In this document: positions 1 to 64,000 of the stretch, piece after piece
Layout: each line of letters starts with the position of its first letter
Position numbering within the stretch: position 1 is the stretch's first letter
Source: Xanthobacter autotrophicus
GTDB lineage: Bacteria > Pseudomonadota > Alphaproteobacteria > Rhizobiales > Xanthobacteraceae
Length of the DNA stretch: 64,000 nucleotides
Assembly (NCBI RefSeq): GCF_029991245.1
Contig: NZ_JAIVFO010000001.1
Location: 62,001 to 126,000, forward strand
Reading direction: 5' to 3'
The notes under the pieces: generated by a model
The model's input: only the letters and a program-made list of their open reading frames with translations
Told to the model about the DNA's origin: nothing
Databases searched by the model: none
Translations under genes and position numbers: made by a program

Positions 1-335
1 GCTGGATCGGCTTCATGGCGGTGAGCATCGTGGTGTTCCTGGTGCTGGGCTGCATCCTGGAAGGCCTGCCGGCCATCGTGCTCATGGCGCCGCTGATGTA
101 TCCCATCGCCCGCAAGCTGGGTATCAACGACGTGCACTATTCCATGGTCATCGTCACGGCCATGAACATCGGCCTGATGACGCCGCCCATCGGCATCGGC
201 TTCTTCCTCGCCTGCAAGATCGGCAACGTCTCGCCCGACGAGGCCATCGGCGCCATCTGGCCCTATCTGGTGGCGCTGTTCGCCGGGCTGGTGCTGGTGG
301 CGGCGGTGCCGTGGATCTCCATCGGCATGTTGTGA
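1..335 (+). CDS. TRAP transporter large permease (DctM family), C-terminal part
   Basis: This is the C-terminal end of a multi-pass inner-membrane protein; the reading frame is open to the left edge of the window (first full codon at base 3), so the gene starts outside. The visible 110 or so residues contain three or four hydrophobic segments and the stretch NIGLMTPPIGIGFFLACKIG, which is characteristic of the last domain of DctM-type TRAP permeases. These proteins use an ion gradient to import organic acids delivered by a periplasmic DctP-type protein. It converges with the HEAT/flavoprotein operon on the other strand, and the two are separated by only about 45 bases. The substrate cannot be inferred from this fragment. 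Confidence 0.85.
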   Translation, partial: WIGFMAVSIVVFLVLGCILEGLPAIVLMAPLMYPIARKLGINDVHYSMVIVTAMNIGLMTPPIGIGFFLACKIGNVSPDEAIGAIWPYLVALFAGLVLVAAVPWISIGML

Positions 336-346
336 GAGATGGAGCA

Positions 347-372
347 CCGGGCGCGGCAGGGCCCGCACCCGG
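347..372. terminator. GC-rich stem-loop between convergent genes
   Basis: Bases 347-356 and 363-372 form a 10-bp stem with one mismatch and a 6-base loop. It sits exactly in the short gap between the convergent TRAP permease and HEAT-repeat genes. There is no T-tract on either side, so it is only a candidate bidirectional terminator. Confidence 0.35.
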
Positions 373-380
373 CGCAAACC

Positions 381-1355
381 TTACGCCGCCGCGTGGCAGC
401 GCTCCAGCGCCCAGCGCACCAGCTTGCGCACATCCGGGTCGGGATCGTCGAAGGCGGCTTCCAGCGCGCCGACGGCGGCGGGATCGGCGATCTCGCCCAG
501 CGCCGCGGCGGCTTCCTTGCGCACATTGCTCAAGGGATGCGACAGCGCCTCCGCCACCACCGGCACGGCGGTGCGGGCCTTCAGCTTGCCGAGCGCGTTC
601 ACCGCCTTGGCCTGCACCTGCCAGCTGTCGTCGTTGGCGGCGAGCATCAGCGGGTCCACCGCCTCAGGCAGCCTGGCCTTGCCGATGGAGAAGGCGGCTT
701 CCTCGCGCACCTGCCAATGGGCATCCTTCAGCCCGGCAACGAGGGCGGGCACGCCCGGCGTGCCGCTGCGCACGAACACGAGGGCCGCCATCACCGCCCG
801 GCGCACCGCGGCTTCCGGATCGGTGGCCGCCAGCAGCAGCGCCGGCAGCGCCGCATCCGCCTTCAGGTAGCCGAGCACGCCCAGCGCCTCGCGCCGCACG
901 GCGATCTCCGGATCGCAGAGGGCTTCCAGCGCCACCGGCATGGCGGCGGGGTCCTGCATGTCGCGCAGGGCCCGAAGCGCGGCGGCACGCACGAAGGCCG
1001 CCTGCGGACCGCTGCGCTCCTGCGCCCGTTCGATGAGGCGCGGCGCGGAGCCCGGCTCCTTCTTATCGGCGAGGCTCTCGATGGCGGCAAGGCGCACCGC
1101 CTCCGCCGCATCGTCCAGCGCCGCGATCAGGCCGAGGGCGGCGGGCAGGCCGGAATGCTCGTCGAGGGCCTTGGCGGCCGCCTCGCGCACGCCGGCATCC
1201 TCGTCCTTCAGGCCGGCGAGCAGCAGTTCCACCGCCTGCGGGTCCACGCTCTCGGCGAGGGTGAGCATGGCGACGCGGCGGATGCCGGGGTCGGCGTCGC
1301 GGGCGCGCTCCGCCACGGCATCGAAATCGTCGTCGAAATCATCGAACAGGGCCAT
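381..1355 (-). CDS. HEAT-repeat (PBS-lyase type) protein
   Basis: A 324-residue protein made almost entirely of about ten alpha-helical HEAT repeats, each with a D-P/V-RxxAxxAL type core (for example DPEIAVRREALGVLGYL and DPEAAVRRAVMAAL). Such solenoids are binding scaffolds; members of the PBS-lyase subclass sometimes load cofactors. The start is taken at ATG 1355, giving an acidic N-terminus (MALFDDFDDDFD); longer frames run into the upstream ferredoxin gene. It is the last gene of the operon and begins 8 bases after the ferredoxin stop, so it probably works with the flavoprotein and ferredoxin, perhaps as an assembly or docking factor. That role is inferred from position only. Confidence 0.85.
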   Translation of the reverse strand: MALFDDFDDDFDAVAERARDADPGIRRVAMLTLAESVDPQAVELLLAGLKDEDAGVREAAAKALDEHSGLPAALGLIAALDDAAEAVRLAAIESLADKKEPGSAPRLIERAQERSGPQAAFVRAAALRALRDMQDPAAMPVALEALCDPEIAVRREALGVLGYLKADAALPALLLAATDPEAAVRRAVMAALVFVRSGTPGVPALVAGLKDAHWQVREEAAFSIGKARLPEAVDPLMLAANDDSWQVQAKAVNALGKLKARTAVPVVAEALSHPLSNVRKEAAAALGEIADPAAVGALEAAFDDPDPDVRKLVRWALERCHAAA

Positions 1356-1363
1356 GGCTCGCC

Positions 1364-1597
1364 TCAGCGCAGGAGATAGGGGATTTCGACCTTCACCGCC
1401 CCGGTGGGGCAGTCCACCTCGCACGGCATGCAGTACCAGCACTCGTCGTACTTCATGTGCGCCTTGCCGGAGGCGGGATTGATGGCGAGCACGTCGAGGG
1501 GGCACACGTCGATGCAGACGCGGCAGCCCTTCTCGGCGATGCATTTCTCGTCATCGACCGTGACCGGCACGGAGGTGGGGTGGTTGGCGAACGGCAT
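1364..1597 (-). CDS. 4Fe-4S ferredoxin subunit, AprB-like
   Basis: A 77-residue protein with two cysteine clusters: CIAEKGCRVCIDVCP near the N-terminus and CWYCMPCEVDCP in the second half, which together can hold two [4Fe-4S] clusters. The spacing of the first cluster (with extra residues between the first two cysteines) and the CWxCxxC second cluster resemble the N-terminal part of the APS reductase beta subunit, but the protein lacks the long C-terminal tail of true AprB. It lies between the flavoprotein and the HEAT protein on one transcript and is the likely electron carrier for the flavoprotein. Start at ATG 1597. Confidence 0.88.
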   Translation of the reverse strand: MPFANHPTSVPVTVDDEKCIAEKGCRVCIDVCPLDVLAINPASGKAHMKYDECWYCMPCEVDCPTGAVKVEIPYLLR

Positions 1598-1630
1598 GGG
1601 GCAGGCTCCGAAATCTCGAATTCTGGAAGG

Positions 1631-3367
1631 TCACTCGGCGGCGAGCGCCGGGGTGCGCAGCTGGTGGTAGGCGCCCATCTCCTCCTCGGGGATGTCGACC
1701 ACATAGGGATCCACCGCGCGCTTCCTGTTGGCCATGCGGCCGAACTCGTCCTTGTAGAGCAGCGTGTGGCAGAACCAGTTCTCGTTGTCGGTGGCCGGGT
1801 GGTCCACGCGCCAGTGGTAGAGGCCCCAGCGGCTCTCGGTGCGGTAGAGCGAGGCGGCGGCGGCCATGTCGGCGCAATCGAGGATGGATTGCAGCTCCAG
1901 CGCCCGCATCAATTCATGGGGATCCTTCACGCACACCGCATTGAGATCCTCGCGGATCTCGGCGAAGCGCGCCTGGGCGATGCGATACTTGGCGGTGACC
2001 TTCGGCGGCTGGAGATAATCATTCACCAGGCGGCGAGTCTTGAACTCCATCTCGTGGGGGGTCAGGCCATCGTCGCGGCGGGTGGGGGCGAGTACGCGCT
2101 CCTGCTCGCGGGCCACATCGGCCTCGTCATAGGCCGGAAGATCAGTGGAGGCGCAGTAATCGGCCGCGTCCTGGCCGGCAATGCCGCCGTTCACGAAGGC
2201 GCCGAGCATGTAATTGTGCGGCACGCTCGCCATGTCGCCGGCGGCATAGAGGCCAGCGACCGTGGTGCGGGCATTCTCGTCCACCCACACGCCCGAGGCC
2301 GAATGGCCGGAGCAGAAGCCGATTTCGGAGATGTGCATCTCCACCATCTTGTCGCGGTAATTGGTGCCGCGCTTCTCGTGGAAGCGGCCGCGGGAGGGCC
2401 GCTCGTTGGAGTGCAGGATGGTCTCGATCTCGGAGATGGTCTCCTCGGCGAGATGGGTCATGTTGAGGAAGACCGGTCCGTTGCCGCTCTGAAGCTCCGA
2501 ATAGAACTCCTTCATCATCTGGCCGGACCAGTAATCGCACTCGATGAAGCGCTCGCCCTTGTTGTTGGCGGTGTATCCGCCGAACGGGCCGGTGACATAG
2601 GCGCAGGCCGGGCCGTTGTAATCCTTGATCAAGGGGTTGATCTGGTAGCATTCGAGGTTCGCGAGGCCCGCGCCCGCATGGTAGGCCATGGCATAGCCGT
2701 CGCCGCAATTGGCGGGGTTCTCGTAGGTGCCGAACAGATAGCCGGACGCCGGCAGGCCGAGCCGGCCGGCGGCGCCACAGGCGAGGATGACCGACTTGGC
2801 CCGCACCACCAGGAATTCGCCGGTGCGGGTGTTCACCCCCATGGCGCCGGCGATGCGGCCGTCCGGGGCATTCAGCAGGCGGGTGGCCATGTAGCGGTTG
2901 GTGACCAGAACCTGGTGCTTGCGCAGCTGGCGGTAGAGCGCTTTCTTGACGTGGTGGCCCTCCGGCATGGGCAACACATAGGTGCCCATGTGGTGCACCT
3001 TGCGCACATTGTATTCGCCGGAGCCGTCCTTCTCGAACTTCACGCCGATGGAATCCAGATACTGGATCATCGGGTAGGAGCCGGTGGCATAGGCCATCAC
3101 CGCCTTCTGGTGGACGATGCCGTCGTTGGCGACGGTGATCTCCTTCACATATTGCTCGGGCGTCGCGTAGCCGGGGATGACGGCGTTGTTCAGCCCGTCC
3201 ATGCCCATGGAGACGGCGCCGGAGCGCTTCACATTGGCCTTTTCCATGAGGACCACCTTGAGGGAAGGATTCTTCTCCTTGGCCTTGATGGCGGCCATGG
3301 GGCCGCCGGTGCCGCCGCCGATGACGAGGATGTCGGCTTCGACGATCTCAGTCTTGATCTCGCTCAT
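1631..3367 (-). CDS. FAD-binding subunit of the succinate dehydrogenase/fumarate reductase/APS reductase family
   Basis: A 578-residue flavoprotein. The N-terminus has a dinucleotide-binding loop (VIGGGTGGPMAAIKA) followed by a KRSGAVSMGMDG segment; a second FAD-contact motif (GLYAAGDMASVPHNYMLGAF) lies near residue 380, and the C-terminal helical domain ends with ESRWGLYHWR, as in AprA and SdhA relatives. The family transfers electrons between a small oxidised substrate and iron-sulphur clusters. The ATG (3367) overlaps the stop of the upstream DUF971 gene in an ATGA, indicating translational coupling, and the AprB-like ferredoxin follows 33 bases later. No membrane anchor or true aprB/M is nearby, so the substrate is unknown. 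Confidence is high for the family and low for the reaction. Confidence 0.88.
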   Translation of the reverse strand: MSEIKTEIVEADILVIGGGTGGPMAAIKAKEKNPSLKVVLMEKANVKRSGAVSMGMDGLNNAVIPGYATPEQYVKEITVANDGIVHQKAVMAYATGSYPMIQYLDSIGVKFEKDGSGEYNVRKVHHMGTYVLPMPEGHHVKKALYRQLRKHQVLVTNRYMATRLLNAPDGRIAGAMGVNTRTGEFLVVRAKSVILACGAAGRLGLPASGYLFGTYENPANCGDGYAMAYHAGAGLANLECYQINPLIKDYNGPACAYVTGPFGGYTANNKGERFIECDYWSGQMMKEFYSELQSGNGPVFLNMTHLAEETISEIETILHSNERPSRGRFHEKRGTNYRDKMVEMHISEIGFCSGHSASGVWVDENARTTVAGLYAAGDMASVPHNYMLGAFVNGGIAGQDAADYCASTDLPAYDEADVAREQERVLAPTRRDDGLTPHEMEFKTRRLVNDYLQPPKVTAKYRIAQARFAEIREDLNAVCVKDPHELMRALELQSILDCADMAAAASLYRTESRWGLYHWRVDHPATDNENWFCHTLLYKDEFGRMANRKRAVDPYVVDIPEEEMGAYHQLRTPALAAE

Positions 3368-3855
3368 GGTTTCACCTCTGGAAGGTCGGGGCCGGCCGCA
3401 TCCGCCGCGAGGGCGGCGAGATAGGCGAAGGGATAGACCCCGCGCGCATGGCCATCGGAGAAGGACAGGTTGAGCCCGTGCGCCCCGAACGGGGCCACAT
3501 GGGTGAGGGTGACGCCGGCAAAGTCGGCGGAAAACGTTCCCCGCACCCGGTCGGCCACGCAGGCCGCGCAGCGGCAAGCGGCGCGGAGCGCCGGAGCGCT
3601 CAGTGTGGCCCGCAGGGCCGGGGCGCTAAGGGTGGCGCGGAGCGCCGGAGCACTGAGACTGGCCCGAAGGGCCGGAGCACTGAGGGTGGCGCGGAGGGCG
3701 GGGGCGCAGAGACTGGCGCGGGGCGCCGGGTCCGCCGCCCGCCCGCCGGAAAAGGCGAGGTGCAGGTGGCGCCGATCGCGATCGAGGCGGATCTCCTCGA
3801 TCTCGGAACAAGGCTCCGACGGCGCCGGGATGGGCTGGGGGGCAGACGTCATCAT
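3364..3855 (-). CDS. DUF971 (GBBH-like N-terminal domain) protein with internal tandem-repeat expansion
   Basis: A 163-residue protein. The beginning (EEIRLDRDRRHLHLAFSGG) and the end (CRCAACV, then GVTLTHVAPFGAHGLNLSFS and YPFAYLAAL) match the two halves of a DUF971/gamma-butyrobetaine-hydroxylase-like N-terminal domain, a small beta-rich, metal-binding module found alone in many proteobacteria. Between the halves there is a run of about five copies of a 9-residue unit, APALRATLS, which looks like repeated duplication of the normal segment just before CRCAAC. The start is placed at the first of two adjacent ATGs (3855); an upstream ATG at 3933 is possible. It is the first gene of the flavoprotein operon and overlaps the next gene by 4 bases. 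Confidence 0.75.
   Translation of the reverse strand: MMTSAPQPIPAPSEPCSEIEEIRLDRDRRHLHLAFSGGRAADPAPRASLCAPALRATLSAPALRASLSAPALRATLSAPALRATLSAPALRAACRCAACVADRVRGTFSADFAGVTLTHVAPFGAHGLNLSFSDGHARGVYPFAYLAALAADAAGPDLPEVKP
3574..3735. repeat. 27-bp minisatellite inside the DUF971 gene
   Basis: Six successive 27-base units (3574-3600, 3601-3627, 3628-3654, 3655-3681, 3682-3708 and a partial last one) share a ctggcGCGG-AGCGCCGGAGC-type core. Units alternate between two variants, giving a 54-bp higher-order period. Because 27 is a multiple of three, the frame is kept and the repeat is translated as APALRATLS or APALRASLS. Confidence 0.85.
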
Positions 3856-4013
3856 GGGAGCGATTGGACATCGCGGCCGCCCCGGCCGATAGCAACTAGT
3901 TGCTGGCTGGAGCACTTCCAGGGAGGGCGGCACACGCGGTTGCCAGAGCCTTGGCGGCGCTACCCACCGCCGCCTGCGCTATGGTGCCCGCCGCAGCAAC
4001 GGGCGAATCCCTC

Positions 4014-5117
4014 ATGGATCAGGTGGAAGCCATCGTCATCGGCGCCGGCGTGGTGGGCCTCGCCATCGCCCGCGCACTGGCCCGGGCCGGCCGCGAGGTA
4101 GTGCTGATCGAGGCGGCGGGCGCCATCGGCACCGGCATTTCCGCGCGCAATTCCGAGGTCATCCATGCCGGCATCTATTACGAGCCGGGAAGCCTGAAGG
4201 CCGACCTCTGCGTGAAGGGGCGCGATGCCCTCTATGCCTTCTGCGCCAGCCATGGGGTCGGCCATTGCCGCATCGGCAAGCTCATCGTCGCCGCCACTGC
4301 GGACGAGGTGGCCTATCTGGAAAAGCTCGCCGCCCATGGCGCCGCCAACGGGGTGGATGACCTTGAGATGCTGGACGGCGCCGCCGCGCGGGCGCTGGAG
4401 CCGGCGCTGGATGTGCATGCCGCCCTGTTCTCTCCCTCCACCGGCATCGTGGATTCCCACGGCCTCATGCTGGCGCTGCAAGGCGACACGGAGGCCGCTG
4501 GCGGCATGCTGGCCCTCGGCGCCCCCTTCGCCGGGGCGGAGCCGGTGCCGGACGGGCTGATTGTGCGCACGGGGGGCGCAGCGCCCCTGGTGCTGGGCTG
4601 CCGCCTGCTGGTGAATGCCGCCGGCCTCGACGCGCCGGGCCTCGCCCGCCGGATCGCCGGCATGCCGGCACACCTCGTGCCCGAGCAGACGCTGGCCAAG
4701 GGCAATTACTTCACCTGCGGCCGGAAAGTGCCGTTCAGCCGCCTCATCTATCCGGTGCCGGAGCCGGGCGGGCTGGGCACCCACCTCACCCTCGACCTCG
4801 GCGGCCAGGGCCGGTTCGGGCCGGACGTGGAGTGGGTAACGCAGCGGGACTATGGGGTGGACCCGGCCCGCAAGGCCACCATGATGGCCTCCATCCGCCG
4901 CTACTGGCCGGATGTGCGGGAGGAGGACCTCGCCCCCGGCTATGCCGGCATCCGTCCCAAGATCCCCGGCCCAGACGGCGGGCCGCAGGATTTCGTCATC
5001 CAGGGGCCGGCGATCCACGGCATTGCCGGGCTGGTGAACCTGTTCGGCATCGAATCGCCCGGCCTCACCAGTTGCCTTGCCATCGCGGACAAGGTGCTGG
5101 AGGAGACCAAAAAATAA
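4014..5117 (+). CDS. FAD-dependent oxidoreductase, L-2-hydroxyglutarate oxidase-like
   Basis: A 367-residue DAO-fold flavoenzyme. The N-terminus has the FAD-binding loop [18 protein letters not shown], followed by [18 protein letters not shown], which is the signature of the LhgO/L2HGDH group (the histidine in VIHAG is the usual flavin contact). The C-terminus has GIRPKIPGP and [11 protein letters not shown], also typical. Members oxidise L-2-hydroxyglutarate or related 2-hydroxyacids to 2-oxoacids and pass electrons to the quinone pool. The start is ATG 4014, just before the FAD motif; a longer in-frame extension from 3900 is not supported. It is divergent from the flavoprotein operon and convergent with typA. 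The exact substrate is not certain. Confidence 0.85.
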
Positions 5118-5140
5118 GGGCCGCCCCGAAGGACGGCCCT
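5108..5140 (-). terminator. Rho-independent terminator of typA
   Basis: Bases 5117-5123 and 5134-5140 form a 7-bp stem (AGGGCCG/CGGCCCT). Read on the minus strand the stem is followed by TTATTTTTT, a proper T-tract, so it terminates typA. It overlaps the stop codon of the oxidoreductase gene on the plus strand. Confidence 0.8.
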
Positions 5141-5170
5141 GAACTTCAGCAGAGCTGAACCGATCCGGCC

Positions 5171-7000
<1,830 letters not shown>

Positions 7001-7067
7001 GGTCGTCCAGCACGAAAACGCGGGTCCGAATAACTCGGGCCCGCCGGGAAAGGGATTATTGCGGCGC

Positions 7068-7095
7068 AAAATACACACAAACCGATCAAGATCAA
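7068..7095 (-). promoter_or_regulatory. Candidate typA promoter with an FNR/FixK-like half-palindrome
   Basis: On the minus strand TTGATC (7095-7090) is followed after 16 bases by TATTTT (7073-7068), a plausible sigma-70 pair about 70 bases before the typA ATG. The same bases read on the plus strand give CCGATCAAGATCAA (7082-7095), which matches 8 of 10 defined positions of the FNR/FixK consensus TTGAT-N4-ATCAA. It lies between divergent typA and the channel gene. Confidence 0.4.
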
Positions 7096-7209
7096 TGCGC
7101 GCTGCCGAAACCGGCCGGAATTGGCGCGCGTCTCTTGCCCGCGCGCCGGCTCTGGGCTTGAGAAAAAGCGGTGCGATGGACAAGCGAGCCTGAACGGGAG
7201 AATGGCGCC

Positions 7210-7647
7210 GTGTATTGGTTCCTGGACGGAGAATTCCTGGTCGGTGGGCTGGTCAGCGTCGCCACCATCACCATCCAGGCGCTGGTGACCGTGCTTGTCA
7301 TCAAGATCGGGCGCATCTCCGCGCGCCATCTGTCCCCGCGCCGCAGGATCGTGACCCTGATCATCATCATGGGTGCGTCGGGGACGCTGCTCATGCTCGC
7401 GCATTTCCTGGAAGTGGCGGTCTGGGCCGCCTTGTATGAGCTGGTGGGCGTGATCCAGTCCAAGGATGCCTATTATTTCGCCTTCGTGAACTTCACGACG
7501 CTCGGCTACGGCGACATCCTGCCCGAGCACCGCTGGCGCGTTCTGGGTCCCATCACGGCGGCGAACGGGATGCTGCTGTTCGGCTGGTCCACGGCGGTGT
7601 TGTTCGCGGTGCTGTCGCGGGCGCTGCGCATCCTGCGTTTGGGCTAA
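7210..7647 (+). CDS. Small two-helix potassium-channel-like membrane protein
   Basis: About 145 residues with three to four hydrophobic segments and the pore signature FVNFTTLGYGDILP between the last two, matching the TxGYGD selectivity filter of K+ channels (Ion_trans_2 fold). There is no cytoplasmic regulatory domain. The start is uncertain: GTG 7210 has GGGAG about 9 bases upstream, whereas an in-frame ATG at 7171 adds 13 charged residues without a good ribosome site. Its function as a conducting channel is inferred from the filter. It is followed 48 bases later by the phosphatase gene in the same direction. Confidence 0.8.
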   Translation: MYWFLDGEFLVGGLVSVATITIQALVTVLVIKIGRISARHLSPRRRIVTLIIIMGASGTLLMLAHFLEVAVWAALYELVGVIQSKDAYYFAFVNFTTLGYGDILPEHRWRVLGPITAANGMLLFGWSTAVLFAVLSRALRILRLG

Positions 7648-7695
7648 GGCCGCCGGCCCGATCTCGGCTATAGTGGCCGGGTCCAGGGAAAACCC

Positions 7696-9072
7696 ATGCC
7701 GCCACTGACGTTACGACAGGATGACGAAGGCCGCCTCGATGCGGGCGAGGTTGCGGCCGCGACAGCCGTGATGGCGCGGCATCCTTATTTTGCCGACTTC
7801 CCGCACCCGGTTCTGGCCACCCTCATCGCCAGCGGCGAGAAGATGCTGGTGGCGCCCGGCACGCGCCTCATCCAGCGCGGGGACACCGACACGTTCGCCC
7901 TCCTGGTGGTGGAGGGCACCGCCGTCGTCACCATCGACACACCCTATTCCCATATGGAGCTGGCCCGTGTGGAACTGGCCCATCTGTCCGCACCGGCGGT
8001 GATCGGCGAGATCGCCGCCTTCACCGGCGTCGCCCGCACCGCCCATGTGGATGCCGCGACCCAACTGACGGCCGTGCGCCTCTCGGCCGAGGCGCTGGAC
8101 GCGGCGGGCCGCGCCCATCCCGCGCTGCTGTCGGCGGTGATGCGCCAGTTCGGCAGCCGGTTCGAGACCTTCAACCGCGTCTTCGGCTTCTACGCCAATG
8201 CGCTCAACGCGCTGGAGCGCCGCGACTTCGACCTGAAGCTGCTGGACGATCTGCGCAATCCCCTGCCCGAGCTGGTGGATTTCTCCCACTCCTTCCGCCG
8301 CCTCGCCGAGGCCATCATGACGCGGGTGGCGGAGCGCCGCGAGATGGCCAATGCCGCGGCCATCCAGCGCTCCATGCTGCCGGCTCCCCTCGCCCCGGAT
8401 CTGCTCGGCGGGCGCGCCGACATCGGCGCCGCCATGCGGCCCGCCAAGGATGTGGGCGGCGACTTCTACGATTATTTCCTCATCGATGCCCGCCACCTGG
8501 TGGTCAGCCTCGGCGACGTGGCGGGCAAGGGCACCCCCGCCGCCTTGTTCATGAGCGCCACCCAGACCGCCCTTCGCATGGTGCTGCGGCGGGAGGCCGA
8601 CCTCTCCACCGCGGTGGCGACCGTGAACGACCTTTTGTGCGCCACCAACGGGGAGGACATGTTCGTCACCCTGTTCTGCGCCGTGATCGATCTTGAGACC
8701 GGCGATCTCACCTACTGCAATTGCGGCCACACCGACGCGATGATCCTGCGCGCGGACGGCACCATCGAGCGACCGGCGGCCACCGGCATGGCCCTCGCCA
8801 TCCTGGAAGGCATGAAGCCCCGCGCCGTCTCAAGCCGCCTTGCCCCGGGCGACCGGCTGTTCCTGTTCTCCGACGGCCTGACGGATGCCATCAACCCGGG
8901 CGAAATCTCCTTCGGCGACGCGCGGCTGGAAGCGGCGGCGCTGCGCGCCCTGCACCTGCCGGCCGAGGCTTTCCTCGCCACATTGCTGGATGCCGCCGCC
9001 GAGCATTCAGGCACGGCGCCGCAATTCGACGACATGACGGCTCTGGCCGTCACCTTCACGCCCGTGGGCTGA
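7696..9072 (+). CDS. Cyclic-nucleotide-binding domain/SpoIIE-type PP2C phosphatase
   Basis: A 458-residue signalling protein. Residues about 20-150 form a cNMP-binding-like beta-roll (HPYFADFPHPVLATLIASGEK at its start, later VIGEIAAFTG). A helical linker near 205-230 ends in MANAAAIQRSMLP, typical just before RsbU-like catalytic domains. The C-terminal half has the PP2C metal-binding motifs KDVGGDFYDYF, LGDVAGKGTPAALFM, and RLFLFSDGLTDAINP plus a final FDDMTALAV. Such proteins dephosphorylate anti-sigma-factor antagonists in partner-switching pathways. No anti-sigma factor or STAS protein lies in the window, so its target is elsewhere. No transmembrane or HAMP segment is visible. Confidence 0.9.
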   Translation: MPPLTLRQDDEGRLDAGEVAAATAVMARHPYFADFPHPVLATLIASGEKMLVAPGTRLIQRGDTDTFALLVVEGTAVVTIDTPYSHMELARVELAHLSAPAVIGEIAAFTGVARTAHVDAATQLTAVRLSAEALDAAGRAHPALLSAVMRQFGSRFETFNRVFGFYANALNALERRDFDLKLLDDLRNPLPELVDFSHSFRRLAEAIMTRVAERREMANAAAIQRSMLPAPLAPDLLGGRADIGAAMRPAKDVGGDFYDYFLIDARHLVVSLGDVAGKGTPAALFMSATQTALRMVLRREADLSTAVATVNDLLCATNGEDMFVTLFCAVIDLETGDLTYCNCGHTDAMILRADGTIERPAATGMALAILEGMKPRAVSSRLAPGDRLFLFSDGLTDAINPGEISFGDARLEAAALRALHLPAEAFLATLLDAAAEHSGTAPQFDDMTALAVTFTPVG

Positions 9073-9088
9073 AAGACCCTCCGCGCCG

Positions 9089-10912
9089 TCAAGCGGTGGC
9101 GTAGAGGCTTTCGATCTCCGCCGCATACTTCTTCTGGATGTTGGAGCGCCGCACCTTCATGGTGGCGGTCACCTCGTCGTCGTCATGGTCCAGCTCCTTG
9201 GTGAGGAGGTGGAAGCGCCGGATGTGGGACACCTGAGCCAGCTGCCCGTTGGCCCTGGCGACCTCGCCCTCGATGAGAGCCCGCACCTTCGGGTTCTCCG
9301 CGAGGTTGCGGAAATTGGTGTAGGCGACGGCATTCTCCTCGGCCCATTTGCCCACGGTCTCGAAATCGATCTGGATCAGCGCCGAGACATATTTGCGCGC
9401 CTCGCCGATGACGATGCATTCCTTGATGAAGGCGCTGCCCTTAGCCACGTTCTCGATCTCGGACGGGCTCAGGTTCTTGCCCCCCGCCGTGATCATGATG
9501 TCCTTCAGGCGGTCGACGATCTTCACCTGACCGTCAATGAACTCCACCACGTCGCCGGTATGGAGCCAGCCGTCGCGCAGGGCGCTCGCGGTGGCCTCCG
9601 CGCTCTTGTAATAGCCGGCGAACACGATGCCGCCCTTCACCAGAAGCTCGCCGTGCTCGCCGCGGGCAAGGCTCACCCCCTCCGCCGCCGGTCCCACGCA
9701 GCCGGGCACGAGGTTGGACAGGCGCTGACCGGTGGCCATGCCGCTGGTCTCGGTGGCGCCATAGACCTCGATGAGCGGCACCCCGATGGTGCGGAAGAAG
9801 CGCACGATGTGGGGCGAGATGGGCGCCGCCCCGGTCATGGCCACCTTCGCCTTGCGCAGGCCGATGAAATTCTGCAGCGCCCGGAAGAACAGCAGCCAGC
9901 CGACGAAGAACACCGCCCGCTGGTACAGCGTCCTTTTCTCCGGCGCGATCTCGGCGAAGGGCTGGCACGCCGCCATGAGGCGCTCGAAAGCGAAGCGGCG
10001 CACCCCGCCGGCCTCCAGCATCTTGATGTAGATGGAGGCGTGCAGCTTCTCCCAGATGCGCGGCACGCCGAGGAACATGCTCGGCGCCACCTCCCGCAGG
10101 TCCTCCTGGATGGTGCGGATGGACTCGCCGAAATTCACCTGCGAGCCGAGATAGAGCGGCGCCATGGTGGTGAGCATCTGCTCGGCCACATGGCACAGGG
10201 GCAGGTAGGAGACGTGGGTGGTATCGGCATCAAGCCCCAGCCGCTCGGCGATGGCGATGGCCTGCGCCCTGAGGTTCGCATAGGTGAGCATGGCCCCCTT
10301 CGGCTTGCCGGTGGAGCCGGAGGTGTAGATCATCAGCGCGATATCGGCGAGGGACTGACGCGCCAGCACCTCGTCCATGAGGCCGGGATGGGCTTGGCGG
10401 TGCCGCTCGCCTTCCGCCACGAGGTCGTCGAACGACAGCACGGTGCCCGGCGCGTAGGCGCGCAGGCCCTTCTTCTCCAGCACCACGATGTGCGTCAGCA
10501 GGGGCAGTTCGGCCCGCCGCTCCAGCACCTTGTCCACCTGCTCCTGGTCCTCGCACACCACGATCTGCGTGTCCGAATGGCCGAGCACATAGGCCACCTC
10601 ATTGGCCGGGCTGGTGGGATAGACCCCCACCGTCACCGCCCCCACGAGGCCGGCGCCGAGCTGGGCCAGCACCCATTCGACCCGGTTTTCCGAGAGCACC
10701 GCCACATGGCCGCCTGCGCCAAGGCCGAGCGCGCGCAGGCCGTGGCCGACGGCGGCGGCGCGGGCGAAATAGTCCCGGAACGAGACCGGATTCCAGATGC
10801 CGAAATCCTTCTGGCGGATGGCGGTACGGTCCGGCTGGCGCTGGGCGTGGAGGCGCAGCATCTGCGGCAAGGTCAGGTCGGGAAAATCGGGTGCGGTCAT
10901 CGCGGGGTCCAT
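9089..10912 (-). CDS. Long-chain-type acyl-CoA synthetase (AMP-binding)
   Basis: A 607-residue adenylate-forming enzyme. Core motifs are YTSGSTGKPKGAM (phosphate loop, near residue 195), YGATETSG (near 380), HTGDVVEF (near 460) and DRLKDIMITAGGKNLSP (hinge, near 478). Length and the C-terminal extension match the FadD15/long-chain ACS group. It activates a carboxylic acid to an acyl-CoA at the cost of ATP. It is the last gene of the liv-type ABC operon, 10 bases after livF, so it probably activates the imported acid. ATG 10912 was used; ATG 10900 is an equally possible start. Confidence 0.9.
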   Translation of the reverse strand: MDPAMTAPDFPDLTLPQMLRLHAQRQPDRTAIRQKDFGIWNPVSFRDYFARAAAVGHGLRALGLGAGGHVAVLSENRVEWVLAQLGAGLVGAVTVGVYPTSPANEVAYVLGHSDTQIVVCEDQEQVDKVLERRAELPLLTHIVVLEKKGLRAYAPGTVLSFDDLVAEGERHRQAHPGLMDEVLARQSLADIALMIYTSGSTGKPKGAMLTYANLRAQAIAIAERLGLDADTTHVSYLPLCHVAEQMLTTMAPLYLGSQVNFGESIRTIQEDLREVAPSMFLGVPRIWEKLHASIYIKMLEAGGVRRFAFERLMAACQPFAEIAPEKRTLYQRAVFFVGWLLFFRALQNFIGLRKAKVAMTGAAPISPHIVRFFRTIGVPLIEVYGATETSGMATGQRLSNLVPGCVGPAAEGVSLARGEHGELLVKGGIVFAGYYKSAEATASALRDGWLHTGDVVEFIDGQVKIVDRLKDIMITAGGKNLSPSEIENVAKGSAFIKECIVIGEARKYVSALIQIDFETVGKWAEENAVAYTNFRNLAENPKVRALIEGEVARANGQLAQVSHIRRFHLLTKELDHDDDEVTATMKVRRSNIQKKYAAEIESLYATA

Positions 10913-10922
10913 TGGCGGGCGC

Positions 10923-11741
10923 TCACGAAAGCCAGCGCTTGCGGCGCTTGTAATGCTTGATGTCGCGGTAGCTTTTTTCGCCCCGCTCCCCGGCCATGCC
11001 GAGATAGAATTCGCGCACGTCCTCGTCCGCCATCAGCCGCTCGGTCGGGCCGTCGAGCACGATCTTGCCGGTCTCCATGATGTAGCCGTAGTGGGAGACG
11101 GCCAGCGCCACGGCGGCGTTCTGCTCCACCAGCAGCATGGAGACGCCGCGCTCGCGATTGATGCGGGCGATGATGGTGAAGATCTCCTCCACCAGCTTCG
11201 GCGACAGGCCCAGCGACGGCTCGTCCAGCAGGATGAGCTTGGGCTCGGCCACCAGCGCCCGGCCGATGGCGAGCATCTGCTGCTCGCCGCCGGACAGATA
11301 CCCGGCCCGCCCGCTCCTGCGCTCATAGAGGCGGGGGAAATAGGCATAGACCGCATCGAACGAGGCGGGCTTTCCCGCCCGCCCGGTGAGGGCATAGGTG
11401 GCGGCGACGAGGTTTTCCTCCACCGTGAGGTCCTCGAAGATGCGCCGGCCCTCCATGACGTGGAACAGCCCGCGCCGCACCAGCCCATGGGGCGTGAGCG
11501 CGGCGAGCGGCGCGCCGTCGAACGCGATGGCGCCCGCCGTCACCGCGCCGTCCTCCAGCTGGAGCAGGTTGGACACCGCCTTCAGCGTGGTGGACTTGCC
11601 GGCCCCGTTGGAGCCGAGCAGGGCCACCACCTGCCCCTCTTCCACCCGCAAGGAGAGGCCGCGAAGCACCTGGACCGTCCGATTGTAGACGACCTCGATA
11701 TTGCTGATTTCCAGTATGGGCTTCGCGGTCATCTTCATCAC
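10923..11741 (-). CDS. livF: Branched-chain-type ABC transporter ATP-binding protein (LivF)
   Basis: A 272-residue ABC ATPase with Walker A GSNGAGKST (near residue 44), signature LSGGEQQMLAIGRAL (near 148) and Walker B LILLDEPSLGLSP (near 168); the Q-loop is within the HVMEGRRIFEDL region typical of LivF. The start is a GTG (11741) that overlaps the binding-protein stop in a GTGA; ATGs at 11738 and 11732 are alternatives. The C-terminal tail (KSYRDIKHYKRRKRW) is unusually basic and longer than in canonical LivF. It energises the LivHM-type permeases encoded upstream on the same strand. Confidence 0.93.
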   Translation of the reverse strand: MMKMTAKPILEISNIEVVYNRTVQVLRGLSLRVEEGQVVALLGSNGAGKSTTLKAVSNLLQLEDGAVTAGAIAFDGAPLAALTPHGLVRRGLFHVMEGRRIFEDLTVEENLVAATYALTGRAGKPASFDAVYAYFPRLYERRSGRAGYLSGGEQQMLAIGRALVAEPKLILLDEPSLGLSPKLVEEIFTIIARINRERGVSMLLVEQNAAVALAVSHYGYIMETGKIVLDGPTERLMADEDVREFYLGMAGERGEKSYRDIKHYKRRKRWLS

Positions 11742-12928
11742 TTCTTCAGGCTGATCCAGTCGGAGGCCGGCTTCATCTGCTTTTCGGCGGCGCTATAGGA
11801 ATAGATGCGGCCCACCGGCACCGAATTGCCCGGGATGGAGATCGGCACGCCGATGATGCCGCCGGTGTCGAAATCCTTGATGGTGTTGAGCGACGCCTTG
11901 AGGTTTTTCGCGTCCAGCGCCTTGCCCGCCTCCAGCGTGCGCTTCGCCGCCTCGGTCATCAGCATGGCGGTGAGGAAGCCCTGCATGTAGCCCGTGGCCT
12001 GATAGGTGGGCCGAAGCTTGCGGATCTTCTCCAGAATGGGCGCGTCCGGGGCGGTGTCGTAATAATAGCGATAGGGCATCACCCCCATGTAGCCGTCGGC
12101 CGGCGCGCCCACATTAGCCCACAGGGAATTGTCCATGGACCAGAAGGTGCCCATGAACCGGCTCTTCAGCCCCAGCTGCTTGGCCTGCGACAGAAATTCC
12201 GGCAGCGGCGCCAGCACGTAGCCGTGGAAGATGGTGAAGTCCGGATTGGCGCGGCGCAGCTTCAGGATCTCAGTGGAGACGTCCACCGCGGTGGGCGGGG
12301 TGACGATCTGCCCGACCACGTCCAACCCCATCTCCTTCGCCCGCTTCACGCTCGCCTCGATGGGGTCGCGGCCGAACTCGGTGTCCGAGTTCACGAAGAC
12401 GATTTTCGCGCCCTTCTGCTGCTTGGCGATGTATTCGAGCAGGATGGCGATCATCTCCACGTAGTCGGGACCGGCCATGAACTGGAACGGATACTTTTCC
12501 GGATTGTTCAGCTCGCTGCCGAAGGAGGCCCCCGCCATGAGGATGGAGCCGCGGCGGTTCAGTTCCTCGTTGATGGTCTTCGCAAAGCCCGTGCTGTCGC
12601 CATAGTAGAGGTGGATGTCGTTCTGGGTGGTGAGCTTGTTGAAGACCGCCACCGACTGGTCCACCTTGTAGGCGGTGTCCTCATAGGCAAGCCGCAGCTT
12701 GCGGCCAGCGACGCCGCCCGCCTCGTTGGCGATCTTCACGAAATCCGAGATGCCCGCCTCGATGGCGACGCCGGCGAAGGCAAACACCCCGGTGAGCGGG
12801 ATGGAGCCGCCGATCACCAGCTCCTTCTCGTCGGCGAAGGCGGAAAGGGTGGACAGGAACGTGGATGCAAGGCCCGCCGTGGCGGCAAGGCCCAGGATAT
12901 GGCGTCGGTTCAGGTCCGTCATTGGCAT
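11738..12928 (-). CDS. Branched-chain-type ABC transporter substrate-binding protein
   Basis: A 396-residue periplasmic type I binding protein. It begins with a Tat-like signal peptide (NRRHILGLAA, then a hydrophobic run ending around AFADEKE) and continues with the LivK-type fold opening KELVIGGSIPLTGVFAFAGV. Proteins of this family bind amino acids, but several alphaproteobacterial members bind aromatic acids such as phenylpropanoids, and the acyl-CoA synthetase downstream favours an organic acid here. The gene sits between livM and livF, rather than first, and overlaps livF by 4 bases. The ligand is unknown. Confidence 0.9.
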   Translation of the reverse strand: MPMTDLNRRHILGLAATAGLASTFLSTLSAFADEKELVIGGSIPLTGVFAFAGVAIEAGISDFVKIANEAGGVAGRKLRLAYEDTAYKVDQSVAVFNKLTTQNDIHLYYGDSTGFAKTINEELNRRGSILMAGASFGSELNNPEKYPFQFMAGPDYVEMIAILLEYIAKQQKGAKIVFVNSDTEFGRDPIEASVKRAKEMGLDVVGQIVTPPTAVDVSTEILKLRRANPDFTIFHGYVLAPLPEFLSQAKQLGLKSRFMGTFWSMDNSLWANVGAPADGYMGVMPYRYYYDTAPDAPILEKIRKLRPTYQATGYMQGFLTAMLMTEAAKRTLEAGKALDAKNLKASLNTIKDFDTGGIIGVPISIPGNSVPVGRIYSYSAAEKQMKPASDWISLKK

Positions 12929-12982
12929 GTCCTCCGTGTCTTGTTCGTTCTTGTGTTTTGCTTTGGCGTTGGCGCGCTTGGG

Positions 12983-14026
12983 TCAGGTCTTGAACGGCCA
13001 CAAGTGGAAGAAGCGGCGGATGCGGCGCACGATCTCCGCCAGCCCCTGCGGCTCGAACACCAGGAAAAAGACGATGAGCGCGCCGAACACGATGGTGCGC
13101 ACCGGCGACAGCGCCGCCCCCGCATTGGGGAAGACGGGACCCAGCCACTCCACCACATATTTCAGCAGCTCCGGCACCAGCGTCATGAAGGCGGCGCCGA
13201 GGATGGGGCCGAGGATGGTGCCGAGCCCGCCCACGATCACCGCCGCCAGGAAGAAGATGGAGGTGGCGAAGGGAAAGCTTTCCGGCGTCACCACGCGGAA
13301 GAAATAGGCCCACATGCCCCCCGCCACCCCGGCGTAGAAGGACGACAGGGCAAAGCTCATGAGCTTGTACTGTAAAAGCGGAATGCCCAGCACTTCGGCG
13401 GAGATGTCGCGATCGCGGATGGCGATGAAGGCGCGGCCGATGCGGGTGCGGAACAGGTTCGCCGCGCCCAGCACCATCACCGCCGTGATGGGCACGATGA
13501 CGAAGTAGAGCGCGAACGGCGAGGCCAGCTCGATGCCGAAGAGGCGCGCCGGCGCCACGTTCACCCCGCTCATGCCGCCTGTCACCGACACCCAGTGGGT
13601 GAAGACGAAATGCAGGATGAAGGAGGCGGCGATGGTGGCGATGGCGAGATACAGCCCCTTCACCCGCAGGCTCGGCACCCCCACCAGCACGCCCACCGCC
13701 GCCGCGACCAGCCCCGCCGCGAAGATGTTGAGAAGGAAGGGCGTGCCCAGATGCCCGTCGAGGAACGCCACCGCATAGGCGCCGACCGCCATGAAGGCGG
13801 CCTGCCCGAGGCTCACCAGGCCGGTGTAGCCGGTGAGGATGTTGAGCCCGGTCGCGCTCGCCACGTTGATGGCGACGAGGCAGGCCAGGTACAGCCAGTA
13901 GGCGTTCAGCACGAACGGCGCCAGCACCAGCACGAGGGCAAGGATGATCATCCACGCCCGTTGCGTGTTCGTGGTCAGAAGGCCCTCGTCGGCGACGTAG
14001 GTTTCCTTGGCGGTGGCGATGCGCAT
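12983..14026 (-). CDS. livM: Branched-chain-type ABC transporter permease (LivM)
   Basis: A 347-residue inner-membrane permease with about nine or ten hydrophobic segments. The family stretch LTGYTGLVSLGQAAFMAVGAY is near residue 65 and GGLGTILGPILGAAFM near 270. The ATG at 14026 overlaps the livH stop in an ATGA, so the two permeases are translationally coupled; longer upstream frames are out-of-frame livH. It pairs with LivH to form the translocation channel for the substrate delivered by the neighbouring binding protein. Confidence 0.94.
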   Translation of the reverse strand: MRIATAKETYVADEGLLTTNTQRAWMIILALVLVLAPFVLNAYWLYLACLVAINVASATGLNILTGYTGLVSLGQAAFMAVGAYAVAFLDGHLGTPFLLNIFAAGLVAAAVGVLVGVPSLRVKGLYLAIATIAASFILHFVFTHWVSVTGGMSGVNVAPARLFGIELASPFALYFVIVPITAVMVLGAANLFRTRIGRAFIAIRDRDISAEVLGIPLLQYKLMSFALSSFYAGVAGGMWAYFFRVVTPESFPFATSIFFLAAVIVGGLGTILGPILGAAFMTLVPELLKYVVEWLGPVFPNAGAALSPVRTIVFGALIVFFLVFEPQGLAEIVRRIRRFFHLWPFKT

Positions 14027-14904
14027 CAGAGCCGCTCGATTTCCACGGTGCCGAACAGGCCGTAGGGCCGGATCATCAGCCCCGCGATGAGGAGGGAGAA
14101 GGTGGTGACCAGCTTGAACTCGCCGCCGAGGAAGGTGCCCGCCCAGGCCTCCACGAGGCCGATGAGCAGGCCCCCCACCAGCGCCCCGAGCACCGAATCC
14201 AGCCCGCCGATGATCACCACCACCAGCGCCGAGAGGCCGAACACCCCCATGGTGGGCGAGATGCCGCCGATGGCGCCCACCAGGATGCCCGCCCCCGCCG
14301 CGGTGGCGCAGGCGACGATCCAGGCCAGGGAGAACACGCCGGGCACGTTGATGCCGCAGGAATAGGCCGCCGCCTGGTCGCTGGCGGTGGCCCGCAGCGC
14401 CACGCCGCCGCGCCAGAAGCGGAACAGCAGCAGGAACAAGGTGATGACCACCCCCGCCACGCCGAAGCCGATGGCGATCTTGCGCGAGACATAGGCCTCG
14501 CCGATGAACACCGGCGTCGCGCCCATGAAGTCCGGCAGCGCACGCGGATCGGTGTTCCACACCAGCTCCACCGCGCCCATGAGCACCGAGCCGAGCCCCA
14601 CCGTGACCATGAAGACGGAGATGGGCGTCTCCCCCAGCATGGGCCGGATCAGCGCCCGCTCCACCAGCGCCCCCACCACGCCGCCGCCGGCGATGGCGAG
14701 CGGGATGGCGGCCCACACCGGCAGGCCGAAGCCGGCGGAAAAGGCGAAGAACAGATAGCCGCCGAGCATGAGGATCTCGCCGACCGCCAGGTTGATGACC
14801 CGCGTCGCCTTGTAGATCAGCACGAAGGCGAGCGCGGTGAGCGCCAGCAGCGCCCCGGAGCCGAGGCCCGCCAGCGTCACCTCGGCGAAGAACAGCCAGT
14901 CCAT
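14026..14904 (-). CDS. livH: Branched-chain-type ABC transporter permease (LivH)
   Basis: A 292-residue inner-membrane permease with about eight hydrophobic segments. The N-terminal LAGLGSGALLALTALAFVLIY and the VINLAVGEILMLGGY motif near residue 40, with GGLDSVLGALVGGLLIGLVE near 235, are typical of LivH. The ATG at 14904 overlaps the livG stop (ATGA), and its own stop overlaps livM, so livG, livH and livM form one tightly coupled unit. Confidence 0.94.
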   Translation of the reverse strand: MDWLFFAEVTLAGLGSGALLALTALAFVLIYKATRVINLAVGEILMLGGYLFFAFSAGFGLPVWAAIPLAIAGGGVVGALVERALIRPMLGETPISVFMVTVGLGSVLMGAVELVWNTDPRALPDFMGATPVFIGEAYVSRKIAIGFGVAGVVITLFLLLFRFWRGGVALRATASDQAAAYSCGINVPGVFSLAWIVACATAAGAGILVGAIGGISPTMGVFGLSALVVVIIGGLDSVLGALVGGLLIGLVEAWAGTFLGGEFKLVTTFSLLIAGLMIRPYGLFGTVEIERL

Positions 14905-15746
14905 CAGGCGGCCTCCCCGATGGCGGAGAGGCGCCGCATCAGCTCGGCCGGGTTGCCGCTGCCGAGATAGGCGGCGGCCACCTGCGGATCGCCCTGCACC
15001 TGCGCCGGCGGGCCCTGCGCGATCACCTTGCCGAAATTGAGCACCACCACATGGTCGGAGATGTCCATCACCATGCCCATGTCGTGCTCCACCATGAGGA
15101 TGGAGATGCCCCACTCCTCCTTCACGTCGAGGATGAAGCGGGCCATGTCCTCGGTCTCCTCGCGGTTCATGCCCGCCACCGGCTCGTCGAGCATGAGCAG
15201 GCGCGGCCGCATGGCCAGCGCCCGGGCCAGTTCCACCCGCTTCTGCAGGCCGTAGGAGAGCGAGGCGACCGGCTTGTTGCGGATATGGTCGATCTCGAGG
15301 AAATCGATGATCTGCCGCTCCACCTCGGCCCGCAGCTCCATCTCCTCGCGCCGGGCCGCGCTCCAATAGGCCAGCGCCTGCAGCAGGTTGGTGCGCATGT
15401 GGGCGTGGCGGCCGAGCTTGATGTTGTCGAGCACGGTCATGCCCTTGAACAGGGCGATGTTCTGGAAGGTGCGCGCCAGCCCGGCCCTGGCCCGCGCCGG
15501 CGGATGGGTGTGGGTGATGTCCTGCCCGTCAAGGCGGATATGGCCTTCGCGCGGCCGGTAGAAGCCGGAGATGCAGTTGAAGAGCGAGGTCTTGCCGGCG
15601 CCGTTCGGCCCGATGAGGGCGGTGATGGTGCCGGGCCGCACCTCGAACGACACATCGGTGAGCGCCTTGAGCCCGCCGAACGACAGGCTGAGGCCGGACA
15701 CCGCCAGATGGGCGGGCGCGAGGGTGCCGGGCGCGGGGCGCGTCAT
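14904..15746 (-). CDS. livG: Branched-chain-type ABC transporter ATP-binding protein (LivG)
   Basis: A 280-residue ABC ATPase with Walker A GPNGAGKTSLFN (near residue 48), the LivG-specific LARTFQNIALFKGMTVLDN Q-loop region, signature LSYGLQKRVELARAL (near 170) and Walker B LLMLDEPVAGMN, followed by the VEHDMGMVMDISD switch-histidine segment. It is the first transporter gene of the operon and lies 162 bases after the GntR regulator gene. The intervening stretch (15747-15908) has no clear promoter, so it may be co-transcribed with the regulator. Confidence 0.94.
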   Translation of the reverse strand: MTRPAPGTLAPAHLAVSGLSLSFGGLKALTDVSFEVRPGTITALIGPNGAGKTSLFNCISGFYRPREGHIRLDGQDITHTHPPARARAGLARTFQNIALFKGMTVLDNIKLGRHAHMRTNLLQALAYWSAARREEMELRAEVERQIIDFLEIDHIRNKPVASLSYGLQKRVELARALAMRPRLLMLDEPVAGMNREETEDMARFILDVKEEWGISILMVEHDMGMVMDISDHVVVLNFGKVIAQGPPAQVQGDPQVAAAYLGSGNPAELMRRLSAIGEAA

Positions 15747-15908
15747 GGCCGCTCCCTAAATGGCATGGCGGCGCAGAGGCGCGGCCCGGCGCGAACGGCC
15801 GAGTTCAGCGTGGTCAAGGCGTTTCCCCTCCCAAGGGTACCCAACACGGTCTGTTGCGACCCGTCCCCGGTTCTGTCCGGGAATCTTTGACAAACGTTCG
15901 CCGCCGCC

Positions 15909-16685
15909 TCAGAGGGCGGAGCGGCTCAAGGCGTAACGCGCGAAGATGCGCTCCACCGGCGCGTCGATCTCGCGGCCGGCGCGCACGAAGCCCTTGCGCC
16001 AGTCCACCAGGTGGCGGCGCATCCACAGCCGCGCGCCATCGAGGTCGCGCGCTTTTATGGCGTCGATGATCCTGCGGTGCGCCTCCACCATGCGCGGCCC
16101 GCCCTCCGGCACCCGCCGGCAGATCATCTCGGATGAGGGAAAGAACAGCAGCGCCGCCGGCTCGCGCGCCAGCTCCAGCACCCGGTTCCGGGAGGCATGG
16201 GCCACCAGCGCATGGAATTCGGTGTCGATCTCCGACAGCAGCACCGGATTGCCGATGGCCTGCTCGATGCGGGACTGGTTGGCCTCCAGCGCCGCGATGA
16301 TCTCCTCGTCCGCATGGGCCACCGCCCCTTCCACCGCCCCCACCTCCAGGATCAGCGCGGTATCGAACAATTCGCGGAAGGTCACATCCTGCAGCACCAG
16401 CGCGCGGCTCATGCGGCTGGAGAGGGCATCGTAGCGCGGCTCGCACACAAAGAGCTTGCGCCCCGCCTCCCGCCGCACGAGACCGCCCTGCTCCAGCACG
16501 CGGATGCCCTCGCGCACGGTGGAGCGGTTGACGCCGAACTGCCGGACCAGCGCCGCCTCGGTGCCGATCTCGTCCCCCGGACGCAGGCGGCCGGACACGA
16601 TCTCGGCCTCGATGGCTTCGGCGACCATTTCGTAGGCCGAAGGCACCCGGATGCGATCGAAACGGTCGGCAATCGTGTCGGACAT
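15909..16685 (-). CDS. FadR/GntR-family regulator (FCD domain)
   Basis: A 258-residue transcription factor. Residues 10-75 form the GntR winged helix (AIEAEIVSGRLRPGDEIGTE, then VNRSTVREGIRVLEQGGLV). The C-terminal helical FCD domain carries FRELFDTALILEVGAVEGAV and the metal-ligand histidines in the EFHALVAHAS and VEAHRRIIDAI regions. FCD regulators usually sense organic acids and are released from DNA by them. Its own promoter holds a consensus FadR-type operator, which suggests autoregulation. It lies between the two 2-hydroxyacid dehydrogenases and the liv-type importer and probably controls one or both. Confidence 0.92.
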   Translation of the reverse strand: MSDTIADRFDRIRVPSAYEMVAEAIEAEIVSGRLRPGDEIGTEAALVRQFGVNRSTVREGIRVLEQGGLVRREAGRKLFVCEPRYDALSSRMSRALVLQDVTFRELFDTALILEVGAVEGAVAHADEEIIAALEANQSRIEQAIGNPVLLSEIDTEFHALVAHASRNRVLELAREPAALLFFPSSEMICRRVPEGGPRMVEAHRRIIDAIKARDLDGARLWMRRHLVDWRKGFVRAGREIDAPVERIFARYALSRSAL

Positions 16686-16701
16686 GACAGCGTTTTTCCG
16701 C

Positions 16702-16714
16702 TTTGTCCGACAAA
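16702..16714. promoter_or_regulatory. GntR/FadR-type operator palindrome
   Basis: TTTGTCCGACAAA is a perfect 13-bp palindrome about a central C. It matches the TNGT-N3-ACNA core recognised by FadR-subfamily GntR proteins. It is 17 bases upstream of the GntR start codon, in the expected -10/+1 zone, so autorepression is likely. Confidence 0.65.
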
Positions 16715-16742
16715 CGGTCTCATTGCCGCACGGGCTTGTCAA
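16714..16742 (-). promoter_or_regulatory. Candidate promoter of the GntR gene
   Basis: TTGACA on the minus strand (16742-16737) is a perfect -35 element; the best-placed -10 (near 16719-16714, GACCGT) is poor and runs into the operator. This layout fits a repressible promoter in a high-GC alphaproteobacterium. Confidence 0.4.
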
Positions 16743-16825
16743 GAGCCCGCACGCGCGCCGTCCCGCGCCCCGGGCCAGCCGGGCCGCGCCTGCGGTGTCG
16801 ACGGGTTTTTCGGCTGCCTGCCGCC

Positions 16826-18289
16826 CTACGGCTGCGCCCGCAGCACCTTGCCCGGGTTCATCAGGCCGTGGGGATCGAGCGCACTTTTCAGAGCCCACAT
16901 CAGGTCCAGCTCCACCGCCGACTTGTAATGCTCCGCCTCGGCGACGCGCAGCTGGCCGAGGCCGTGCTCGGCGCTGATGGAGCCGCCGAGGGCGGCAACC
17001 ACATCATGGACGATGCGGTTGATCTCGCCCTGCCGCGCCGCCCGCGTCGCCTCGCTCCAGTCCCGTGGAACGATGGGATTGTAGTGGAGGTTGCCGTCGC
17101 CCACATGGCCGAAGGCGAAAGGCAGGATGCCGGGAAAGGCCCGCTGGAGCGCCGTGTCGGCGCGGGCGATGAAGTCCGGGATGGCCGAGACCGGCACGCT
17201 GATGTCGTGCTTCACCCCGCGCCCGGCGTGCTTCTGGGCCTCGGCCTGCGCCTCGCGCAAGCCCCAGAGCCGGCGGCGCTGCTCGCCGGAGGCGGCGACA
17301 ACCGCATCCTCCACCAGCCCCTCCTCCAGACCGGCTTCGAGCATTCCATCCAGCGCCTGCCGCAGCCCGTCGCCCTCCGCCTGCCCGCTCGCCTCGATCA
17401 GCAGATACCAGGCGTGCCGACCGGCGAAGGGAGAGGACAGCCCCGGCACCGCCGCAACCGCGAAATCAAGGCTCGGCGCGCGCATCAGCTCGAACGCCGA
17501 CAGCCCCTCGCCGAGCCGCGCGCGGGCAAGGCCCAGAAGGCGGATGGCGGCAGCGGCGTCGGCGATCCCGGCCATGGCCGTCTCCACCACCCGGGGGCGC
17601 GGGAACAGCCGCAGGACGGCGGCGGTGATGATGCCGAGCGTGCCTTCCGAGCCGATGAAGACCTGCTTCATGTCGTAGCCGGCCGTGTCCTTGCGCAGGC
17701 CGCGCAAGGCGTCGAAGACGCGCCCGTCCGGCAGCACCGCCTCGATGCCGAGGGTCAACGCACGCATGGTGCCGTAGCGCAGAACCTGCGTGCCGCCCGC
17801 ATTGGTGGCAAGGTTGCCGCCGATGCGGCACGAGCCCTCCGAGGCCAGCGACAGCGGGAACAGACGGTCGACGGCCTGCGCCGCCTGCTGCACCTCGGCG
17901 AGGGTGACGCCGGCCTCCACGGTGAGGGTATCGTTAGCCCCATCCACGGCCCGCACCCGCCGCATGCGGTCAAGGGCGATGATGACGGCACGGCCCGAGT
18001 CATCCGGCTGCGCGCCGCCGGCCAAGCCGGTATTGCCGCCCTGCGGAACCATGGGGATGCGCGCCTGCGCGCACGTCGCCACCACCTGCGCCACCTGCGC
18101 CGTGGAGGCCGGGCGCAGCACGAGGGCCGCCTCGCCCCGGAAGGCGCCGCCGAAGCCCACGCGGAAGGGCTCCATCTCCTCCGGTTCCTCAAGGATGCCC
18201 GCGGGGCCGACAATCTCCTTAAGACGGCTCAAGGCACCTTCCATAGGCGCGGTGGACGCAGCGGCCGCGGTGGCGCGAACTCCCGTCAC
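16826..18289 (-). CDS. FAD-linked D-2-hydroxyacid (lactate/glycolate-type) dehydrogenase
   Basis: A 487-residue flavoenzyme of the VAO/PCMH fold. The FAD-binding domain has VPQGGNTGLAGGAQPDDSG (near residue 100), SEGSCRIGGNLATNAGGTQVLRYG and GSEGTLGIITAAVLRLFP; the C-terminal cap has HVGDGNLHYNPIV and AEHGLGQLR, metal- and substrate-binding motifs of D-lactate/D-2-hydroxyglutarate dehydrogenases. GTG 18289 is preferred because it overlaps the preceding stop (GTGA) and has GGGAGA six bases upstream; ATG 18244 would give 472 residues. It is co-transcribed with the FMN dehydrogenase, so the pair can oxidise both enantiomers of a 2-hydroxyacid. Confidence 0.9.
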   Translation of the reverse strand: MTGVRATAAAASTAPMEGALSRLKEIVGPAGILEEPEEMEPFRVGFGGAFRGEAALVLRPASTAQVAQVVATCAQARIPMVPQGGNTGLAGGAQPDDSGRAVIIALDRMRRVRAVDGANDTLTVEAGVTLAEVQQAAQAVDRLFPLSLASEGSCRIGGNLATNAGGTQVLRYGTMRALTLGIEAVLPDGRVFDALRGLRKDTAGYDMKQVFIGSEGTLGIITAAVLRLFPRPRVVETAMAGIADAAAAIRLLGLARARLGEGLSAFELMRAPSLDFAVAAVPGLSSPFAGRHAWYLLIEASGQAEGDGLRQALDGMLEAGLEEGLVEDAVVAASGEQRRRLWGLREAQAEAQKHAGRGVKHDISVPVSAIPDFIARADTALQRAFPGILPFAFGHVGDGNLHYNPIVPRDWSEATRAARQGEINRIVHDVVAALGGSISAEHGLGQLRVAEAEHYKSAVELDLMWALKSALDPHGLMNPGKVLRAQP

Positions 18290-19578
18290 CGCACATCTCC
18301 CGGCGCATCGAAGGCGAAGGCGCCGGCATGGCGCCGGGCCACGGCGGGCAGATCGCCCAGGCGCGGCGCGCCGAGCTGGCCCATGGCCACCTGAAGCTCT
18401 TCCGTCAGCATCTCCGCCACATAATCCGCGCCGCCCTCCCCCAGCGCCGCAAGACCCATGAGGAAGGCGCGGCCGCAGAAGGTGCCGTGGGCGCCCAGCG
18501 CCATCGCCCGCGCCACATCGAGGCCGGAGCGGATGCCGCTGTCGTAGAGCACGGTGGCGCGGCTGCCCGCCACGGCGGCGATGACCGGCAGCACGTCGAT
18601 GGCGGCCGGCGCCGCATCGAGCTGGCGGCCGCCATGGTTGGAGACCAGGATGCCGTCCACGCCGATGGCGAGCGCCTGTTCCGCATCGGCGGGATGCAGG
18701 ATGCCCTTCATCACCAAAGCGCGCGGCCAGGCCTCCCGCAGGCGCTTCACCACCTCCCACGAGAAGGTGCCCTTGATCTCGCCCTGCACGAAGCCGGCGG
18801 TCCGCGCCTGGGTGGCGGGCGGCTCCACATAGGGCGTCATGTTGGCGAAGGCGGGCATGCCGGCCTTCGCCAGCGCCAGCGCCCACGGCAGCGCGAAAGC
18901 CACGTCCCGTACCGTGCGTGCCGTGGTGCGGAACGGCACCACGAGGCCGTTGGCCAGATCGCGCGGGCGCTTGGAGCGCACCGGCGCATCCAGCGTCGCC
19001 ACCAGCGCCTGCGCGCCGGCCGCCTGCGCACGGCGGACCAGATCGAAGGTCACCAGATGGTCCCGCCCCGGCAGCCCGTAGAGCTGGAACCAGGTGCAGT
19101 CGCCCGCCAGAGCCGCCACCTCCTCGATGGAGGCGCCGGCCAGCGTGCCGGTGATGTAGGGAATGCGCGCCTTGCCGGCCGCTTTCGCGAGCAGCCGGGT
19201 GGCATCGGGCCAGACCAGCGTGTCCATGCCCACCGGCGAGATGCCGATGGGGGCGCTGTAGCGCGTGCCGAACAGATCGACCTGCGTCTCCACCGGCCCC
19301 GGTGCGCCATAGCGCGGCACCAGTTCCACCGCGTCGAGGGCGGCGCGGTTGCGCGCGACGCCCTTGTCCGCGCCGGTGCCGCCCTCCAGGAAGTCGAACG
19401 CAAAGCGCGGGATGCGCCGCCGCGCCGCCCGCTCCAGACAGTCGAGGGTCGGCATCTTCTGCTTCAGCCGGGCGGCGTCGCTGGTTCCGGAGCCCGCGCC
19501 CCATGCCTGCGCGGCGGGCCGCGCGGGCGCCGGCGTCACCGGGCCCTGCCGGAGCGTTCCCGAAGGCGTCTGCGTCAT
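18286..19578 (-). CDS. FMN-dependent L-2-hydroxyacid dehydrogenase (LldD/MdlB family)
   Basis: A 430-residue TIM-barrel flavoenzyme. Visible motifs are PIGISPVGMDTLVWPDA (near residue 110), WFQLYGLPGRD (near 165), the active-site VSNHGGRQLDAAPA (near 315) with the catalytic His and Arg, and YDSGIRSGLDVARAMALGA (near 345). Members oxidise L-lactate, glycolate or (S)-mandelate to 2-oxoacids and feed electrons to the respiratory chain or to oxygen. The N-terminal 45 residues are proline/alanine rich and extend beyond the conserved fold. A LysR gene lies directly upstream on the same strand. Confidence 0.92.
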   Translation of the reverse strand: MTQTPSGTLRQGPVTPAPARPAAQAWGAGSGTSDAARLKQKMPTLDCLERAARRRIPRFAFDFLEGGTGADKGVARNRAALDAVELVPRYGAPGPVETQVDLFGTRYSAPIGISPVGMDTLVWPDATRLLAKAAGKARIPYITGTLAGASIEEVAALAGDCTWFQLYGLPGRDHLVTFDLVRRAQAAGAQALVATLDAPVRSKRPRDLANGLVVPFRTTARTVRDVAFALPWALALAKAGMPAFANMTPYVEPPATQARTAGFVQGEIKGTFSWEVVKRLREAWPRALVMKGILHPADAEQALAIGVDGILVSNHGGRQLDAAPAAIDVLPVIAAVAGSRATVLYDSGIRSGLDVARAMALGAHGTFCGRAFLMGLAALGEGGADYVAEMLTEELQVAMGQLGAPRLGDLPAVARRHAGAFAFDAPGDVR

Positions 19579-19646
19579 GGCGGCGCTTCCTCGTCCTGTT
19601 CTGGTTGCCCCCTTGGTAGAGCGGGGCGTGCCATCACCGCAAATAA

Positions 19647-20645
19647 TTACGCTTTATCGGAAAGATCACTTGAGGTGATTACAGCCCCCCGCTTGCGAGC
19701 GCGGACCCTTGGCGCGCCGGCCGAGGACGGATGCACGAAGGCGCTGGCGGAGGCCGCCGCATCCACCAGGTCGCGGCGGATCACCTCCACCACCGCATTG
19801 GCCGCCGCCGACACCGCCCGCCGCGGATGGTGCACCACCGCGATGGACCGCGCGAGCCGCGGCGTGGCGAAATGATGGGCGCGCACCCGGCCGGCGGCGA
19901 GCGCCTGATGCAGCGCGATGGTGGGCAGCACGGTGACAAGGCCGGTGGTCGCCACCACCTCGCAGATGGCGGACAGGGTGTCGATCTCGATGCGCGGCTT
20001 CAGCTCGATGCCGGCCTCCGCCGCCTGGTCCTCCAGGATCATGCGCAGGCCGTGGCGCTTGGAGGGCATCACCAGATCGCATCCGGCAAGATGGGCGAAG
20101 GTGAGGTCGGCCGGCACTGCGAGGGGGGAGTCCTTCCGGCAGGCGAACACCATCTCCTCGTCGAGCACGTGATGGGCCGCCAGCCCGCGCATGTGGCGCG
20201 GCACGTTGATGATGGCGAGGTCCAGCTGGCCGGTGGTGACCCAGTCCATCAGCGTCTCGGTATAGCCCTCGCAGGCGGACAGCTCCACGTCCGGATAGCT
20301 CTCCGCGATGCGGGCGGAAGAACTGGCCAGCGTGCTCTGCGCCACCGAGGTGATGAGACCCACCACCACCCGGCCGGCGACGCGGCCGTCGAACCGCGCC
20401 ATCTCCTGCATGGCATGCTCCACATCCCGCACGATGGGGGAAATGAGCCGCACCAGCGCCTCCCCGGCCACGGTGGTGGTGACGCCGTGGGCGCTGCGAT
20501 CGAACAGCTTCTGGCCGAACTCCGCTTCCAGCTTGGCCATCTGCATGCTGAGCGCCGGCTGGACGATGTTGAGCTGTCGCGCGGCGCGGGTGACGTTCCG
20601 CGTTTCCGCGAGGCAGAGAAAATACTGCATCTGCCTGAGATCCAT
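19647..20645 (-). CDS. LysR-family transcriptional regulator
   Basis: A 332-residue regulator. The N-terminal winged helix (MDLRQMQYFLCLAETRNVTRAARQLNIVQPALSMQMAKLE) is standard, and the effector-binding domain follows from about residue 90 (GRVVVGLITSVAQSTLASS). The C-terminal 30 residues are an arginine/serine-rich tail. ATG 20645 is the canonical LysR start; the frame extends to 20714 but without support. It is divergent from ubiX/ubiD and precedes the 2-hydroxyacid dehydrogenases, so it may control either side. Confidence 0.92.
   Translation of the reverse strand: MDLRQMQYFLCLAETRNVTRAARQLNIVQPALSMQMAKLEAEFGQKLFDRSAHGVTTTVAGEALVRLISPIVRDVEHAMQEMARFDGRVAGRVVVGLITSVAQSTLASSSARIAESYPDVELSACEGYTETLMDWVTTGQLDLAIINVPRHMRGLAAHHVLDEEMVFACRKDSPLAVPADLTFAHLAGCDLVMPSKRHGLRMILEDQAAEAGIELKPRIEIDTLSAICEVVATTGLVTVLPTIALHQALAAGRVRAHHFATPRLARSIAVVHHPRRAVSAAANAVVEVIRRDLVDAAASASAFVHPSSAGAPRVRARKRGAVITSSDLSDKA
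19665..19682. promoter_or_regulatory. Inverted repeat upstream of the FMN dehydrogenase
   Basis: ATCACTTGAGGTGAT (19665-19679) has perfect 5-bp arms. It sits within the 3' end of the LysR gene, about 90 bases before the dehydrogenase start. TTGAGGTGATTAC at 19670-19682 recurs with two changes upstream of ubiX, making it a candidate LysR-family binding site. Confidence 0.4.
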
Positions 20646-20680
20646 GGCGTTCCTCCGGAGCGCGGCGTCATTGCGGCCGC

Positions 20681-20734
20681 AATGATCATTGAGACTGATC
20701 ATCTCGATAATCATTCATTATTTGAAGTGATTAT
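20681..20734. promoter_or_regulatory. AT-rich divergent regulatory region with palindromes between LysR and ubiX
   Basis: AATGATCATT (20681-20690) is a perfect palindrome. It is followed by related GATCAT and GATAATC arms and by TTGAAGTGATTAT (20722-20734), which matches 11 of 13 bases of the element upstream of the FMN dehydrogenase. This stretch is clearly more AT-rich than its surroundings and lies where a LysR protein would control divergent promoters. Confidence 0.5.
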
Positions 20735-20927
20735 CCACGTCATCTATGACTTGATCAACGGGCTCTTTCCTTTCCGTCAGGGTCCGGCGCCAAGAAGGCA
20801 GAAACTGCACGTCGGCGCGGGAGGAAGCAGCACGGAAGGAACGGCGCCCCGGCGTCGAACCCCTTTGCTTGTCCCGCATGCCGAACGCTTTCCCCGTCGC
20901 CGCCCGTCGGCACGCAAAGGTCTCGTC

Positions 20928-21542
20928 ATGCAGGATCAGAAGCGGCTCATCATCGGCATTTCCGGCGCCTCGGGCGTGATGTACGGCGTGCGCATGCTCC
21001 AGCTCCTGCGCAATGCCGGGGTGGAGACCCACCTCGTCATGTCGAAGACGGCGGAGATCACCTTCGCCTACGAGACCGACCTGAAGATCGCCGACGTGAA
21101 GGCCATGGCCAACGTCACCCATTCCATCGACGACATGGCCTCCGCCATCTCCTCCGGCTCGTTCCGCACCATGGGCATGGTGGTGGCGCCCTGCTCCATG
21201 CGCTCCATGTCGGAGATCTGCTCGGGCGTCACCTCCACCCTGCTCACCCGCGCCGCCGACGTGGTGCTGAAGGAGCGCCGGCGCCTGGTGCTGATGGCGC
21301 GGGAGACCCCGCTGCACACCGGCCACCTGCGCACCATGACGGCGCTGTCCGAGATGGGCGCCATCATCGCCCCGCCGGTGCCCGCCTTCTACGCCAAGCC
21401 GGCGAGCCTGGAAGACCTCATCGACCACACGGTCGGGCGCGTGCTCGACCTGTTCGACATCGATCTCGGCATCGTGCGCCGCTGGGGCGAGGACGCCGAC
21501 CTCAAGCGCCGCACGCCGCCGCTGCGGCAAGTCAAGCCGTGA
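20928..21542 (+). CDS. ubiX: UbiX-family flavin prenyltransferase
   Basis: A 204-residue flavoprotein of the UbiX/Pad1 family. The N-terminal IIGISGASGVMYGVRMLQLL is the FMN/dimethylallyl-phosphate binding loop, and VVAPCSMRSMSEICSG and LMARETPLHTGHLRTM are the other conserved segments. It makes prenylated FMN, the cofactor of UbiD decarboxylases. ATG 20928 has AAGG 7 bases upstream; a much longer in-frame frame on this strand is a shadow of the LysR gene. It precedes ubiD by 72 bases, so it supplies the cofactor to its operon partner, most likely as a catabolic pair and not as the ubiquinone pathway genes. Confidence 0.93.
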   Translation: MQDQKRLIIGISGASGVMYGVRMLQLLRNAGVETHLVMSKTAEITFAYETDLKIADVKAMANVTHSIDDMASAISSGSFRTMGMVVAPCSMRSMSEICSGVTSTLLTRAADVVLKERRRLVLMARETPLHTGHLRTMTALSEMGAIIAPPVPAFYAKPASLEDLIDHTVGRVLDLFDIDLGIVRRWGEDADLKRRTPPLRQVKP

Positions 21543-21614
21543 GGTGAAGCCCTGAATTGCAGCCGGGACGGGCCGAGCCTGCCTGCCCGCCCAAGCCATC
21601 CAGACGACCGAGAG

Positions 21615-23045
21615 ATGACGACCATGCGCAGCGAGCCCCGTTCCCGTCCCGTTCCCGCCCAGGCGCCCGCCGATCTGCGTGCCTGGCTCGCCGCCCTCGC
21701 GGCGCGCGGGGAACTGGCGGTGGCGAAGGACAACGTCTCCCTCATCGACGAACTCGCCGCCGTGGCCAAGCGCACGGAGCGGGACAAGGCGGTGCTGTTT
21801 CCCCGGCCCGACGGCCACGACATCCCGGTGGTGGTCAATCTCTTCACCCAGCGCGCCTGGGTCGCCGACGCGCTGGGCGTCGCCGAAGACGAGCTGCTCC
21901 CCCATTTCCTCGCCGCCGCGCGCGACCCGCTGCCGTGCGTGGAAGTGACCTCGGCGGCGGCACAGGAGGTGGTGCACACGGATGTGGACCTGCTGAAGCA
22001 GCTGCCCATTCCCAAGCACAACGAGCTGGACAGCGGCCCCTACATCACCGCCGGGCTGCTGATCGCGCGCAACCCGGTCACCGGCATCCAGAATGTCTCC
22101 ATCCACCGCTGCCAGATCAGCGGGCCGGACCGCATCGGCGTGCTGCTCTTGCCGCGTCACACCCTGGCCTATTACCGCATGGCCGAGCAGGCCGGCGAGG
22201 GGCTGGAAATCGCCATCGTCATCGGCGTCCACCCGGCGCTGCTTCTGGCCTCGCAGGCCATCTGCGCCCTCGACGAGGACGAGATGGAGATCGCCGGCGC
22301 GCTGCTGGGCCACCCGGTGGAGGTGGTGAAGTGCAAGACCAATGCGGTGCGGGTGCCGGCCTGCGCCGAAATCGTGGTGGAAGGCCGCATCCTGCCCAGG
22401 GTGCGCGAGCCCGAGGGCCCGTTCGGCGAATTCCCGCAATATTACGGACCACGTGCCGCCCGCGAGGTGATCCAGGTGGACGCCGTCACCCATCGCCGGC
22501 ACCCCATTTTCCACACCATCGTCGGTGGCAGCTTCGAGCATCTGGTGCTCGGCGGCGTGCCCCGCGAGGCGACGCTGCTCCAGCACCTCAGGCGCTCCTT
22601 CCCGAACGTGCTCGACGTGCGCCTCACCCGAGGCGGCACCTGCCGCTACCATCTGGTGGTGAAGATCGACAAGGTGAGCGAGGGCGAGCCCAAGAACATC
22701 ATCATGGGTGCCTTCGGCGGCCATTATGACATCAAGCAGGTGGTGGTGGTGGACAAGGACGTGGACATTTCCAGCCCCGACGAGATCGAATGGGCGATCG
22801 CGACCCGCTTCCAGGCGGACCGCGACATGGTGGTGGTGGCGGGGGCGCAGGGCTCCAAGCTCGATCCGTCGACGCAGGACGGCATCAGCGCCAAGCTGGG
22901 CCTTGATGCCACCGCCCCGCTCTCCGACGATCCCCTCGCCTTTCGCCGCATCCATGTGAAGGGCGAGGAGGAGGTGAACCTCTCCGAGGTGCTGGTGAAG
23001 GACCCCAACGCCGCCTTCGCCCGCATCGTCGCCCAGGTTTCGTGA
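21615..23045 (+). CDS. UbiD-family prenyl-FMN-dependent decarboxylase
   Basis: A 476-residue decarboxylase. The active-site pair of glutamates is visible in REPEGPFGEFPQYYG (EGPFGE, near residue 280), with QNVSIHRCQ (near 155) supplying the conserved Asn and Arg. Family members decarboxylate (or carboxylate) aromatic or alpha,beta-unsaturated acids using prenylated FMN. The neighbouring LysR regulator and ABC importer support a catabolic role on an imported acid, for example a hydroxybenzoate or phthalate-like compound, but the substrate is not determined by sequence. Start at ATG 21615, with an alternative ATG four codons later. Confidence 0.92.
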   Translation: MTTMRSEPRSRPVPAQAPADLRAWLAALAARGELAVAKDNVSLIDELAAVAKRTERDKAVLFPRPDGHDIPVVVNLFTQRAWVADALGVAEDELLPHFLAAARDPLPCVEVTSAAAQEVVHTDVDLLKQLPIPKHNELDSGPYITAGLLIARNPVTGIQNVSIHRCQISGPDRIGVLLLPRHTLAYYRMAEQAGEGLEIAIVIGVHPALLLASQAICALDEDEMEIAGALLGHPVEVVKCKTNAVRVPACAEIVVEGRILPRVREPEGPFGEFPQYYGPRAAREVIQVDAVTHRRHPIFHTIVGGSFEHLVLGGVPREATLLQHLRRSFPNVLDVRLTRGGTCRYHLVVKIDKVSEGEPKNIIMGAFGGHYDIKQVVVVDKDVDISSPDEIEWAIATRFQADRDMVVVAGAQGSKLDPSTQDGISAKLGLDATAPLSDDPLAFRRIHVKGEEEVNLSEVLVKDPNAAFARIVAQVS

Positions 23046-23218
23046 AGCGACCGACCTGATACGCCGTCCGGCGCAGAGCGCGCCGAAACAAGAGTGGCAG
23101 AAGAAGAACAGCAGAAGCCGGCCGCCGCAGGTGGACCGGACAGCAAAAGAGAGAGCACGGGGTCCAACCAGCCTGCGGTCCAGGCTGATCGGCGCGCGCT
23201 CCAGACCGGGAGGATGGA

Positions 23219-24259
23219 ATGTTCCTGAAGACGACACGCGGCCTTGCTGCCGCCGGGGCGCTGGCCGCGGCCCTGTTCGGCTCCGCCGCCGCCCAGGCTG
23301 CGGACAAGGTGAAGGTGGGCATCAACAACGTGGTGTCCGACGTGGTCTTCCACCTCGGCGTCGAGCGCGGCTTCTTCGCCGAGCAGGGGCTGGAGGTGGA
23401 ACTGGTCACCTTCGATTCCGGCCCGAAGATGATCGCGCCGCTGGGCGCCGGCCAGATCGACGTGGGTGCGGGCGCCTCTTCCGCCGGGCTGTACAATGCC
23501 GCCGCGCGCGGCATCGACATCAAGGTGGTGGCGGACAAGGGCTCCACCCCGGTCCATTTTGACTACATGCCGCTGATGGTCCGCAAGGATCTGGTGGACA
23601 GCGGCAAGGTGAAGACCGTCGCCGACCTGAAGGGCCTCAAGATTGGCTCCGTGGGGCCGGGCGCGGCGACCAACGCCAAGCTTGCCCACATCCTCGGCGC
23701 GCACGGCCTCACCTACAAGGATGTGAACCACATCTATATCGGCTATCCGCAGCAGATCGCCGCCTTCACCACCGGGGCCATCGACGCCGCCATCACCACC
23801 GAGCCCTCCGCCACCCAGGCGGCGAACAACAATGTCGCCGTGCGCTTCGTGGTGGACGGCTATCCCAACCAGCAGGTGGCCGTGCTGCTCTATGGCGGCG
23901 ACTTCATCGCCAAGCGGCGCGAGGCGGCCCAGCGCTTCATGGTCGCCTACGTGAAGGCGGCCCGCATCTTCAACGACGCCACCGCCGGCGGCAGGTTCGA
24001 CGGCAAGGGCGCCCCGGAGGTCATCAAGACCATCATGCGCACCACCGGCCTGAAGGATGCCGAGCTGTTCGCGAAGATGATCCCGAACGGCATCAACCCC
24101 GACGGCGCCGTGGACATGCCGAGCCTTGCGGCCGACCTCAAGTTCTTCACCGAGAACGGATATCTCGAACGCCCCGCCAGGGTGGAAGACGTGGTGGACG
24201 CCTCGTTCGCCACCGCGGCGGTGAAGGTCCTCGGCCCCTACAAGGCGGCGCAGAACTGA
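23219..24259 (+). CDS. NitT/TauT-type ABC transporter substrate-binding protein
   Basis: A 346-residue periplasmic protein with a Sec signal peptide (hydrophobic run ending in GSAAAQAADK, cleavage after about residue 28). The mature part begins with KVKVGINNVVSDVVFHLGVERGFFAEQGLEVEL, the NMT1/SsuA-like type II binding fold. Family ligands include taurine, alkanesulfonates, nitrate, thiamine precursors and aromatic acids such as phthalates. The gene follows ubiD by 173 bases and precedes its ATPase and permease. A perfect stem-loop after it probably protects the binding-protein message. Confidence 0.9.
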   Translation: MFLKTTRGLAAAGALAAALFGSAAAQAADKVKVGINNVVSDVVFHLGVERGFFAEQGLEVELVTFDSGPKMIAPLGAGQIDVGAGASSAGLYNAAARGIDIKVVADKGSTPVHFDYMPLMVRKDLVDSGKVKTVADLKGLKIGSVGPGAATNAKLAHILGAHGLTYKDVNHIYIGYPQQIAAFTTGAIDAAITTEPSATQAANNNVAVRFVVDGYPNQQVAVLLYGGDFIAKRREAAQRFMVAYVKAARIFNDATAGGRFDGKGAPEVIKTIMRTTGLKDAELFAKMIPNGINPDGAVDMPSLAADLKFFTENGYLERPARVEDVVDASFATAAVKVLGPYKAAQN

Positions 24260-24263
24260 CGTG

Positions 24264-24290
24264 CGGGGCGCCGGGCCGCCCGGCGCCCCG
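24264..24290. terminator. Perfect 12-bp stem-loop after the binding-protein gene
   Basis: Bases 24264-24275 and 24279-24290 pair completely with a 3-base loop, starting five bases after the stop codon. There is no T-tract. Intra-operon hairpins at this position commonly stabilise the binding-protein transcript or attenuate the downstream ATPase and permease genes. Confidence 0.6.
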
Positions 24291-24382
24291 TCCCGAAGCC
24301 AACCACAAGACCCCGATCCGCCACGCCCGATTTCACCGCGGCGGCCACGGGGCGTCATCCGCAAGCGGGAGGAAGTAGAACC

Positions 24383-25215
<833 letters not shown>

Positions 25216-25219
<4 letters not shown>

Positions 25220-25992
25220 TGGCGAAGCAGAGGACCTTCTACGGCGCGGAGCGGTTCATCGGCTTCCTCACGCCCCTCGCGCTGCTGGGCCTGTGGGAGG
25301 CGGCGGCCCGCACCGGCCTCATCGACGCGCGCTTCTTCCCGGCGCCGTCGAGCATCGTGCACACCTTCGGCGCCCTCGTCGCCTCGGGCGAATTGTGGAC
25401 CAACCTCACCGCCAGCCTGCGGCGCCTCCTGCTCGGCATGCTGGTGGGCGGGGTGCCGGCGCTGTTCCTCGGCCTCGCCATGGGCATCTCGCGCCCCCTG
25501 CGCGCCGCCATCGACCCGCTGATCGCGGCCACCTACCCGATCCCCAAGAGCGCCATCCTGCCCCTCGTGCTGCTCATCTTCGGGCTGGGCGAGACCTCCA
25601 AGGTGGTGATGGTGGCGCTGGGCGCCTTCTATCCCATCCTCATCAATACGGTGATGGGCGTCGCCAACATCGACAAGATCTACCTGGACGTGGGCCACAA
25701 TTTCCGCGCCAGCCGCTGGCAGGTGTTCCGCACCATCGCCCTGCCGGGGGCGCTGCCCTCCATCATGGCGGGGGTGAAGCTGGCCATGGGCATGGGGCTC
25801 ATCCTCATCGCCATCTCGGAGATGGTGGCCGCCTCGGACGGTATCGGCTACATGATCTGGAATGCCTGGCAGGTGCTCACCGTGGATACCATGTATGTGG
25901 GACTGCTCGTAATCGCCCTGCTCGGCTTCCTCTTCTCGACCATCATTGACGAGGTGGAGCGTTTGCTGATCCCATGGAAGGCGAGGACCTGA
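25216..25992 (+). CDS. NitT/TauT-type ABC transporter permease
   Basis: A 258-residue inner-membrane permease with about six hydrophobic segments, beginning with a TauC/SsuC-like segment (GFLTPLALLGLWEAAARTG) and carrying the EAA-loop region DVGHNFRASRWQVFRTIALPGALPSIMAG near residue 160. The start is either GTG 25216 (overlapping the ATPase stop as GTGA) or the adjacent ATG 25219. It completes the three-component importer that follows ubiD. Confidence 0.93.
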
Positions 25993-26008
25993 CGCACGGG
26001 AGCGCCGC

Positions 26009-26848
26009 ATGTCCAATGCTTTGAGGATCGCGCATGGCGCGTTCGGGCGGGTGGCGCTCCTCGACATGGACCGCTCCCTCGTGCGCCATGCCCATCCCCA
26101 CTGCCACGTGCTGCTGAAGGTGGAAGGCGCGGACACCACGTTCGCGGTCGGCGAGGGCATCGTCCCCCTCACCGATCGCACCGCCGTTCTGGTGAACGGC
26201 TGGGAGCCCCACGCCTATGTCCACGATCCGGAACGGCCGAAGACGGTCATCCTCGCCCTCTATATCGAGCCGGACTGGCTGAAGACCTTCCGGCCGGGCT
26301 GGGGCGCCTCCGGCATTCCCGGCTTCTTCGAGCAGCCCTGCGGGGAAATCTCGCCGCGCATCCACCGCCTCGCCCATGACCTGGCCGAGGAGATGATGGC
26401 CCGCCCCAATGCCAAGGCCACGCACGAGGCGCTGCACGCCGACCTGATGATCGCGGTGGTGGAGCGCTTCACCCCGTGGCGCAGCTTCTCCATCCGCGCC
26501 CTGGACGGCCAAAGGCGCATGGACTGGCGCATCCGCCGCGTGGTGGAGGGCATGCGCGCCAACCTCGCCGACGATGTGGACACCACCGCCATGGCGAAGG
26601 AGGCGGGCCTGTCGCGCGCCCACTTCTTCCGCCTGTTCGAGGCCTCCACCAATGTGCCGCCGCGCATCTATCTCAACGTGATGCGGGTCGAGGCGGCCGT
26701 GGCGGCGGTGACCGCCGAGGACGGCAGCTTCACCGACATCGGCGAGCGCCTGGGCTTTGCCGCGCCGTCCCATTTCACCCGCTTCTTCCGCGACCATACG
26801 GGCGTAACGCCGAGCGCCTTCCGCACCATCTCCCGCATGGCGCTGTAA
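26009..26848 (+). CDS. AraC-family transcriptional regulator
   Basis: A 279-residue regulator. The N-terminal half is a cupin-like sensing domain (RHAHPHCHVLLKVEGADTTF). The last 100 residues hold the two AraC helix-turn-helices: MAKEAGLSRAHFFRLFEAST and the second with IGERLGFAAPSHFTRFFRDHTGVTPS. It follows the permease gene by 16 bases and precedes the molybdenum-hydroxylase genes by about 190 bases, so it is positioned to control either the importer or the hydroxylase cluster in response to the imported compound. Confidence 0.92.
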   Translation: MSNALRIAHGAFGRVALLDMDRSLVRHAHPHCHVLLKVEGADTTFAVGEGIVPLTDRTAVLVNGWEPHAYVHDPERPKTVILALYIEPDWLKTFRPGWGASGIPGFFEQPCGEISPRIHRLAHDLAEEMMARPNAKATHEALHADLMIAVVERFTPWRSFSIRALDGQRRMDWRIRRVVEGMRANLADDVDTTAMAKEAGLSRAHFFRLFEASTNVPPRIYLNVMRVEAAVAAVTAEDGSFTDIGERLGFAAPSHFTRFFRDHTGVTPSAFRTISRMAL

Positions 26849-27040
26849 GGGTTTGCCCGCCCTCCCGGGCCGCCGCGAAGGAGGGCAGGACGACGCCGTT
26901 TCCGCCGCAGCGCACCATGGGAAATGAGACTCCCCGGTAAATGATGAGACGGCTCGGCATGGCCCTCGCCGCGCCCGCCCGGCACCTTCCCGCCAACGAA
27001 ACGCAACCGCCGAAGCGGTGCGGAACAGGGAAGCGCCGGA

Positions 27041-30000
27041 ATGCTCGACATGCCCCGCGACACGGCGGACGGATGGGTCGGCCGCGCCATCGAGCGCGTG
27101 GAGGATGCCGCCCTCCTCACCGGCCGCGGCCGCTATCTGGACGATCTCGGGGTGAAGCCCGGCACGCTCCACATGGCGATCCTGCGCTCCCCCCACCCCC
27201 ACGCGGACATCATCGCCATCGACACCTCGACGGCGCAGGCGCTGCCCGGTGTCGCCGCCGTGCTCACGGGGGCGGACATCGCGCGCCTCACCACCTCGTT
27301 GGTGGTGGGGGTGAAGGCGCCGGTGCAGTGCTGGCCCATGGCGGTGGAGCGCGTGCGCTTCGTCGGCGAGCCGGTGGCGCTGGTGGTCGCAGAGGATCGC
27401 TATGTGGCCGAGGACGCCCTCGACCTCATCGAGGTCAGCTACCGCAGCCGCCACGCCGTGGTGGATCCGCTGGCGGCGCTGGACGAGGGCGCGCCGCTGC
27501 TGCACGAGGGCTTCCCGCGCAACCTCGCCTCCGACCGTAGCTTCCGCTATGGCGACCCGGAGGGTGCGTTCGCGCGGGCCGACCGCCGGGTTGCCATCTC
27601 CATCCTCTATCCGCGAAACTCCTGCACGCCCATAGAGACTTACGGCCTTTTTGCCGAATACGACCCGCACGAGGACGCCTATGATGTCCTCGCCAATTTC
27701 CAGGGGCCGTTCTCCATCCATGCGGTGATCGCGCGGGCGCTGAAGGTGCCCGGCAATCGCCTGCGCCTGCGCACCCCGCGCGACAGCGGCGGCTCCTTCG
27801 GCATCAAGCAGGGCATCTTTCCCTACATCGTGCTCGGCGCGGTGGCGGCGCGGGTGGCGGGAGCACCGGTGAAGTGGATCGAGGACCGGCTGGAGCATCT
27901 GTCGGCCTCGGTCTGCGCCACCAACCGCGCCACCACGCTTGCCGCCGCCGTGACGGCGGACGGGCGCATCACCGCGCTCGATTTCGACCAGGTGGAGGAT
28001 TGCGGCGCCCATCTGCGCGCGCCGGAGCCGGCCACCCTCTACCGCATGCACGGCAACCTCACCGGCGCCTATGACATCCGCAACCTTGCGGTGCGCAACC
28101 GCGTGGTGGTGACCAACAAATGCCCCACCGGCCTCAACCGGGGCTTCGGCGGGCCGCAGGTCTACTTCGCCCTCGAGCGGCTGATGCAGCGCATCGGCGT
28201 GGAACTCGGCCTCGATCCGCTGGAGGTGATCCGCCGCAACCTCATCCCGGCAACGGCCTTCCCCTATCGCACCGCCCCCGGCGCGCTGCTGGATTCCGGC
28301 GACTACCGGGCGACGCTGGAAGCCGGCCTTGCCGCCGGCAGGCTCGACGACCTCATGGCGCGCCGGGACGCCGCCCGCGCCGAGGGCCGGCTCTACGGCA
28401 TCGGCTTTGCGGCGGTGGTGGAGCCCTCGGTCTCCAACATGGGCTATATCGCCACCGTCCTCACGGCGGAGGAACGGCGCAAGGCCGGCCCCAAGAACGG
28501 CGCCCAGGCCACTGCCACCATCGCCATCGATCCGGTGGGCTCGGTGAGCGTGCATGTGGCATCCGTACCCCAGGGCCAGGGCCACCGCACGGTGCTCTCG
28601 CAGGTGGTGGCGGACGTGTTCGGCCTCACCCCGGCCGACATCAAGGTGAATGCGGAGATGGACACGGCGAAGGATGCCTGGTCCATCGCCTCCGGCAATT
28701 ATGCGAGCCGCTTCGCAGCCGCCGTCGCGGGCGCCGCCAGGCTCGCGGCGGACAAGCTGGCCGGGCGCCTCGCCCGCGTCGCAGCGGCCCAGCTCAATGT
28801 CCCGGTGGACGAAATCGTGTTCGCGGGCGGCAAGCTCTGCGCGCGGGACAATCGCGCCAATGCGCTGGCCTTCTCCCGCGTCGCCGCCCTCTCCCACTGG
28901 TCCCCCGGCCAGCTGCCGGACGGCACCGCCGCCACCATCCGCGAGACCGTGTTCTGGACCCCGCCGGAACTCACCGCCGCCGACGACGAAGACCACATCA
29001 ACTCGTCCCTCTGCCACGGCTTCATCTTCGATTATTGCGGCCTCGAGATCGACCGCGACACCGGCGCGGTCCGCATCGACCGCTACGTCACGGCGCATGA
29101 TTGCGGCACCATCCTCCACCCCGGCATGGTGGATGGGCAGATCCGCGGCGGCTTCGCCCATGCGCTCGGCGCGGCTCTGCTGGAAGAATATGCCTACGGC
29201 GCCGACGGCAGCTTCCTGACCGGCACCTTCGCCGACTATCTCGTGCCCACCGCCATGGAAGTGCCCGAGCCGGTCATCGTCCATACGCAGACGCCCTCGC
29301 CCTTCACCCCGCTCGGCGCCAAGGGAGTGGGCGAAGGCAATTGCATGTCCACGCCGGTCTGCCTCGCCAATGCGGTGGCGGACGCCCTTGGCGTCGCCGA
29401 GGTGCGCCTGCCCCTCGCGCCCTCCGTCATCGCTGCCCTGATCCACGGTGCGGAGGCGCCCGCCCCCGCCGGCGCGCGCGCCCTTGCGGCTCCGCATGCC
29501 GGCGGGGCGAAGGGCGAAAAGCTCATGCGCGGCGCCGGCAAGGCCCATGTGCGCGCCGCGCCCGAGGCCATCTGGTCCATGCTGCTGGACCCGCAGACGC
29601 TGGACTCCATCATCCCCGGCGCCCATGGCGTCACCAGGGTCTCGGACACCGAGTTCCGCGCCGACGTGACGCTGGGCATCGGCCCGGTGAAGGGCCGCTA
29701 CAAGGCGCAGGTCGCCCTCTCCGACCTCGACCCGCCGAACGCGGTGACGCTGGGCGGCCGGGTGGACGGGAACCTCGGCTTCGGCGGCGGTTCGGGCCGC
29801 ATCACCCTGACGCCGGATGGCACGGGCGGAACCGACCTCTCCTACACCTACGAGGCCTTCGTGGGCGGCAAGGTGGCGAGCGTGGGCGGGCGCCTGCTGG
29901 ATGGCGCGGCCAAGGTGATCATTGGCCAGTTCTTCGCGGCGCTGGCCCGCAAGGCCGGCGGCGGCGGAGCGGCCACGCCCGGCCTCTTCGCGCGGCTGTT

Positions 30001-30052
30001 CGCAAGGCTCCTGGCCCGGCTTGCCGCGCTGCTGGGAGGGCGCGCGCCATGA
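27041..30052 (+). CDS. Molybdenum hydroxylase large subunit fused to a CoxG-like (SRPBCC) domain
   Basis: A 1003-residue protein, about 200 residues longer than usual CoxL-type subunits (near 800). Residues 1-790 are the xanthine dehydrogenase-family Mo-binding subunit: GRAIERVEDAALLTGRGRY at the start, LNRGFGGPQVYFALERLM near 366 in the active-site loop, QGQGHRTVLSQVVADVFG near 510, and the catalytic-Glu motif GAKGVGEGN near 763. Residues about 828-980 are a CoxG-like SRPBCC domain (GAGKAHVRAAPEAIWSML, then IIPGAHGVTRV). The protein ends in an amphipathic tail rich in FARL/LARL. The loop lacks the AYxCSFR of true CO dehydrogenase, so the substrate is more likely an organic ring or aldehyde. 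The stop overlaps the next gene (ATGA). Confidence 0.92.
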   Translation: MLDMPRDTADGWVGRAIERVEDAALLTGRGRYLDDLGVKPGTLHMAILRSPHPHADIIAIDTSTAQALPGVAAVLTGADIARLTTSLVVGVKAPVQCWPMAVERVRFVGEPVALVVAEDRYVAEDALDLIEVSYRSRHAVVDPLAALDEGAPLLHEGFPRNLASDRSFRYGDPEGAFARADRRVAISILYPRNSCTPIETYGLFAEYDPHEDAYDVLANFQGPFSIHAVIARALKVPGNRLRLRTPRDSGGSFGIKQGIFPYIVLGAVAARVAGAPVKWIEDRLEHLSASVCATNRATTLAAAVTADGRITALDFDQVEDCGAHLRAPEPATLYRMHGNLTGAYDIRNLAVRNRVVVTNKCPTGLNRGFGGPQVYFALERLMQRIGVELGLDPLEVIRRNLIPATAFPYRTAPGALLDSGDYRATLEAGLAAGRLDDLMARRDAARAEGRLYGIGFAAVVEPSVSNMGYIATVLTAEERRKAGPKNGAQATATIAIDPVGSVSVHVASVPQGQGHRTVLSQVVADVFGLTPADIKVNAEMDTAKDAWSIASGNYASRFAAAVAGAARLAADKLAGRLARVAAAQLNVPVDEIVFAGGKLCARDNRANALAFSRVAALSHWSPGQLPDGTAATIRETVFWTPPELTAADDEDHINSSLCHGFIFDYCGLEIDRDTGAVRIDRYVTAHDCGTILHPGMVDGQIRGGFAHALGAALLEEYAYGADGSFLTGTFADYLVPTAMEVPEPVIVHTQTPSPFTPLGAKGVGEGNCMSTPVCLANAVADALGVAEVRLPLAPSVIAALIHGAEAPAPAGARALAAPHAGGAKGEKLMRGAGKAHVRAAPEAIWSMLLDPQTLDSIIPGAHGVTRVSDTEFRADVTLGIGPVKGRYKAQVALSDLDPPNAVTLGGRVDGNLGFGGGSGRITLTPDGTGGTDLSYTYEAFVGGKVASVGGRLLDGAAKVIIGQFFAALARKAGGGGAATPGLFARLFARLLARLAALLGGRAP

Positions 30053-30873
30053 AGCCCGCATCCTTCGGTTATGTGCGCGCCGACAGCCTGGACGAGGCGT
30101 TGGGCGTGCTGGGGAACGAGGGCGCGGAGGCCCGCGTCCTCGCCGGCGGGCAATCCTTCATGGCCATGCTGAACATGCGCCTCGCCCGGCCCAGGGTGAT
30201 CATCGACATCATGCGCGTGCCGGCCCTCGCGGAACTGGCGCAGCGCAAGGACGAACTGGTGGTGGGCGCCGGGGTGCGGCAGGCGCGGCTGCTCGCCATG
30301 CCGGGACTTGAGCGCACCCTGCCGCTGGTGGCGCAGGCCCTGCCCTTCACCGGCCATGTCCAGACCCGCAGCCGCGGCACCGTGTGCGGCTCCATCGCCC
30401 ATGCCGACCCCAGCGCCGAGCTGCCGCTGTGCCTGGTGGCGCTGAAGGGCCATGTGCACCTGCGTGCCGCCAAGAGCCGGCGGAAAGTGGCGGCGGCGGA
30501 GTTCTTCACCGGCATGATGGCCACGGCAAAGGCCGACGACGAGATGATCGAGGCGGTCTCCTTCCCGGTGGCGAACGGGGAAGGCACCGCCTTCCGCGAG
30601 ATCGCCCGACGCCATGGCGACTTCGCCATCGTCGCCTGCGCCGCCCTTGTCTCGGACCACGGCATCCGCCTCGCCGTGGGCGGGGTCGCCGACACGGCGG
30701 TGGCGCGCGACTGGCCGCATCTGGAGGGCACCGCCCTCGACGATGCGCTCAACGCCTTCGCCTACGAGCTGGACGCCCGCGACGACGTGCATGCGAGCGC
30801 GCGCTACCGCCGCGAGCTGGTGCGCCGCATCGGCCGTTCCACCATCGAGGAGGCCGCACGATGCCGCGCCTGA
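30049..30873 (+). CDS. Molybdenum hydroxylase FAD-binding (medium) subunit
   Basis: A 274-residue CoxM-type subunit. It has the two FAD-contact motifs AGGQSFMAMLNMRLA (near residue 32) and TVCGSIAHADPSAELP (near 110). It passes electrons from the iron-sulphur subunit to the final acceptor. Its ATG overlaps the stop of the large-subunit gene and its 3' end overlaps the small-subunit gene by 13 bases, so all three subunits are co-translated. Confidence 0.92.
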   Translation: MKPASFGYVRADSLDEALGVLGNEGAEARVLAGGQSFMAMLNMRLARPRVIIDIMRVPALAELAQRKDELVVGAGVRQARLLAMPGLERTLPLVAQALPFTGHVQTRSRGTVCGSIAHADPSAELPLCLVALKGHVHLRAAKSRRKVAAAEFFTGMMATAKADDEMIEAVSFPVANGEGTAFREIARRHGDFAIVACAALVSDHGIRLAVGGVADTAVARDWPHLEGTALDDALNAFAYELDARDDVHASARYRRELVRRIGRSTIEEAARCRA

Positions 30874-31379
30874 GCGCCGACGCGCGCCACCTGGTGGCGT
30901 TCACCCTCAACGGCCGGCCGGTGAAGGGCCTCGCCAGCCCGCGCATCCTGCTGTCGGATTTCCTGCGCCACGAGATCGGAGCCACCGGCACCCATGTGGG
31001 CTGCGAGCACGGCGTGTGCGGCGCCTGCACCATCGAGGTGGACGGCATGCTCACCCGCGCCTGCCTGACGCTGGCGGTGCAGGTGGACGGCTCGACCCTG
31101 CGCACCGTGGAGGGCCTCGCCCCGGCGCCAGACCGGCTCTCAATCCTCCAGGCCGCCTTCCGGCGCCATCACGCCCTGCAATGCGGCTTCTGCACCGCCG
31201 GCATCCTCATGTCGCTGGACGCCTTCCTGCGGGAGACGCCGGAGCCGGACGAAGCGCAAGTGCGCGACCTGCTCTCCGGCCATCTGTGCCGCTGCACCGG
31301 CTACACGCCCATCGTCCGCGCCGCCCTGGAGGCGGCGGCGGACCTGCGAAAGACCACAAGGGAAACCGCCCATGCTTGA
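30861..31379 (+). CDS. Molybdenum hydroxylase 2Fe-2S (small) subunit
   Basis: A 172-residue CoxS-type subunit with two [2Fe-2S] clusters: the plant-ferredoxin type in [16 protein letters not shown] (near residue 48, fourth Cys in TRACLTL) and the helical one in CGFCTAGI with [11 protein letters not shown] (near 112 and 144). It moves electrons from the molybdenum centre to FAD. The ATG lies within the end of the FAD-subunit gene and its stop overlaps the ligase gene by 8 bases, which ties the ligase to the hydroxylase operon. Confidence 0.93.
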
Positions 31380-32919
31380 TCTCGGCACCAGCTTCCTCGC
31401 CAGCGTGGCGCGCGATCCCGGCGCCATCGCGGTGGTGGACGGGGACCTTCGGCTCACCTACCGCGCGTGGCTCGGCCGGATCGGGGCACTCGTGGCCTCG
31501 TTCGACCGGCTGGGCCTCAAGCCCGGCGACCACCTCGTCAGCGTGCTCCAGAACCGCTGGGAGGCGGCGACGCTGCACTGGGCCTGCCAGTTCGCCGGGC
31601 TGGTCATCACCCCCGTCAACTGGCGCGCCAAGGGCGACGAGATCGATTTCTGCATCGAGAATGCCGAGGCAAAAGCCCTGGTGTTCGAGGAGGTGTCCGC
31701 CGATGCGGCGCGGGAGAGCCGCCTTGCCGGCACCCTGGCGCGCATCGCCGTCGGCACCACGAGGACGGACGGGGCCATCGCGTTCGCGGAGCTGGTGGCG
31801 GGCGATGGCGCAGAACCCGAGGCCCGGGTGGGCGCGGATGCCTGGTCCATCATGCTCTACACCTCCGGCACCACGTCGCGCCCCAAGGGGGTGCCGCGCC
31901 GCCACCGGGCGGAGCGCGCCGCCGCCGTCGCCCATGTGGCGCAGAACCTCTATCGCCGGGGCGAGGTGACGCTGGGCGTCATGCCGCTCTACCACACCAT
32001 GGGGGTGCGCTCGCTCATCGCCATGTCGCTCATCGGCGGCACCTTCGTGTGCCTGCCGCGCTACGACACCCGGACCGCCCTCGCCCTCATCGCACGCGAG
32101 CGCATCACCAACCTCTATCTGGTCCCGACCCTCTACCACGACCTCGTCCAAGATCCTGCCTTCGCCGGCACGGACGTGACAAGCGTGCGCAAGCTCGGCT
32201 TTGCCGGCGCCTCCATGACCGACGGGCTGCTCAGGAAGCTCGACGCGGCATTCCACCCCGAATTGTTCGTGAACCATTACGGCTCCTCGGAAATCTACAC
32301 CTTCAGCATCGACCAGAAGGCGGTCCGCAAGCCGGGTTCCGCCGGGCGGGCCGGCATCAACCAGATGGTGCGCGTGGTGCGCCTCGGTGCCCGCGGGCCG
32401 GACGAATGCGCCGCGCCGGGCGAGGAAGGCGAGATCATCGCGCTGCTCGCCGGCGACGAGGCCTTCGAGGGCTACTGGCGCCGGCCCGAGGCCGACGCCA
32501 AGGCCCTGCGCGAGGGCTGGTACTTCACCGGCGACACCGGCTTCGTCGATGCCGACGGCGATCTCTTCGTCACCGGCCGGGTGGACGACATGATCATCAC
32601 CGGCGGCGAGAACGTCTCGCCGGTGGAGATCGAGAGCTGCCTGTCGCTGCATCCCGCCGTGTCCGAGGTGGCGGTGGTGGGCCTGCCCGACGAGAAGTGG
32701 GGCAAGATCGTCGTCGCCTTCATCAAGCGCAAGGCCGAGGTGGAGACCGACGAACTCGACCGCTACTGCCGCGAATCCGGCCTTGCCAACTTCAAGCGGC
32801 CGCGCCGCTTCGTGTTCGTCGCGGACATCCCAAAATCGCCCGTGGGCAAGCTGCTGCGCCGCCATCTGGTGGCCGGCGAGTACACGCCCGAGGCCGGTTC
32901 CGAACGGGGCGCCGCATGA
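31372..32919 (+). CDS. Acyl-CoA synthetase (aryl-CoA ligase-like, AMP-binding)
   Basis: A 515-residue adenylate-forming ligase. It contains the phosphate loop YTSGTTSRPKGVP (near residue 162), NHYGSSEIYTF (near 302), FTGDTGFVDADGDLFVTGR (near 385) and the catalytic lysine region PKSPVGKLLRRHL near the C-terminus. The length fits benzoate/4-chlorobenzoate/cyclohexanecarboxylate-type ligases better than long-chain ones. It overlaps the hydroxylase small subunit and precedes a crotonase, so it probably makes the CoA thioester that the crotonase uses, or that the hydroxylase acts on. Confidence 0.88.
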   Translation: MLDLGTSFLASVARDPGAIAVVDGDLRLTYRAWLGRIGALVASFDRLGLKPGDHLVSVLQNRWEAATLHWACQFAGLVITPVNWRAKGDEIDFCIENAEAKALVFEEVSADAARESRLAGTLARIAVGTTRTDGAIAFAELVAGDGAEPEARVGADAWSIMLYTSGTTSRPKGVPRRHRAERAAAVAHVAQNLYRRGEVTLGVMPLYHTMGVRSLIAMSLIGGTFVCLPRYDTRTALALIARERITNLYLVPTLYHDLVQDPAFAGTDVTSVRKLGFAGASMTDGLLRKLDAAFHPELFVNHYGSSEIYTFSIDQKAVRKPGSAGRAGINQMVRVVRLGARGPDECAAPGEEGEIIALLAGDEAFEGYWRRPEADAKALREGWYFTGDTGFVDADGDLFVTGRVDDMIITGGENVSPVEIESCLSLHPAVSEVAVVGLPDEKWGKIVVAFIKRKAEVETDELDRYCRESGLANFKRPRRFVFVADIPKSPVGKLLRRHLVAGEYTPEAGSERGAA

Positions 32920-32981
32920 CCGGCCGCGCGATCGGCCCCTCGCCCCGCCCCTCCCCCCATTTCGATAGCCAGGAGACCAGC

Positions 32982-33788
32982 ATGCCTTCCGTGATGACCT
33001 TCGCCGATCCCCGCCTCGCGGCCCTGGACGGCTTCCGCGTCGAGATCGACGAGGCGGCCGCGCGCGCCGACATCGTCCTCGACCGCCCGCCCTTCAACAT
33101 CGTCGCCATGCCCCAGCGCGACCAGTTGCGCCTGGTGTTCGAGGCGCTGGACGAAGATGTGCGCGTGCGGGTCATCGTGGTGCGCGCCATCGGCGAGCAT
33201 TTCTCCTCCGGCGGCAACATCAAGGGCTTCATGGAGGCGACCCCCGAGCACGTCTCGAAGCTGGCCTGGAACATCGCCGCCCCCGCCCGCGCCGCCAAGC
33301 CGGTGATCGCGGCCAATCGCGGCTATTGCTTCGGCGTCGGCTTCGAGCTGTCGCTGGCCTGCGATTTCCGCATCGTCACCGACACCACCCAATACGCCCT
33401 ACCCGAGCAGAAGCTGGGCCAGATCCCCGGCTCCGGCGGCTCGGCGCGGCTGCAGAAGATGGTGGGCATTACCCGCACCAAGGACATCGTGATGCGCTCC
33501 AAGCGCATTTCCGCCCAGCAGGCCCTCGACTGGGGCATCGCCACCGAGAAGGTGGCCGACGCCGACCTGGAAACGGCCACCGACGCGCTGGTGGCGGAGC
33601 TGGTCGCCTTCTCCCCCATCGCCCAGCGCACCGCGAAGAAGCTGCTCAACGACACCGAGGACAGCCCCCTCACCATCGCCATCGAGCTGGAAGGCCACTG
33701 CTACAGCCGGCTGCGGCAATCCCACGACTTCAAGGAAGGCGTCGAGGCCTTCCACGAGAAGCGCAAGCCCGCCTTCACCGGCCTCTGA
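32982..33788 (+). CDS. Enoyl-CoA hydratase/isomerase family protein (crotonase)
   Basis: A 268-residue crotonase. The oxyanion-hole segment HFSSGGNIKGFM (near residue 71) and GYCFGVGFELSLACDFRI (near 108) are present, and both typical hydratase glutamates are kept, in GFEL and in LPEQKLGQIPGSGG. The fold also hosts ring-opening hydrolases and aryl-CoA lyases, so hydration is not certain. It follows the aryl-CoA ligase by 62 bases. ATG 32982 has AGGAG 12 bases upstream; the long frame before it is a shadow of the ligase gene. Confidence 0.9.
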   Translation: MPSVMTFADPRLAALDGFRVEIDEAAARADIVLDRPPFNIVAMPQRDQLRLVFEALDEDVRVRVIVVRAIGEHFSSGGNIKGFMEATPEHVSKLAWNIAAPARAAKPVIAANRGYCFGVGFELSLACDFRIVTDTTQYALPEQKLGQIPGSGGSARLQKMVGITRTKDIVMRSKRISAQQALDWGIATEKVADADLETATDALVAELVAFSPIAQRTAKKLLNDTEDSPLTIAIELEGHCYSRLRQSHDFKEGVEAFHEKRKPAFTGL

Positions 33789-33821
33789 GCCAAAAGAAAA
33801 TCCCTCAAGGAGGAAACCAAG

Positions 33822-35162
33822 ATGGCCACAAGTGATGTCCCCGCAGCCCAGGCGCCCGGAACGCCCGCCGTCATGGAAGTAAGCACAAGGCAGAGGACGA
33901 GCGCGATCATCGCCTCGGTCCTCGGCTGGTCCCTCGACCTGTTCGACCTGTTCATCCTGCTCTATGTGGCGCCCGTGGTGGGGCAGCTGTTCTTCCCCTC
34001 CTCCCATCCCACCTGGTCGCTGGCGGCGGTCTACGCCTCCTTCGCGGTGACGCTGCTGATGCGGCCCATCGGCTCGGCGATCTTCGGCCACTACGCGGAC
34101 GTGCACGGCCGCAAGGGCGCCATGCTGGTGGCCATCGTGGGCGTGGGAGTCGCCACCGCCGCGTTCGGCCTGTTGCCTACCATCCACCAGGTGGGGGCGA
34201 TCGCGCCGGTGCTGTTCATCCTGCTGCGGCTGGTGCAGGGCGTGTTCGTGGGCGGCGTGGTGGCCTCCACCCACACCATCGGCACGGAATCGGTGCCCGC
34301 CAACTGGCGCGGCTTCATGTCGGGCCTGGTGGGTGGCGGCGGCGCGGGCATCGGCGCGCTCTTGGCCTCCTTCGTCTTCCTCGTCACCTCCACCCTGTTC
34401 CCCGGCGAGGCCTTCGCGCAGATGGGATGGCGGGTGATGTTCTTCTCCGGCATCTTCTCCTCCTTCCTCGGCTGGTTCATCTTCCGCAACCTGGAAGAAT
34501 CCCCGTTCTGGAAGGAAGCACAGAAGAAGAAGGCGCAGAAGAAGGGGCAGTCCGCCCCGCTCAGGGAGCTGTTCGCCGGGGGCTACCGCAACGTGCTGCT
34601 GGTGAACCTGTTCATCACCATCGGCGGCGGCGCGGGCTATTACCTCACCTCCGGCTATATGCCCACCTTCCTCAAGCTCATCAACCAGCTGCCGAACACC
34701 ACGTCGTCCTACATCCTGATGGCCTGCTCGCTGGCGGCGCTGGTGGCGGCGGTGCTGGTGGGGACGCTGAGCGACATCATCGGCCGCAAGAAGACGTTCT
34801 TCATCGTGGGCGTGCTCGCCATCGTCCTTCTGCCCACCTTCTACCTGGGCATGGCGAAGACGGGCGATCTGTCCACCATCGTGTTCTATGCCCTTGGCAT
34901 CGCCTTCATCGGCAATGCGGGCTACGCGCCGGTGCTGATCTTCCTCAACGAGCGCTTTCCCACCGCCATGCGGGCCACCGGCACCGGACTGTCGTGGAAC
35001 ATCGGCTTCGCCGTGGGTGGCATGATGCCCACCTTCGTGTCGCTGGCCAGCGCGACGCCCGCCGACATCCCCCTGTCGCTCGCCATCTTCGCCGTCGGCG
35101 TGTTCGCGCTCTACCTCGTCGGCACGCTGATCATACCGGAGACCAAGGGCAATTTCCGCTAA
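33822..35162 (+). CDS. MFS transporter, metabolite:H+ symporter type
   Basis: A 446-residue protein with about 12 hydrophobic segments. It has the MFS loop signatures GHYADVHGRKGAM after helix 2 and GTLSDIIGRKKTF after helix 8, and the SLDLFDLFILLYVAP helix 1 typical of aromatic-acid and organic-acid MHS symporters. AGGAGG 10 bases before the start is a strong ribosome site. Its place within the ligase-crotonase-ThDP-aldehyde dehydrogenase run suggests proton-driven uptake of the pathway substrate, alongside the ABC importers. Confidence 0.9.
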   Translation: MATSDVPAAQAPGTPAVMEVSTRQRTSAIIASVLGWSLDLFDLFILLYVAPVVGQLFFPSSHPTWSLAAVYASFAVTLLMRPIGSAIFGHYADVHGRKGAMLVAIVGVGVATAAFGLLPTIHQVGAIAPVLFILLRLVQGVFVGGVVASTHTIGTESVPANWRGFMSGLVGGGGAGIGALLASFVFLVTSTLFPGEAFAQMGWRVMFFSGIFSSFLGWFIFRNLEESPFWKEAQKKKAQKKGQSAPLRELFAGGYRNVLLVNLFITIGGGAGYYLTSGYMPTFLKLINQLPNTTSSYILMACSLAALVAAVLVGTLSDIIGRKKTFFIVGVLAIVLLPTFYLGMAKTGDLSTIVFYALGIAFIGNAGYAPVLIFLNERFPTAMRATGTGLSWNIGFAVGGMMPTFVSLASATPADIPLSLAIFAVGVFALYLVGTLIIPETKGNFR

Positions 35163-35227
35163 AGTTGAAGCCTGTGCCGGTGTCCCTCATCCGGCGCAGG
35201 CCACCCTTTCCCTTCACGGGCCAGACA

Positions 35228-36952
35228 ATGCAGCATTCCGCGAATATCCGCTCCGGCGGCGAGATCCTGGTGGACGCACTGAAGGTCCACGGCGTCGATA
35301 CCGTCTATTGCCTGCCGGGCGAGAGCTTCCTGCCCGCCATCGATGCCCTCGCCGGTGCCGCTGACAGCATCCGCACCATCGTCACCCGCCACGAGGCGGC
35401 GGCGGCCAACATGGCGGAAGCCTATGGCAAGCTCACCGGGCGGCCCGGGGTGTGCTTCGTCACCCGCGGGCCGGGCGCGAGCCATGCCGCCATCGGCATC
35501 CACACCGCCTCGCAGGATTCCACCCCGCTCATCCTGTTCATCGGGCAGGTGGGTTCCACCATGCGCGGGCGGGAGGCGTGGCAGGAGGTGGACTATCCCG
35601 CCATGTTCGGCGGCATGGCCAAGTGGGTGGTGGAGGTGGACCGGCCGGAGCGCATTCCCGAACTGGTCTCCCGCGCCTTCCATGTGGCCGTCTCCGGCCG
35701 GCCCGGCCCGGTGGTGGTGGCCCTGCCCGAGGACGTGCTGGGGGCCGCAGCTGAAGTCACCGATGCTGAAGCCTTCAAGCGTGTCGCCGCCCATCCCGGT
35801 GCCGACGACCTTGCCCGCCTCGCCGCCATGCTGGAGGCCAGCGAGCGCCCCCTCGTCATCGTCGGCGGCGGCGGCTGGGATGCCAAGGCCTGCCGCGACT
35901 TCCAGCGCTTCGTGGAAGCCTTCGACCTGCCGGTGGCGGCGGCTTTCCGGCGGCAGGACATCCTCGACAACCACCATCCCAATTATGTGGGCCATGCGGG
36001 GCTGGGGCCGAACCCGAAGCTGGTGGCGCGCATCCGCGCCGCCGACCTGATCCTGGCGGTGGGTCCGCGCCTCGGCGAGACCACCACCGCCGGCTACACC
36101 CTGTTCGAGCTGCCGCGCCCGGCGCAGCGCTTCATCCATGTCCATGCCGATCCGCTGGAGCTGGGCCGGGTCTATCAGGCCGACCTGCCCATCAATGCCG
36201 GCCTGCGCGAGTTCGCCGCCGCGGCCGCCGCGCTGAAGCCCAAGGGCCCGGCGGGCTGGCATGCCCCGGCGCCATGGAGCGCCGCGGTGAAGGCCGCCCG
36301 CGCCGACTATCTCGCCGACCAGACGCCGGGCACCATGCCGGGCCGGCTCGATCTCGGCGCGGTGATGATGCATCTGCGGGCGACCCTGCCGCAGGATGCC
36401 ATCCTCACCAACGGCGCCGGCAACTACGCCATCTGGGTCCACAAGTTCCATCGCTATGGCGGCTTCCGCACCCAGCTTGCCCCCACCTCCGGCGCCATGG
36501 GCTACGGCCTGCCGGCCGCCATCGCCGCCAAACTCCTTGAGCCCGCGCGCGACGTGATCTGCTTCGCCGGCGACGGCTGCTTCCAGATGAGCGGGCAGGA
36601 GCTGGCCACCGCCTGCCAGTATGGCGCCGGCGTGGTGGTGATGGTGGTGAACAACGGCATCTACGGCTCCATCCGCATGCACCAGGAGAAGGAATATCCC
36701 GGCCGGGTGTTCGCCACCACGCTGGAGAACCCCGACTTTCCCGCCTTGGCACGGGCCTATGGCGCCTTCGGCGAGCGGGTCGAGGAAACCGCCGCCTTCG
36801 CCGATGCCTTTGCCCGCGCCCGCGCCTTCGCCGCCGAGACCAACAAGCCGGCCCTGCTTGAGCTTGTCATCGATCCCGAGGCCATCACGCCGTCCGCCAC
36901 CCTCACCGGCCTGCGCGAGGCTGCATTGAAGGCCGGCCATGGCAAAACATAA
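35228..36952 (+). CDS. Thiamine-diphosphate-dependent enzyme (acetolactate synthase/benzoylformate decarboxylase-like)
   Basis: A 574-residue ThDP enzyme. The catalytic glutamate is in TRHEAAAANMAEAYGKLTG (near residue 54), and the ThDP-Mg motif runs from CFAGDGCFQMSGQELATA (near 445) to VVNNGIYGSIRMHQEKEYPG (near 475). The three-domain layout fits decarboxylases and carboligases of 2-oxoacids. It overlaps the frame of the aldehyde dehydrogenase leader region, and decarboxylation of a 2-oxoacid to an aldehyde followed by aldehyde oxidation would be a logical sequence. ATG 35228 was chosen just before the conserved GEILVDALKVHGV helix. Confidence 0.88.
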   Translation: MQHSANIRSGGEILVDALKVHGVDTVYCLPGESFLPAIDALAGAADSIRTIVTRHEAAAANMAEAYGKLTGRPGVCFVTRGPGASHAAIGIHTASQDSTPLILFIGQVGSTMRGREAWQEVDYPAMFGGMAKWVVEVDRPERIPELVSRAFHVAVSGRPGPVVVALPEDVLGAAAEVTDAEAFKRVAAHPGADDLARLAAMLEASERPLVIVGGGGWDAKACRDFQRFVEAFDLPVAAAFRRQDILDNHHPNYVGHAGLGPNPKLVARIRAADLILAVGPRLGETTTAGYTLFELPRPAQRFIHVHADPLELGRVYQADLPINAGLREFAAAAAALKPKGPAGWHAPAPWSAAVKAARADYLADQTPGTMPGRLDLGAVMMHLRATLPQDAILTNGAGNYAIWVHKFHRYGGFRTQLAPTSGAMGYGLPAAIAAKLLEPARDVICFAGDGCFQMSGQELATACQYGAGVVVMVVNNGIYGSIRMHQEKEYPGRVFATTLENPDFPALARAYGAFGERVEETAAFADAFARARAFAAETNKPALLELVIDPEAITPSATLTGLREAALKAGHGKT

Positions 36953-36980
36953 CGCCGCCGAACGGCGGGGAGGACCACCC

Positions 36981-38444
36981 ATGAACGCCATCACCACCAT
37001 CCGCGCGCAGAACCTCATCGACGGCGCCTGGCAGGGCGCCGCCTCCGGCGAGACCGCGGTCAGCTTCGATCCGGCCACCGGCGCCGCGCTCGGTCATTTC
37101 CCGGCCAGCGGCAAGGCGGATGCGGACGCCGCCATCGCCGCCGCCCGCCGGGCGTTCGAGCGGCCGCAGTGGGCCCAGGCGCCGCGCCTGCGGCAGATGG
37201 TGATGCTGCGCTGGGCCGACGCCATGGAGCAGCGGGCGGAGGACCTCGCCCGCCTGCTCACGGCGGAAAACGGCAAGACGCTGGCCCAGTCGCGGGGCGA
37301 GATCGCCGGCTCCATCTCCGAGATCCGCTATTATGCGGGGCTCGCCCGCTTTATTCCCGGCCATGTGTTCGAGGTGGAGCCCGGCGCCTATTCCACCCTG
37401 CTGAAGGAGCCGGCGGGGGTGGCCGGCCTCATCATCCCGTGGAACGCGCCGGCGGTGCTGCTCATCCGCGCGCTCACCCCGGCGCTGGCGGCCGGCTGCA
37501 CGGCGGTGGTGAAGCCCGCCCCGCAGACCGCGCTGGTCACCGCCGCGATCATCCGCACCCTCGCCGAGGCGGACGGGCTGCCGCAGGGCGTCGTCAACCT
37601 CGTCAGCGAGACCGGCCATGCGGTGGCGCAGACCCTCGTCACGTCGCCGGAGGTGGACGTGATCTCCTTCACCGGCTCCAACGCCACCGGCGCCCGCATC
37701 ATGGCCGATGCCGCCCCCACCATGAAGAAGCTGTCGCTGGAGCTGGGCGGCAAGTCGGCCTGCCTCGTGTTCGAGGATGCGGACATGGCCGAGGTGGCGC
37801 CGAAGCTCGCCGCCGCCGCCACCATCATCTCCGGCCAGCAATGCACCGCCGCCCGCCGCGTGCTGGTGCACGAAAGCCGCTACGCCGCCATGAAGGCCGC
37901 GCTGAAGGCCGCCCTTGCCGCCCTGAAGGTGGCGCCGGGCGACGCGGATGGTTCCCAGATGGGGCCTCTGGTGGATGCCGCGGCGCGCGACCAGGTGGAC
38001 CGGCGCATCGTCGAGGCCATGGACGCGGCGGACGAGGTGGTGCTGGCCGGCACCCGCCCCGGCGGCGCGCTTCAGGCCGGCGCCTTCCTCACCCCCACCC
38101 TGCTCGCCCATGAGGACACCGGCGCCTTCTTCGTGCAGGAGGAGATCTTCGGCCCCCTCGTCGTCCTCGAGCGCTTCGCCGACGAGGCCGACGCGGTGCG
38201 CCGCGCCAACCATTCCGACTACGGCCTCTCCGCCTCGGTCTGGACCCGGGACGGCGCGCGGGCCATGCGCGTGGCGCGGGCGCTGCGCAACGGCACGGTG
38301 TGGATCAACGACCACAACAAGCTGTTCGCGGAAGCCGAGACCGGCGGCTATCGCAGGAGCGGCCTCGGCCGCCTGCACGGTTATGACGCCCTGATCGACT
38401 TCATGGAGATCAAGCACATCTACCAGGACGCCGGCGTCGTCTGA
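36981..38444 (+). CDS. NAD(P)+-dependent aldehyde dehydrogenase
   Basis: A 487-residue aldehyde dehydrogenase. It has the cofactor loop FTGSNATGARIMADAA (near residue 225), the general-base glutamate in LELGGKSACLVF (near 250) and the nucleophilic cysteine in SGQQCTAARRVLV (near 287). ATG 36981 is preferred because GGGGAGGA lies 8 bases upstream; ATG 36939 would overlap the ThDP gene. Immediately after the ThDP enzyme, it probably oxidises the aldehyde formed there to an acid. Confidence 0.94.
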   Translation: MNAITTIRAQNLIDGAWQGAASGETAVSFDPATGAALGHFPASGKADADAAIAAARRAFERPQWAQAPRLRQMVMLRWADAMEQRAEDLARLLTAENGKTLAQSRGEIAGSISEIRYYAGLARFIPGHVFEVEPGAYSTLLKEPAGVAGLIIPWNAPAVLLIRALTPALAAGCTAVVKPAPQTALVTAAIIRTLAEADGLPQGVVNLVSETGHAVAQTLVTSPEVDVISFTGSNATGARIMADAAPTMKKLSLELGGKSACLVFEDADMAEVAPKLAAAATIISGQQCTAARRVLVHESRYAAMKAALKAALAALKVAPGDADGSQMGPLVDAAARDQVDRRIVEAMDAADEVVLAGTRPGGALQAGAFLTPTLLAHEDTGAFFVQEEIFGPLVVLERFADEADAVRRANHSDYGLSASVWTRDGARAMRVARALRNGTVWINDHNKLFAEAETGGYRRSGLGRLHGYDALIDFMEIKHIYQDAGVV

Positions 38445-38552
38445 GCCGGCCCCGCGGCGCCGGTTGCAAGCCGGGGCCGTCCGGATATCGCCCTCCCCAT
38501 CGTTCCCGACCCCTCCCAGCCACGGCCCTCAGGCCGCAGGAGCAGGCACGCC

Positions 38553-40259
38553 ATGGCCCTCCCCGAAACGGCCTTCTTCGACACGGTCATCATCGGCGGC
38601 GGCTCCGCCGGCTGCGTGCTGGCGAACCGCCTGTCCGCCGATCCCCGCCATCGGGTCCTGCTGGTGGAAGCGGGGGCGGACACGCCGCCCGGCGCCGTCC
38701 CCGCCGCCATCGCCGATGCCTATCCCATGGGCCTGTTCCACGGCGACCGCTTCATCTGGCCCGGCCTGACGGCCTTCACCACCCGCCGCGCGGACGGCAC
38801 CCGCGGCAAGCGCGCCTACGAGCAGGGGCGCATCATGGGCGGCGGCTCCAGCATCAACGTGCAGTCGGCCAATCGCGGCCTGCCCCGCGACTATGACGAG
38901 TGGGCGGAACTGGGCGCCGCCGGCTGGGCCTGGGCCGACGTGCTGCCCTATTTCCGCAGGCTGGAGCGGGACCTCGACTTCGACGGCCCGCTCCACGGCC
39001 GGGACGGACCCATTCCCATCCGCCGCATCCTGCCGCCCCACTGGCCGGCCTTCGCCGAGGCGGCGACGACCGCGTTCGCTTCGGGCGGACTGCCGCGCCG
39101 GCTGGACCAGAACGGCGAATGCGAGGACGGCGTCTTCCCCACCGCCTTCAACGCCGAGAACGGCCAGCGGGTCTCCACCGCCGTCGCCTATCTCGATCCG
39201 GCGACGCGGGCACGCCCGAACCTCGCCATCTGGCCCCGGACGCAGCTTCTGCGCCTCTTCCTGGAAGGAACGCGGGCAAATGGCGTGGAACTGGAGCGCG
39301 ACGGGGAAAGGCTCCGCGTCTCGGCCGGCCGCGTGGCGGTGACGGCGGGCGCGCTCCAGACTCCCGCCATCCTCATGCGCGCGGGCATCGGCGACGGCGC
39401 GGCGCTGGCGGCGCTCGGCATCCCGGTGGCCGTTCACCGGCCGGGGGTGGGGCAGAACCTGCGCGACCACCCCGCCCTCACCTTCTGCCAGTATCTGCCG
39501 CGCCACCTGCGCCTTCCGGCCCCCCACCGGCGCGCCGGCTTCGCCGCCCTGCGCTTTTCATCGGGCATCGACGGGGGCGAAGCCTCCGACCTGTATGCCA
39601 CCGCCTCGGCCCGGGCCGGCTGGCATGGGCTCGGACGACGGCTGGCGCTCTATTTCCTGTGGTGCAACCGGCCGAAGTCGAGCGGCCGGGTCCGCCTCGT
39701 CTCCCCCGATCCGGCGATCTATCCGGAGGCCGACCTCGACCTGCTGAGCAACCCCTCCGACCTCGCCCGGATGATGGCGGGGGTGCGCACCCTGCTCCCC
39801 CTGCTCGCCAGCGAAGCGCTCAATCCCGATCCCGGCGACCTGTTCCCCGCCGCCTTCTCGCCCTTCATCAAGCGCCTGAGCCGGGTGTCGCGCGCCAACG
39901 CTTTGGTCACGGCGGGGCTCGGCGCGCTGCTGGACGTGCCGGCGGCGCTGCGCCAGCCCGCCCTGCGCCGCTTCCTGTCGCAGGGCGCGTCCCTGGCCGA
40001 GATCGTCGGCGACGAGGCGCGGCTGGAAGCGTTCGTGCGCGGCCACGTCTTCGGCGTGTGGCACGCCAGCGGCACCTGCCGCATGGGCGATGCGGCGGAC
40101 CCGCAGGCGGTGGTCGATCCCCAGGGCCGCGTCATCGGCACCGACAACATCCATGTGGCGGACGCCTCGGTGATGCCGCGCCTGCCGACAGCCAATACCA
40201 ACATACCGGTAATCATGATCGCCGAGAAGATCGCCGACCATCTCGCCGGCCGTCTCTGA
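38553..40259 (+). CDS. GMC-family FAD oxidoreductase (choline/alcohol dehydrogenase-like)
   Basis: A 568-residue flavoenzyme. The FAD loop VIIGGGSAGCVLANRLSAD is at the N-terminus, QGRIMGGGSSINVQSANRG near residue 92 is the GMC signature 1, and the second signature is GALQTPAILMRAGIG near 265. The active-site histidine is in VWHASGTCRMGDA (near 505), with the NxN site in PTANTNIPVIMIAEKIAD; here an Asn occupies the place of the usual second base. GMC enzymes oxidise primary alcohols to aldehydes, which would feed the adjacent aldehyde dehydrogenase. It is the last gene of the plus-strand catabolic run. Confidence 0.9.
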   Translation: MALPETAFFDTVIIGGGSAGCVLANRLSADPRHRVLLVEAGADTPPGAVPAAIADAYPMGLFHGDRFIWPGLTAFTTRRADGTRGKRAYEQGRIMGGGSSINVQSANRGLPRDYDEWAELGAAGWAWADVLPYFRRLERDLDFDGPLHGRDGPIPIRRILPPHWPAFAEAATTAFASGGLPRRLDQNGECEDGVFPTAFNAENGQRVSTAVAYLDPATRARPNLAIWPRTQLLRLFLEGTRANGVELERDGERLRVSAGRVAVTAGALQTPAILMRAGIGDGAALAALGIPVAVHRPGVGQNLRDHPALTFCQYLPRHLRLPAPHRRAGFAALRFSSGIDGGEASDLYATASARAGWHGLGRRLALYFLWCNRPKSSGRVRLVSPDPAIYPEADLDLLSNPSDLARMMAGVRTLLPLLASEALNPDPGDLFPAAFSPFIKRLSRVSRANALVTAGLGALLDVPAALRQPALRRFLSQGASLAEIVGDEARLEAFVRGHVFGVWHASGTCRMGDAADPQAVVDPQGRVIGTDNIHVADASVMPRLPTANTNIPVIMIAEKIADHLAGRL

Positions 40260-40280
40260 AGGCTAGGCCACAGACCAGCC

Positions 40281-41234
40281 TCAGTCCGCGTTCCCGCCAT
40301 GGCGCAGGGACGAGGGCGTCCGCCCGAAGCTCTTGCGGAACAGCCGGTTGAAGGTGGCGATATCGTTGAAGCCGGCTTCGAAGGCGATATCGGACACCTT
40401 CTTGCCCGCGTTGGCGGGATCGGTCAGGGCGCTGCGGGCAAGATGGAGACGCGACCAGGTGAGATGTTCCTTCAGGGTGACGCCGTGCTGCTGGAACATC
40501 TTCTGGAGGGTGCGCACATTGATCTTGTGGCGCTGCGCCACCTGCGACACGCCGAAATCGTGCCGGCTGCAATTGGCCGCGATGTCGAGCAGGATCTCCT
40601 GATAGAGCGCATCGCGCCCTTCCGGCCGCCGCGCGGCGGCGCTGCCCCCCGGCCCCGCGGCGAAGGCGAGGAGGCCGAGAAGCGCGCTTTCACAGAACAG
40701 CGCCAGGGCGGGCGACAACGGGCGTCCAAGAAGGCCCGCGGCATGCGAGACCAGAATGTCCAGCGCCGGATCGGGGCCGGCCGAAACCCCGAACGGCGCC
40801 GCCTTGAGTGCGTCGGCGAGCTTAAGCACCTGACGCGGGAGGAGCACGAGGGTCACCTCGCCGGCCGCATGGTGCAGCGCGGCCTCCCGCGCGACCACCC
40901 CAAGGAAGGCCCGGCCGGCCTCGATGGCGACCGGTTGCATGTCTTCGATACGCACCGTGGCAGATTCGGAACACCTGCCGATGAAGATACCCGGCTCGGG
41001 CGACGCGGTGATGTGGAAATTGCCGGGACCGTCTGCTCTTCCGCCAATAATCGTAACGGTATGCAAGGCTGTGGCCTGGAAGGGCGAAGCCGTCTCTTCC
41101 TGCAACTGCGCGCCATCCATGTTGCCGCCGGCCCCGTCAAAGGCAACTAATGGCAAAACAGGCGACGTCTTCTGCGCAGCGCTTGCACCTATACTTAGCC
41201 TATAATGCTTTCCCGCGCTGGTTGTGCTGTTCAT
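40281..41234 (-). CDS. AraC-family regulator (AraC/XylS, FeaR/OruR-like)
   Basis: A 317-residue regulator. The N-terminal 200 residues are a variable sensing region, and the C-terminal AraC domain has VSQVAQRHKINVRTLQKMFQQHG as the first helix-turn-helix and VSDIAFEAGFNDIATFNRLFRKSFGRTPS as the second. ATG 41234 is chosen; a frame to 41294 adds 20 poorly typical residues. It is convergent with the GMC gene, 21 bases away, and likely controls the cluster from the right side. Confidence 0.9.
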   Translation of the reverse strand: MNSTTSAGKHYRLSIGASAAQKTSPVLPLVAFDGAGGNMDGAQLQEETASPFQATALHTVTIIGGRADGPGNFHITASPEPGIFIGRCSESATVRIEDMQPVAIEAGRAFLGVVAREAALHHAAGEVTLVLLPRQVLKLADALKAAPFGVSAGPDPALDILVSHAAGLLGRPLSPALALFCESALLGLLAFAAGPGGSAAARRPEGRDALYQEILLDIAANCSRHDFGVSQVAQRHKINVRTLQKMFQQHGVTLKEHLTWSRLHLARSALTDPANAGKKVSDIAFEAGFNDIATFNRLFRKSFGRTPSSLRHGGNAD

Positions 41235-41649
41235 CACTGGGTGGCCGCTCCCCGCATCGCAGCGGAGAACAATACAAACAGAGTGTAAATGCAAATGACT
41301 GTATTATCGTACCGCCATATAACTTGCGTCAATCAAACTTACCCAAGGTATTATACACCGGAACCGGCTTCTAAAACTCATACTAACTCACTGTTTTATA
41401 TCAGCTTTCGTGCATTTCATGCAAAACTGCAACACACCCGACGAATATGAAGAAGTTCGCATTTTGAGGTGCGAAGATTCGCCGCCTGCGGAGCGGCGAT
41501 TGCGTCTGCTGGATAAGTTCGCTGGAGTTGCATGGTGCCCTAAGCGCACCGGCATCCAAGGGTCGTAGCGTGATCGAAATCTCGCGCCGCGACCGAAACA
41601 ATGTTTTTCCGGCCGGGTCAGGGCAAACGGCCGATCACTGGGGGTTCAG
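41235..41649. other. AT-rich intergenic control region between AraC and the autotransporter
   Basis: About 415 bases with no convincing gene; 41260-41440 is visibly more AT-rich than the rest of the window. A perfect palindrome, TGCATttcATGCA, lies at 41411-41423. GGGGG just before the autotransporter ATG is its likely ribosome site. I see no clear -35/-10 pair. Confidence 0.5.
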
Positions 41650-44600
41650 ATGGCCAATACGGGCGGCACCATCCATTCCGGCGTTTCTGGGGAAGTCTCC
41701 CTGCGCCAGCGGCGCACCCGCGCCTTCCTCCTCAGCACGGCACTGGTTCCGGCCCTCGCCGTGGGCGCACTCCTCGTGCCGACCGCGGCCGAGGCGGCCT
41801 GCAACAGCTCCGGTCTCTTCACGGTGACTGTGAACTGCACCGGCAACGATCCGAACGGTTTCGTCCTGCTGGACGTGCGGCCGGTTACCGTTAATGCCGG
41901 CGCGGGCGTCACCGTCCAGTCGGCGCCGTTCGGCAACGCCCTCACGATCGGCACGGCGGCCAGCATCACGAGCAATAATACGGCTGCGACGTTCAACGGC
42001 TTCATCGACGGTATCGCCTACGGTGCGATCGGCGACGTCACGATCAACAATTTCAGCGGGGCCTCCAACGGCCTCTTCGGCGACGGCATCAGCGCCGGCA
42101 GCCTGCTCGGCGATGTTTCGGTCCAGAACTTTACCGGATCGGCGTCCGGCAATGACAACGGCATCGAGCTGAGCGCCCCCGCCGGTGACATCAATCTTTC
42201 CGGCTTCGGCGGCCGCGCCACCGGCACGAACGGCGACGGCATTGCCGCCACCTCCATCATCGGCAACATCAAGGCCGACAACTTCGTAGCGGCATCCGGC
42301 GCTGGCCCCTACATCGTCGGCGGCACCAACGGCCTCGACCTTCAGACCACCATCGGCAACGTGAGCGTCCAGAATTTCGGCAGCTCCGCGCAGGGTGGCC
42401 AGAACGGCATCAATGTCTCGACCGACGTCGGGAACATCAACCTGTCCGGCTTCACAGGCAGCGCCCAGGGCACCGCCAACGACGGCATCCAGGCGCAGAC
42501 GTCGAGCGGCAACATCACCGCCAACAACTTCGGTGCCAACGCCCTGGTGACCGGTGGTGTGAACGGCCTCGACCTCTCGGCCACCGTCGCCGGCAACATC
42601 AACGTCAATAACTTCGCCGGCACCGCCCAGGGCACCCTGGGCGCGGGCATCGTTGCCCAGACCGCCCAGGGCGACATCAACGTCAACAGCTTCTCCGGCT
42701 CGGCAACCGGCGGTCTCGCGGGCATCGCCCTCACCACCGACAACGGCGACATCAACGTCACCAGCTTCTCCGGCACCGCGACGGGCACGGGGCTGGTGAG
42801 TTCCGGCCTCTTCGCCTCCGCCGATGAGAACATCACCGTCTCCACCACCGGCGCCGCCAGCCTGTCCGGCGGGCTGGCCGGCGTGAACGTGCTCCAGGGC
42901 GGGGATGACGTGAACGTCACCCTCGGCGGCACGACGCAGGCCACCGGCGGCCCCCTCGGCTTCGGCGTCCTTGTCAACAGCGCGTATCAGGCCACCGGCA
43001 ACGTGGACGTGAACACCGCCGGCGGAACCTCCGTTACCGGCGGCCTGGCGGGCATCGCCATCAACAAGACCAGCGTCGGCGGCGATGTGACGGTCAACAC
43101 CAACGGCACCGTCACCGGCACGTCCGGCCTGGGCGTGGGTATCGGCGTCAATACCGTCATCGACCAGACGACCACCACCAGCATCACCACGGCCGGCACC
43201 ACCACGGGCGGTTTCGGCGGCATCTTCGCGTCCACCGAGAGCGTATTCGGCAACGCCACCAGCACCATCGACACCCATGGTCAGGTGAGCGGCGGCGCCG
43301 GCGTGGCCATCACCGGCATCGCGACGGCGCAGGGCGGTGGCAAGAATGCCACCAGCACGGTCGAGCAGTACGGCGTCATCAACAACTCGGCGGCGGGCAT
43401 CCTGGCCGTCGCCTCGGCCAACAATGTCGCGACCACCGACGTGCTGGTGGACAACACCATCGACGTGACCGGCTTCGGCGTGATGGCGCTCGCGTCCGGC
43501 AAGACCGGCTCGGTGACGGTTGAGACCACCACCGACGGTGCGATCACCGCGGGGGGCGCCGGCATCATCGCCGGAGCGGCCGGCGACGACTTCACGGTGG
43601 ACGTGACCACCAACGCGAAGATTGACGCCGGCAGCCAGGGCATCATTGCCGGCCTGGTCGGCGACAACGGCACCGTGACGGTGACCAACAACGCGACAAT
43701 CACGTCCGGCGGCTCGGGCATCATCGCCTTCAACACCGGCGGCGATACCACGGTGAACGTCGAGGAGAAGATCTCCGCCGGCGGCCTGTTCGGTGCGGCG
43801 GCCTTCGCCGGCGGCACCGGCGACGCCGTCCTGAACGTCAACGCCGTCATCGACCCGCCGGTCATCGGCGGCGCCGCGGTCACCTTCGGCTCGGGTCTCG
43901 CCCAGGCCAATGTGAACGCCAATGTCCAGGCCACCGGCATCGGCATCCTGGCCGGCAACGTCGGCACCGGCGTGGTGGACGTGAACATCAATGCCGGCGG
44001 GACCATCCAGTCCGACGGCATCGGCGTCTCCACCTTCAAGATCGGCGACGGCGCGACCACCATCGACGTCGACGCAGCCATCGGCGGCCTGACCGGGACG
44101 GCCACCGGCGGCGACGGCATCTTCGCCCTCGGCATCGGCAACACGCCCATCACCATCAAAACCACCGCCAACGGCACCATCAACGCCGGCGACGACGGCA
44201 TCTCGGTGGCCCATCTGGGCTCCGGCGACATCGCCATCACCACCGAAGCCGTCATCACCGCGGGTGACGAGGGCATCCAGGTGCTCAGCGGCGCGCTGGC
44301 CCCCAGCTCGGTGACGGTGACCAACAACGCCGCCATCAACGCCACCGACAACGGCATCTTCATCCTGAAGGGTGGCGATGGCGACGTGACGGTGAACGCC
44401 AACGCCAACATCACCTCTACCAACGGCAACGGCATCGAGGCCAACGCCCTCTTCGGCACCGGCAACGTGACCGTGGCCCAGAAGGATGCCACCACCATCA
44501 CCGCCGCCGACATCGGCATCATCGCCTCCAAGTCCTTCGGGACCGGCGACGTGAAGGTGACCATCGGCGAGGACAGCACCATCACTGCCGGCTCCGGCGG

Positions 44601-47496
44601 CATCGTGGCCCTCAAGGCCTTCGGTGACAGCGCCAGCGGCACCGCGGTGCTGGTGGAGACGGGCAAGAACAGCTCGATCACCGCGACCAGCGGCATCGGC
44701 ATCACCGCCGGCCAGGGCTTCGGCGACGGCAACGTGGTCGTCACCACCGGCGAGGGCAGCACCATCAATGCCGGCCTCGGCGGCATCGCGGCCCTGAAGC
44801 TCTTCGGCGACAGCGCCACCGTGGGCGGCGACGCCGTGACGGTGACGACCGGCAAGAACAGCTCGATCCTGACCTCCGGCGTCGGCATCACCGCCGGCCA
44901 GTCGTTCGGCGACGGCAACGTGGTGGTGACCACCGGCGAAGGCTCGACCATCGGCTCGAACCCCTTCGTCGACCCCTCGGCGCCGGTCTTCGCGGGCATC
45001 GTTGCCGGCAAGGCCTTCGGCGATGGCAACCTGACGACCACCACCGGCCTCAACAGCATCATCTTTGCCGCGACCAACGGCATCACCTCGGCCCATCTCT
45101 TCGGCACCGGCGACAACAGCGTCACCACCGGCGAGAATTCGGCCATCCTGGCCGGAAACGACGGCATCTACTCGACCTCCCTGTTCACGACCGGCGCCAC
45201 TTCGGTGACCACCGGCACCAACAGCCTGGTCTCTGCCGTTGACGATGGCATCGTCGCGGACAAGTTCGGCGGCTCGGGCGACCTGACGGTCACCATCGGT
45301 GCCACCAGCGCCGTGGTTGCCGGCGACGACGGCATCCAGGTGTCCAACCGCTCCTTCGGGACCGGCAACATCTTCGTGAACGTCCTCGGCGGCACCAACA
45401 TCAAGCCCACCGTGATCTCCGCGGATGACGACGCCATCCACGCCCACGGCTGGGACAATGTGGATGTCACCACCGGTTCGTATGTCCAGATCATCGGTGA
45501 CGCCAACAAGGGTGGGTCCGGCAACGCGATCCGCATCTCGGACGCGGACATCGCCACCGTGACCATCGGCACGAACAACGTCGTGTCCGGCTCGGGCCAG
45601 TCCTGGTCCAACGCCGTGATCTCGGTGCGCAGTGATGACGCGACCACCATCACGGTGGGCGCCGACTCGCTGGTGAGTTCCTGGGCCTACGCCAGCAACG
45701 GCGACATCGTCACCGCTGCCAGCGACATCGTGATCGACACCGACGGCGGTGCGACCCTCATCGAGAACTACGGCACCATCGTTGGTCGCGTCGGCCTGAC
45801 CCACAACGACGACGTGTTCAACAACTACAGCTCGAACACCTGGGTCACGGTCGGCAACAACTACTTCGGCGCCGGCTACGACCAGGTGAACAACCCCGGC
45901 CGCGTGGTCACCGCGCTCCAGGGCGCGGTCGCCGAGACCACCTCGTTCAACGACCTCGAGCTCTTCAACAACGGCGATGCCGCCTATCTCGGCGCCGGCC
46001 TGCTCGACCTTCGGGACGAAGTCCCCGGCCAGATCGCCTGGAACGGCGCCCGCGACGTGACCTACGTGAGCGGCGTGTTCAACGGTACCGGCAACAGCAC
46101 GGTGGGCCTCGACACCTTCGTCGGCGCCGCCGGCTCCACCTCGGACATCCTCCAGGTGGGCGGCCTCGACAAGGACGGCATCGCGATCGCCGGCCTCGTC
46201 ACCACCGGCCAGACCGCGCTGCTGATCAACGACGTCAACACCGGACCCGGCGCGTGGAACCTCGCGGGTATCAAGGTGGTGGACGTGGTCGATCCGGCCG
46301 GCGTGACCTACGGCAAGAACACCCCCGGCGAGACCCCGAGCTTCGTGATCTCCTCGGCTTCGACGAACTACAGCGCCAAGTTCGGCGGTGTGATCGACAA
46401 GGGCCTGTTCTTCTACGACCTCCTCGCCATCGGCAACGACCAGTACCTGATCGGCATGCCCGACCAGGAAGCGTACGAACTGCCGAAGCTGGTCACCGGC
46501 GCCCAGGCCATCTGGCATGAGACCACCGGCGTGTGGCTCGACCGCCAGGCCGACCTGCGCACCTACCTGCAGGGCACGACCACGACCCTCGTCACCAAGG
46601 AAGGCGTGAAGACCGTCAACGGTGCTCCGGGCTCCGTCACCCCCGGCATCTGGGGCAAGGTGGTCGGCAGCTGGGGCTCGCGGGACGCTTCCGACAACTA
46701 CAGCGCCTACGGCCGCTCCTACGGCTTCGACACCGGCTACAACCAGAACATCTACGGGTTCATGGCCGGCGCCGATTTCGGCAAGGAAGGCGTGTTCGGC
46801 CCGAACGACGCAGTGGTGTTCGGTGTCCTCGGCGGCTACCTGACCTCCGACCTCTCGTTCGACTCTTCGCAGACCTCGGCGAACTACTCGGGCGGCACGG
46901 TTGGCGTCTACGCCACCTACATCAACAACAACTGGTTCCTCGACGCCCTGTTCAAGGCTGACTTCCTGTCCATGGACTACGACGCCCCCACCCTCGTCGG
47001 GTCGGGCTACTTCGGTCAGTCCACGGATGCCAAGAACCTCGGCTTCGTGGTCGATACCGGCTACCGCTTCTACAAGTGGGGCGCGTCCGGCTTCGTGGAT
47101 GGCCTTGCCACCCTCAGCTACGTGAACACCAACATTTCGAACCTCACCCTCGTGCCCGGCACGCTGGTGGACTTCGGAAACAACGACAGCCTGCGGGGCA
47201 GCATCGGTGCCCGGGTCGGAGCCAATGCCTACGACGCGGCCACCTACCGGGTCGAGGCCAGCCTCACCGGTCGCCTGTGGTACGAGTTCCTCGGCGACAA
47301 TGCGGTCACGATCTACAACCCCGGCCTGCCCTTCAACACCGTCGATAATTTCGACGGGCTGTTCGGCGAAGTGGGCGTGGGCCTGAACTTCTTCGCCAAG
47401 GACAGCGGCTGGAACGGCTTCACCAATGCCGACGTCAAGTTCGGCGACAGCTACGTCGCCGGCAGCGCGAAGGGTGGCGTTCGCTACCAGTGGTGA
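41650..47496 (+). CDS. Giant autotransporter (type V secretion) with repetitive passenger
   Basis: A 1948-residue outer-membrane protein. An extended signal peptide occupies about residues 1-50 (basic RQRRTR, hydrophobic stretch, AAEA cleavage). The passenger, to about residue 1640, is Gly/Asn/Thr/Ala-rich with repeats built on NGI-x-G-(N/D)-I/V-x-V-x-x-F type beta-helix rungs; from about residue 990 units end in GDGNVVVTTGEGSTI. Residues about 1660-1948 form the autotransporter barrel, starting VTPGIWGKVVGSWGSRD and ending in the aromatic terminal residue of GGVRYQW. The passenger has almost no cysteine (one near the start), as expected for secretion. Likely an adhesin or biofilm factor. A 1972-codon open frame on the other strand is a composition shadow. 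Confidence 0.93.
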   Translation: MANTGGTIHSGVSGEVSLRQRRTRAFLLSTALVPALAVGALLVPTAAEAACNSSGLFTVTVNCTGNDPNGFVLLDVRPVTVNAGAGVTVQSAPFGNALTIGTAASITSNNTAATFNGFIDGIAYGAIGDVTINNFSGASNGLFGDGISAGSLLGDVSVQNFTGSASGNDNGIELSAPAGDINLSGFGGRATGTNGDGIAATSIIGNIKADNFVAASGAGPYIVGGTNGLDLQTTIGNVSVQNFGSSAQGGQNGINVSTDVGNINLSGFTGSAQGTANDGIQAQTSSGNITANNFGANALVTGGVNGLDLSATVAGNINVNNFAGTAQGTLGAGIVAQTAQGDINVNSFSGSATGGLAGIALTTDNGDINVTSFSGTATGTGLVSSGLFASADENITVSTTGAASLSGGLAGVNVLQGGDDVNVTLGGTTQATGGPLGFGVLVNSAYQATGNVDVNTAGGTSVTGGLAGIAINKTSVGGDVTVNTNGTVTGTSGLGVGIGVNTVIDQTTTTSITTAGTTTGGFGGIFASTESVFGNATSTIDTHGQVSGGAGVAITGIATAQGGGKNATSTVEQYGVINNSAAGILAVASANNVATTDVLVDNTIDVTGFGVMALASGKTGSVTVETTTDGAITAGGAGIIAGAAGDDFTVDVTTNAKIDAGSQGIIAGLVGDNGTVTVTNNATITSGGSGIIAFNTGGDTTVNVEEKISAGGLFGAAAFAGGTGDAVLNVNAVIDPPVIGGAAVTFGSGLAQANVNANVQATGIGILAGNVGTGVVDVNINAGGTIQSDGIGVSTFKIGDGATTIDVDAAIGGLTGTATGGDGIFALGIGNTPITIKTTANGTINAGDDGISVAHLGSGDIAITTEAVITAGDEGIQVLSGALAPSSVTVTNNAAINATDNGIFILKGGDGDVTVNANANITSTNGNGIEANALFGTGNVTVAQKDATTITAADIGIIASKSFGTGDVKVTIGEDSTITAGSGGIVALKAFGDSASGTAVLVETGKNSSITATSGIGITAGQGFGDGNVVVTTGEGSTINAGLGGIAALKLFGDSATVGGDAVTVTTGKNSSILTSGVGITAGQSFGDGNVVVTTGEGSTIGSNPFVDPSAPVFAGIVAGKAFGDGNLTTTTGLNSIIFAATNGITSAHLFGTGDNSVTTGENSAILAGNDGIYSTSLFTTGATSVTTGTNSLVSAVDDGIVADKFGGSGDLTVTIGATSAVVAGDDGIQVSNRSFGTGNIFVNVLGGTNIKPTVISADDDAIHAHGWDNVDVTTGSYVQIIGDANKGGSGNAIRISDADIATVTIGTNNVVSGSGQSWSNAVISVRSDDATTITVGADSLVSSWAYASNGDIVTAASDIVIDTDGGATLIENYGTIVGRVGLTHNDDVFNNYSSNTWVTVGNNYFGAGYDQVNNPGRVVTALQGAVAETTSFNDLELFNNGDAAYLGAGLLDLRDEVPGQIAWNGARDVTYVSGVFNGTGNSTVGLDTFVGAAGSTSDILQVGGLDKDGIAIAGLVTTGQTALLINDVNTGPGAWNLAGIKVVDVVDPAGVTYGKNTPGETPSFVISSASTNYSAKFGGVIDKGLFFYDLLAIGNDQYLIGMPDQEAYELPKLVTGAQAIWHETTGVWLDRQADLRTYLQGTTTTLVTKEGVKTVNGAPGSVTPGIWGKVVGSWGSRDASDNYSAYGRSYGFDTGYNQNIYGFMAGADFGKEGVFGPNDAVVFGVLGGYLTSDLSFDSSQTSANYSGGTVGVYATYINNNWFLDALFKADFLSMDYDAPTLVGSGYFGQSTDAKNLGFVVDTGYRFYKWGASGFVDGLATLSYVNTNISNLTLVPGTLVDFGNNDSLRGSIGARVGANAYDAATYRVEASLTGRLWYEFLGDNAVTIYNPGLPFNTVDNFDGLFGEVGVGLNFFAKDSGWNGFTNADVKFGDSYVAGSAKGGVRYQW

Positions 47497-47519
47497 GATC
47501 GCCCGATCGGGCTGAAATG

Positions 47520-47548
47520 AGGCGGCGTGCTCCGGCACGCCGCCTTTC
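47520..47548 (+). terminator. Rho-independent terminator of the autotransporter gene
   Basis: A perfect 10-bp stem (47521-47530 with 47535-47544, loop TCCG), extended by an A-T pair and followed by TTTCCT. It starts 24 bases after the autotransporter stop codon. Confidence 0.8.
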
Positions 47549-47775
47549 CTCACTCAGCGGCAGGCGGATCGGCTCGACCCCCTTCCGGTTAAGGCACCAA
47601 AGCTTTTTCGAGTGAAGCGGATCCTGGTTCGCCCGAAAACGCGTCAACACGAGTGGATCAAAGCGGTGTGGTTCGACCTGCTCGCGACCGATGGGTTCCG
47701 TCTGTCGCAGCCGAACCACTAGGATCTGAAGCGATTGCCGTGAGCCGCTGCAAACGGAAGGCGCTTTCATGCGAG

Positions 47776-48399
47776 ATGTCGGAGACGTCCGTGACCACTT
47801 CCCAATCGTTTTCCCTCCGTTTCGGTGCGGTGCTCGGCGCCGGCGCCGCTGTGATCCTGGCGGTCACCTGGCTGGTGGCCATGTCGGCAGCCGAAGCCCA
47901 GCAGCGCCCGGCCCAGCCGGCGGCTCCCGCTGCTCCCGCGGCTCCGACCGGACCGGTGAAGACCGAGACCCAACGCTTCGATAGCTGGATCCTGACCTGT
48001 CAGGAGCTTCCCCCGGCGGCCGGCGCCAAGACCTCCAAGAGGACCTGCTGGGCCACCATGCGCGTCACTGACGCCAAGTCGAACCGCGTCGTACTGGTCC
48101 TCAAGGTCGGCCGCGACGGCAAGGATGTGCCCACCGTCGCCGTCACCACCCCCACCGGTGTGATCGTGCGCGAAGGCGTCGACATCACGCTTGGACAGAA
48201 CGTGCGGCGCCTCGCCTTCCAGACCTGCGGCCAGGCCGAGTGCGAGGCTTCCATCGCCTATGACCAGGCCTTCGCCAACGATCTCGCCGCCGCCAAGGAG
48301 GCGACAGTGGGCTTCTATCTGGCGGACGGTCGGCAGGTGAACGTCAAGGTGGCCATCGGCGGCATCGACAAGGTTCTCGCCACCCTGAAGAAGGGCTGA
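47776..48399 (+). CDS. Invasion-associated locus B (IalB) family periplasmic protein
   Basis: A 207-residue exported protein. A signal peptide with a hydrophobic run (FGAVLGAGAAVILAVTWLVAM) ends in SAAEAQQ; a Pro/Ala-rich linker follows, then the IalB domain with the typical FDSWILTCQ and paired cysteines (TCQ...RTCWATM and QTCGQAECEASIAYD). Such proteins are common in Hyphomicrobiales, are periplasmic and are of poorly defined function; the founder in Bartonella is linked to erythrocyte invasion. ATG 47776 gives a normal signal peptide. An earlier in-frame start at 47653 would add 41 implausible residues. Confidence 0.88.
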   Translation: MSETSVTTSQSFSLRFGAVLGAGAAVILAVTWLVAMSAAEAQQRPAQPAAPAAPAAPTGPVKTETQRFDSWILTCQELPPAAGAKTSKRTCWATMRVTDAKSNRVVLVLKVGRDGKDVPTVAVTTPTGVIVREGVDITLGQNVRRLAFQTCGQAECEASIAYDQAFANDLAAAKEATVGFYLADGRQVNVKVAIGGIDKVLATLKKG

Positions 48400-48401
48400 T
48401 G

Positions 48402-48436
48402 CCCATGGCCGATAAGCGTGATTCATCGGCCATGGG
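48402..48436. terminator. Perfect 12-bp stem-loop after the IalB gene
   Basis: CCCATGGCCGAT (48402-48413) and its exact complement (48425-48436) flank an 11-base loop, starting three bases after the IalB stop. There is no T-tract; it may still serve as terminator or mRNA-stabilising hairpin. Confidence 0.55.
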
Positions 48437-49018
48437 TACACGCCCGCGCGGAGACTGAGCACTCCCTCTCCCGTACCGGTCAAAGGCCGGCGACGTTGGT
48501 ATGCCCTGACGCTGGGAGAATCCCGATGGCGGGGTATTCCAAGTCCGAGTGGCGACTGAGCCTTCTGCCGGAAGAATTCCGCATAGGGGGTTATGAACCA
48601 GCCGGCGCACGTCGCAGCCGTCCTGTCTGCCCCGGACCGCTTGAGGCGCAGCATCGGGATGACGCGGCACCACCGGGTCGCGTCAGGAAAATGGGCAAAC
48701 CGGCCATTCTGGAACGGTCTACGTGAGCCAAAGTGAGCGGAAAGCGCTCCGGGATCACTGGCCTCGACGGGTGGATAGGCCCAGGGATAACGGTAAGCGG
48801 CATGTGGACGTCGCCCGTTGGCTCATGGTTGCCGAAGACGATCGGCACCACGTCGAGGACGACGAAGTCACCCCCACGGTTCCGATCCGGCGGAAAGACT
48901 CGCTCACATTGGAAGCGCAGTCCGTAGCGTCCGATACGTAGGGCAACGCCGGACGGCAGCGGCTCCCGGGTCTGGCCATGGGCTCAGGTCACCGCCTCCA
49001 CCGAATGCGCCGAGGTGC
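48437..49018. other. No recognisable gene
   Basis: About 580 bases of GC-rich sequence between the IalB hairpin and the IS remnant. Open frames on both strands (for example 48723-48941 plus, 48591-48851 minus) show no known motif and no good ribosome site. It probably represents decayed DNA at the edge of the mobile region. Confidence 0.4.
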
Positions 49019-49235
49019 CACGCGGCAGAACAGATTATCGGGATCTTGAAGGAGCACGAGGCCGGCGTTCCGGTCGCGGAGCTGTGCCGGAAGCACGGCG
49101 TCAGCGATGTGAGCATCGGCAAGTGGAAAGCCCGCTTCGGCGGCCTGGAGGTGTCGGAGGCCAAGCGGCTGCGGGCGCTGGAGGATGAACGACCTGTTCA
49201 TCGGCGAGCTGACCGAGGATGACAAGCTCGTCTAA
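49019..49235 (+). pseudogene. IS3-family transposase OrfA fragment
   Basis: The translation from 49019 to about 49190 (AEQIIGILKEHEAGVPVAE, then HGVSDVSIGKWKARFGG and EAKRLRALEDE) is the N-terminal helix-turn-helix of an IS3/IS407-type OrfA. The start, the leucine zipper and all of OrfB are missing. After LEDE the sequence changes to an unrelated short open stretch (NDLFIGELTEDDKLV, stop at 49233-49235). No terminal inverted repeats are seen, so this is a dead scrap. Confidence 0.75.
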
Positions 49236-49297
49236 CTATTTGATTTAAATTGAATATTATGATGCGAAAAATTCAGATACCCCCGAATGTACCCCCA
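49233..49297. repeat. Island left-end repeat, copy A
   Basis: 65 bases that align without gaps to 50055-50119. Both start TAACTAT and both end with the 22-bp element GATACCCCC-N5-TACCCCCA; the middle has diverged. This looks like the inner left end of an integrated element and marks the left side of the deleted island. Confidence 0.7.
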
Positions 49298-49397
49298 TTC
49301 TTCGCCGCAGCCCCATTGAGCGCCGCAAATCAAAGGAGGGCACGAAATTCCGCGCGTGGGGCCTCAAACGGTCACACCCCATCCCCGCCTGAAAGAA

Positions 49398-49676
49398 CTA
49401 TATCCCCACCCCAGGCGGGGCGACGCGTGCGAGCGAGGCGGTTTTCGGATCGTAAGTGTAGCCGGTGATCGTCCCGTCCCTGATTCTCTCCATCGCTTCA
49501 TCGACGATGAACAGCGGAACAAGGAACCACTCGCGCGGCACCACCGGCTGGCCGAACCTGTCCTTGATCTCGACGTCGAGGCGGGCGGCGCCGAAGATGC
49601 GGTGGATCAGGTTCTCAAGCCGGGTCCGGTTGATGTTGTACAATTCATAGGTCGCGACGATCTCGACGTCAGCCAT
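49398..49676 (-). pseudogene. C-terminal fragment of a GIY-YIG (T5orf172/MUG113-like) nuclease-family protein
   Basis: A 92-residue open stretch (ATYELYNINRTRLENLIHR, DRFGQPVVPREWFLVPL, DEAMERIRDGTITGYTYDP) resembles the C-terminal half of mobile-element GIY-YIG/T5orf172 proteins. The GIY-YIG half is absent, because the sequence upstream becomes the integrase fragment. I therefore read it as the remains of a gene truncated by the deletion that removed the first island. The family call rests on recollection of the conserved pattern and is moderate. Confidence 0.45.
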
Positions 49677-49706
49677 GAGGAAGGTCGGATCGAGCCGTGC
49701 ATTGGC

Positions 49707-49870
49707 GATCCGATGGCGAGGAGCTTCTCCTTGCCCTCAATCCGGTACTTCAGCCGCCAGAGACGCGAGCCGGTGGGATTCATCAGGAGATAGAGACCAC
49801 CGCCGACCGCCAGCTTATAAGGCTTGTCGCCAGCCTTCGCCGCGCGGATGGCCGTGTCGGTCAGGGGCAT
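49707..49870 (-). pseudogene. N-terminal fragment of a P4-type integrase
   Basis: From ATG 49870 the frame encodes MPLTDTAIRAAKAGDKPYKL and about 33 further residues nearly identical to the start of the intact integrase at 58251-59444, then breaks at base 49713 into unrelated sequence. Only the arm-DNA-binding N-terminus remains; the catalytic domain is lost. It is oriented like the intact gene and sits next to a second copy of the tRNA end. Confidence 0.85.
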
Positions 49871-50038
49871 TGGGGGCCGCCCTCAGTGGGCGTACGTTTC
49901 CGACAACCCCAAATTTGCCGGCTGCCAACGGATATCCCCAGACACTCCCGGAGCCTTTCGGACAGGAGAATTAAGCGTCTGTAAGGGTTTTTGGAGCTTT
50001 TTGCACCGACCCGGAAGGGTGAATGGTGCCAGGAGAGG
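49713..50038. repeat. Direct repeat of the integrase start and attachment region (second copy 59287-59628)
   Basis: This stretch of about 326 bases is highly similar to 59287-59628, covering the integrase N-terminus, the upstream region and the 3' end of tRNA-Leu. The left copy lacks about 12-14 bases that contain one of the GATACCCCC elements and one C of the tRNA end. It shows two related islands inserted at the same tRNA. Confidence 0.88.
50023..50038. other. Left attachment site of the intact island (tRNA-Leu 3'-end duplicate)
   Basis: TGGTGCC-AGGAGAGG repeats the 3' end of the tRNA-Leu gene (59611-59627) with one C missing. It marks the left boundary (att) of the 9.6-kb island, and equally the former right boundary of the decayed island to its left. 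Confidence 0.75.
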
Positions 50039-50054
50039 CAACGAATAATTATAT

Positions 50055-50119
50055 TAACTATCTGATATAAAATAAAGTAATCTTCTGACGAATTTTAGAT
50101 ACCCCCAAATATACCCCCA
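50055..50119. repeat. Island left-end repeat, copy B
   Basis: 65-base counterpart of 49233-49297, here at the inner left end of the intact island. It ends with GATACCCCC-AAATA-TACCCCCA (50098-50119). Probably an integrase or excisionase arm-binding region. Confidence 0.7.
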
Positions 50120-50160
50120 ATTTGGCGGACTACCCCTCCACTGCCCTGCGCGCCTGTCGA

Positions 50161-51252
50161 TCATACCCCCTTATCCCATCCCGGAAACAGCTCCTTCAGT
50201 CGCTCCACCGTATGGCGCCATTTCGGGGTGCGGGGGGCGCAGACGGTGTTCTGGTTGCCGAACATGCCGGCCTCGTTCACTGCCTGAGACAAGGGCCGGG
50301 TCGCGAGCCATTCCATAGGCACGAAATATTCGCACCGCTCCGGGTCGTCGGCGACAGTGCGGTAATGGCCCTTCATCACCTCCAGCGCCGGGCGCTCGAC
50401 GCCGCTCTGGTCCGTCACGGTGAAGTTGGAGGCCGGGACAGAGCTGCCGCGCGCTCGGCCGACGCCGACAAAACCGTAGCCGGGCGCCTTCACCCACACC
50501 AGATCGCCATCCTTCAGCAGCTTGAGTGTGCCCGTATACCAGGAGCCGCCGCCCGCGCTGATGAAGCCGTAGCGGCGGGCGTCTTCCCAATCGCGTTCGC
50601 CATCGTGGCCGAAGCTGGCATAGAATTCGCCGTTCCACGGCTCCTTTTCGCCGGAGGCGCTGCTGCTCGACGCAGCCACCTGCGTCTCGACGGGATCGAG
50701 CAGCCACGCGCGGCTCAGCAATTGGCCGGCATCGGTCTCGAACACCTGAAAGCAGAGCACATTGATCGGAATGTCGCGGCGGTTGAGATAGCCGACGATG
50801 CGCTCGCTGGCAGCGTCCAGCTCGGATGCGACGATCACGATCTGGTGGCTCTGGTTGAGCGTGTCGGGATCCAGCTTCTGGCCGAAGCGGCGGGCGAAGG
50901 CCGCGTCGAGGCTGTCGCCACCGGAGAAGCGGGCATAGATGCGATTGAGGTCCTGCGCCTCCAGCGCCTCTGCCCAGGTGGCATAATCGAGAGCCTGCGC
51001 CACCACTTCGCGCGGGGTCTTGCCGCGCTTCAGCTCGATCAGGATCAGCGTGCCGTCGGGAGCAAGGGCGAGGAGGTCGATGCGGCCGGAAAAGCCGGTG
51101 TCCTCCTGCCGGCCGATCATCATCCATTGCCGGGAGAGGATATCCGGCGCGGCGACGATCATGTCTTCCAGCAGCGCCTCACTCGGCAGGCTCGCCTCGC
51201 GCAGCGGAGCCGGCTTTGCGCCGACACGCCAGAGACTGTGATGGATAGGCAT
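50161..51252 (-). CDS. NucS/DUF91-type endonuclease-domain protein
   Basis: A 363-residue protein. Residues about 25-140 have a PD-(D/E)xK nuclease core: D59 in GRIDLLALAPDG, E73 and K75 in LILIELKRGK, and a QALDY segment near 86-90, as in NucS/DUF91 and RecB-like nucleases. The second half (from about residue 205) is a separate domain with GSWYTGTLKLLKDGDLVWVKAPGYGFVGVGR in the middle, which looks like a small PUA/EVE-type beta-barrel. AGGAG 6 bases before ATG 51252 supports the start. It follows the type IIG gene by 46 bases and probably belongs to the same defence module. Confidence 0.75.
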   Translation of the reverse strand: MPIHHSLWRVGAKPAPLREASLPSEALLEDMIVAAPDILSRQWMMIGRQEDTGFSGRIDLLALAPDGTLILIELKRGKTPREVVAQALDYATWAEALEAQDLNRIYARFSGGDSLDAAFARRFGQKLDPDTLNQSHQIVIVASELDAASERIVGYLNRRDIPINVLCFQVFETDAGQLLSRAWLLDPVETQVAASSSSASGEKEPWNGEFYASFGHDGERDWEDARRYGFISAGGGSWYTGTLKLLKDGDLVWVKAPGYGFVGVGRARGSSVPASNFTVTDQSGVERPALEVMKGHYRTVADDPERCEYFVPMEWLATRPLSQAVNEAGMFGNQNTVCAPRTPKWRHTVERLKELFPGWDKGV

Positions 51253-51298
51253 GAGGCTCCTCTCAGGCGAAAGTACTACCCTTTCTCTAACGAAGTAA

Positions 51299-54200
51299 TT
51301 ATTCTATTTCCACGTCCGGCTGCCCTGCCATGAGCGCATTTATCCAGGCCAACGTCAGATCACGGCTGCGATATTGACCGAATTTTGCCATCTCCTCCCG
51401 CTCCAAGATAGGGAACGTAGAGAAAATATATCGGATATCGTCGCGGCTTTGCGCTGGGGCAGCGGGATCAAACACACCGTAGAGGACGAAATAAAGCGCA
51501 TCGAGCTTGGCGCGCAGCTTGAGACGGCGGTTCTCGTCCCACATGAAGGGGGGCAGCACGACGCCTGACGCATCCACATGGCCCATGTCGCGCGCAAAGG
51601 GCGCCATGTCGTGGGCGGTATAGGTTAATTCCAGTACCACCTCGCGCACGATGGCGGCGGCGGTTTTCGGGCCGAAGGCGCGAGCATAGCCGGCAGGTGG
51701 AACGATGGGTAGCTGCTCGACGATAAACCAATTGAGATGCTGGCCCTGTACCTTCTGGCGGGCAATGAAATCGAAGGGCACGGTATTGAGATTTGCAGTC
51801 AGCAGCGGGAGCCGGGCCGGGTCCTTCTTCTCCGCATCAGGATCGAGTTCGATCAGCGGCAGAGTATTGCCGGCCGCGCCTGAGGGAATAACCGCAGCAA
51901 TCATCGAACGCACATTCGTTGGCGATGTTACGTCCTTGAAACCAAGCGCATAAGGCGCTTGCGCCAGCCCGACAGGCGGCTGAATCCAGAATTGTGGATC
52001 GGCAAGCCAATCGGGATCGACGTGCTGTTCGTCCGTCGCGGGAAGTGGCTGGGCCGGGCGATTAAGGTTGCCGCGATTGACCACCACCGACGCCGCGCGG
52101 TGATCGAACGCTTGCACCATCTTGCCCTCGTAAAGCGGCACCCATTCTCCAGTTGCCGTCTGGAAACGGTTAGCTCCAATAGGCCAGGCGCCTTCTTTCT
52201 CCTCCAGTTCGTCGCGCGTGCGGAACAAGTGGCTATCGTTGGTCATATCGAACATGCGCACATAGCGCACAGGCCATGCCGCCACAGGCGCCCCGCCCGA
52301 GCGATCCACCAGTACCGGCAGGCGGGCATATATAGCGGTAGTAAGTGCCATATCTCGGCGGGTCCGGAAAATCGGCGCCGTGCCAGTATTGGGATTTACG
52401 CGAGCAAAATCCTCCGCCGCTACAGAGAAAGCGCGGTCCGGGTCGTGGATCTCCGCCACCGACTGAAGAAAAAAGCCGCACCTTGCATCTACAAATTTCC
52501 GTCCAGGGCTTGCTATCAACGCGCAAAATTTGAACCGGCCATCCACATCTGGAAAAAAGGGCGTAAGACGGTAGCGCGTCCGGCGGTTCTCGAAATCAAA
52601 GAGCGTCTTCAGATGACCGCCCGTGGCAATTTTGCTGAAGAAGGCACTAGCCGAAAGATCGGACGCGATGCCGCTAGGTGTCAGAAGCCCCACCATGCCG
52701 TCCAGCTTCACGAGTGCATGGGCGCGCTCAACAAACAGGCTGTAGAGATTCAGATCGCCGCGGCTAAGCAGCGGATAATGCCCCGTTGTGCGTGCCAGGC
52801 GCAAAGTGTCGGCCGCACGGGCGTCGGCGTGGAGGAAGGCGTCGTGGAGCGGATCACCCTCAGCCTTCAGAGCCGCGATCATGCGCGCACGGTCGGAAGC
52901 CCGTTGCGCCAACGCAATCTCCGGCTTACGAGCGGCGAACCATTCCACTTGCTGGAGTTTGATGCGGTCCCAAGGCGGGTTCCCTACCACCGCGTCAAAG
53001 CCGCCCTCGCGCTCCCTTTTTTCCCAGTTTGACCACACTCCGGGAAAGGCAATCTGCCAGTTCAAGAAGCGCTCCTCGGCGATTAGCCCGCGGGCGCGCT
53101 CCAGAATGGCAGAAAAGCGTTCTCCCTCCTCGCGTCGCGCGCGATCGAGTAGCGGCTGCGCCCGACCAGTAGCTATATCTATGGGATTGCCGAACTGGCC
53201 GTCGAGCCACGCCCGCACCGCCGCCTTGTCTTCGCGCGCCTTCAGGTCCAGCCAGTCAAGTGCGTGGAGCAAGGAAACGAAGGCATCGAGCGGGGCAACC
53301 TGTGCCTTAATGCCGAAGAAGGTAGCGGCGGACTGGTGGGCCTCGGCAATTTCAACGTCTACCGCGCGCTCGATCAGTTGCATGGCGGCGGCAGCTGACT
53401 GGGCCTCCTTCAATTCCTTGACATAGAGCAGTTCACCGCCGCCCCAGGCCGCCGCCTTGTCGATGGCGTCGCGCACCCACAAACCGAATAAACTATCGCC
53501 TGCGCGCAGATGATGGTCGACGAAGGAGAGAGGCGCACCCACGGTGAAGGTGTGGAGCCAAAGGGCAACCTTCGCCAATTCCACCGCCATGGGGTTCTTG
53601 TCCACCCCATAGATGCAGCGCTTAAGGACCATGCGCCGGACGATATGCCGGTCGTCGAGCTGGGCTTCGTCGATTGCCCATTTCGCCGCGCGGGCGTTAC
53701 GCAGAATGGTAGTGCGAATATCCTCGATCTTTTCCGCCAGCGGCGAAACATAGCCAAGCTCCCGTCCCTGCGCTGCCGCCTCAGCCATGGCATCGAGCAC
53801 ATGGTCGGCCAACATATCCACGAGGCTCACCAGGAAGTGACCGGAGCCCATGGCGGGGTCGCAGATGCGCAGCCGCAGGATGGCCTCGGCCGGGTCCACC
53901 TCACGCAGTTCGCGGCGGCGCACCGCTTCGGATTCTTCGGGGTCGAGTTCAGCAAGCGCCGCATGGAACGCGCCAAGCCGCTCCGAAATGAGTGGCTCCA
54001 GTGTCTCGGCGAGAATCAGCCCCACGAGGTCGTCCGGCGTGTAATAACTTCCGCTATTCTTGCGGGCAAAAATATTTGGGCGCACCGAGAGCGTGCCGTC
54101 ATCGCCACGGACCAGTTCGAACTCCAGCAATCGCTCATAGATTGAGCCAAGCTGCTGCACCGATAGATCGCGATAATTGATATATCGCCTTTCTCCGGTG

Positions 54201-55453
54201 GAACGCTCAAAGGAAAGGGCATCGAGGGCGCCAGCCATGACGGCATCGCCGATGCGCACCCGCGCGAGAAGCGGCGTCCCGTCGGTGGCGAACAGGCCGC
54301 CGTTGTAGGGCGGAATCCCGACGCTCGTATCGCCCCGGTCGATGATGCGCGCCAGGTCCGCCACATGCCCGAAAATACGCTCCGCGCTGGTGGAGAAGGT
54401 GTCACCATTCGACACACGCCTGCCTACGTCGAGCCGCAAGTTGCGCAAGGCATAGTCATCATAGCGCTTGTCGTTCACCGGCAGCAGCGCACGGTCTTCA
54501 GCGTAGAGCAGGAACAGGAGCCGATAGAGCAGCACCAACGCCGTATCGCGAACCTCGGCTAAGGGTGCTTCGGGGGCCGCCCCGGCGATGGCGCTGGCAA
54601 GGCCGGGGAAGACGATGGTAAACACCAGTTCCGACAGGCTAGATGCGACCTTCTCCTCATAGAAGGCCGCATCGGCGCGGGCGCGCTCGTGGAAGGTTCG
54701 CCGATCGACGCCTGTGCCGAGGAACGCTTCACGCGAAAACAGGACGGCAAACACGCGCAGCCAATGCTCGCGGTCCGCGTCGCCAGCGAAGAGGTCAGCA
54801 CCGTCGAGGGCGAGAACACGAGATAGGTCGATTTCCAGAAACTGTTCCGACACCGAACGCGCACCAGCCCAATAGAGCCGCCACCGCGAGCCGTTGGTAA
54901 GGATACCCCAACGCAGACGGCCACCGGTCAAGTCGTCGATGCGCCGCAAATATCGCAACATCTGAGTTGATGGTGCAGTGGTCTCATCCTTACCCGATGC
55001 GCGGTCAAGGGGCCGAGCCCACCGCTTGCACTCGACGACGCCGAGGCCATGGGCATAGCGTCGCCATTGCTCGGCCTGTGCGTTGGCCGCCACCTTCGAT
55101 GCGGCGTCGGCGAACAACAGCCCGTCCGGTACATCATCGCGGCCGCCGGCGGTCAGATTCTGCTGGCGTAGACTTTCGGACCAGCCAAGCGCCCCGAGCA
55201 CGGGCCAAATGAAGTCATCTTCGGTCTGGCTTTCGTTGGTTCGGGTGCTCTTGGGAAACGGAGCAGCGATTTCGGCCAAACGGGCGCGAAGGCTGGCAGC
55301 GTCGACGGAGCGATAGGCTTCAGTATGCCTGATCGCGTCCGCGAGGTAGTCGGTCGTGAACAGCGAGCCAGAAATGAACGAAGCCGAATCGGACAAGGTT
55401 TCCCCCTGCATCCTCCGCTCAATACCCCCAGAGCCCCCCCCGGCAAAGCGCAT
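51299..55453 (-). CDS. Type IIG-like restriction-modification protein (Eco57I-type methylase domain)
   Basis: About 1384 residues. The N-terminal part has PD at residues 109-110 (DDVPDGLLFAD) and VVECKRWA near 140, a PD-(D/E)xK-type nuclease pattern. The centre has N6-adenine methylase motif I DPAMGSGHFLV (near 535) and motif IV NPPWDRIKL (near 823). The C-terminal 500 residues are a likely target-recognition region. Single-chain enzymes of this type cut and methylate DNA. Related PglX (BREX) and DISARM methylases lack the nuclease part. The start is ambiguous: ATG 55453, ATG 55411 or TTG 55483. It lies 44-86 bases after the recombinase stop, depending on start, and precedes the nuclease gene. 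Confidence 0.82.
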   Translation of the reverse strand: MRFAGGGSGGIERRMQGETLSDSASFISGSLFTTDYLADAIRHTEAYRSVDAASLRARLAEIAAPFPKSTRTNESQTEDDFIWPVLGALGWSESLRQQNLTAGGRDDVPDGLLFADAASKVAANAQAEQWRRYAHGLGVVECKRWARPLDRASGKDETTAPSTQMLRYLRRIDDLTGGRLRWGILTNGSRWRLYWAGARSVSEQFLEIDLSRVLALDGADLFAGDADREHWLRVFAVLFSREAFLGTGVDRRTFHERARADAAFYEEKVASSLSELVFTIVFPGLASAIAGAAPEAPLAEVRDTALVLLYRLLFLLYAEDRALLPVNDKRYDDYALRNLRLDVGRRVSNGDTFSTSAERIFGHVADLARIIDRGDTSVGIPPYNGGLFATDGTPLLARVRIGDAVMAGALDALSFERSTGERRYINYRDLSVQQLGSIYERLLEFELVRGDDGTLSVRPNIFARKNSGSYYTPDDLVGLILAETLEPLISERLGAFHAALAELDPEESEAVRRRELREVDPAEAILRLRICDPAMGSGHFLVSLVDMLADHVLDAMAEAAAQGRELGYVSPLAEKIEDIRTTILRNARAAKWAIDEAQLDDRHIVRRMVLKRCIYGVDKNPMAVELAKVALWLHTFTVGAPLSFVDHHLRAGDSLFGLWVRDAIDKAAAWGGGELLYVKELKEAQSAAAAMQLIERAVDVEIAEAHQSAATFFGIKAQVAPLDAFVSLLHALDWLDLKAREDKAAVRAWLDGQFGNPIDIATGRAQPLLDRARREEGERFSAILERARGLIAEERFLNWQIAFPGVWSNWEKREREGGFDAVVGNPPWDRIKLQQVEWFAARKPEIALAQRASDRARMIAALKAEGDPLHDAFLHADARAADTLRLARTTGHYPLLSRGDLNLYSLFVERAHALVKLDGMVGLLTPSGIASDLSASAFFSKIATGGHLKTLFDFENRRTRYRLTPFFPDVDGRFKFCALIASPGRKFVDARCGFFLQSVAEIHDPDRAFSVAAEDFARVNPNTGTAPIFRTRRDMALTTAIYARLPVLVDRSGGAPVAAWPVRYVRMFDMTNDSHLFRTRDELEEKEGAWPIGANRFQTATGEWVPLYEGKMVQAFDHRAASVVVNRGNLNRPAQPLPATDEQHVDPDWLADPQFWIQPPVGLAQAPYALGFKDVTSPTNVRSMIAAVIPSGAAGNTLPLIELDPDAEKKDPARLPLLTANLNTVPFDFIARQKVQGQHLNWFIVEQLPIVPPAGYARAFGPKTAAAIVREVVLELTYTAHDMAPFARDMGHVDASGVVLPPFMWDENRRLKLRAKLDALYFVLYGVFDPAAPAQSRDDIRYIFSTFPILEREEMAKFGQYRSRDLTLAWINALMAGQPDVEIE

Positions 55454-55496
55454 TATCGGTCCGGTGCCTCCAACATTTCTCAATCAAGGCCTGAAC

Positions 55497-56606
55497 CTAA
55501 GCGACCAAATCGCTACCTTTCCGTCGGGCGAGCAAGGCGCCAATCTGCGCCAATGTATCATCGTCTCCGCCGCAGGTTTGCGCGCCCATCCGCCCCATTA
55601 CCTCGCCCTGCCGGTGGGGATCGATTCGGCCATATGAGGTGAGCGTGGTGGCGATGTTCTCGTGGCCGAGGTTCTGGCTCCAGGCCTTCAGCTCTTCCGG
55701 GGTTCGGCACATGGTTTGTGCCAGATGGCCGAGAGTATGGCGGAAGGAGTGGGGCGGGAAATAGGGCAGGCCCGCGCGCTCGAAGGCCCTGCGAAAAATC
55801 TCCCGCACGGGCGAGGCATTGCTCCAGTGTTCCCGCTCGACACCCACCGGCGCGAAGCCGCCATCGTCGCCAAGGCCCATGCGGGTGCGGGGAAAGAGCG
55901 GGTCGGCCGGGCCGAACAGGTGGACCTTGCGCAATTCCTCGATCCAGGCGAGCGCGATGGCGGCGAGGTCGTCGCCCACAGGGAAGAAATAGGTGACGAT
56001 GGCCTTCGCGAACTTGGTCTCGACGCTGTTCGGGTCCTGCGCCACCACCGGGGTCTTGCCGGACGTGTCCACATGGCCAAGGGACAGTGAAACCAGCGCC
56101 CGGTCGCGGATGCCGGTCAGGAGCGTGAAGGCGACAAGGGCGCGATTGCGCCGGTCAATCACGGTCTCCCCCGGCATCGCGGCGACGGTGGCGCGCACCT
56201 GATCGAGGCTGGGGAAAGGGCGGAGCTTGGCCGCCTTGGCGCGAGCCGCATCCTTGTTCGAGGGCGACAGATAGTCGATGTCCGCCATGTGGACCTTGGA
56301 CTTGAAGCCCGGCTGCCACGACAGCCAGGTGAAGAAGTCTTTCAACGCGGTCAGCGTCGTCGCCTGCGTCGAGGCGCTCAGGGCCTCGCCGGTGCGCATA
56401 CCCTCGGTCTCGGCCAGCCGCGCCTTGAAGCCCATGGCCTGCTCGCGCCGGAAGGTCTTGAAGTCCTTTGCGGCCGTGTACGCCTCATAGCGGGCGAGGG
56501 CCTTGCGCACGGCATCGAGCGTCGCCTCGCTCTTGCCCTTGGCTTCCTTGAGATAGCGAATATAGTCCCTCTTTAGGCGCTCATTGGACGGGTTCAATCT
56601 CGTCAT
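55497..56606 (-). CDS. Tyrosine recombinase (phage-integrase family)
   Basis: A 369-residue recombinase. Residues about 15-110 are a SAM-like DNA-binding domain (YIRYLKEAKGKSEATLDAVR). The catalytic residues are in TGIRDRALVSLSL (Arg), HSFRHTLGHLAQ (HxxR), LGHENIATTLTSYGRID (His and the nucleophile Tyr). GAGGAGG about 11 bases before ATG 56606 is a strong ribosome site, and the gene starts 4 bases after the HTH gene stop. It is distinct from the island integrase next to the tRNA and sits directly upstream of the R-M gene, so it may move or invert the module, or be left from an older element. Confidence 0.9.
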   Translation of the reverse strand: MTRLNPSNERLKRDYIRYLKEAKGKSEATLDAVRKALARYEAYTAAKDFKTFRREQAMGFKARLAETEGMRTGEALSASTQATTLTALKDFFTWLSWQPGFKSKVHMADIDYLSPSNKDAARAKAAKLRPFPSLDQVRATVAAMPGETVIDRRNRALVAFTLLTGIRDRALVSLSLGHVDTSGKTPVVAQDPNSVETKFAKAIVTYFFPVGDDLAAIALAWIEELRKVHLFGPADPLFPRTRMGLGDDGGFAPVGVEREHWSNASPVREIFRRAFERAGLPYFPPHSFRHTLGHLAQTMCRTPEELKAWSQNLGHENIATTLTSYGRIDPHRQGEVMGRMGAQTCGGDDDTLAQIGALLARRKGSDLVA

Positions 56607-56610
56607 CGCG

Positions 56611-57093
56611 TCACACCTCCTCGAAAGCACGGTTTGCACTGGGGTCGGAACAACCCTTCATTCGTTCCGGGGCCAGCGTGTGCAGATCGATCAGGCAGCT
56701 GAGGGCTGGCAGGTCGGCCCGGCGCACCGTACGGTGCATGGGCGTTCCGCAGCAGGCGCAGAGGGCGGCGAGGCGAGCGACCTTCTCATTGCGGAAAGAC
56801 AGGTCCGCCGTCCCGCCCCACGGCGCGCGCGGCACCCGGCAGCGGAAGCAATAGAACTCGCCGGGGCGGCATGTCTGGCGCCGATTCTCCCGCCGCTTGG
56901 CAAGGAAGGCCTTCAGGGCCGTGCCGTGGATCAGCAGGGGGCGCCGGTCGTCGATCGCCGCCAGCCCCTCCTTCAGCCACCGCCGCACGGTGTTACGGTG
57001 GATGCCGAGGAGCTTGGCGATCTCGGCCACCTCATAGGTGGTGCCCTGCTTCACCCTCTGCGGCGAGCACCGGCGCGGCTTGCGGGCGCGCAT
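56611..57093 (-). CDS. Helix-turn-helix protein with zinc-ribbon-like cysteines
   Basis: A 160-residue protein. The N-terminal YEVAEIAKLLGIHRNTVRRWLKEG is a MerR/excisionase-type helix-turn-helix followed by a typical IHGTALKAFLAKRR segment. The middle has CFRC and CACC pairs about 35 residues apart, a likely zinc ribbon. It starts 5 bases after the AlpA stop, with GAAGGGG before ATG 57093, and ends 4 bases before the recombinase. Its position suggests a recombination directionality factor or accessory factor for the recombinase. Confidence 0.78.
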   Translation of the reverse strand: MRARKPRRCSPQRVKQGTTYEVAEIAKLLGIHRNTVRRWLKEGLAAIDDRRPLLIHGTALKAFLAKRRENRRQTCRPGEFYCFRCRVPRAPWGGTADLSFRNEKVARLAALCACCGTPMHRTVRRADLPALSCLIDLHTLAPERMKGCSDPSANRAFEEV

Positions 57094-57098
57094 CCCCT

Positions 57099-57311
57099 TC
57101 ACCCCCGCCGCCCCGTGGCGATGCGATCGGCAATCCAGCCGTCGATCTCGGCCTCGATCCAGGCGACGCACCGCTCGGTGAGGGCCACGGGCTGGGGGAA
57201 ACGTCCCTCCCGCATATAGGCGTAGATGGTGCTACGGCTGAGGCAGGTGCGGGCCTTCACGGCCTCAAGGCGCAGGAGAGAGGGGCGGGTCGTCGTGTCG
57301 TTCGCGCTCAT
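57099..57311 (-). CDS. AlpA-family excisionase/regulator
   Basis: A 70-residue protein with the AlpA winged-helix pattern: LLRLEAVKARTCLSRSTIYAYMREGRFPQPV and a C-terminal RCVAWIEAEIDGWIADRIA. AlpA proteins act as transcriptional activators or excision factors for P4-like integrases. The start may be ATG 57311 or ATG 57320. It heads the HTH-recombinase transcription unit. Confidence 0.88.
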   Translation of the reverse strand: MSANDTTTRPSLLRLEAVKARTCLSRSTIYAYMREGRFPQPVALTERCVAWIEAEIDGWIADRIATGRRG

Positions 57312-57442
57312 CGGTTCCATCCGGGTCCGAGTGGATATGGACGGAAGGATGGGCGCGACGCGGACGGTAAAATAGCTGGGCGAATTTGAAAAAACGTAGG
57401 CTGATCAGCCCATTAATCGGGCCGAGAGATACCCCAAGTCAC

Positions 57443-58138
57443 CTAGAAAGGTATCTCGTCGTCAAGGTCGGAACGGAACGAACCAGAGTAGGGGTTTTCC
57501 TGAACCAGGGGGCCGGTTTGACCAAACCCACCTGAAGGTTCTGGCGCATCCTCCGGGGTAGCCGGAGCGCCACCGTTGGGCCGCCAGTTCGCGACCTTGG
57601 CAATATCCTCGATGCCGGTGGCGTTCGGCTTGCCCTTGTGGAGAAGCCCGTATTCGGCGGCGTGCTCTTCAAGCCACTCCTGCAACGCCTGCTTCACTGA
57701 TTTGCCCCGCAGGCGCTTCGGGTCGGCGGTCACAGCACGCCATGCAGCATTCGCAGCGGCGAGCTTCGGGGCATAGAATGGACCGCGCCGATCATCGAAA
57801 TCACAAGCAGGTACAGGCTTAATTCTAAAGAACTGATCGAAATTTCCCGCAGCTGCATACCAATGAATTATATGCTTACTGTGAATTAAACTTTCATCAA
57901 AATCTATATCGTTATTGAATGAGCTGTTGTGATAGACCTCTCGCATCAGCGGAATTTCGTTATCAATAACTGCGTGTTGCAAAGCGTGAATGACTGGCAG
58001 TGTGATGCGCTGAATCGCCAAGGGCCACCGCCCAAATGCCGTGCCATGGAGGAGCGCGGGATCATAGCCGTGGCTCAGAAGAGCTGCTTGATAGACGGTG
58101 AACTGCTTTACGAGGCGCCAACGCTCCAGATCGGACAT
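57443..58138 (-). CDS. Island protein of unknown function with an SSB-like acidic C-terminal tail
   Basis: A 231-residue protein I do not recognise. Residues 1-170 are a globular, mixed-charge region (MSDLERWRLVKQFTVYQAAL at the start) without an OB-fold signature. From about residue 180 there is a Gly/Pro-rich linker, and the last residues are DLDDEIPF. This closely copies the conserved acidic tip of bacterial single-stranded-DNA-binding protein, which recruits repair and replication enzymes. ATG 58138 gives the best N-terminus. It sits between the integrase and AlpA genes, the usual place for excision or replication-associated proteins. Confidence 0.7.
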   Translation of the reverse strand: MSDLERWRLVKQFTVYQAALLSHGYDPALLHGTAFGRWPLAIQRITLPVIHALQHAVIDNEIPLMREVYHNSSFNNDIDFDESLIHSKHIIHWYAAAGNFDQFFRIKPVPACDFDDRRGPFYAPKLAAANAAWRAVTADPKRLRGKSVKQALQEWLEEHAAEYGLLHKGKPNATGIEDIAKVANWRPNGGAPATPEDAPEPSGGFGQTGPLVQENPYSGSFRSDLDDEIPF

Positions 58139-58250
58139 AGCCGTACCGCCAGTTGATTCGCTGGCATAGTTTCCGTCTAACGCGCGGCAAGTCCAACGCT
58201 GTCCAGCGGCACGATGCACAACCCGGATCAATCAGAGCTGCGGATTGGAT

Positions 58251-59444
58251 TCAGTCCGCAGCCTCCCGCAGCCCGTCCAGATGATCCGCCCACCATGCCA
58301 TCATCCGCACCCGCTCCTCCCAATGCTCGCCCCGCAGATAGGCGCGGCGCACTTCATTGTTCTCGGCATGGGCGAGCTGGCGCTCGATGGCATCCGGATT
58401 CCACAGGCCGCTTTCGTTGAGGAGCGTCGAGGCGGAGGCGCGGAACCCGTGGGCGGTGGCGATGTCCGGACCGAAGCCCAGGCGGCGCAGGGCAAAGTTC
58501 AGGGTATTCTCGCTGATCGGCTTCTTCGCCGCGCCGATGCAGGGAAAGGCGAAATCCTCCTCGGCCGTGACCGCATAAAGGTCGCGCAGAATGGCTACCG
58601 CCTGCGGCGGAAGCGGGATGCGGTGGGGCCGGCGCATTTTCATGCGTTCGGCAGGGATGGACCAAACCGCCTTGTCGAGGTCGAACTCGGTCCAGCGCGC
58701 GGCGCGCAGCTCGCCGGGGCGAGGAAACAGCACCGGCATAAGTCTCAGCGCCGCGCGGGTCGCCGGCTGGCCCTGATAGCCGTGGATTGCCTTCAGGAGC
58801 TTGCCCAGTTCGGCCGCGGTGGTGACTGCGGATCGGTGCTGAACCTTCGGCGTCGTCAGGGCGCCGCGCAGGGCGAAGGTCGGGTCGTTCTCGATTCGGG
58901 CGGTGGCGATGGCGTAGCGAAAGATCGAGCCGATGACGGACCGCATCCGCCTCGCCGTCTCATGGTGGCCCTTGGCCTCGATCTCCCGCAGGGCCTCCAG
59001 CACGTCGGCGGAGCTGACTGCGCCGATATCCCGGTCGCCGAAATGGGGGTATGAGAAGCCTAGCAGCCAACGCCGCTTCGCCAGCGTGATATCGGCAAGC
59101 CCCTCACGGGTCAGCTTGGCGAGGTGCTCCTCTGCCACCGCGCGGAAGGTGTTGACTGGCGCTGCCTTCGCCTCCTCGCGTGCCCGCTTCTTGAGGGCCG
59201 AGGGGTCGCCACCATCGACGATCGCCTTCTTGGCGTCATCGCGCCGCTCCCGGGCCTTCGCGAGCGACACCTCAGGATATGGCCCAATGGCGAGGAGCTT
59301 CTCCTTGCCCTCAATCCGGTACTTCAGCCGCCAGAGACGCGAGCCGGTAGGATTCACCAGGAGATAGAGGCCACCGCCGTCCGCCAGCTTATAAGGCTTG
59401 TCGCCGGCCTTCGCCGCGCGGATGGCCGTATCGGTCAGGGGCAT
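58251..59444 (-). CDS. P4-type tyrosine integrase of the island
   Basis: A 397-residue integrase. The N-terminal arm-binding (DUF4102) domain has LTDTAIRAAKAGDKPYKLAD and GGGLYLLVNPTGSRLW. The central SAM-like domain spans about residues 100-200. Catalytic residues are the Arg in LFPRPGELRAARW, HGFR in ATAHGFRASASTLL, the His in QLAHAENNEV and the Tyr in RRAYLRGEHWEERV. It points away from the tRNA-Leu it targets and lies 166 bases from it, the standard arrangement for tRNA-targeting islands. Confidence 0.94.
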   Translation of the reverse strand: MPLTDTAIRAAKAGDKPYKLADGGGLYLLVNPTGSRLWRLKYRIEGKEKLLAIGPYPEVSLAKARERRDDAKKAIVDGGDPSALKKRAREEAKAAPVNTFRAVAEEHLAKLTREGLADITLAKRRWLLGFSYPHFGDRDIGAVSSADVLEALREIEAKGHHETARRMRSVIGSIFRYAIATARIENDPTFALRGALTTPKVQHRSAVTTAAELGKLLKAIHGYQGQPATRAALRLMPVLFPRPGELRAARWTEFDLDKAVWSIPAERMKMRRPHRIPLPPQAVAILRDLYAVTAEEDFAFPCIGAAKKPISENTLNFALRRLGFGPDIATAHGFRASASTLLNESGLWNPDAIERQLAHAENNEVRRAYLRGEHWEERVRMMAWWADHLDGLREAAD

Positions 59445-59476
59445 TGGGGGGGCGCCCTCAGTGGGGGTACGTTTCC

Positions 59477-59498
59477 GATACCCCCAAAAGTACCCCCA
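59477..59498. repeat. GATACCCCC arm-type element, right copy
   Basis: GATACCCCC-AAAAG-TACCCCCA lies between the integrase start and the tRNA. Copies with the same 9+5+8 layout are at 49276-49297 and 50098-50119. The truncated left integrase copy has lost this element. Confidence 0.7.
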
Positions 59499-59610
59499 AA
59501 TTTGCCGGCTGCCAACGGATACCCCCAGACACTCCCGGAGCCTCTCGGACCGGAGAATAGAGCGTCTATAAGGTTTTTTGGAGCTTTTTGCACCGACCCG
59601 GAAGGGTGAA

Positions 59611-59697
59611 TGGTGCCCAGGAGAGGACTCGAACCTCCACGCCCTTGCGAGCGCCAGCACCTGAAGCTGGTGCGTCTACCAATTCCGCCACCTGGGC
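59611..59697 (-). tRNA. tRNA-Leu (anticodon CAG)
   Basis: The minus strand reads GCCCAGG at the 5' end, a D-arm GGCGGAATTGGTAGACG, an anticodon stem CCAGC/GCTGG with loop TTCAGGT (anticodon CAG), a long class II variable arm, T-arm GGTTCGAGTCC and acceptor CCTGGGC-A followed by an encoded CCA. It is 87 nt with CCA (84 without). The 3' end is the attachment site of the adjacent island, which restores it intact. Confidence 0.97.
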
Positions 59698-59909
59698 CCC
59701 GGACGGCGCGTGGCCGTCAGGCAGGGCCTTCACATAAGGGGGGGCGCGGGGCGTGTCAATAACACCCGCGCACCCCGCGACCGAAAGGTGTGAACAAGCG
59801 CGTCGGCCAGCCCCGGAGCCCTTCCGCATCCCGGTGGCGCGCCCGGCGCCGACCGGCCAGCATCAGCGACCCGGCCGGTGTCCCGCCCCTTGTCCCGCGC
59901 CCCTTGGCG

Positions 59910-60680
59910 TCAGTGTTCGAACTTCGCCGGGCGCTTCTCGATGAAGGCCGCCATGCCCTCCTTCTGGTCGGCGACGCCGAACTGGGACTGGAACACCCGC
60001 CGTTCGAAGCGGATGCCCTCGGCCAGCGTGGTCTCGTAGGAGCGGTTGACGCTCTCCTTGGTCTGCATGGCCACGGCTGCGGACATGCCGGCGACGGCCT
60101 TGGCCACCTTCAGCGCCTCGTCCAGCAGTTCGGCGGCCGGCACCACGCGGGAAACCAGGCCCGCACGCTCGGCCTCGGCGGCATCCATCAGACGGCCGGT
60201 GAGGCACATTTCCATGGCCTTGGACTTGCCCACGAAGCGCGTCAGGCGCTGGGTGCCGCCGGCGCCGGGCATCACGCCCAGCTTGATCTCGGGCTGGCCG
60301 AACTTCGCCGTATCGGCGGCCAGGATGAAGTCGCACATCATGGCCAGCTCGCAGCCGCCGCCCAGCGCAAAGCCCGCCACCGCCGCGATCACCGGCTTGC
60401 GGGCGCGGGACAGGCGCTCCCACGAGGTGATGAAATCGTCGAGATAGGTCGCCGGATAGGAGAAGACCTGCATCTCCTTGATGTCGGCGCCGGCGGCGAA
60501 CGCCTTCTCCGAGCCGGTGAGCACCACGCAGCCGATGCCCCGATCCTGCTCGAACGCATCCAGCGCCGCGTTCAGCTCGCCGATGAGCTGGCCGTTGAGC
60601 GCGTTGAGCGCCTGCGGGCGGTTCAGCCGGATGAGCCCCACGCGGTCGTGCTGCTCCACCAGGATCGTCTCGTATGCCAT
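59910..60680 (-). CDS. Enoyl-CoA hydratase
   Basis: A 256-residue crotonase of the short-chain FadB/EchA type. It has [12 protein letters not shown] (oxyanion hole, near residue 60), [19 protein letters not shown] with the first catalytic Glu (near 110) and [20 protein letters not shown] with the second (near 133). It hydrates trans-2-enoyl-CoA to 3-hydroxyacyl-CoA in fatty-acid and amino-acid oxidation. It is a single gene with no clear partner beside it; mutM follows downstream on the same strand after 212 bases. Confidence 0.95.
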
Positions 60681-60835
60681 CCCATTCCTCCTCGTCGCCC
60701 GGCGTGACGCCGGTGCCTCTTCCGCGTGACGCCAAATCCGGCACCAAGTCCGGCACCAAGCCTGCGGTCACCGTGCTCTATCGCGTCATGGGGGCAAGGC
60801 GAAGAGGCAATCCCGCACACGTGCCGTGCAGGCCT

Positions 60836-60905
60836 GCCTCCCCTTGGCAGGTTGCCTTTGGCAGTTTGCCTTTGGCCGGTTGCCTGCGGCAGCTACCTTT
60901 GACAG
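60836..60905. repeat. 14-bp tandem repeat at the 3' end of mutM
   Basis: Units GTTGCCTTTGGCAG (60851-60864), TTTGCCTTTGGCCG (60865-60878) and GTTGCCTGCGGCAG (60879-60892) follow one another, with a 13-bp variant (60893-60905) covering the last codons and stop of mutM and a further partial unit to the left. The array seems to have grown from the end of mutM. Confidence 0.75.
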
Positions 60906-61774
60906 GTGGGGCAGTAGAAGGTGGAACGCCCGCTCTGCACGATGCGGCGGATGGTGTCCTTGCAGTGCAGGGTCTGGCAGGGCTGGCCCTCCCGGCCGTA
61001 GACCTTGAAGGTATGCTGGAAATAGCCAAGCTCGCCATTCACCTGGCGGTGGTCGCGCAGGGAGGAGCCGCCGGCGTGGATCGCCTCGCGCAGCACGTCG
61101 CGGATGGCGGTGACAAGCCGCTCCGCCCTCCGGGTGGGCGCGCCATCGGCGGTGGCGAGGGTGTGGGCGAGGCGGCGCGGCGACAGGCCGGCGCGGAACA
61201 GCGCCTCGCACACATAGATGTTGCCGAGGCCCGCCACCAGCTTCTGGTCCAGCAGCGCCGCCTTCAGGGCGGTCTGGCGGCGGGCGCAGGCGCGGGCGAG
61301 ATATTCGGCATGGAAGCCGTTGCCCAGCGGCTCAGGCCCCAGGCCCGCCAGCAGCGGATGGGACATGATCTGGTCGTAGGGGACGATCAGGATGGCGCCG
61401 AAGCGCCTGGGATCGTTGAAGGTCACCGTGGCGCCGCCGGCCAGGTGCAGCACCACGTGGTCGTGCGGGCCGCCGGCCGCGCGCGGATGGTGGAAGCGGC
61501 CGGGCCGGCCCTTCACCGGTGCGCCCTCGATGCGGATGGACCCCGACATGCCGAGGTGCAGGATCATCACCTCCCCGCCATCCAGGTCGGCGAGGAGATA
61601 TTTGGCGCGGCGACCGATGGCCTCGACCCGGCGCCCGGCCAGGCGCTCGGCGAAGTTCTCAGGCAGGGGCCAGCGCAGGTCCGGCCGACGGGCCTCGGCG
61701 CTTTCGATCACGGCGCCCTGCAGGACGGGCATGAGACCGCGGCGGACGGTCTCCACCTCGGGCAACTCGGGCAT
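60893..61774 (-). CDS. mutM: Bifunctional formamidopyrimidine-DNA glycosylase/AP lyase
   Basis: A 293-residue base-excision repair enzyme removing 8-oxoguanine and FapyG. The N-terminus [14 protein letters not shown] provides the catalytic proline and glutamate; the conserved lysine is in [15 protein letters not shown] (near residue 85). The helix-two-turn-helix has [19 protein letters not shown] (near 180), and a C-terminal zinc finger has CQTLHC and CPTC. ATG 61774 places the catalytic proline at position 2 as required. Confidence 0.97.
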
Positions 61775-61884
61775 GTCTTTCTTATACTCGGTGGGCGGGC
61801 CGCAACCGGCGCGCGAATCGTCACGGCCGAGTAGGATCGGGCCGACCGGCCCCCCATGCAAGAGCGTGTTTTGATGTTGTCCCC

Positions 61885-63051
61885 TCAATCGAGGGGAGCG
61901 ACCTTCTCTCCCTCCATCCCGCCCGGCGGCGTCTCGAAATCGAGCTGCTCCAGCCGCAGGCCGCGACGGGCGATCTTGTCGGCGGAGACGATGACGCGGC
62001 CCACGTCGTCGCCCACCTGCGCGAAATGCTTGGCGAGATCGCCCACCCGCTCGCGCAGGCGTGTCACGTCGACGACCAGGGCCGCCACTTCCGCCCGCAC
62101 CCGGTCCGCCGCCTCGCGCATGCGGGCATCCTTGGCGATGGCCTGCACCACCTGGATCGCCAGCATGAGCAGGGACGGCGAGACCAGCACCACGCGCAGG
62201 CGGTAGGCCTCCTGCACCACACCGTCGAAATGCTCGGAAATCTCCGCATAGACCGATTCGGAGGGCACGAAGATGAGGGCCACGTCCTGGGTCTCGCCCG
62301 GCACGAAATAGCGCTCCGCCACATCGTAGACATGCTTCAGCAGATCGTTGCGCAGCCTTTGCCCCGCAGCCTTGCGGATGTCGGCCGAGGGCGCCTCGCG
62401 GAAGGCGGTGACCGATTCCAGCGGGAATTTCGAATCCACCAGCAGCGGGCGCGGGTCGCCGGGCAGGAAGATGGCGCAGTCCGGCCGCTTGCCGTTGGAA
62501 AGGGTGTGCTGGAAGGCGAAGCTGCCGCGCGGCAGGCCGTCCGCCACGATGGCCTCCATGCGGGCCTGCCCGAAGGCGCCCCGCGCCTGCTTGTTGGCCA
62601 GCGTGTCCTTCAGCGCCACCACCTGGGCGGAGAGGTCGGTGAGGCTGCGCTCCGCCTTCTCCACCATGACGAGGCGTTCGGCGATGCGGGTCAGGCTCTC
62701 GTGGGTGGCGCGGGCGCTGGTGGAGAGGGTTTCGCCGATGCGGTGGGAGGTGGCGTCCAGCCGCTCTGCGACCGCGCGGGCAAGCTCGCTCTGCCGGTGG
62801 GCAAGCACCTCCGTCATGCTCTGCACCCGGCCCGCGGTTTCCGACTGGACGCGCATGAGTTCGCGCAGGCGACGGTCCATTTCGTCGCGCCGCAGCGCCT
62901 CCTCGGCGGCCGCCGCGGCCCGTGCCCGCGACTGGCGCACGAGGGAGACGCCGACCATGAACACAAGCAGCGCAAGCAAACCCGCGCCGAAGGCTGCCGC
63001 CTCGGCCAGGGTGACGGCGTGACCCGCCAGACTGAAGAGCGCCTCCCGCAT
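61885..63051 (-). CDS. rmuC: DNA recombination protein RmuC
   Basis: A 388-residue protein. An N-terminal membrane segment ([21 protein letters not shown]) is followed by a long coiled coil (about residues 45-150) and the RmuC nuclease-like domain with [41 protein letters not shown] (the DxK core) and [15 protein letters not shown]. RmuC limits inversions at short inverted repeats. ATG 63051 was preferred, with AAGGGG just upstream; a frame reaching 63108 is longer but less likely. It is divergent from def. Confidence 0.93.
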
Positions 63052-63131
63052 GGCCCCTTCTATCGCGATTCGTAATTCGAACAAACAGCGAACATGTTGA
63101 CCAAACACGAAGCTTCGCTTATTTCGCGAGA

Positions 63132-63650
63132 ATGGCGACGCGACCCATCCTCATCATCCCCGAGCCCAAGCTGCGCACCCTCTCGGCATCGGTCGAGAAA
63201 ATCGACAGCGAGGTCCGCAAGCTCGTGGAAGACATGTTCGACACCATGTACGACGCGCCGGGCATCGGCCTCGCGGCGATCCAGGTGGGCGTGCAGAGGC
63301 GCGTCGTCACCATTGATGTCGCGCGCGAGGGCGAGGCCAAGAAGCCCATCGCCCTCATCAACCCCGAGATCATCGCGACGTCGGACGAGACCTCGGTCTA
63401 TAGCGAGGGCTGCCTCTCCATCCCCGAATATTACGAGGAGGTAGAGCGGCCGGCGCGGGTCACCGTGCGCTTCCAGGACCTGGAGGGGCAGGTGCGCGAA
63501 GTGGCGGCGGACGGGCTGTTCGCCACCTGCGTGCAGCACGAGATCGACCATCTGAACGGCGTGCTCTTCATCGACCACATCTCGAAATTGAAGCGCGACC
63601 GAGTGATCAAGAAGTTCACCAAGCTGGCGCGGCACAAGGACGAGGTCTGA
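63132..63650 (+). CDS. def: Peptide deformylase
   Basis: A 172-residue metalloenzyme removing the formyl group from new proteins. All three family motifs are visible: [10 protein letters not shown] (near residue 45), EGCLSIP (near 92) with the metal-binding Cys, and QHEIDHLNG (near 134) with two metal-binding His and the catalytic Glu. It is followed by fmt after 137 bases, the common def-fmt pairing. Confidence 0.98.
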
Positions 63651-63787
63651 CGCCCCGCCGCGCGGCATCGCCTTTCCCGCCCCCGCCGATGCGGTCGCAT
63701 CCGGGTCCCATCGCTCAACCGCCGCGCGGGCCTGACCGGACTTGACAGACCGGACTGGGCAGGCCGCGCCGGCCCGGATCAGGCAGC

Positions 63788-64000
63788 ATGCGCATCGTCT
63801 TCATGGGAACGCCGGAGTTCGCCGTGCCGACCCTTTCCGAGATCGTCGGCCGCGGGCACGAGGTGGTGGCGGTCTATAGCCGCGCGCCCGCTCCGGCCGG
63901 CCGGCGCGGGCTCGATCTCACCCCCTCCCCGGTCCATCAGGTGGCCGAGCGCTTCGGCCTGAAGGTGCTCACCCCGAAAAGCCTGCGCAGCCCGGAAGCA
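63788..64000 (+). CDS. fmt: Methionyl-tRNA formyltransferase, N-terminal part
   Basis: The first 71 residues of a gene that runs off the right edge. [20 protein letters not shown] is the classic Fmt N-terminus, and the following [16 protein letters not shown] segment is the family pattern with the folate-domain loop. It formylates the initiator Met-tRNA, the reaction that def later reverses on proteins. Confidence 0.95.

Follow-up and report, generated by a model that had tools for sequence, protein, structure and literature searches.

A type IIG restriction enzyme and a predicted two-domain PDC-S11 nuclease side by side on an integrative island of Xanthobacter autotrophicus

Background

Behind a recombinase gene of Xanthobacter autotrophicus lie, in one direction, the genes of a single-chain restriction-modification (R-M) enzyme and of a separate nuclease, and the question raised by this locus is whether the two constitute a dedicated two-component defence system, as the preliminary description of the DNA had proposed, or a looser association. 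The window, which is the whole stretch of 64,000 nucleotides that was analysed, was compared with other genomes of the genus, the class and the phylum, and the two gene families were surveyed separately for the company that they keep.

Structure of the island

The two genes are carried by an island of about 9.6 kb in a tRNA-Leu (CAG) gene (59611..59697, minus strand), framed by a direct repeat of about 330 bp, of which the tRNA-side copy (59284..59626) extends 16 bp into the 3' end of the tRNA gene and the distal copy (49710..50038) contains a remnant of the 5' end of the integrase gene; its description as an integrative island was thus correct. All of the island genes are on the minus strand. 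The P4-type integrase ORF (58251..59660; Arm-DNA-bind_3, Phage_int_M and Phage_integrase domains) begins inside the tRNA gene, and therefore translation probably starts at the ATG near 59444 (residue 73), two residues before the start of the Arm domain at residue 75. It is followed by three further genes of the island backbone: an ORF of 262 amino acids (57443..58231) with no match in Pfam, NCBIfam, PADLOC or PHROGs at an E-value of 0.01, an excisionase-like helix-turn-helix gene (56611..57171; TIGR01764, 2.1e-7), and a XerC-like tyrosine recombinase of 380 amino acids (55497..56639; Phage_integrase, 3.3e-12). The cargo consists of the type IIG gene (51299..55483) and the gene of a 363-amino-acid nuclease (50161..51252), both intact and in the same direction as first reported, with a gap of 46 nucleotides (51253..51298) that places an AGGAG sequence resembling a ribosome-binding site before the nuclease ATG. 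A sigma-70-type scan of the minus strand from 49700 to 59800 found no promoter-like site, and no terminator-like site was found in the 46-nucleotide gap, which is compatible with a single transcript of the two genes but does not prove it.

Beyond the distal repeat is a 92-amino-acid T5orf172/MUG113 remnant (49398-49676) that shares 93.5% identity with the C-terminal end of a 405-amino-acid protein of the same-genus genome G844, which suggests that an element of the G844 type once adjoined the island and that the remnant may be the trace of a second tandem element, mostly lost. Farther out are a repetitive protein of 1948 amino acids (41650-47496) that appears autotransporter-like by eye, with an antisense ORF nearly as long, and an IalB-family gene (47653-48399) located after it.

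The type IIG enzyme

The type IIG ORF encodes 1394 amino acids from a TTG codon or 1370 from the ATG at 55411, both near the size of about 1384 first given, and the ATG is the more likely start because the alignment of most relatives begins near there. An Eco57I methylase domain (8.1e-20) supplies the DPxxGxG and NPPx motifs expected of an adenine methylase in the same chain as the nuclease; the ExK, DPAMGSG and NPPW motifs are invariant among seven aligned relatives, and E127 and K129 are invariant in 20 sequences. An AF2 model of the first 306 residues from ATG 55411 (pLDDT 86.1) is predicted to be a PD-(D/E)XK nuclease domain, with best structural matches to BpuSI (Z 9.9, rmsd 3.7, 148 residues aligned), HsdR (3h1t, Z 9.7) and DrdV (Z 8.7), on a scale where unrelated mitoribosomal chains reach Z 8.5. 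Foldseek gave no match for this model at E<=0.001 (3h1t 0.044, BpuSI 0.072). The enzyme resembles BpuSI and DrdV in joining this N-terminal nuclease fold to a methylase in one chain, but its sequence is too distant from theirs for the alignment, used as a profile, to match them or any other sequence in the PDB. Compared to the homolog in G850, a second genome of the genus, residues 51-450 are 92-98% identical and residues 951-1250 only 42-74% identical, as would be expected had the target-recognition region changed, and this points to a variable region of this kind at the C-terminus.

Among PADLOC models the best match is DrmMI (3.9e-82), followed by the best type IIG model (8.6e-56). Assignment to DISARM was rejected since none of the six other proteins scanned matches a drm model (drmA, drmB, drmC) at an E-value of 0.01, and BREX was rejected since the PglX score is 35.5 bits against a cut-off of 500 and none of the seven proteins scanned with PADLOC matches pglZ or brxC.

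The nuclease

The nuclease matches the PADLOC candidate family PDC-S11 (PDLC04916) over its full length (4.2e-149), a family for which PADLOC supplies the candidate label alone. The family is large: at least 447 of 595 candidate stretches were confirmed. The window protein scores 22.2 bits with Pfam NucS_C, under the curated cut-off of 24, and NucS_C is found at E<=0.01 in 65 of 65 family members. The D...ELK catalytic motif is kept in all 79 stop-free relatives among the best 80 (63 by a scripted pattern, and 16 others read by eye as conservative variants), and W206, W222, F331 and N335 are invariant in 65 sequences.

An AF2 model made from 65 sequences (pLDDT 85.3, pTM 0.73) has two domains. 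Residues 24-179 are predicted to be a NucS-type PD-(D/E)XK domain by structural alignment with NucS (2vld_B, Z 12.5, rmsd 2.1, 108 residues aligned; next match Z 12.4). The catalytic fold and the D...ELK motif are thus shared with the mismatch endonuclease NucS/EndoMS, of which, however, only residues 126-233 align; the alignment begins at residue 24 of the model and residue 126 of NucS, leaving no room for the N-terminal domain of NucS/EndoMS. The C-terminal domain (residues 202-363, approximately) is predicted to have an EVE/YTH-type fold of the PUA superfamily, closest to VcaM4I (residues 208-363 with 6yex_A, Z 9.8, rmsd 3.4, 131 residues aligned), followed by PH1033 (Z 9.7), which we take to be an EVE protein, and YTHDF2 (Z 9.0); residues 207-357 align with 2hd9 at Z 9.7. 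Among the 50 matches listed, those to the C-terminal domain are VcaM4I, YTH domains and uncharacterised proteins such as PH1033 only. The YTH domains, which are adenine readers, come close to VcaM4I (Z 8-9), and this counts against fixing cytosine as the base that the domain would read; the model fits EVE or YTH. With Foldseek, matches at E<=0.001 were to NucS only and the putative reader domain had none at that level; 2eve was retrieved at E 4e-3 (probability 0.97), and the matches to the nuclease model also included DrmAB chains (7s9v_A, E 6e-3). The Pfam EVE model matches none of the 65 family members, so the sequence match that would mark a type IV endonuclease with an EVE reader was not found, and a PDB search with a sequence profile restricted to the C-terminal domain retrieved no EVE or YTH chain. 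The reader domain therefore rests on the predicted fold, because sequence methods do not reach EVE, and a fold in common would not prove a function for it.

The nearest reader fold is that of VcaM4I, in which a hydrophobic pocket receives the flipped 5mC or 5hmC (PMC7897488). Like the window nuclease, VcaM4I-type EVE-HNH endonucleases combine a PUA-superfamily reader and a nuclease in one chain, but their nuclease is HNH, whereas that of the window is predicted to be NucS-type, with a C-terminal reader that Pfam does not detect as EVE. Modification sensors can also stand at the C-terminal end, an example being the PvuRts1I family, where a PD-(D/E)XK domain is followed by SRA (PMC7897488); the order of nuclease first and sensor last is that of the window nuclease, and the likeness is one of architecture, the window protein having a predicted NucS-type nuclease and an EVE/YTH-like sensor in place of SRA. 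A search of the open-licence PMC literature found no account of PDC-S11 that mentions an EVE-like domain. The family was already listed by PADLOC; what is new here is its predicted domain architecture and its position behind R-M genes. A search of 50,697 phage records gave no match, which says nothing either way.

The island and the gene pair in the genus

Among 14 genomes of the genus, including that of the window (G000), only G000 and G850 have the type IIG gene, and in both of them the nuclease gene is present too and adjacent to it on the island; G853 has only a distant match to the nuclease (30% identity). The pairing is thus real within the genus. The G850 island encodes a nuclease 95.6% identical, a type IIG enzyme 80% identical, a XerC-like recombinase 94% identical and a 262-amino-acid ORF product 51% identical to those of the window. 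Purifying selection acts on all three genes compared between the window and G850, with dS and dN/dS of 0.24 and 0.12 for the nuclease, 0.62 and 0.07 for the type IIG core, and 0.33 and 0.09 for the recombinase; the helix-turn-helix gene was left out of this comparison, its alignment being out of frame. Because dS is so unequal between the nuclease and the type IIG core, the two have no single common history, which argues that island genes may have been exchanged separately.

G844 has the same integrase, 262-amino-acid ORF (78% identical), helix-turn-helix gene and recombinase as the window with different cargo (L198:4683-12123): an MmeI-type IIG enzyme of 956 amino acids, a PDDEXK_4 nuclease that is PADLOC PDC-S26 and whose gene overlaps the MmeI-type gene by 4 nucleotides, a helicase-like gene and a T5orf172-domain gene. 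Therefore, an unrelated type IIG enzyme and an unrelated second nuclease are carried by the backbone of the window, and the recombinase, whose presence before the gene pair was reported correctly, belongs to this mobile backbone. G844 also has type I R-M genes (HsdM, HsdS, HsdR) between the tRNA gene and a second element (L195:8601-15277), which gives the tRNA-Leu site the look of a hotspot for defence genes.

The tRNA-Leu site was compared in six of the 13 other genomes of the genus. A DNA query from the tRNA end of the island matched in 41 of 41 relatives searched because the tRNA itself is conserved. The site in G846 is near-empty, with about 1.1 kb from the left flank to the tRNA gene and an integrase remnant between, versus about 11.2 kb in the window. 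In G853 and G849, island sequence is absent from the 2.8 and 2.3 kb, respectively, examined on that side, and in G843 about 0.2 kb of the end repeat remains of the island.

Genomic neighbours of the two families

Outside the genus the two families are seldom found together. Of 385 genomes from the class, at least 19 have the nuclease and at least 34 the sporadically distributed type IIG enzyme (E<=0.001), and at least four have both (G000, G016, G261, G280), with the two genes adjacent in G000 only, among the candidates scored. A draw of 398 genomes from the phylum yielded only the type IIG enzyme of the window itself at E<=1e-150 among the top candidates scored. The window type IIG gene was found in none of the best 80 nuclease loci, nor the window nuclease in any of 31 other type IIG loci. 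The co-occurrence survey that the preliminary description had suggested as a check thus went against a dedicated system of these two genes, which was rejected for its failure outside the genus and for the finding that the nuclease is most often behind type I R-M genes.

The latter finding comes from a scan of 84,980 species genomes, from which the best 80 loci in named genomes, near relatives at 58-76% identity, were taken with neighbouring genes represented by greedy ORF calls rather than curated genes. Co-directional hsd genes are upstream of the nuclease in 41 of the 80 (39 of 70 if the count is limited to loci with 3.5 kb or more of upstream sequence), L102 among the 41 having just an 80-amino-acid HsdR fragment, and HsdM or HsdR matches over 200 amino acids are found in 43 of the 80; for two loci, Pfam matches of representative genes bore out the hsd assignment. 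The abutting upstream ORF is often HsdS, and elsewhere a further gene stands between. Type ISP enzymes accompany the nuclease at L082 (1658 amino acids, directly downstream) and at L098 (on the opposite strand and divergent, from about 5.5 to 0.5 kb upstream), an order that speaks against a uniform slot 3' of R-M genes. Eco57I-class enzymes are upstream at L106, ending 459 bp before the nuclease, and at L096, where a helicase and the Eco57I-class enzyme are followed by an SMC-like gene that abuts the nuclease. At L090 the nuclease is beside type VI secretion genes.

ATPase genes stand between HsdS and the nuclease in L078 (AAA_21), L114, L129 and L135, in three of these with a partner of about 283 amino acids, which adds them to the accessory genes of this slot. 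SIR2-type genes are upstream of the nuclease in L093 (SIR2_2 by Pfam) and in L137 and L150 (by similarity), directly behind HsdS in the first two and with an extra ORF between in L150.

These surroundings bear on an alternative that is unlikely, namely that the island carries two independent defence genes and that a solitary nuclease came to lie beside the type IIG gene by an accident of cargo loading. A type I match over 200 amino acids is missing from 37 of the 80 loci, some of which have short flanks, so such genes need not be present beside the nuclease; the only two cases of adjacency to this type IIG gene, in the window and in G850, are accounted for by inheritance of a single island; and the unequal dS of the two genes agrees with independence. 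What disfavours it is the bias of orientation and distance behind hsd genes, as an upstream ORF ends within 60 nucleotides of the nuclease in 33 of 40 hsd-upstream loci (all of the 41 except L102) versus 10 of 40 other loci, together with the Eco57I-class enzymes upstream of the nuclease in L096 and L106.

The company of type I, type ISP and IIG-class enzymes, all of which make double-strand breaks, could also be that of a clean-up nuclease that degrades ends, gaps or branched DNA after R-M enzymes cut phage DNA, a role that would place it beside R-M genes of several types and that suits a NucS-type catalytic domain; this is improbable, however, as end processing needs no EVE/YTH-like domain and some members of the family have no recognised R-M genes beside them.

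The survey of type IIG relatives covered 31 other loci, including the truncated or contig-end copies L056, L057, L060 and L064, of which L057 and L064 are from one genome; L063, a broken copy, was left out. A control search with the same hsd references matched none of the 31. In 11 of them a co-directional gene abuts the type IIG stop (-17 to +56 nucleotides), and none was counted in the other 20; for this family, the statement that type IIG enzymes usually act alone was therefore too simple. The abutting genes are HEPN_LA2681 (L055), PDC-S14 (L061) and a PDC-S14 look-alike by eye that is cut by the contig end (L175), PLD just under the Pfam cut-off (L152) and the same followed by TIR (L156 and its near twin L183), HATPase just under the Pfam cut-off (L153), an unassigned protein of 262 amino acids (L155), SIR2 (L158), McrB-like then McrC (L176), and a broken GmrSD_N-like remnant under the Pfam cut-off (L181). 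Type IV kinds of gene thus occupy the slot in L176 and L181, but GmrSD_N is not limited to type IV enzymes, which weakens L181 as such a case, and further PADLOC models, SspE among them, match this remnant as well.

Left out of the 11 were L173 and L178, in which the abutting ORFs are artefacts by eye, and L062, a distant relative (34%) with a helicase-like gene of 1685 amino acids. A small gene of 149-155 amino acids is found downstream of the type IIG gene in G135, G236 and G261; in the first two it was rejected as resembling an antisense artefact by eye, and in G261 (gap 121) it has no Pfam or PADLOC match. On a Pannonibacter plasmid, a gene annotated as 7-cyano-7-deazaguanine synthase (L152:2766-4139) is located three genes upstream of the type IIG relative, and a link to DNA modification is possible.

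A model for the module

Since other genes abut the type IIG gene in 11 of 31 loci and the nuclease stands behind other R-M genes, the nuclease is best read as a portable accessory in a variable slot, and the pairing, although real in the genus, is not dedicated. The reading preferred here, with a probability of roughly 55%, is that the island carries a mobile two-tier restriction module composed of a type IIG enzyme and a type IV-like, modification-dependent nuclease. The type IIG enzyme would methylate adenines at its own site and cut DNA that lacks its own methyl mark. The nuclease would be a stand-alone modification-dependent enzyme, in which the C-terminal EVE/YTH-like domain may bind a modified base in flipped form (by analogy with VcaM4I, a modified cytosine is the most likely) and the N-terminal NucS-type domain would cut the DNA; the suggestion that a second nuclease might degrade differently modified DNA agrees with this predicted domain. 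Phages with bases modified to evade the type IIG enzyme would then meet the nuclease. The accessory would be portable and would mostly fill a variable slot on the 3' side of R-M operons, with type I operons as the commonest hosts. As the nuclease is 95.6% identical in G850 where type IIG residues 951-1250 are 42-74% identical, it need not follow the target site of the type IIG enzyme.

That the YTH-like domain reads adenine methylation, with a nuclease that guards the R-M system or kills mis-methylated cells by addiction or abortive infection, is very improbable: YTH adenine readers nearly equal VcaM4I as structural matches, and adenine-methylase domains are present in the partner systems scanned (L151, L127, L082, L096, L106 and the window), but the nuclease would have to spare the methylated sites of its own partner, and the type IIG specificity region has changed in G850 while the nuclease hardly has.

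Implications

A wider proposal, put at slightly below an even chance, is that PDC-S11 is an undescribed type IV family, a NucS-type nuclease with an EVE/YTH-like reader, that is exchangeable beside adenine-methylating R-M systems, mostly directly behind type I, here and in a few loci behind the IIG class and next to some of type ISP, and that the 3' end of R-M operons is a general slot for cargo, which would let a single operon act on phage DNA with and without modified bases. DarTG2 in a type I system (PMC12255303) is an example of a defence gene embedded as an accessory within an R-M operon or at its end, as in the window; the window differs from that case in that the gene is behind a single-gene type IIG enzyme and the type IV-like accessory is also found with other R-M types. 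A study of Zymomonas (PMC8432527) was considered and found unrelated to the PDC-S11 family.

If the proposed reading of the nuclease is right, a large family with a candidate label would acquire a function open to testing, and the position immediately after an R-M gene would be worth searching for accessory defences. Embedded defences are reportedly the subject of a 2024 preprint by Payne et al. Phages escape restriction by modifying their bases, and an operon that also encodes a second enzyme able to recognise modified bases would deny them this way out.
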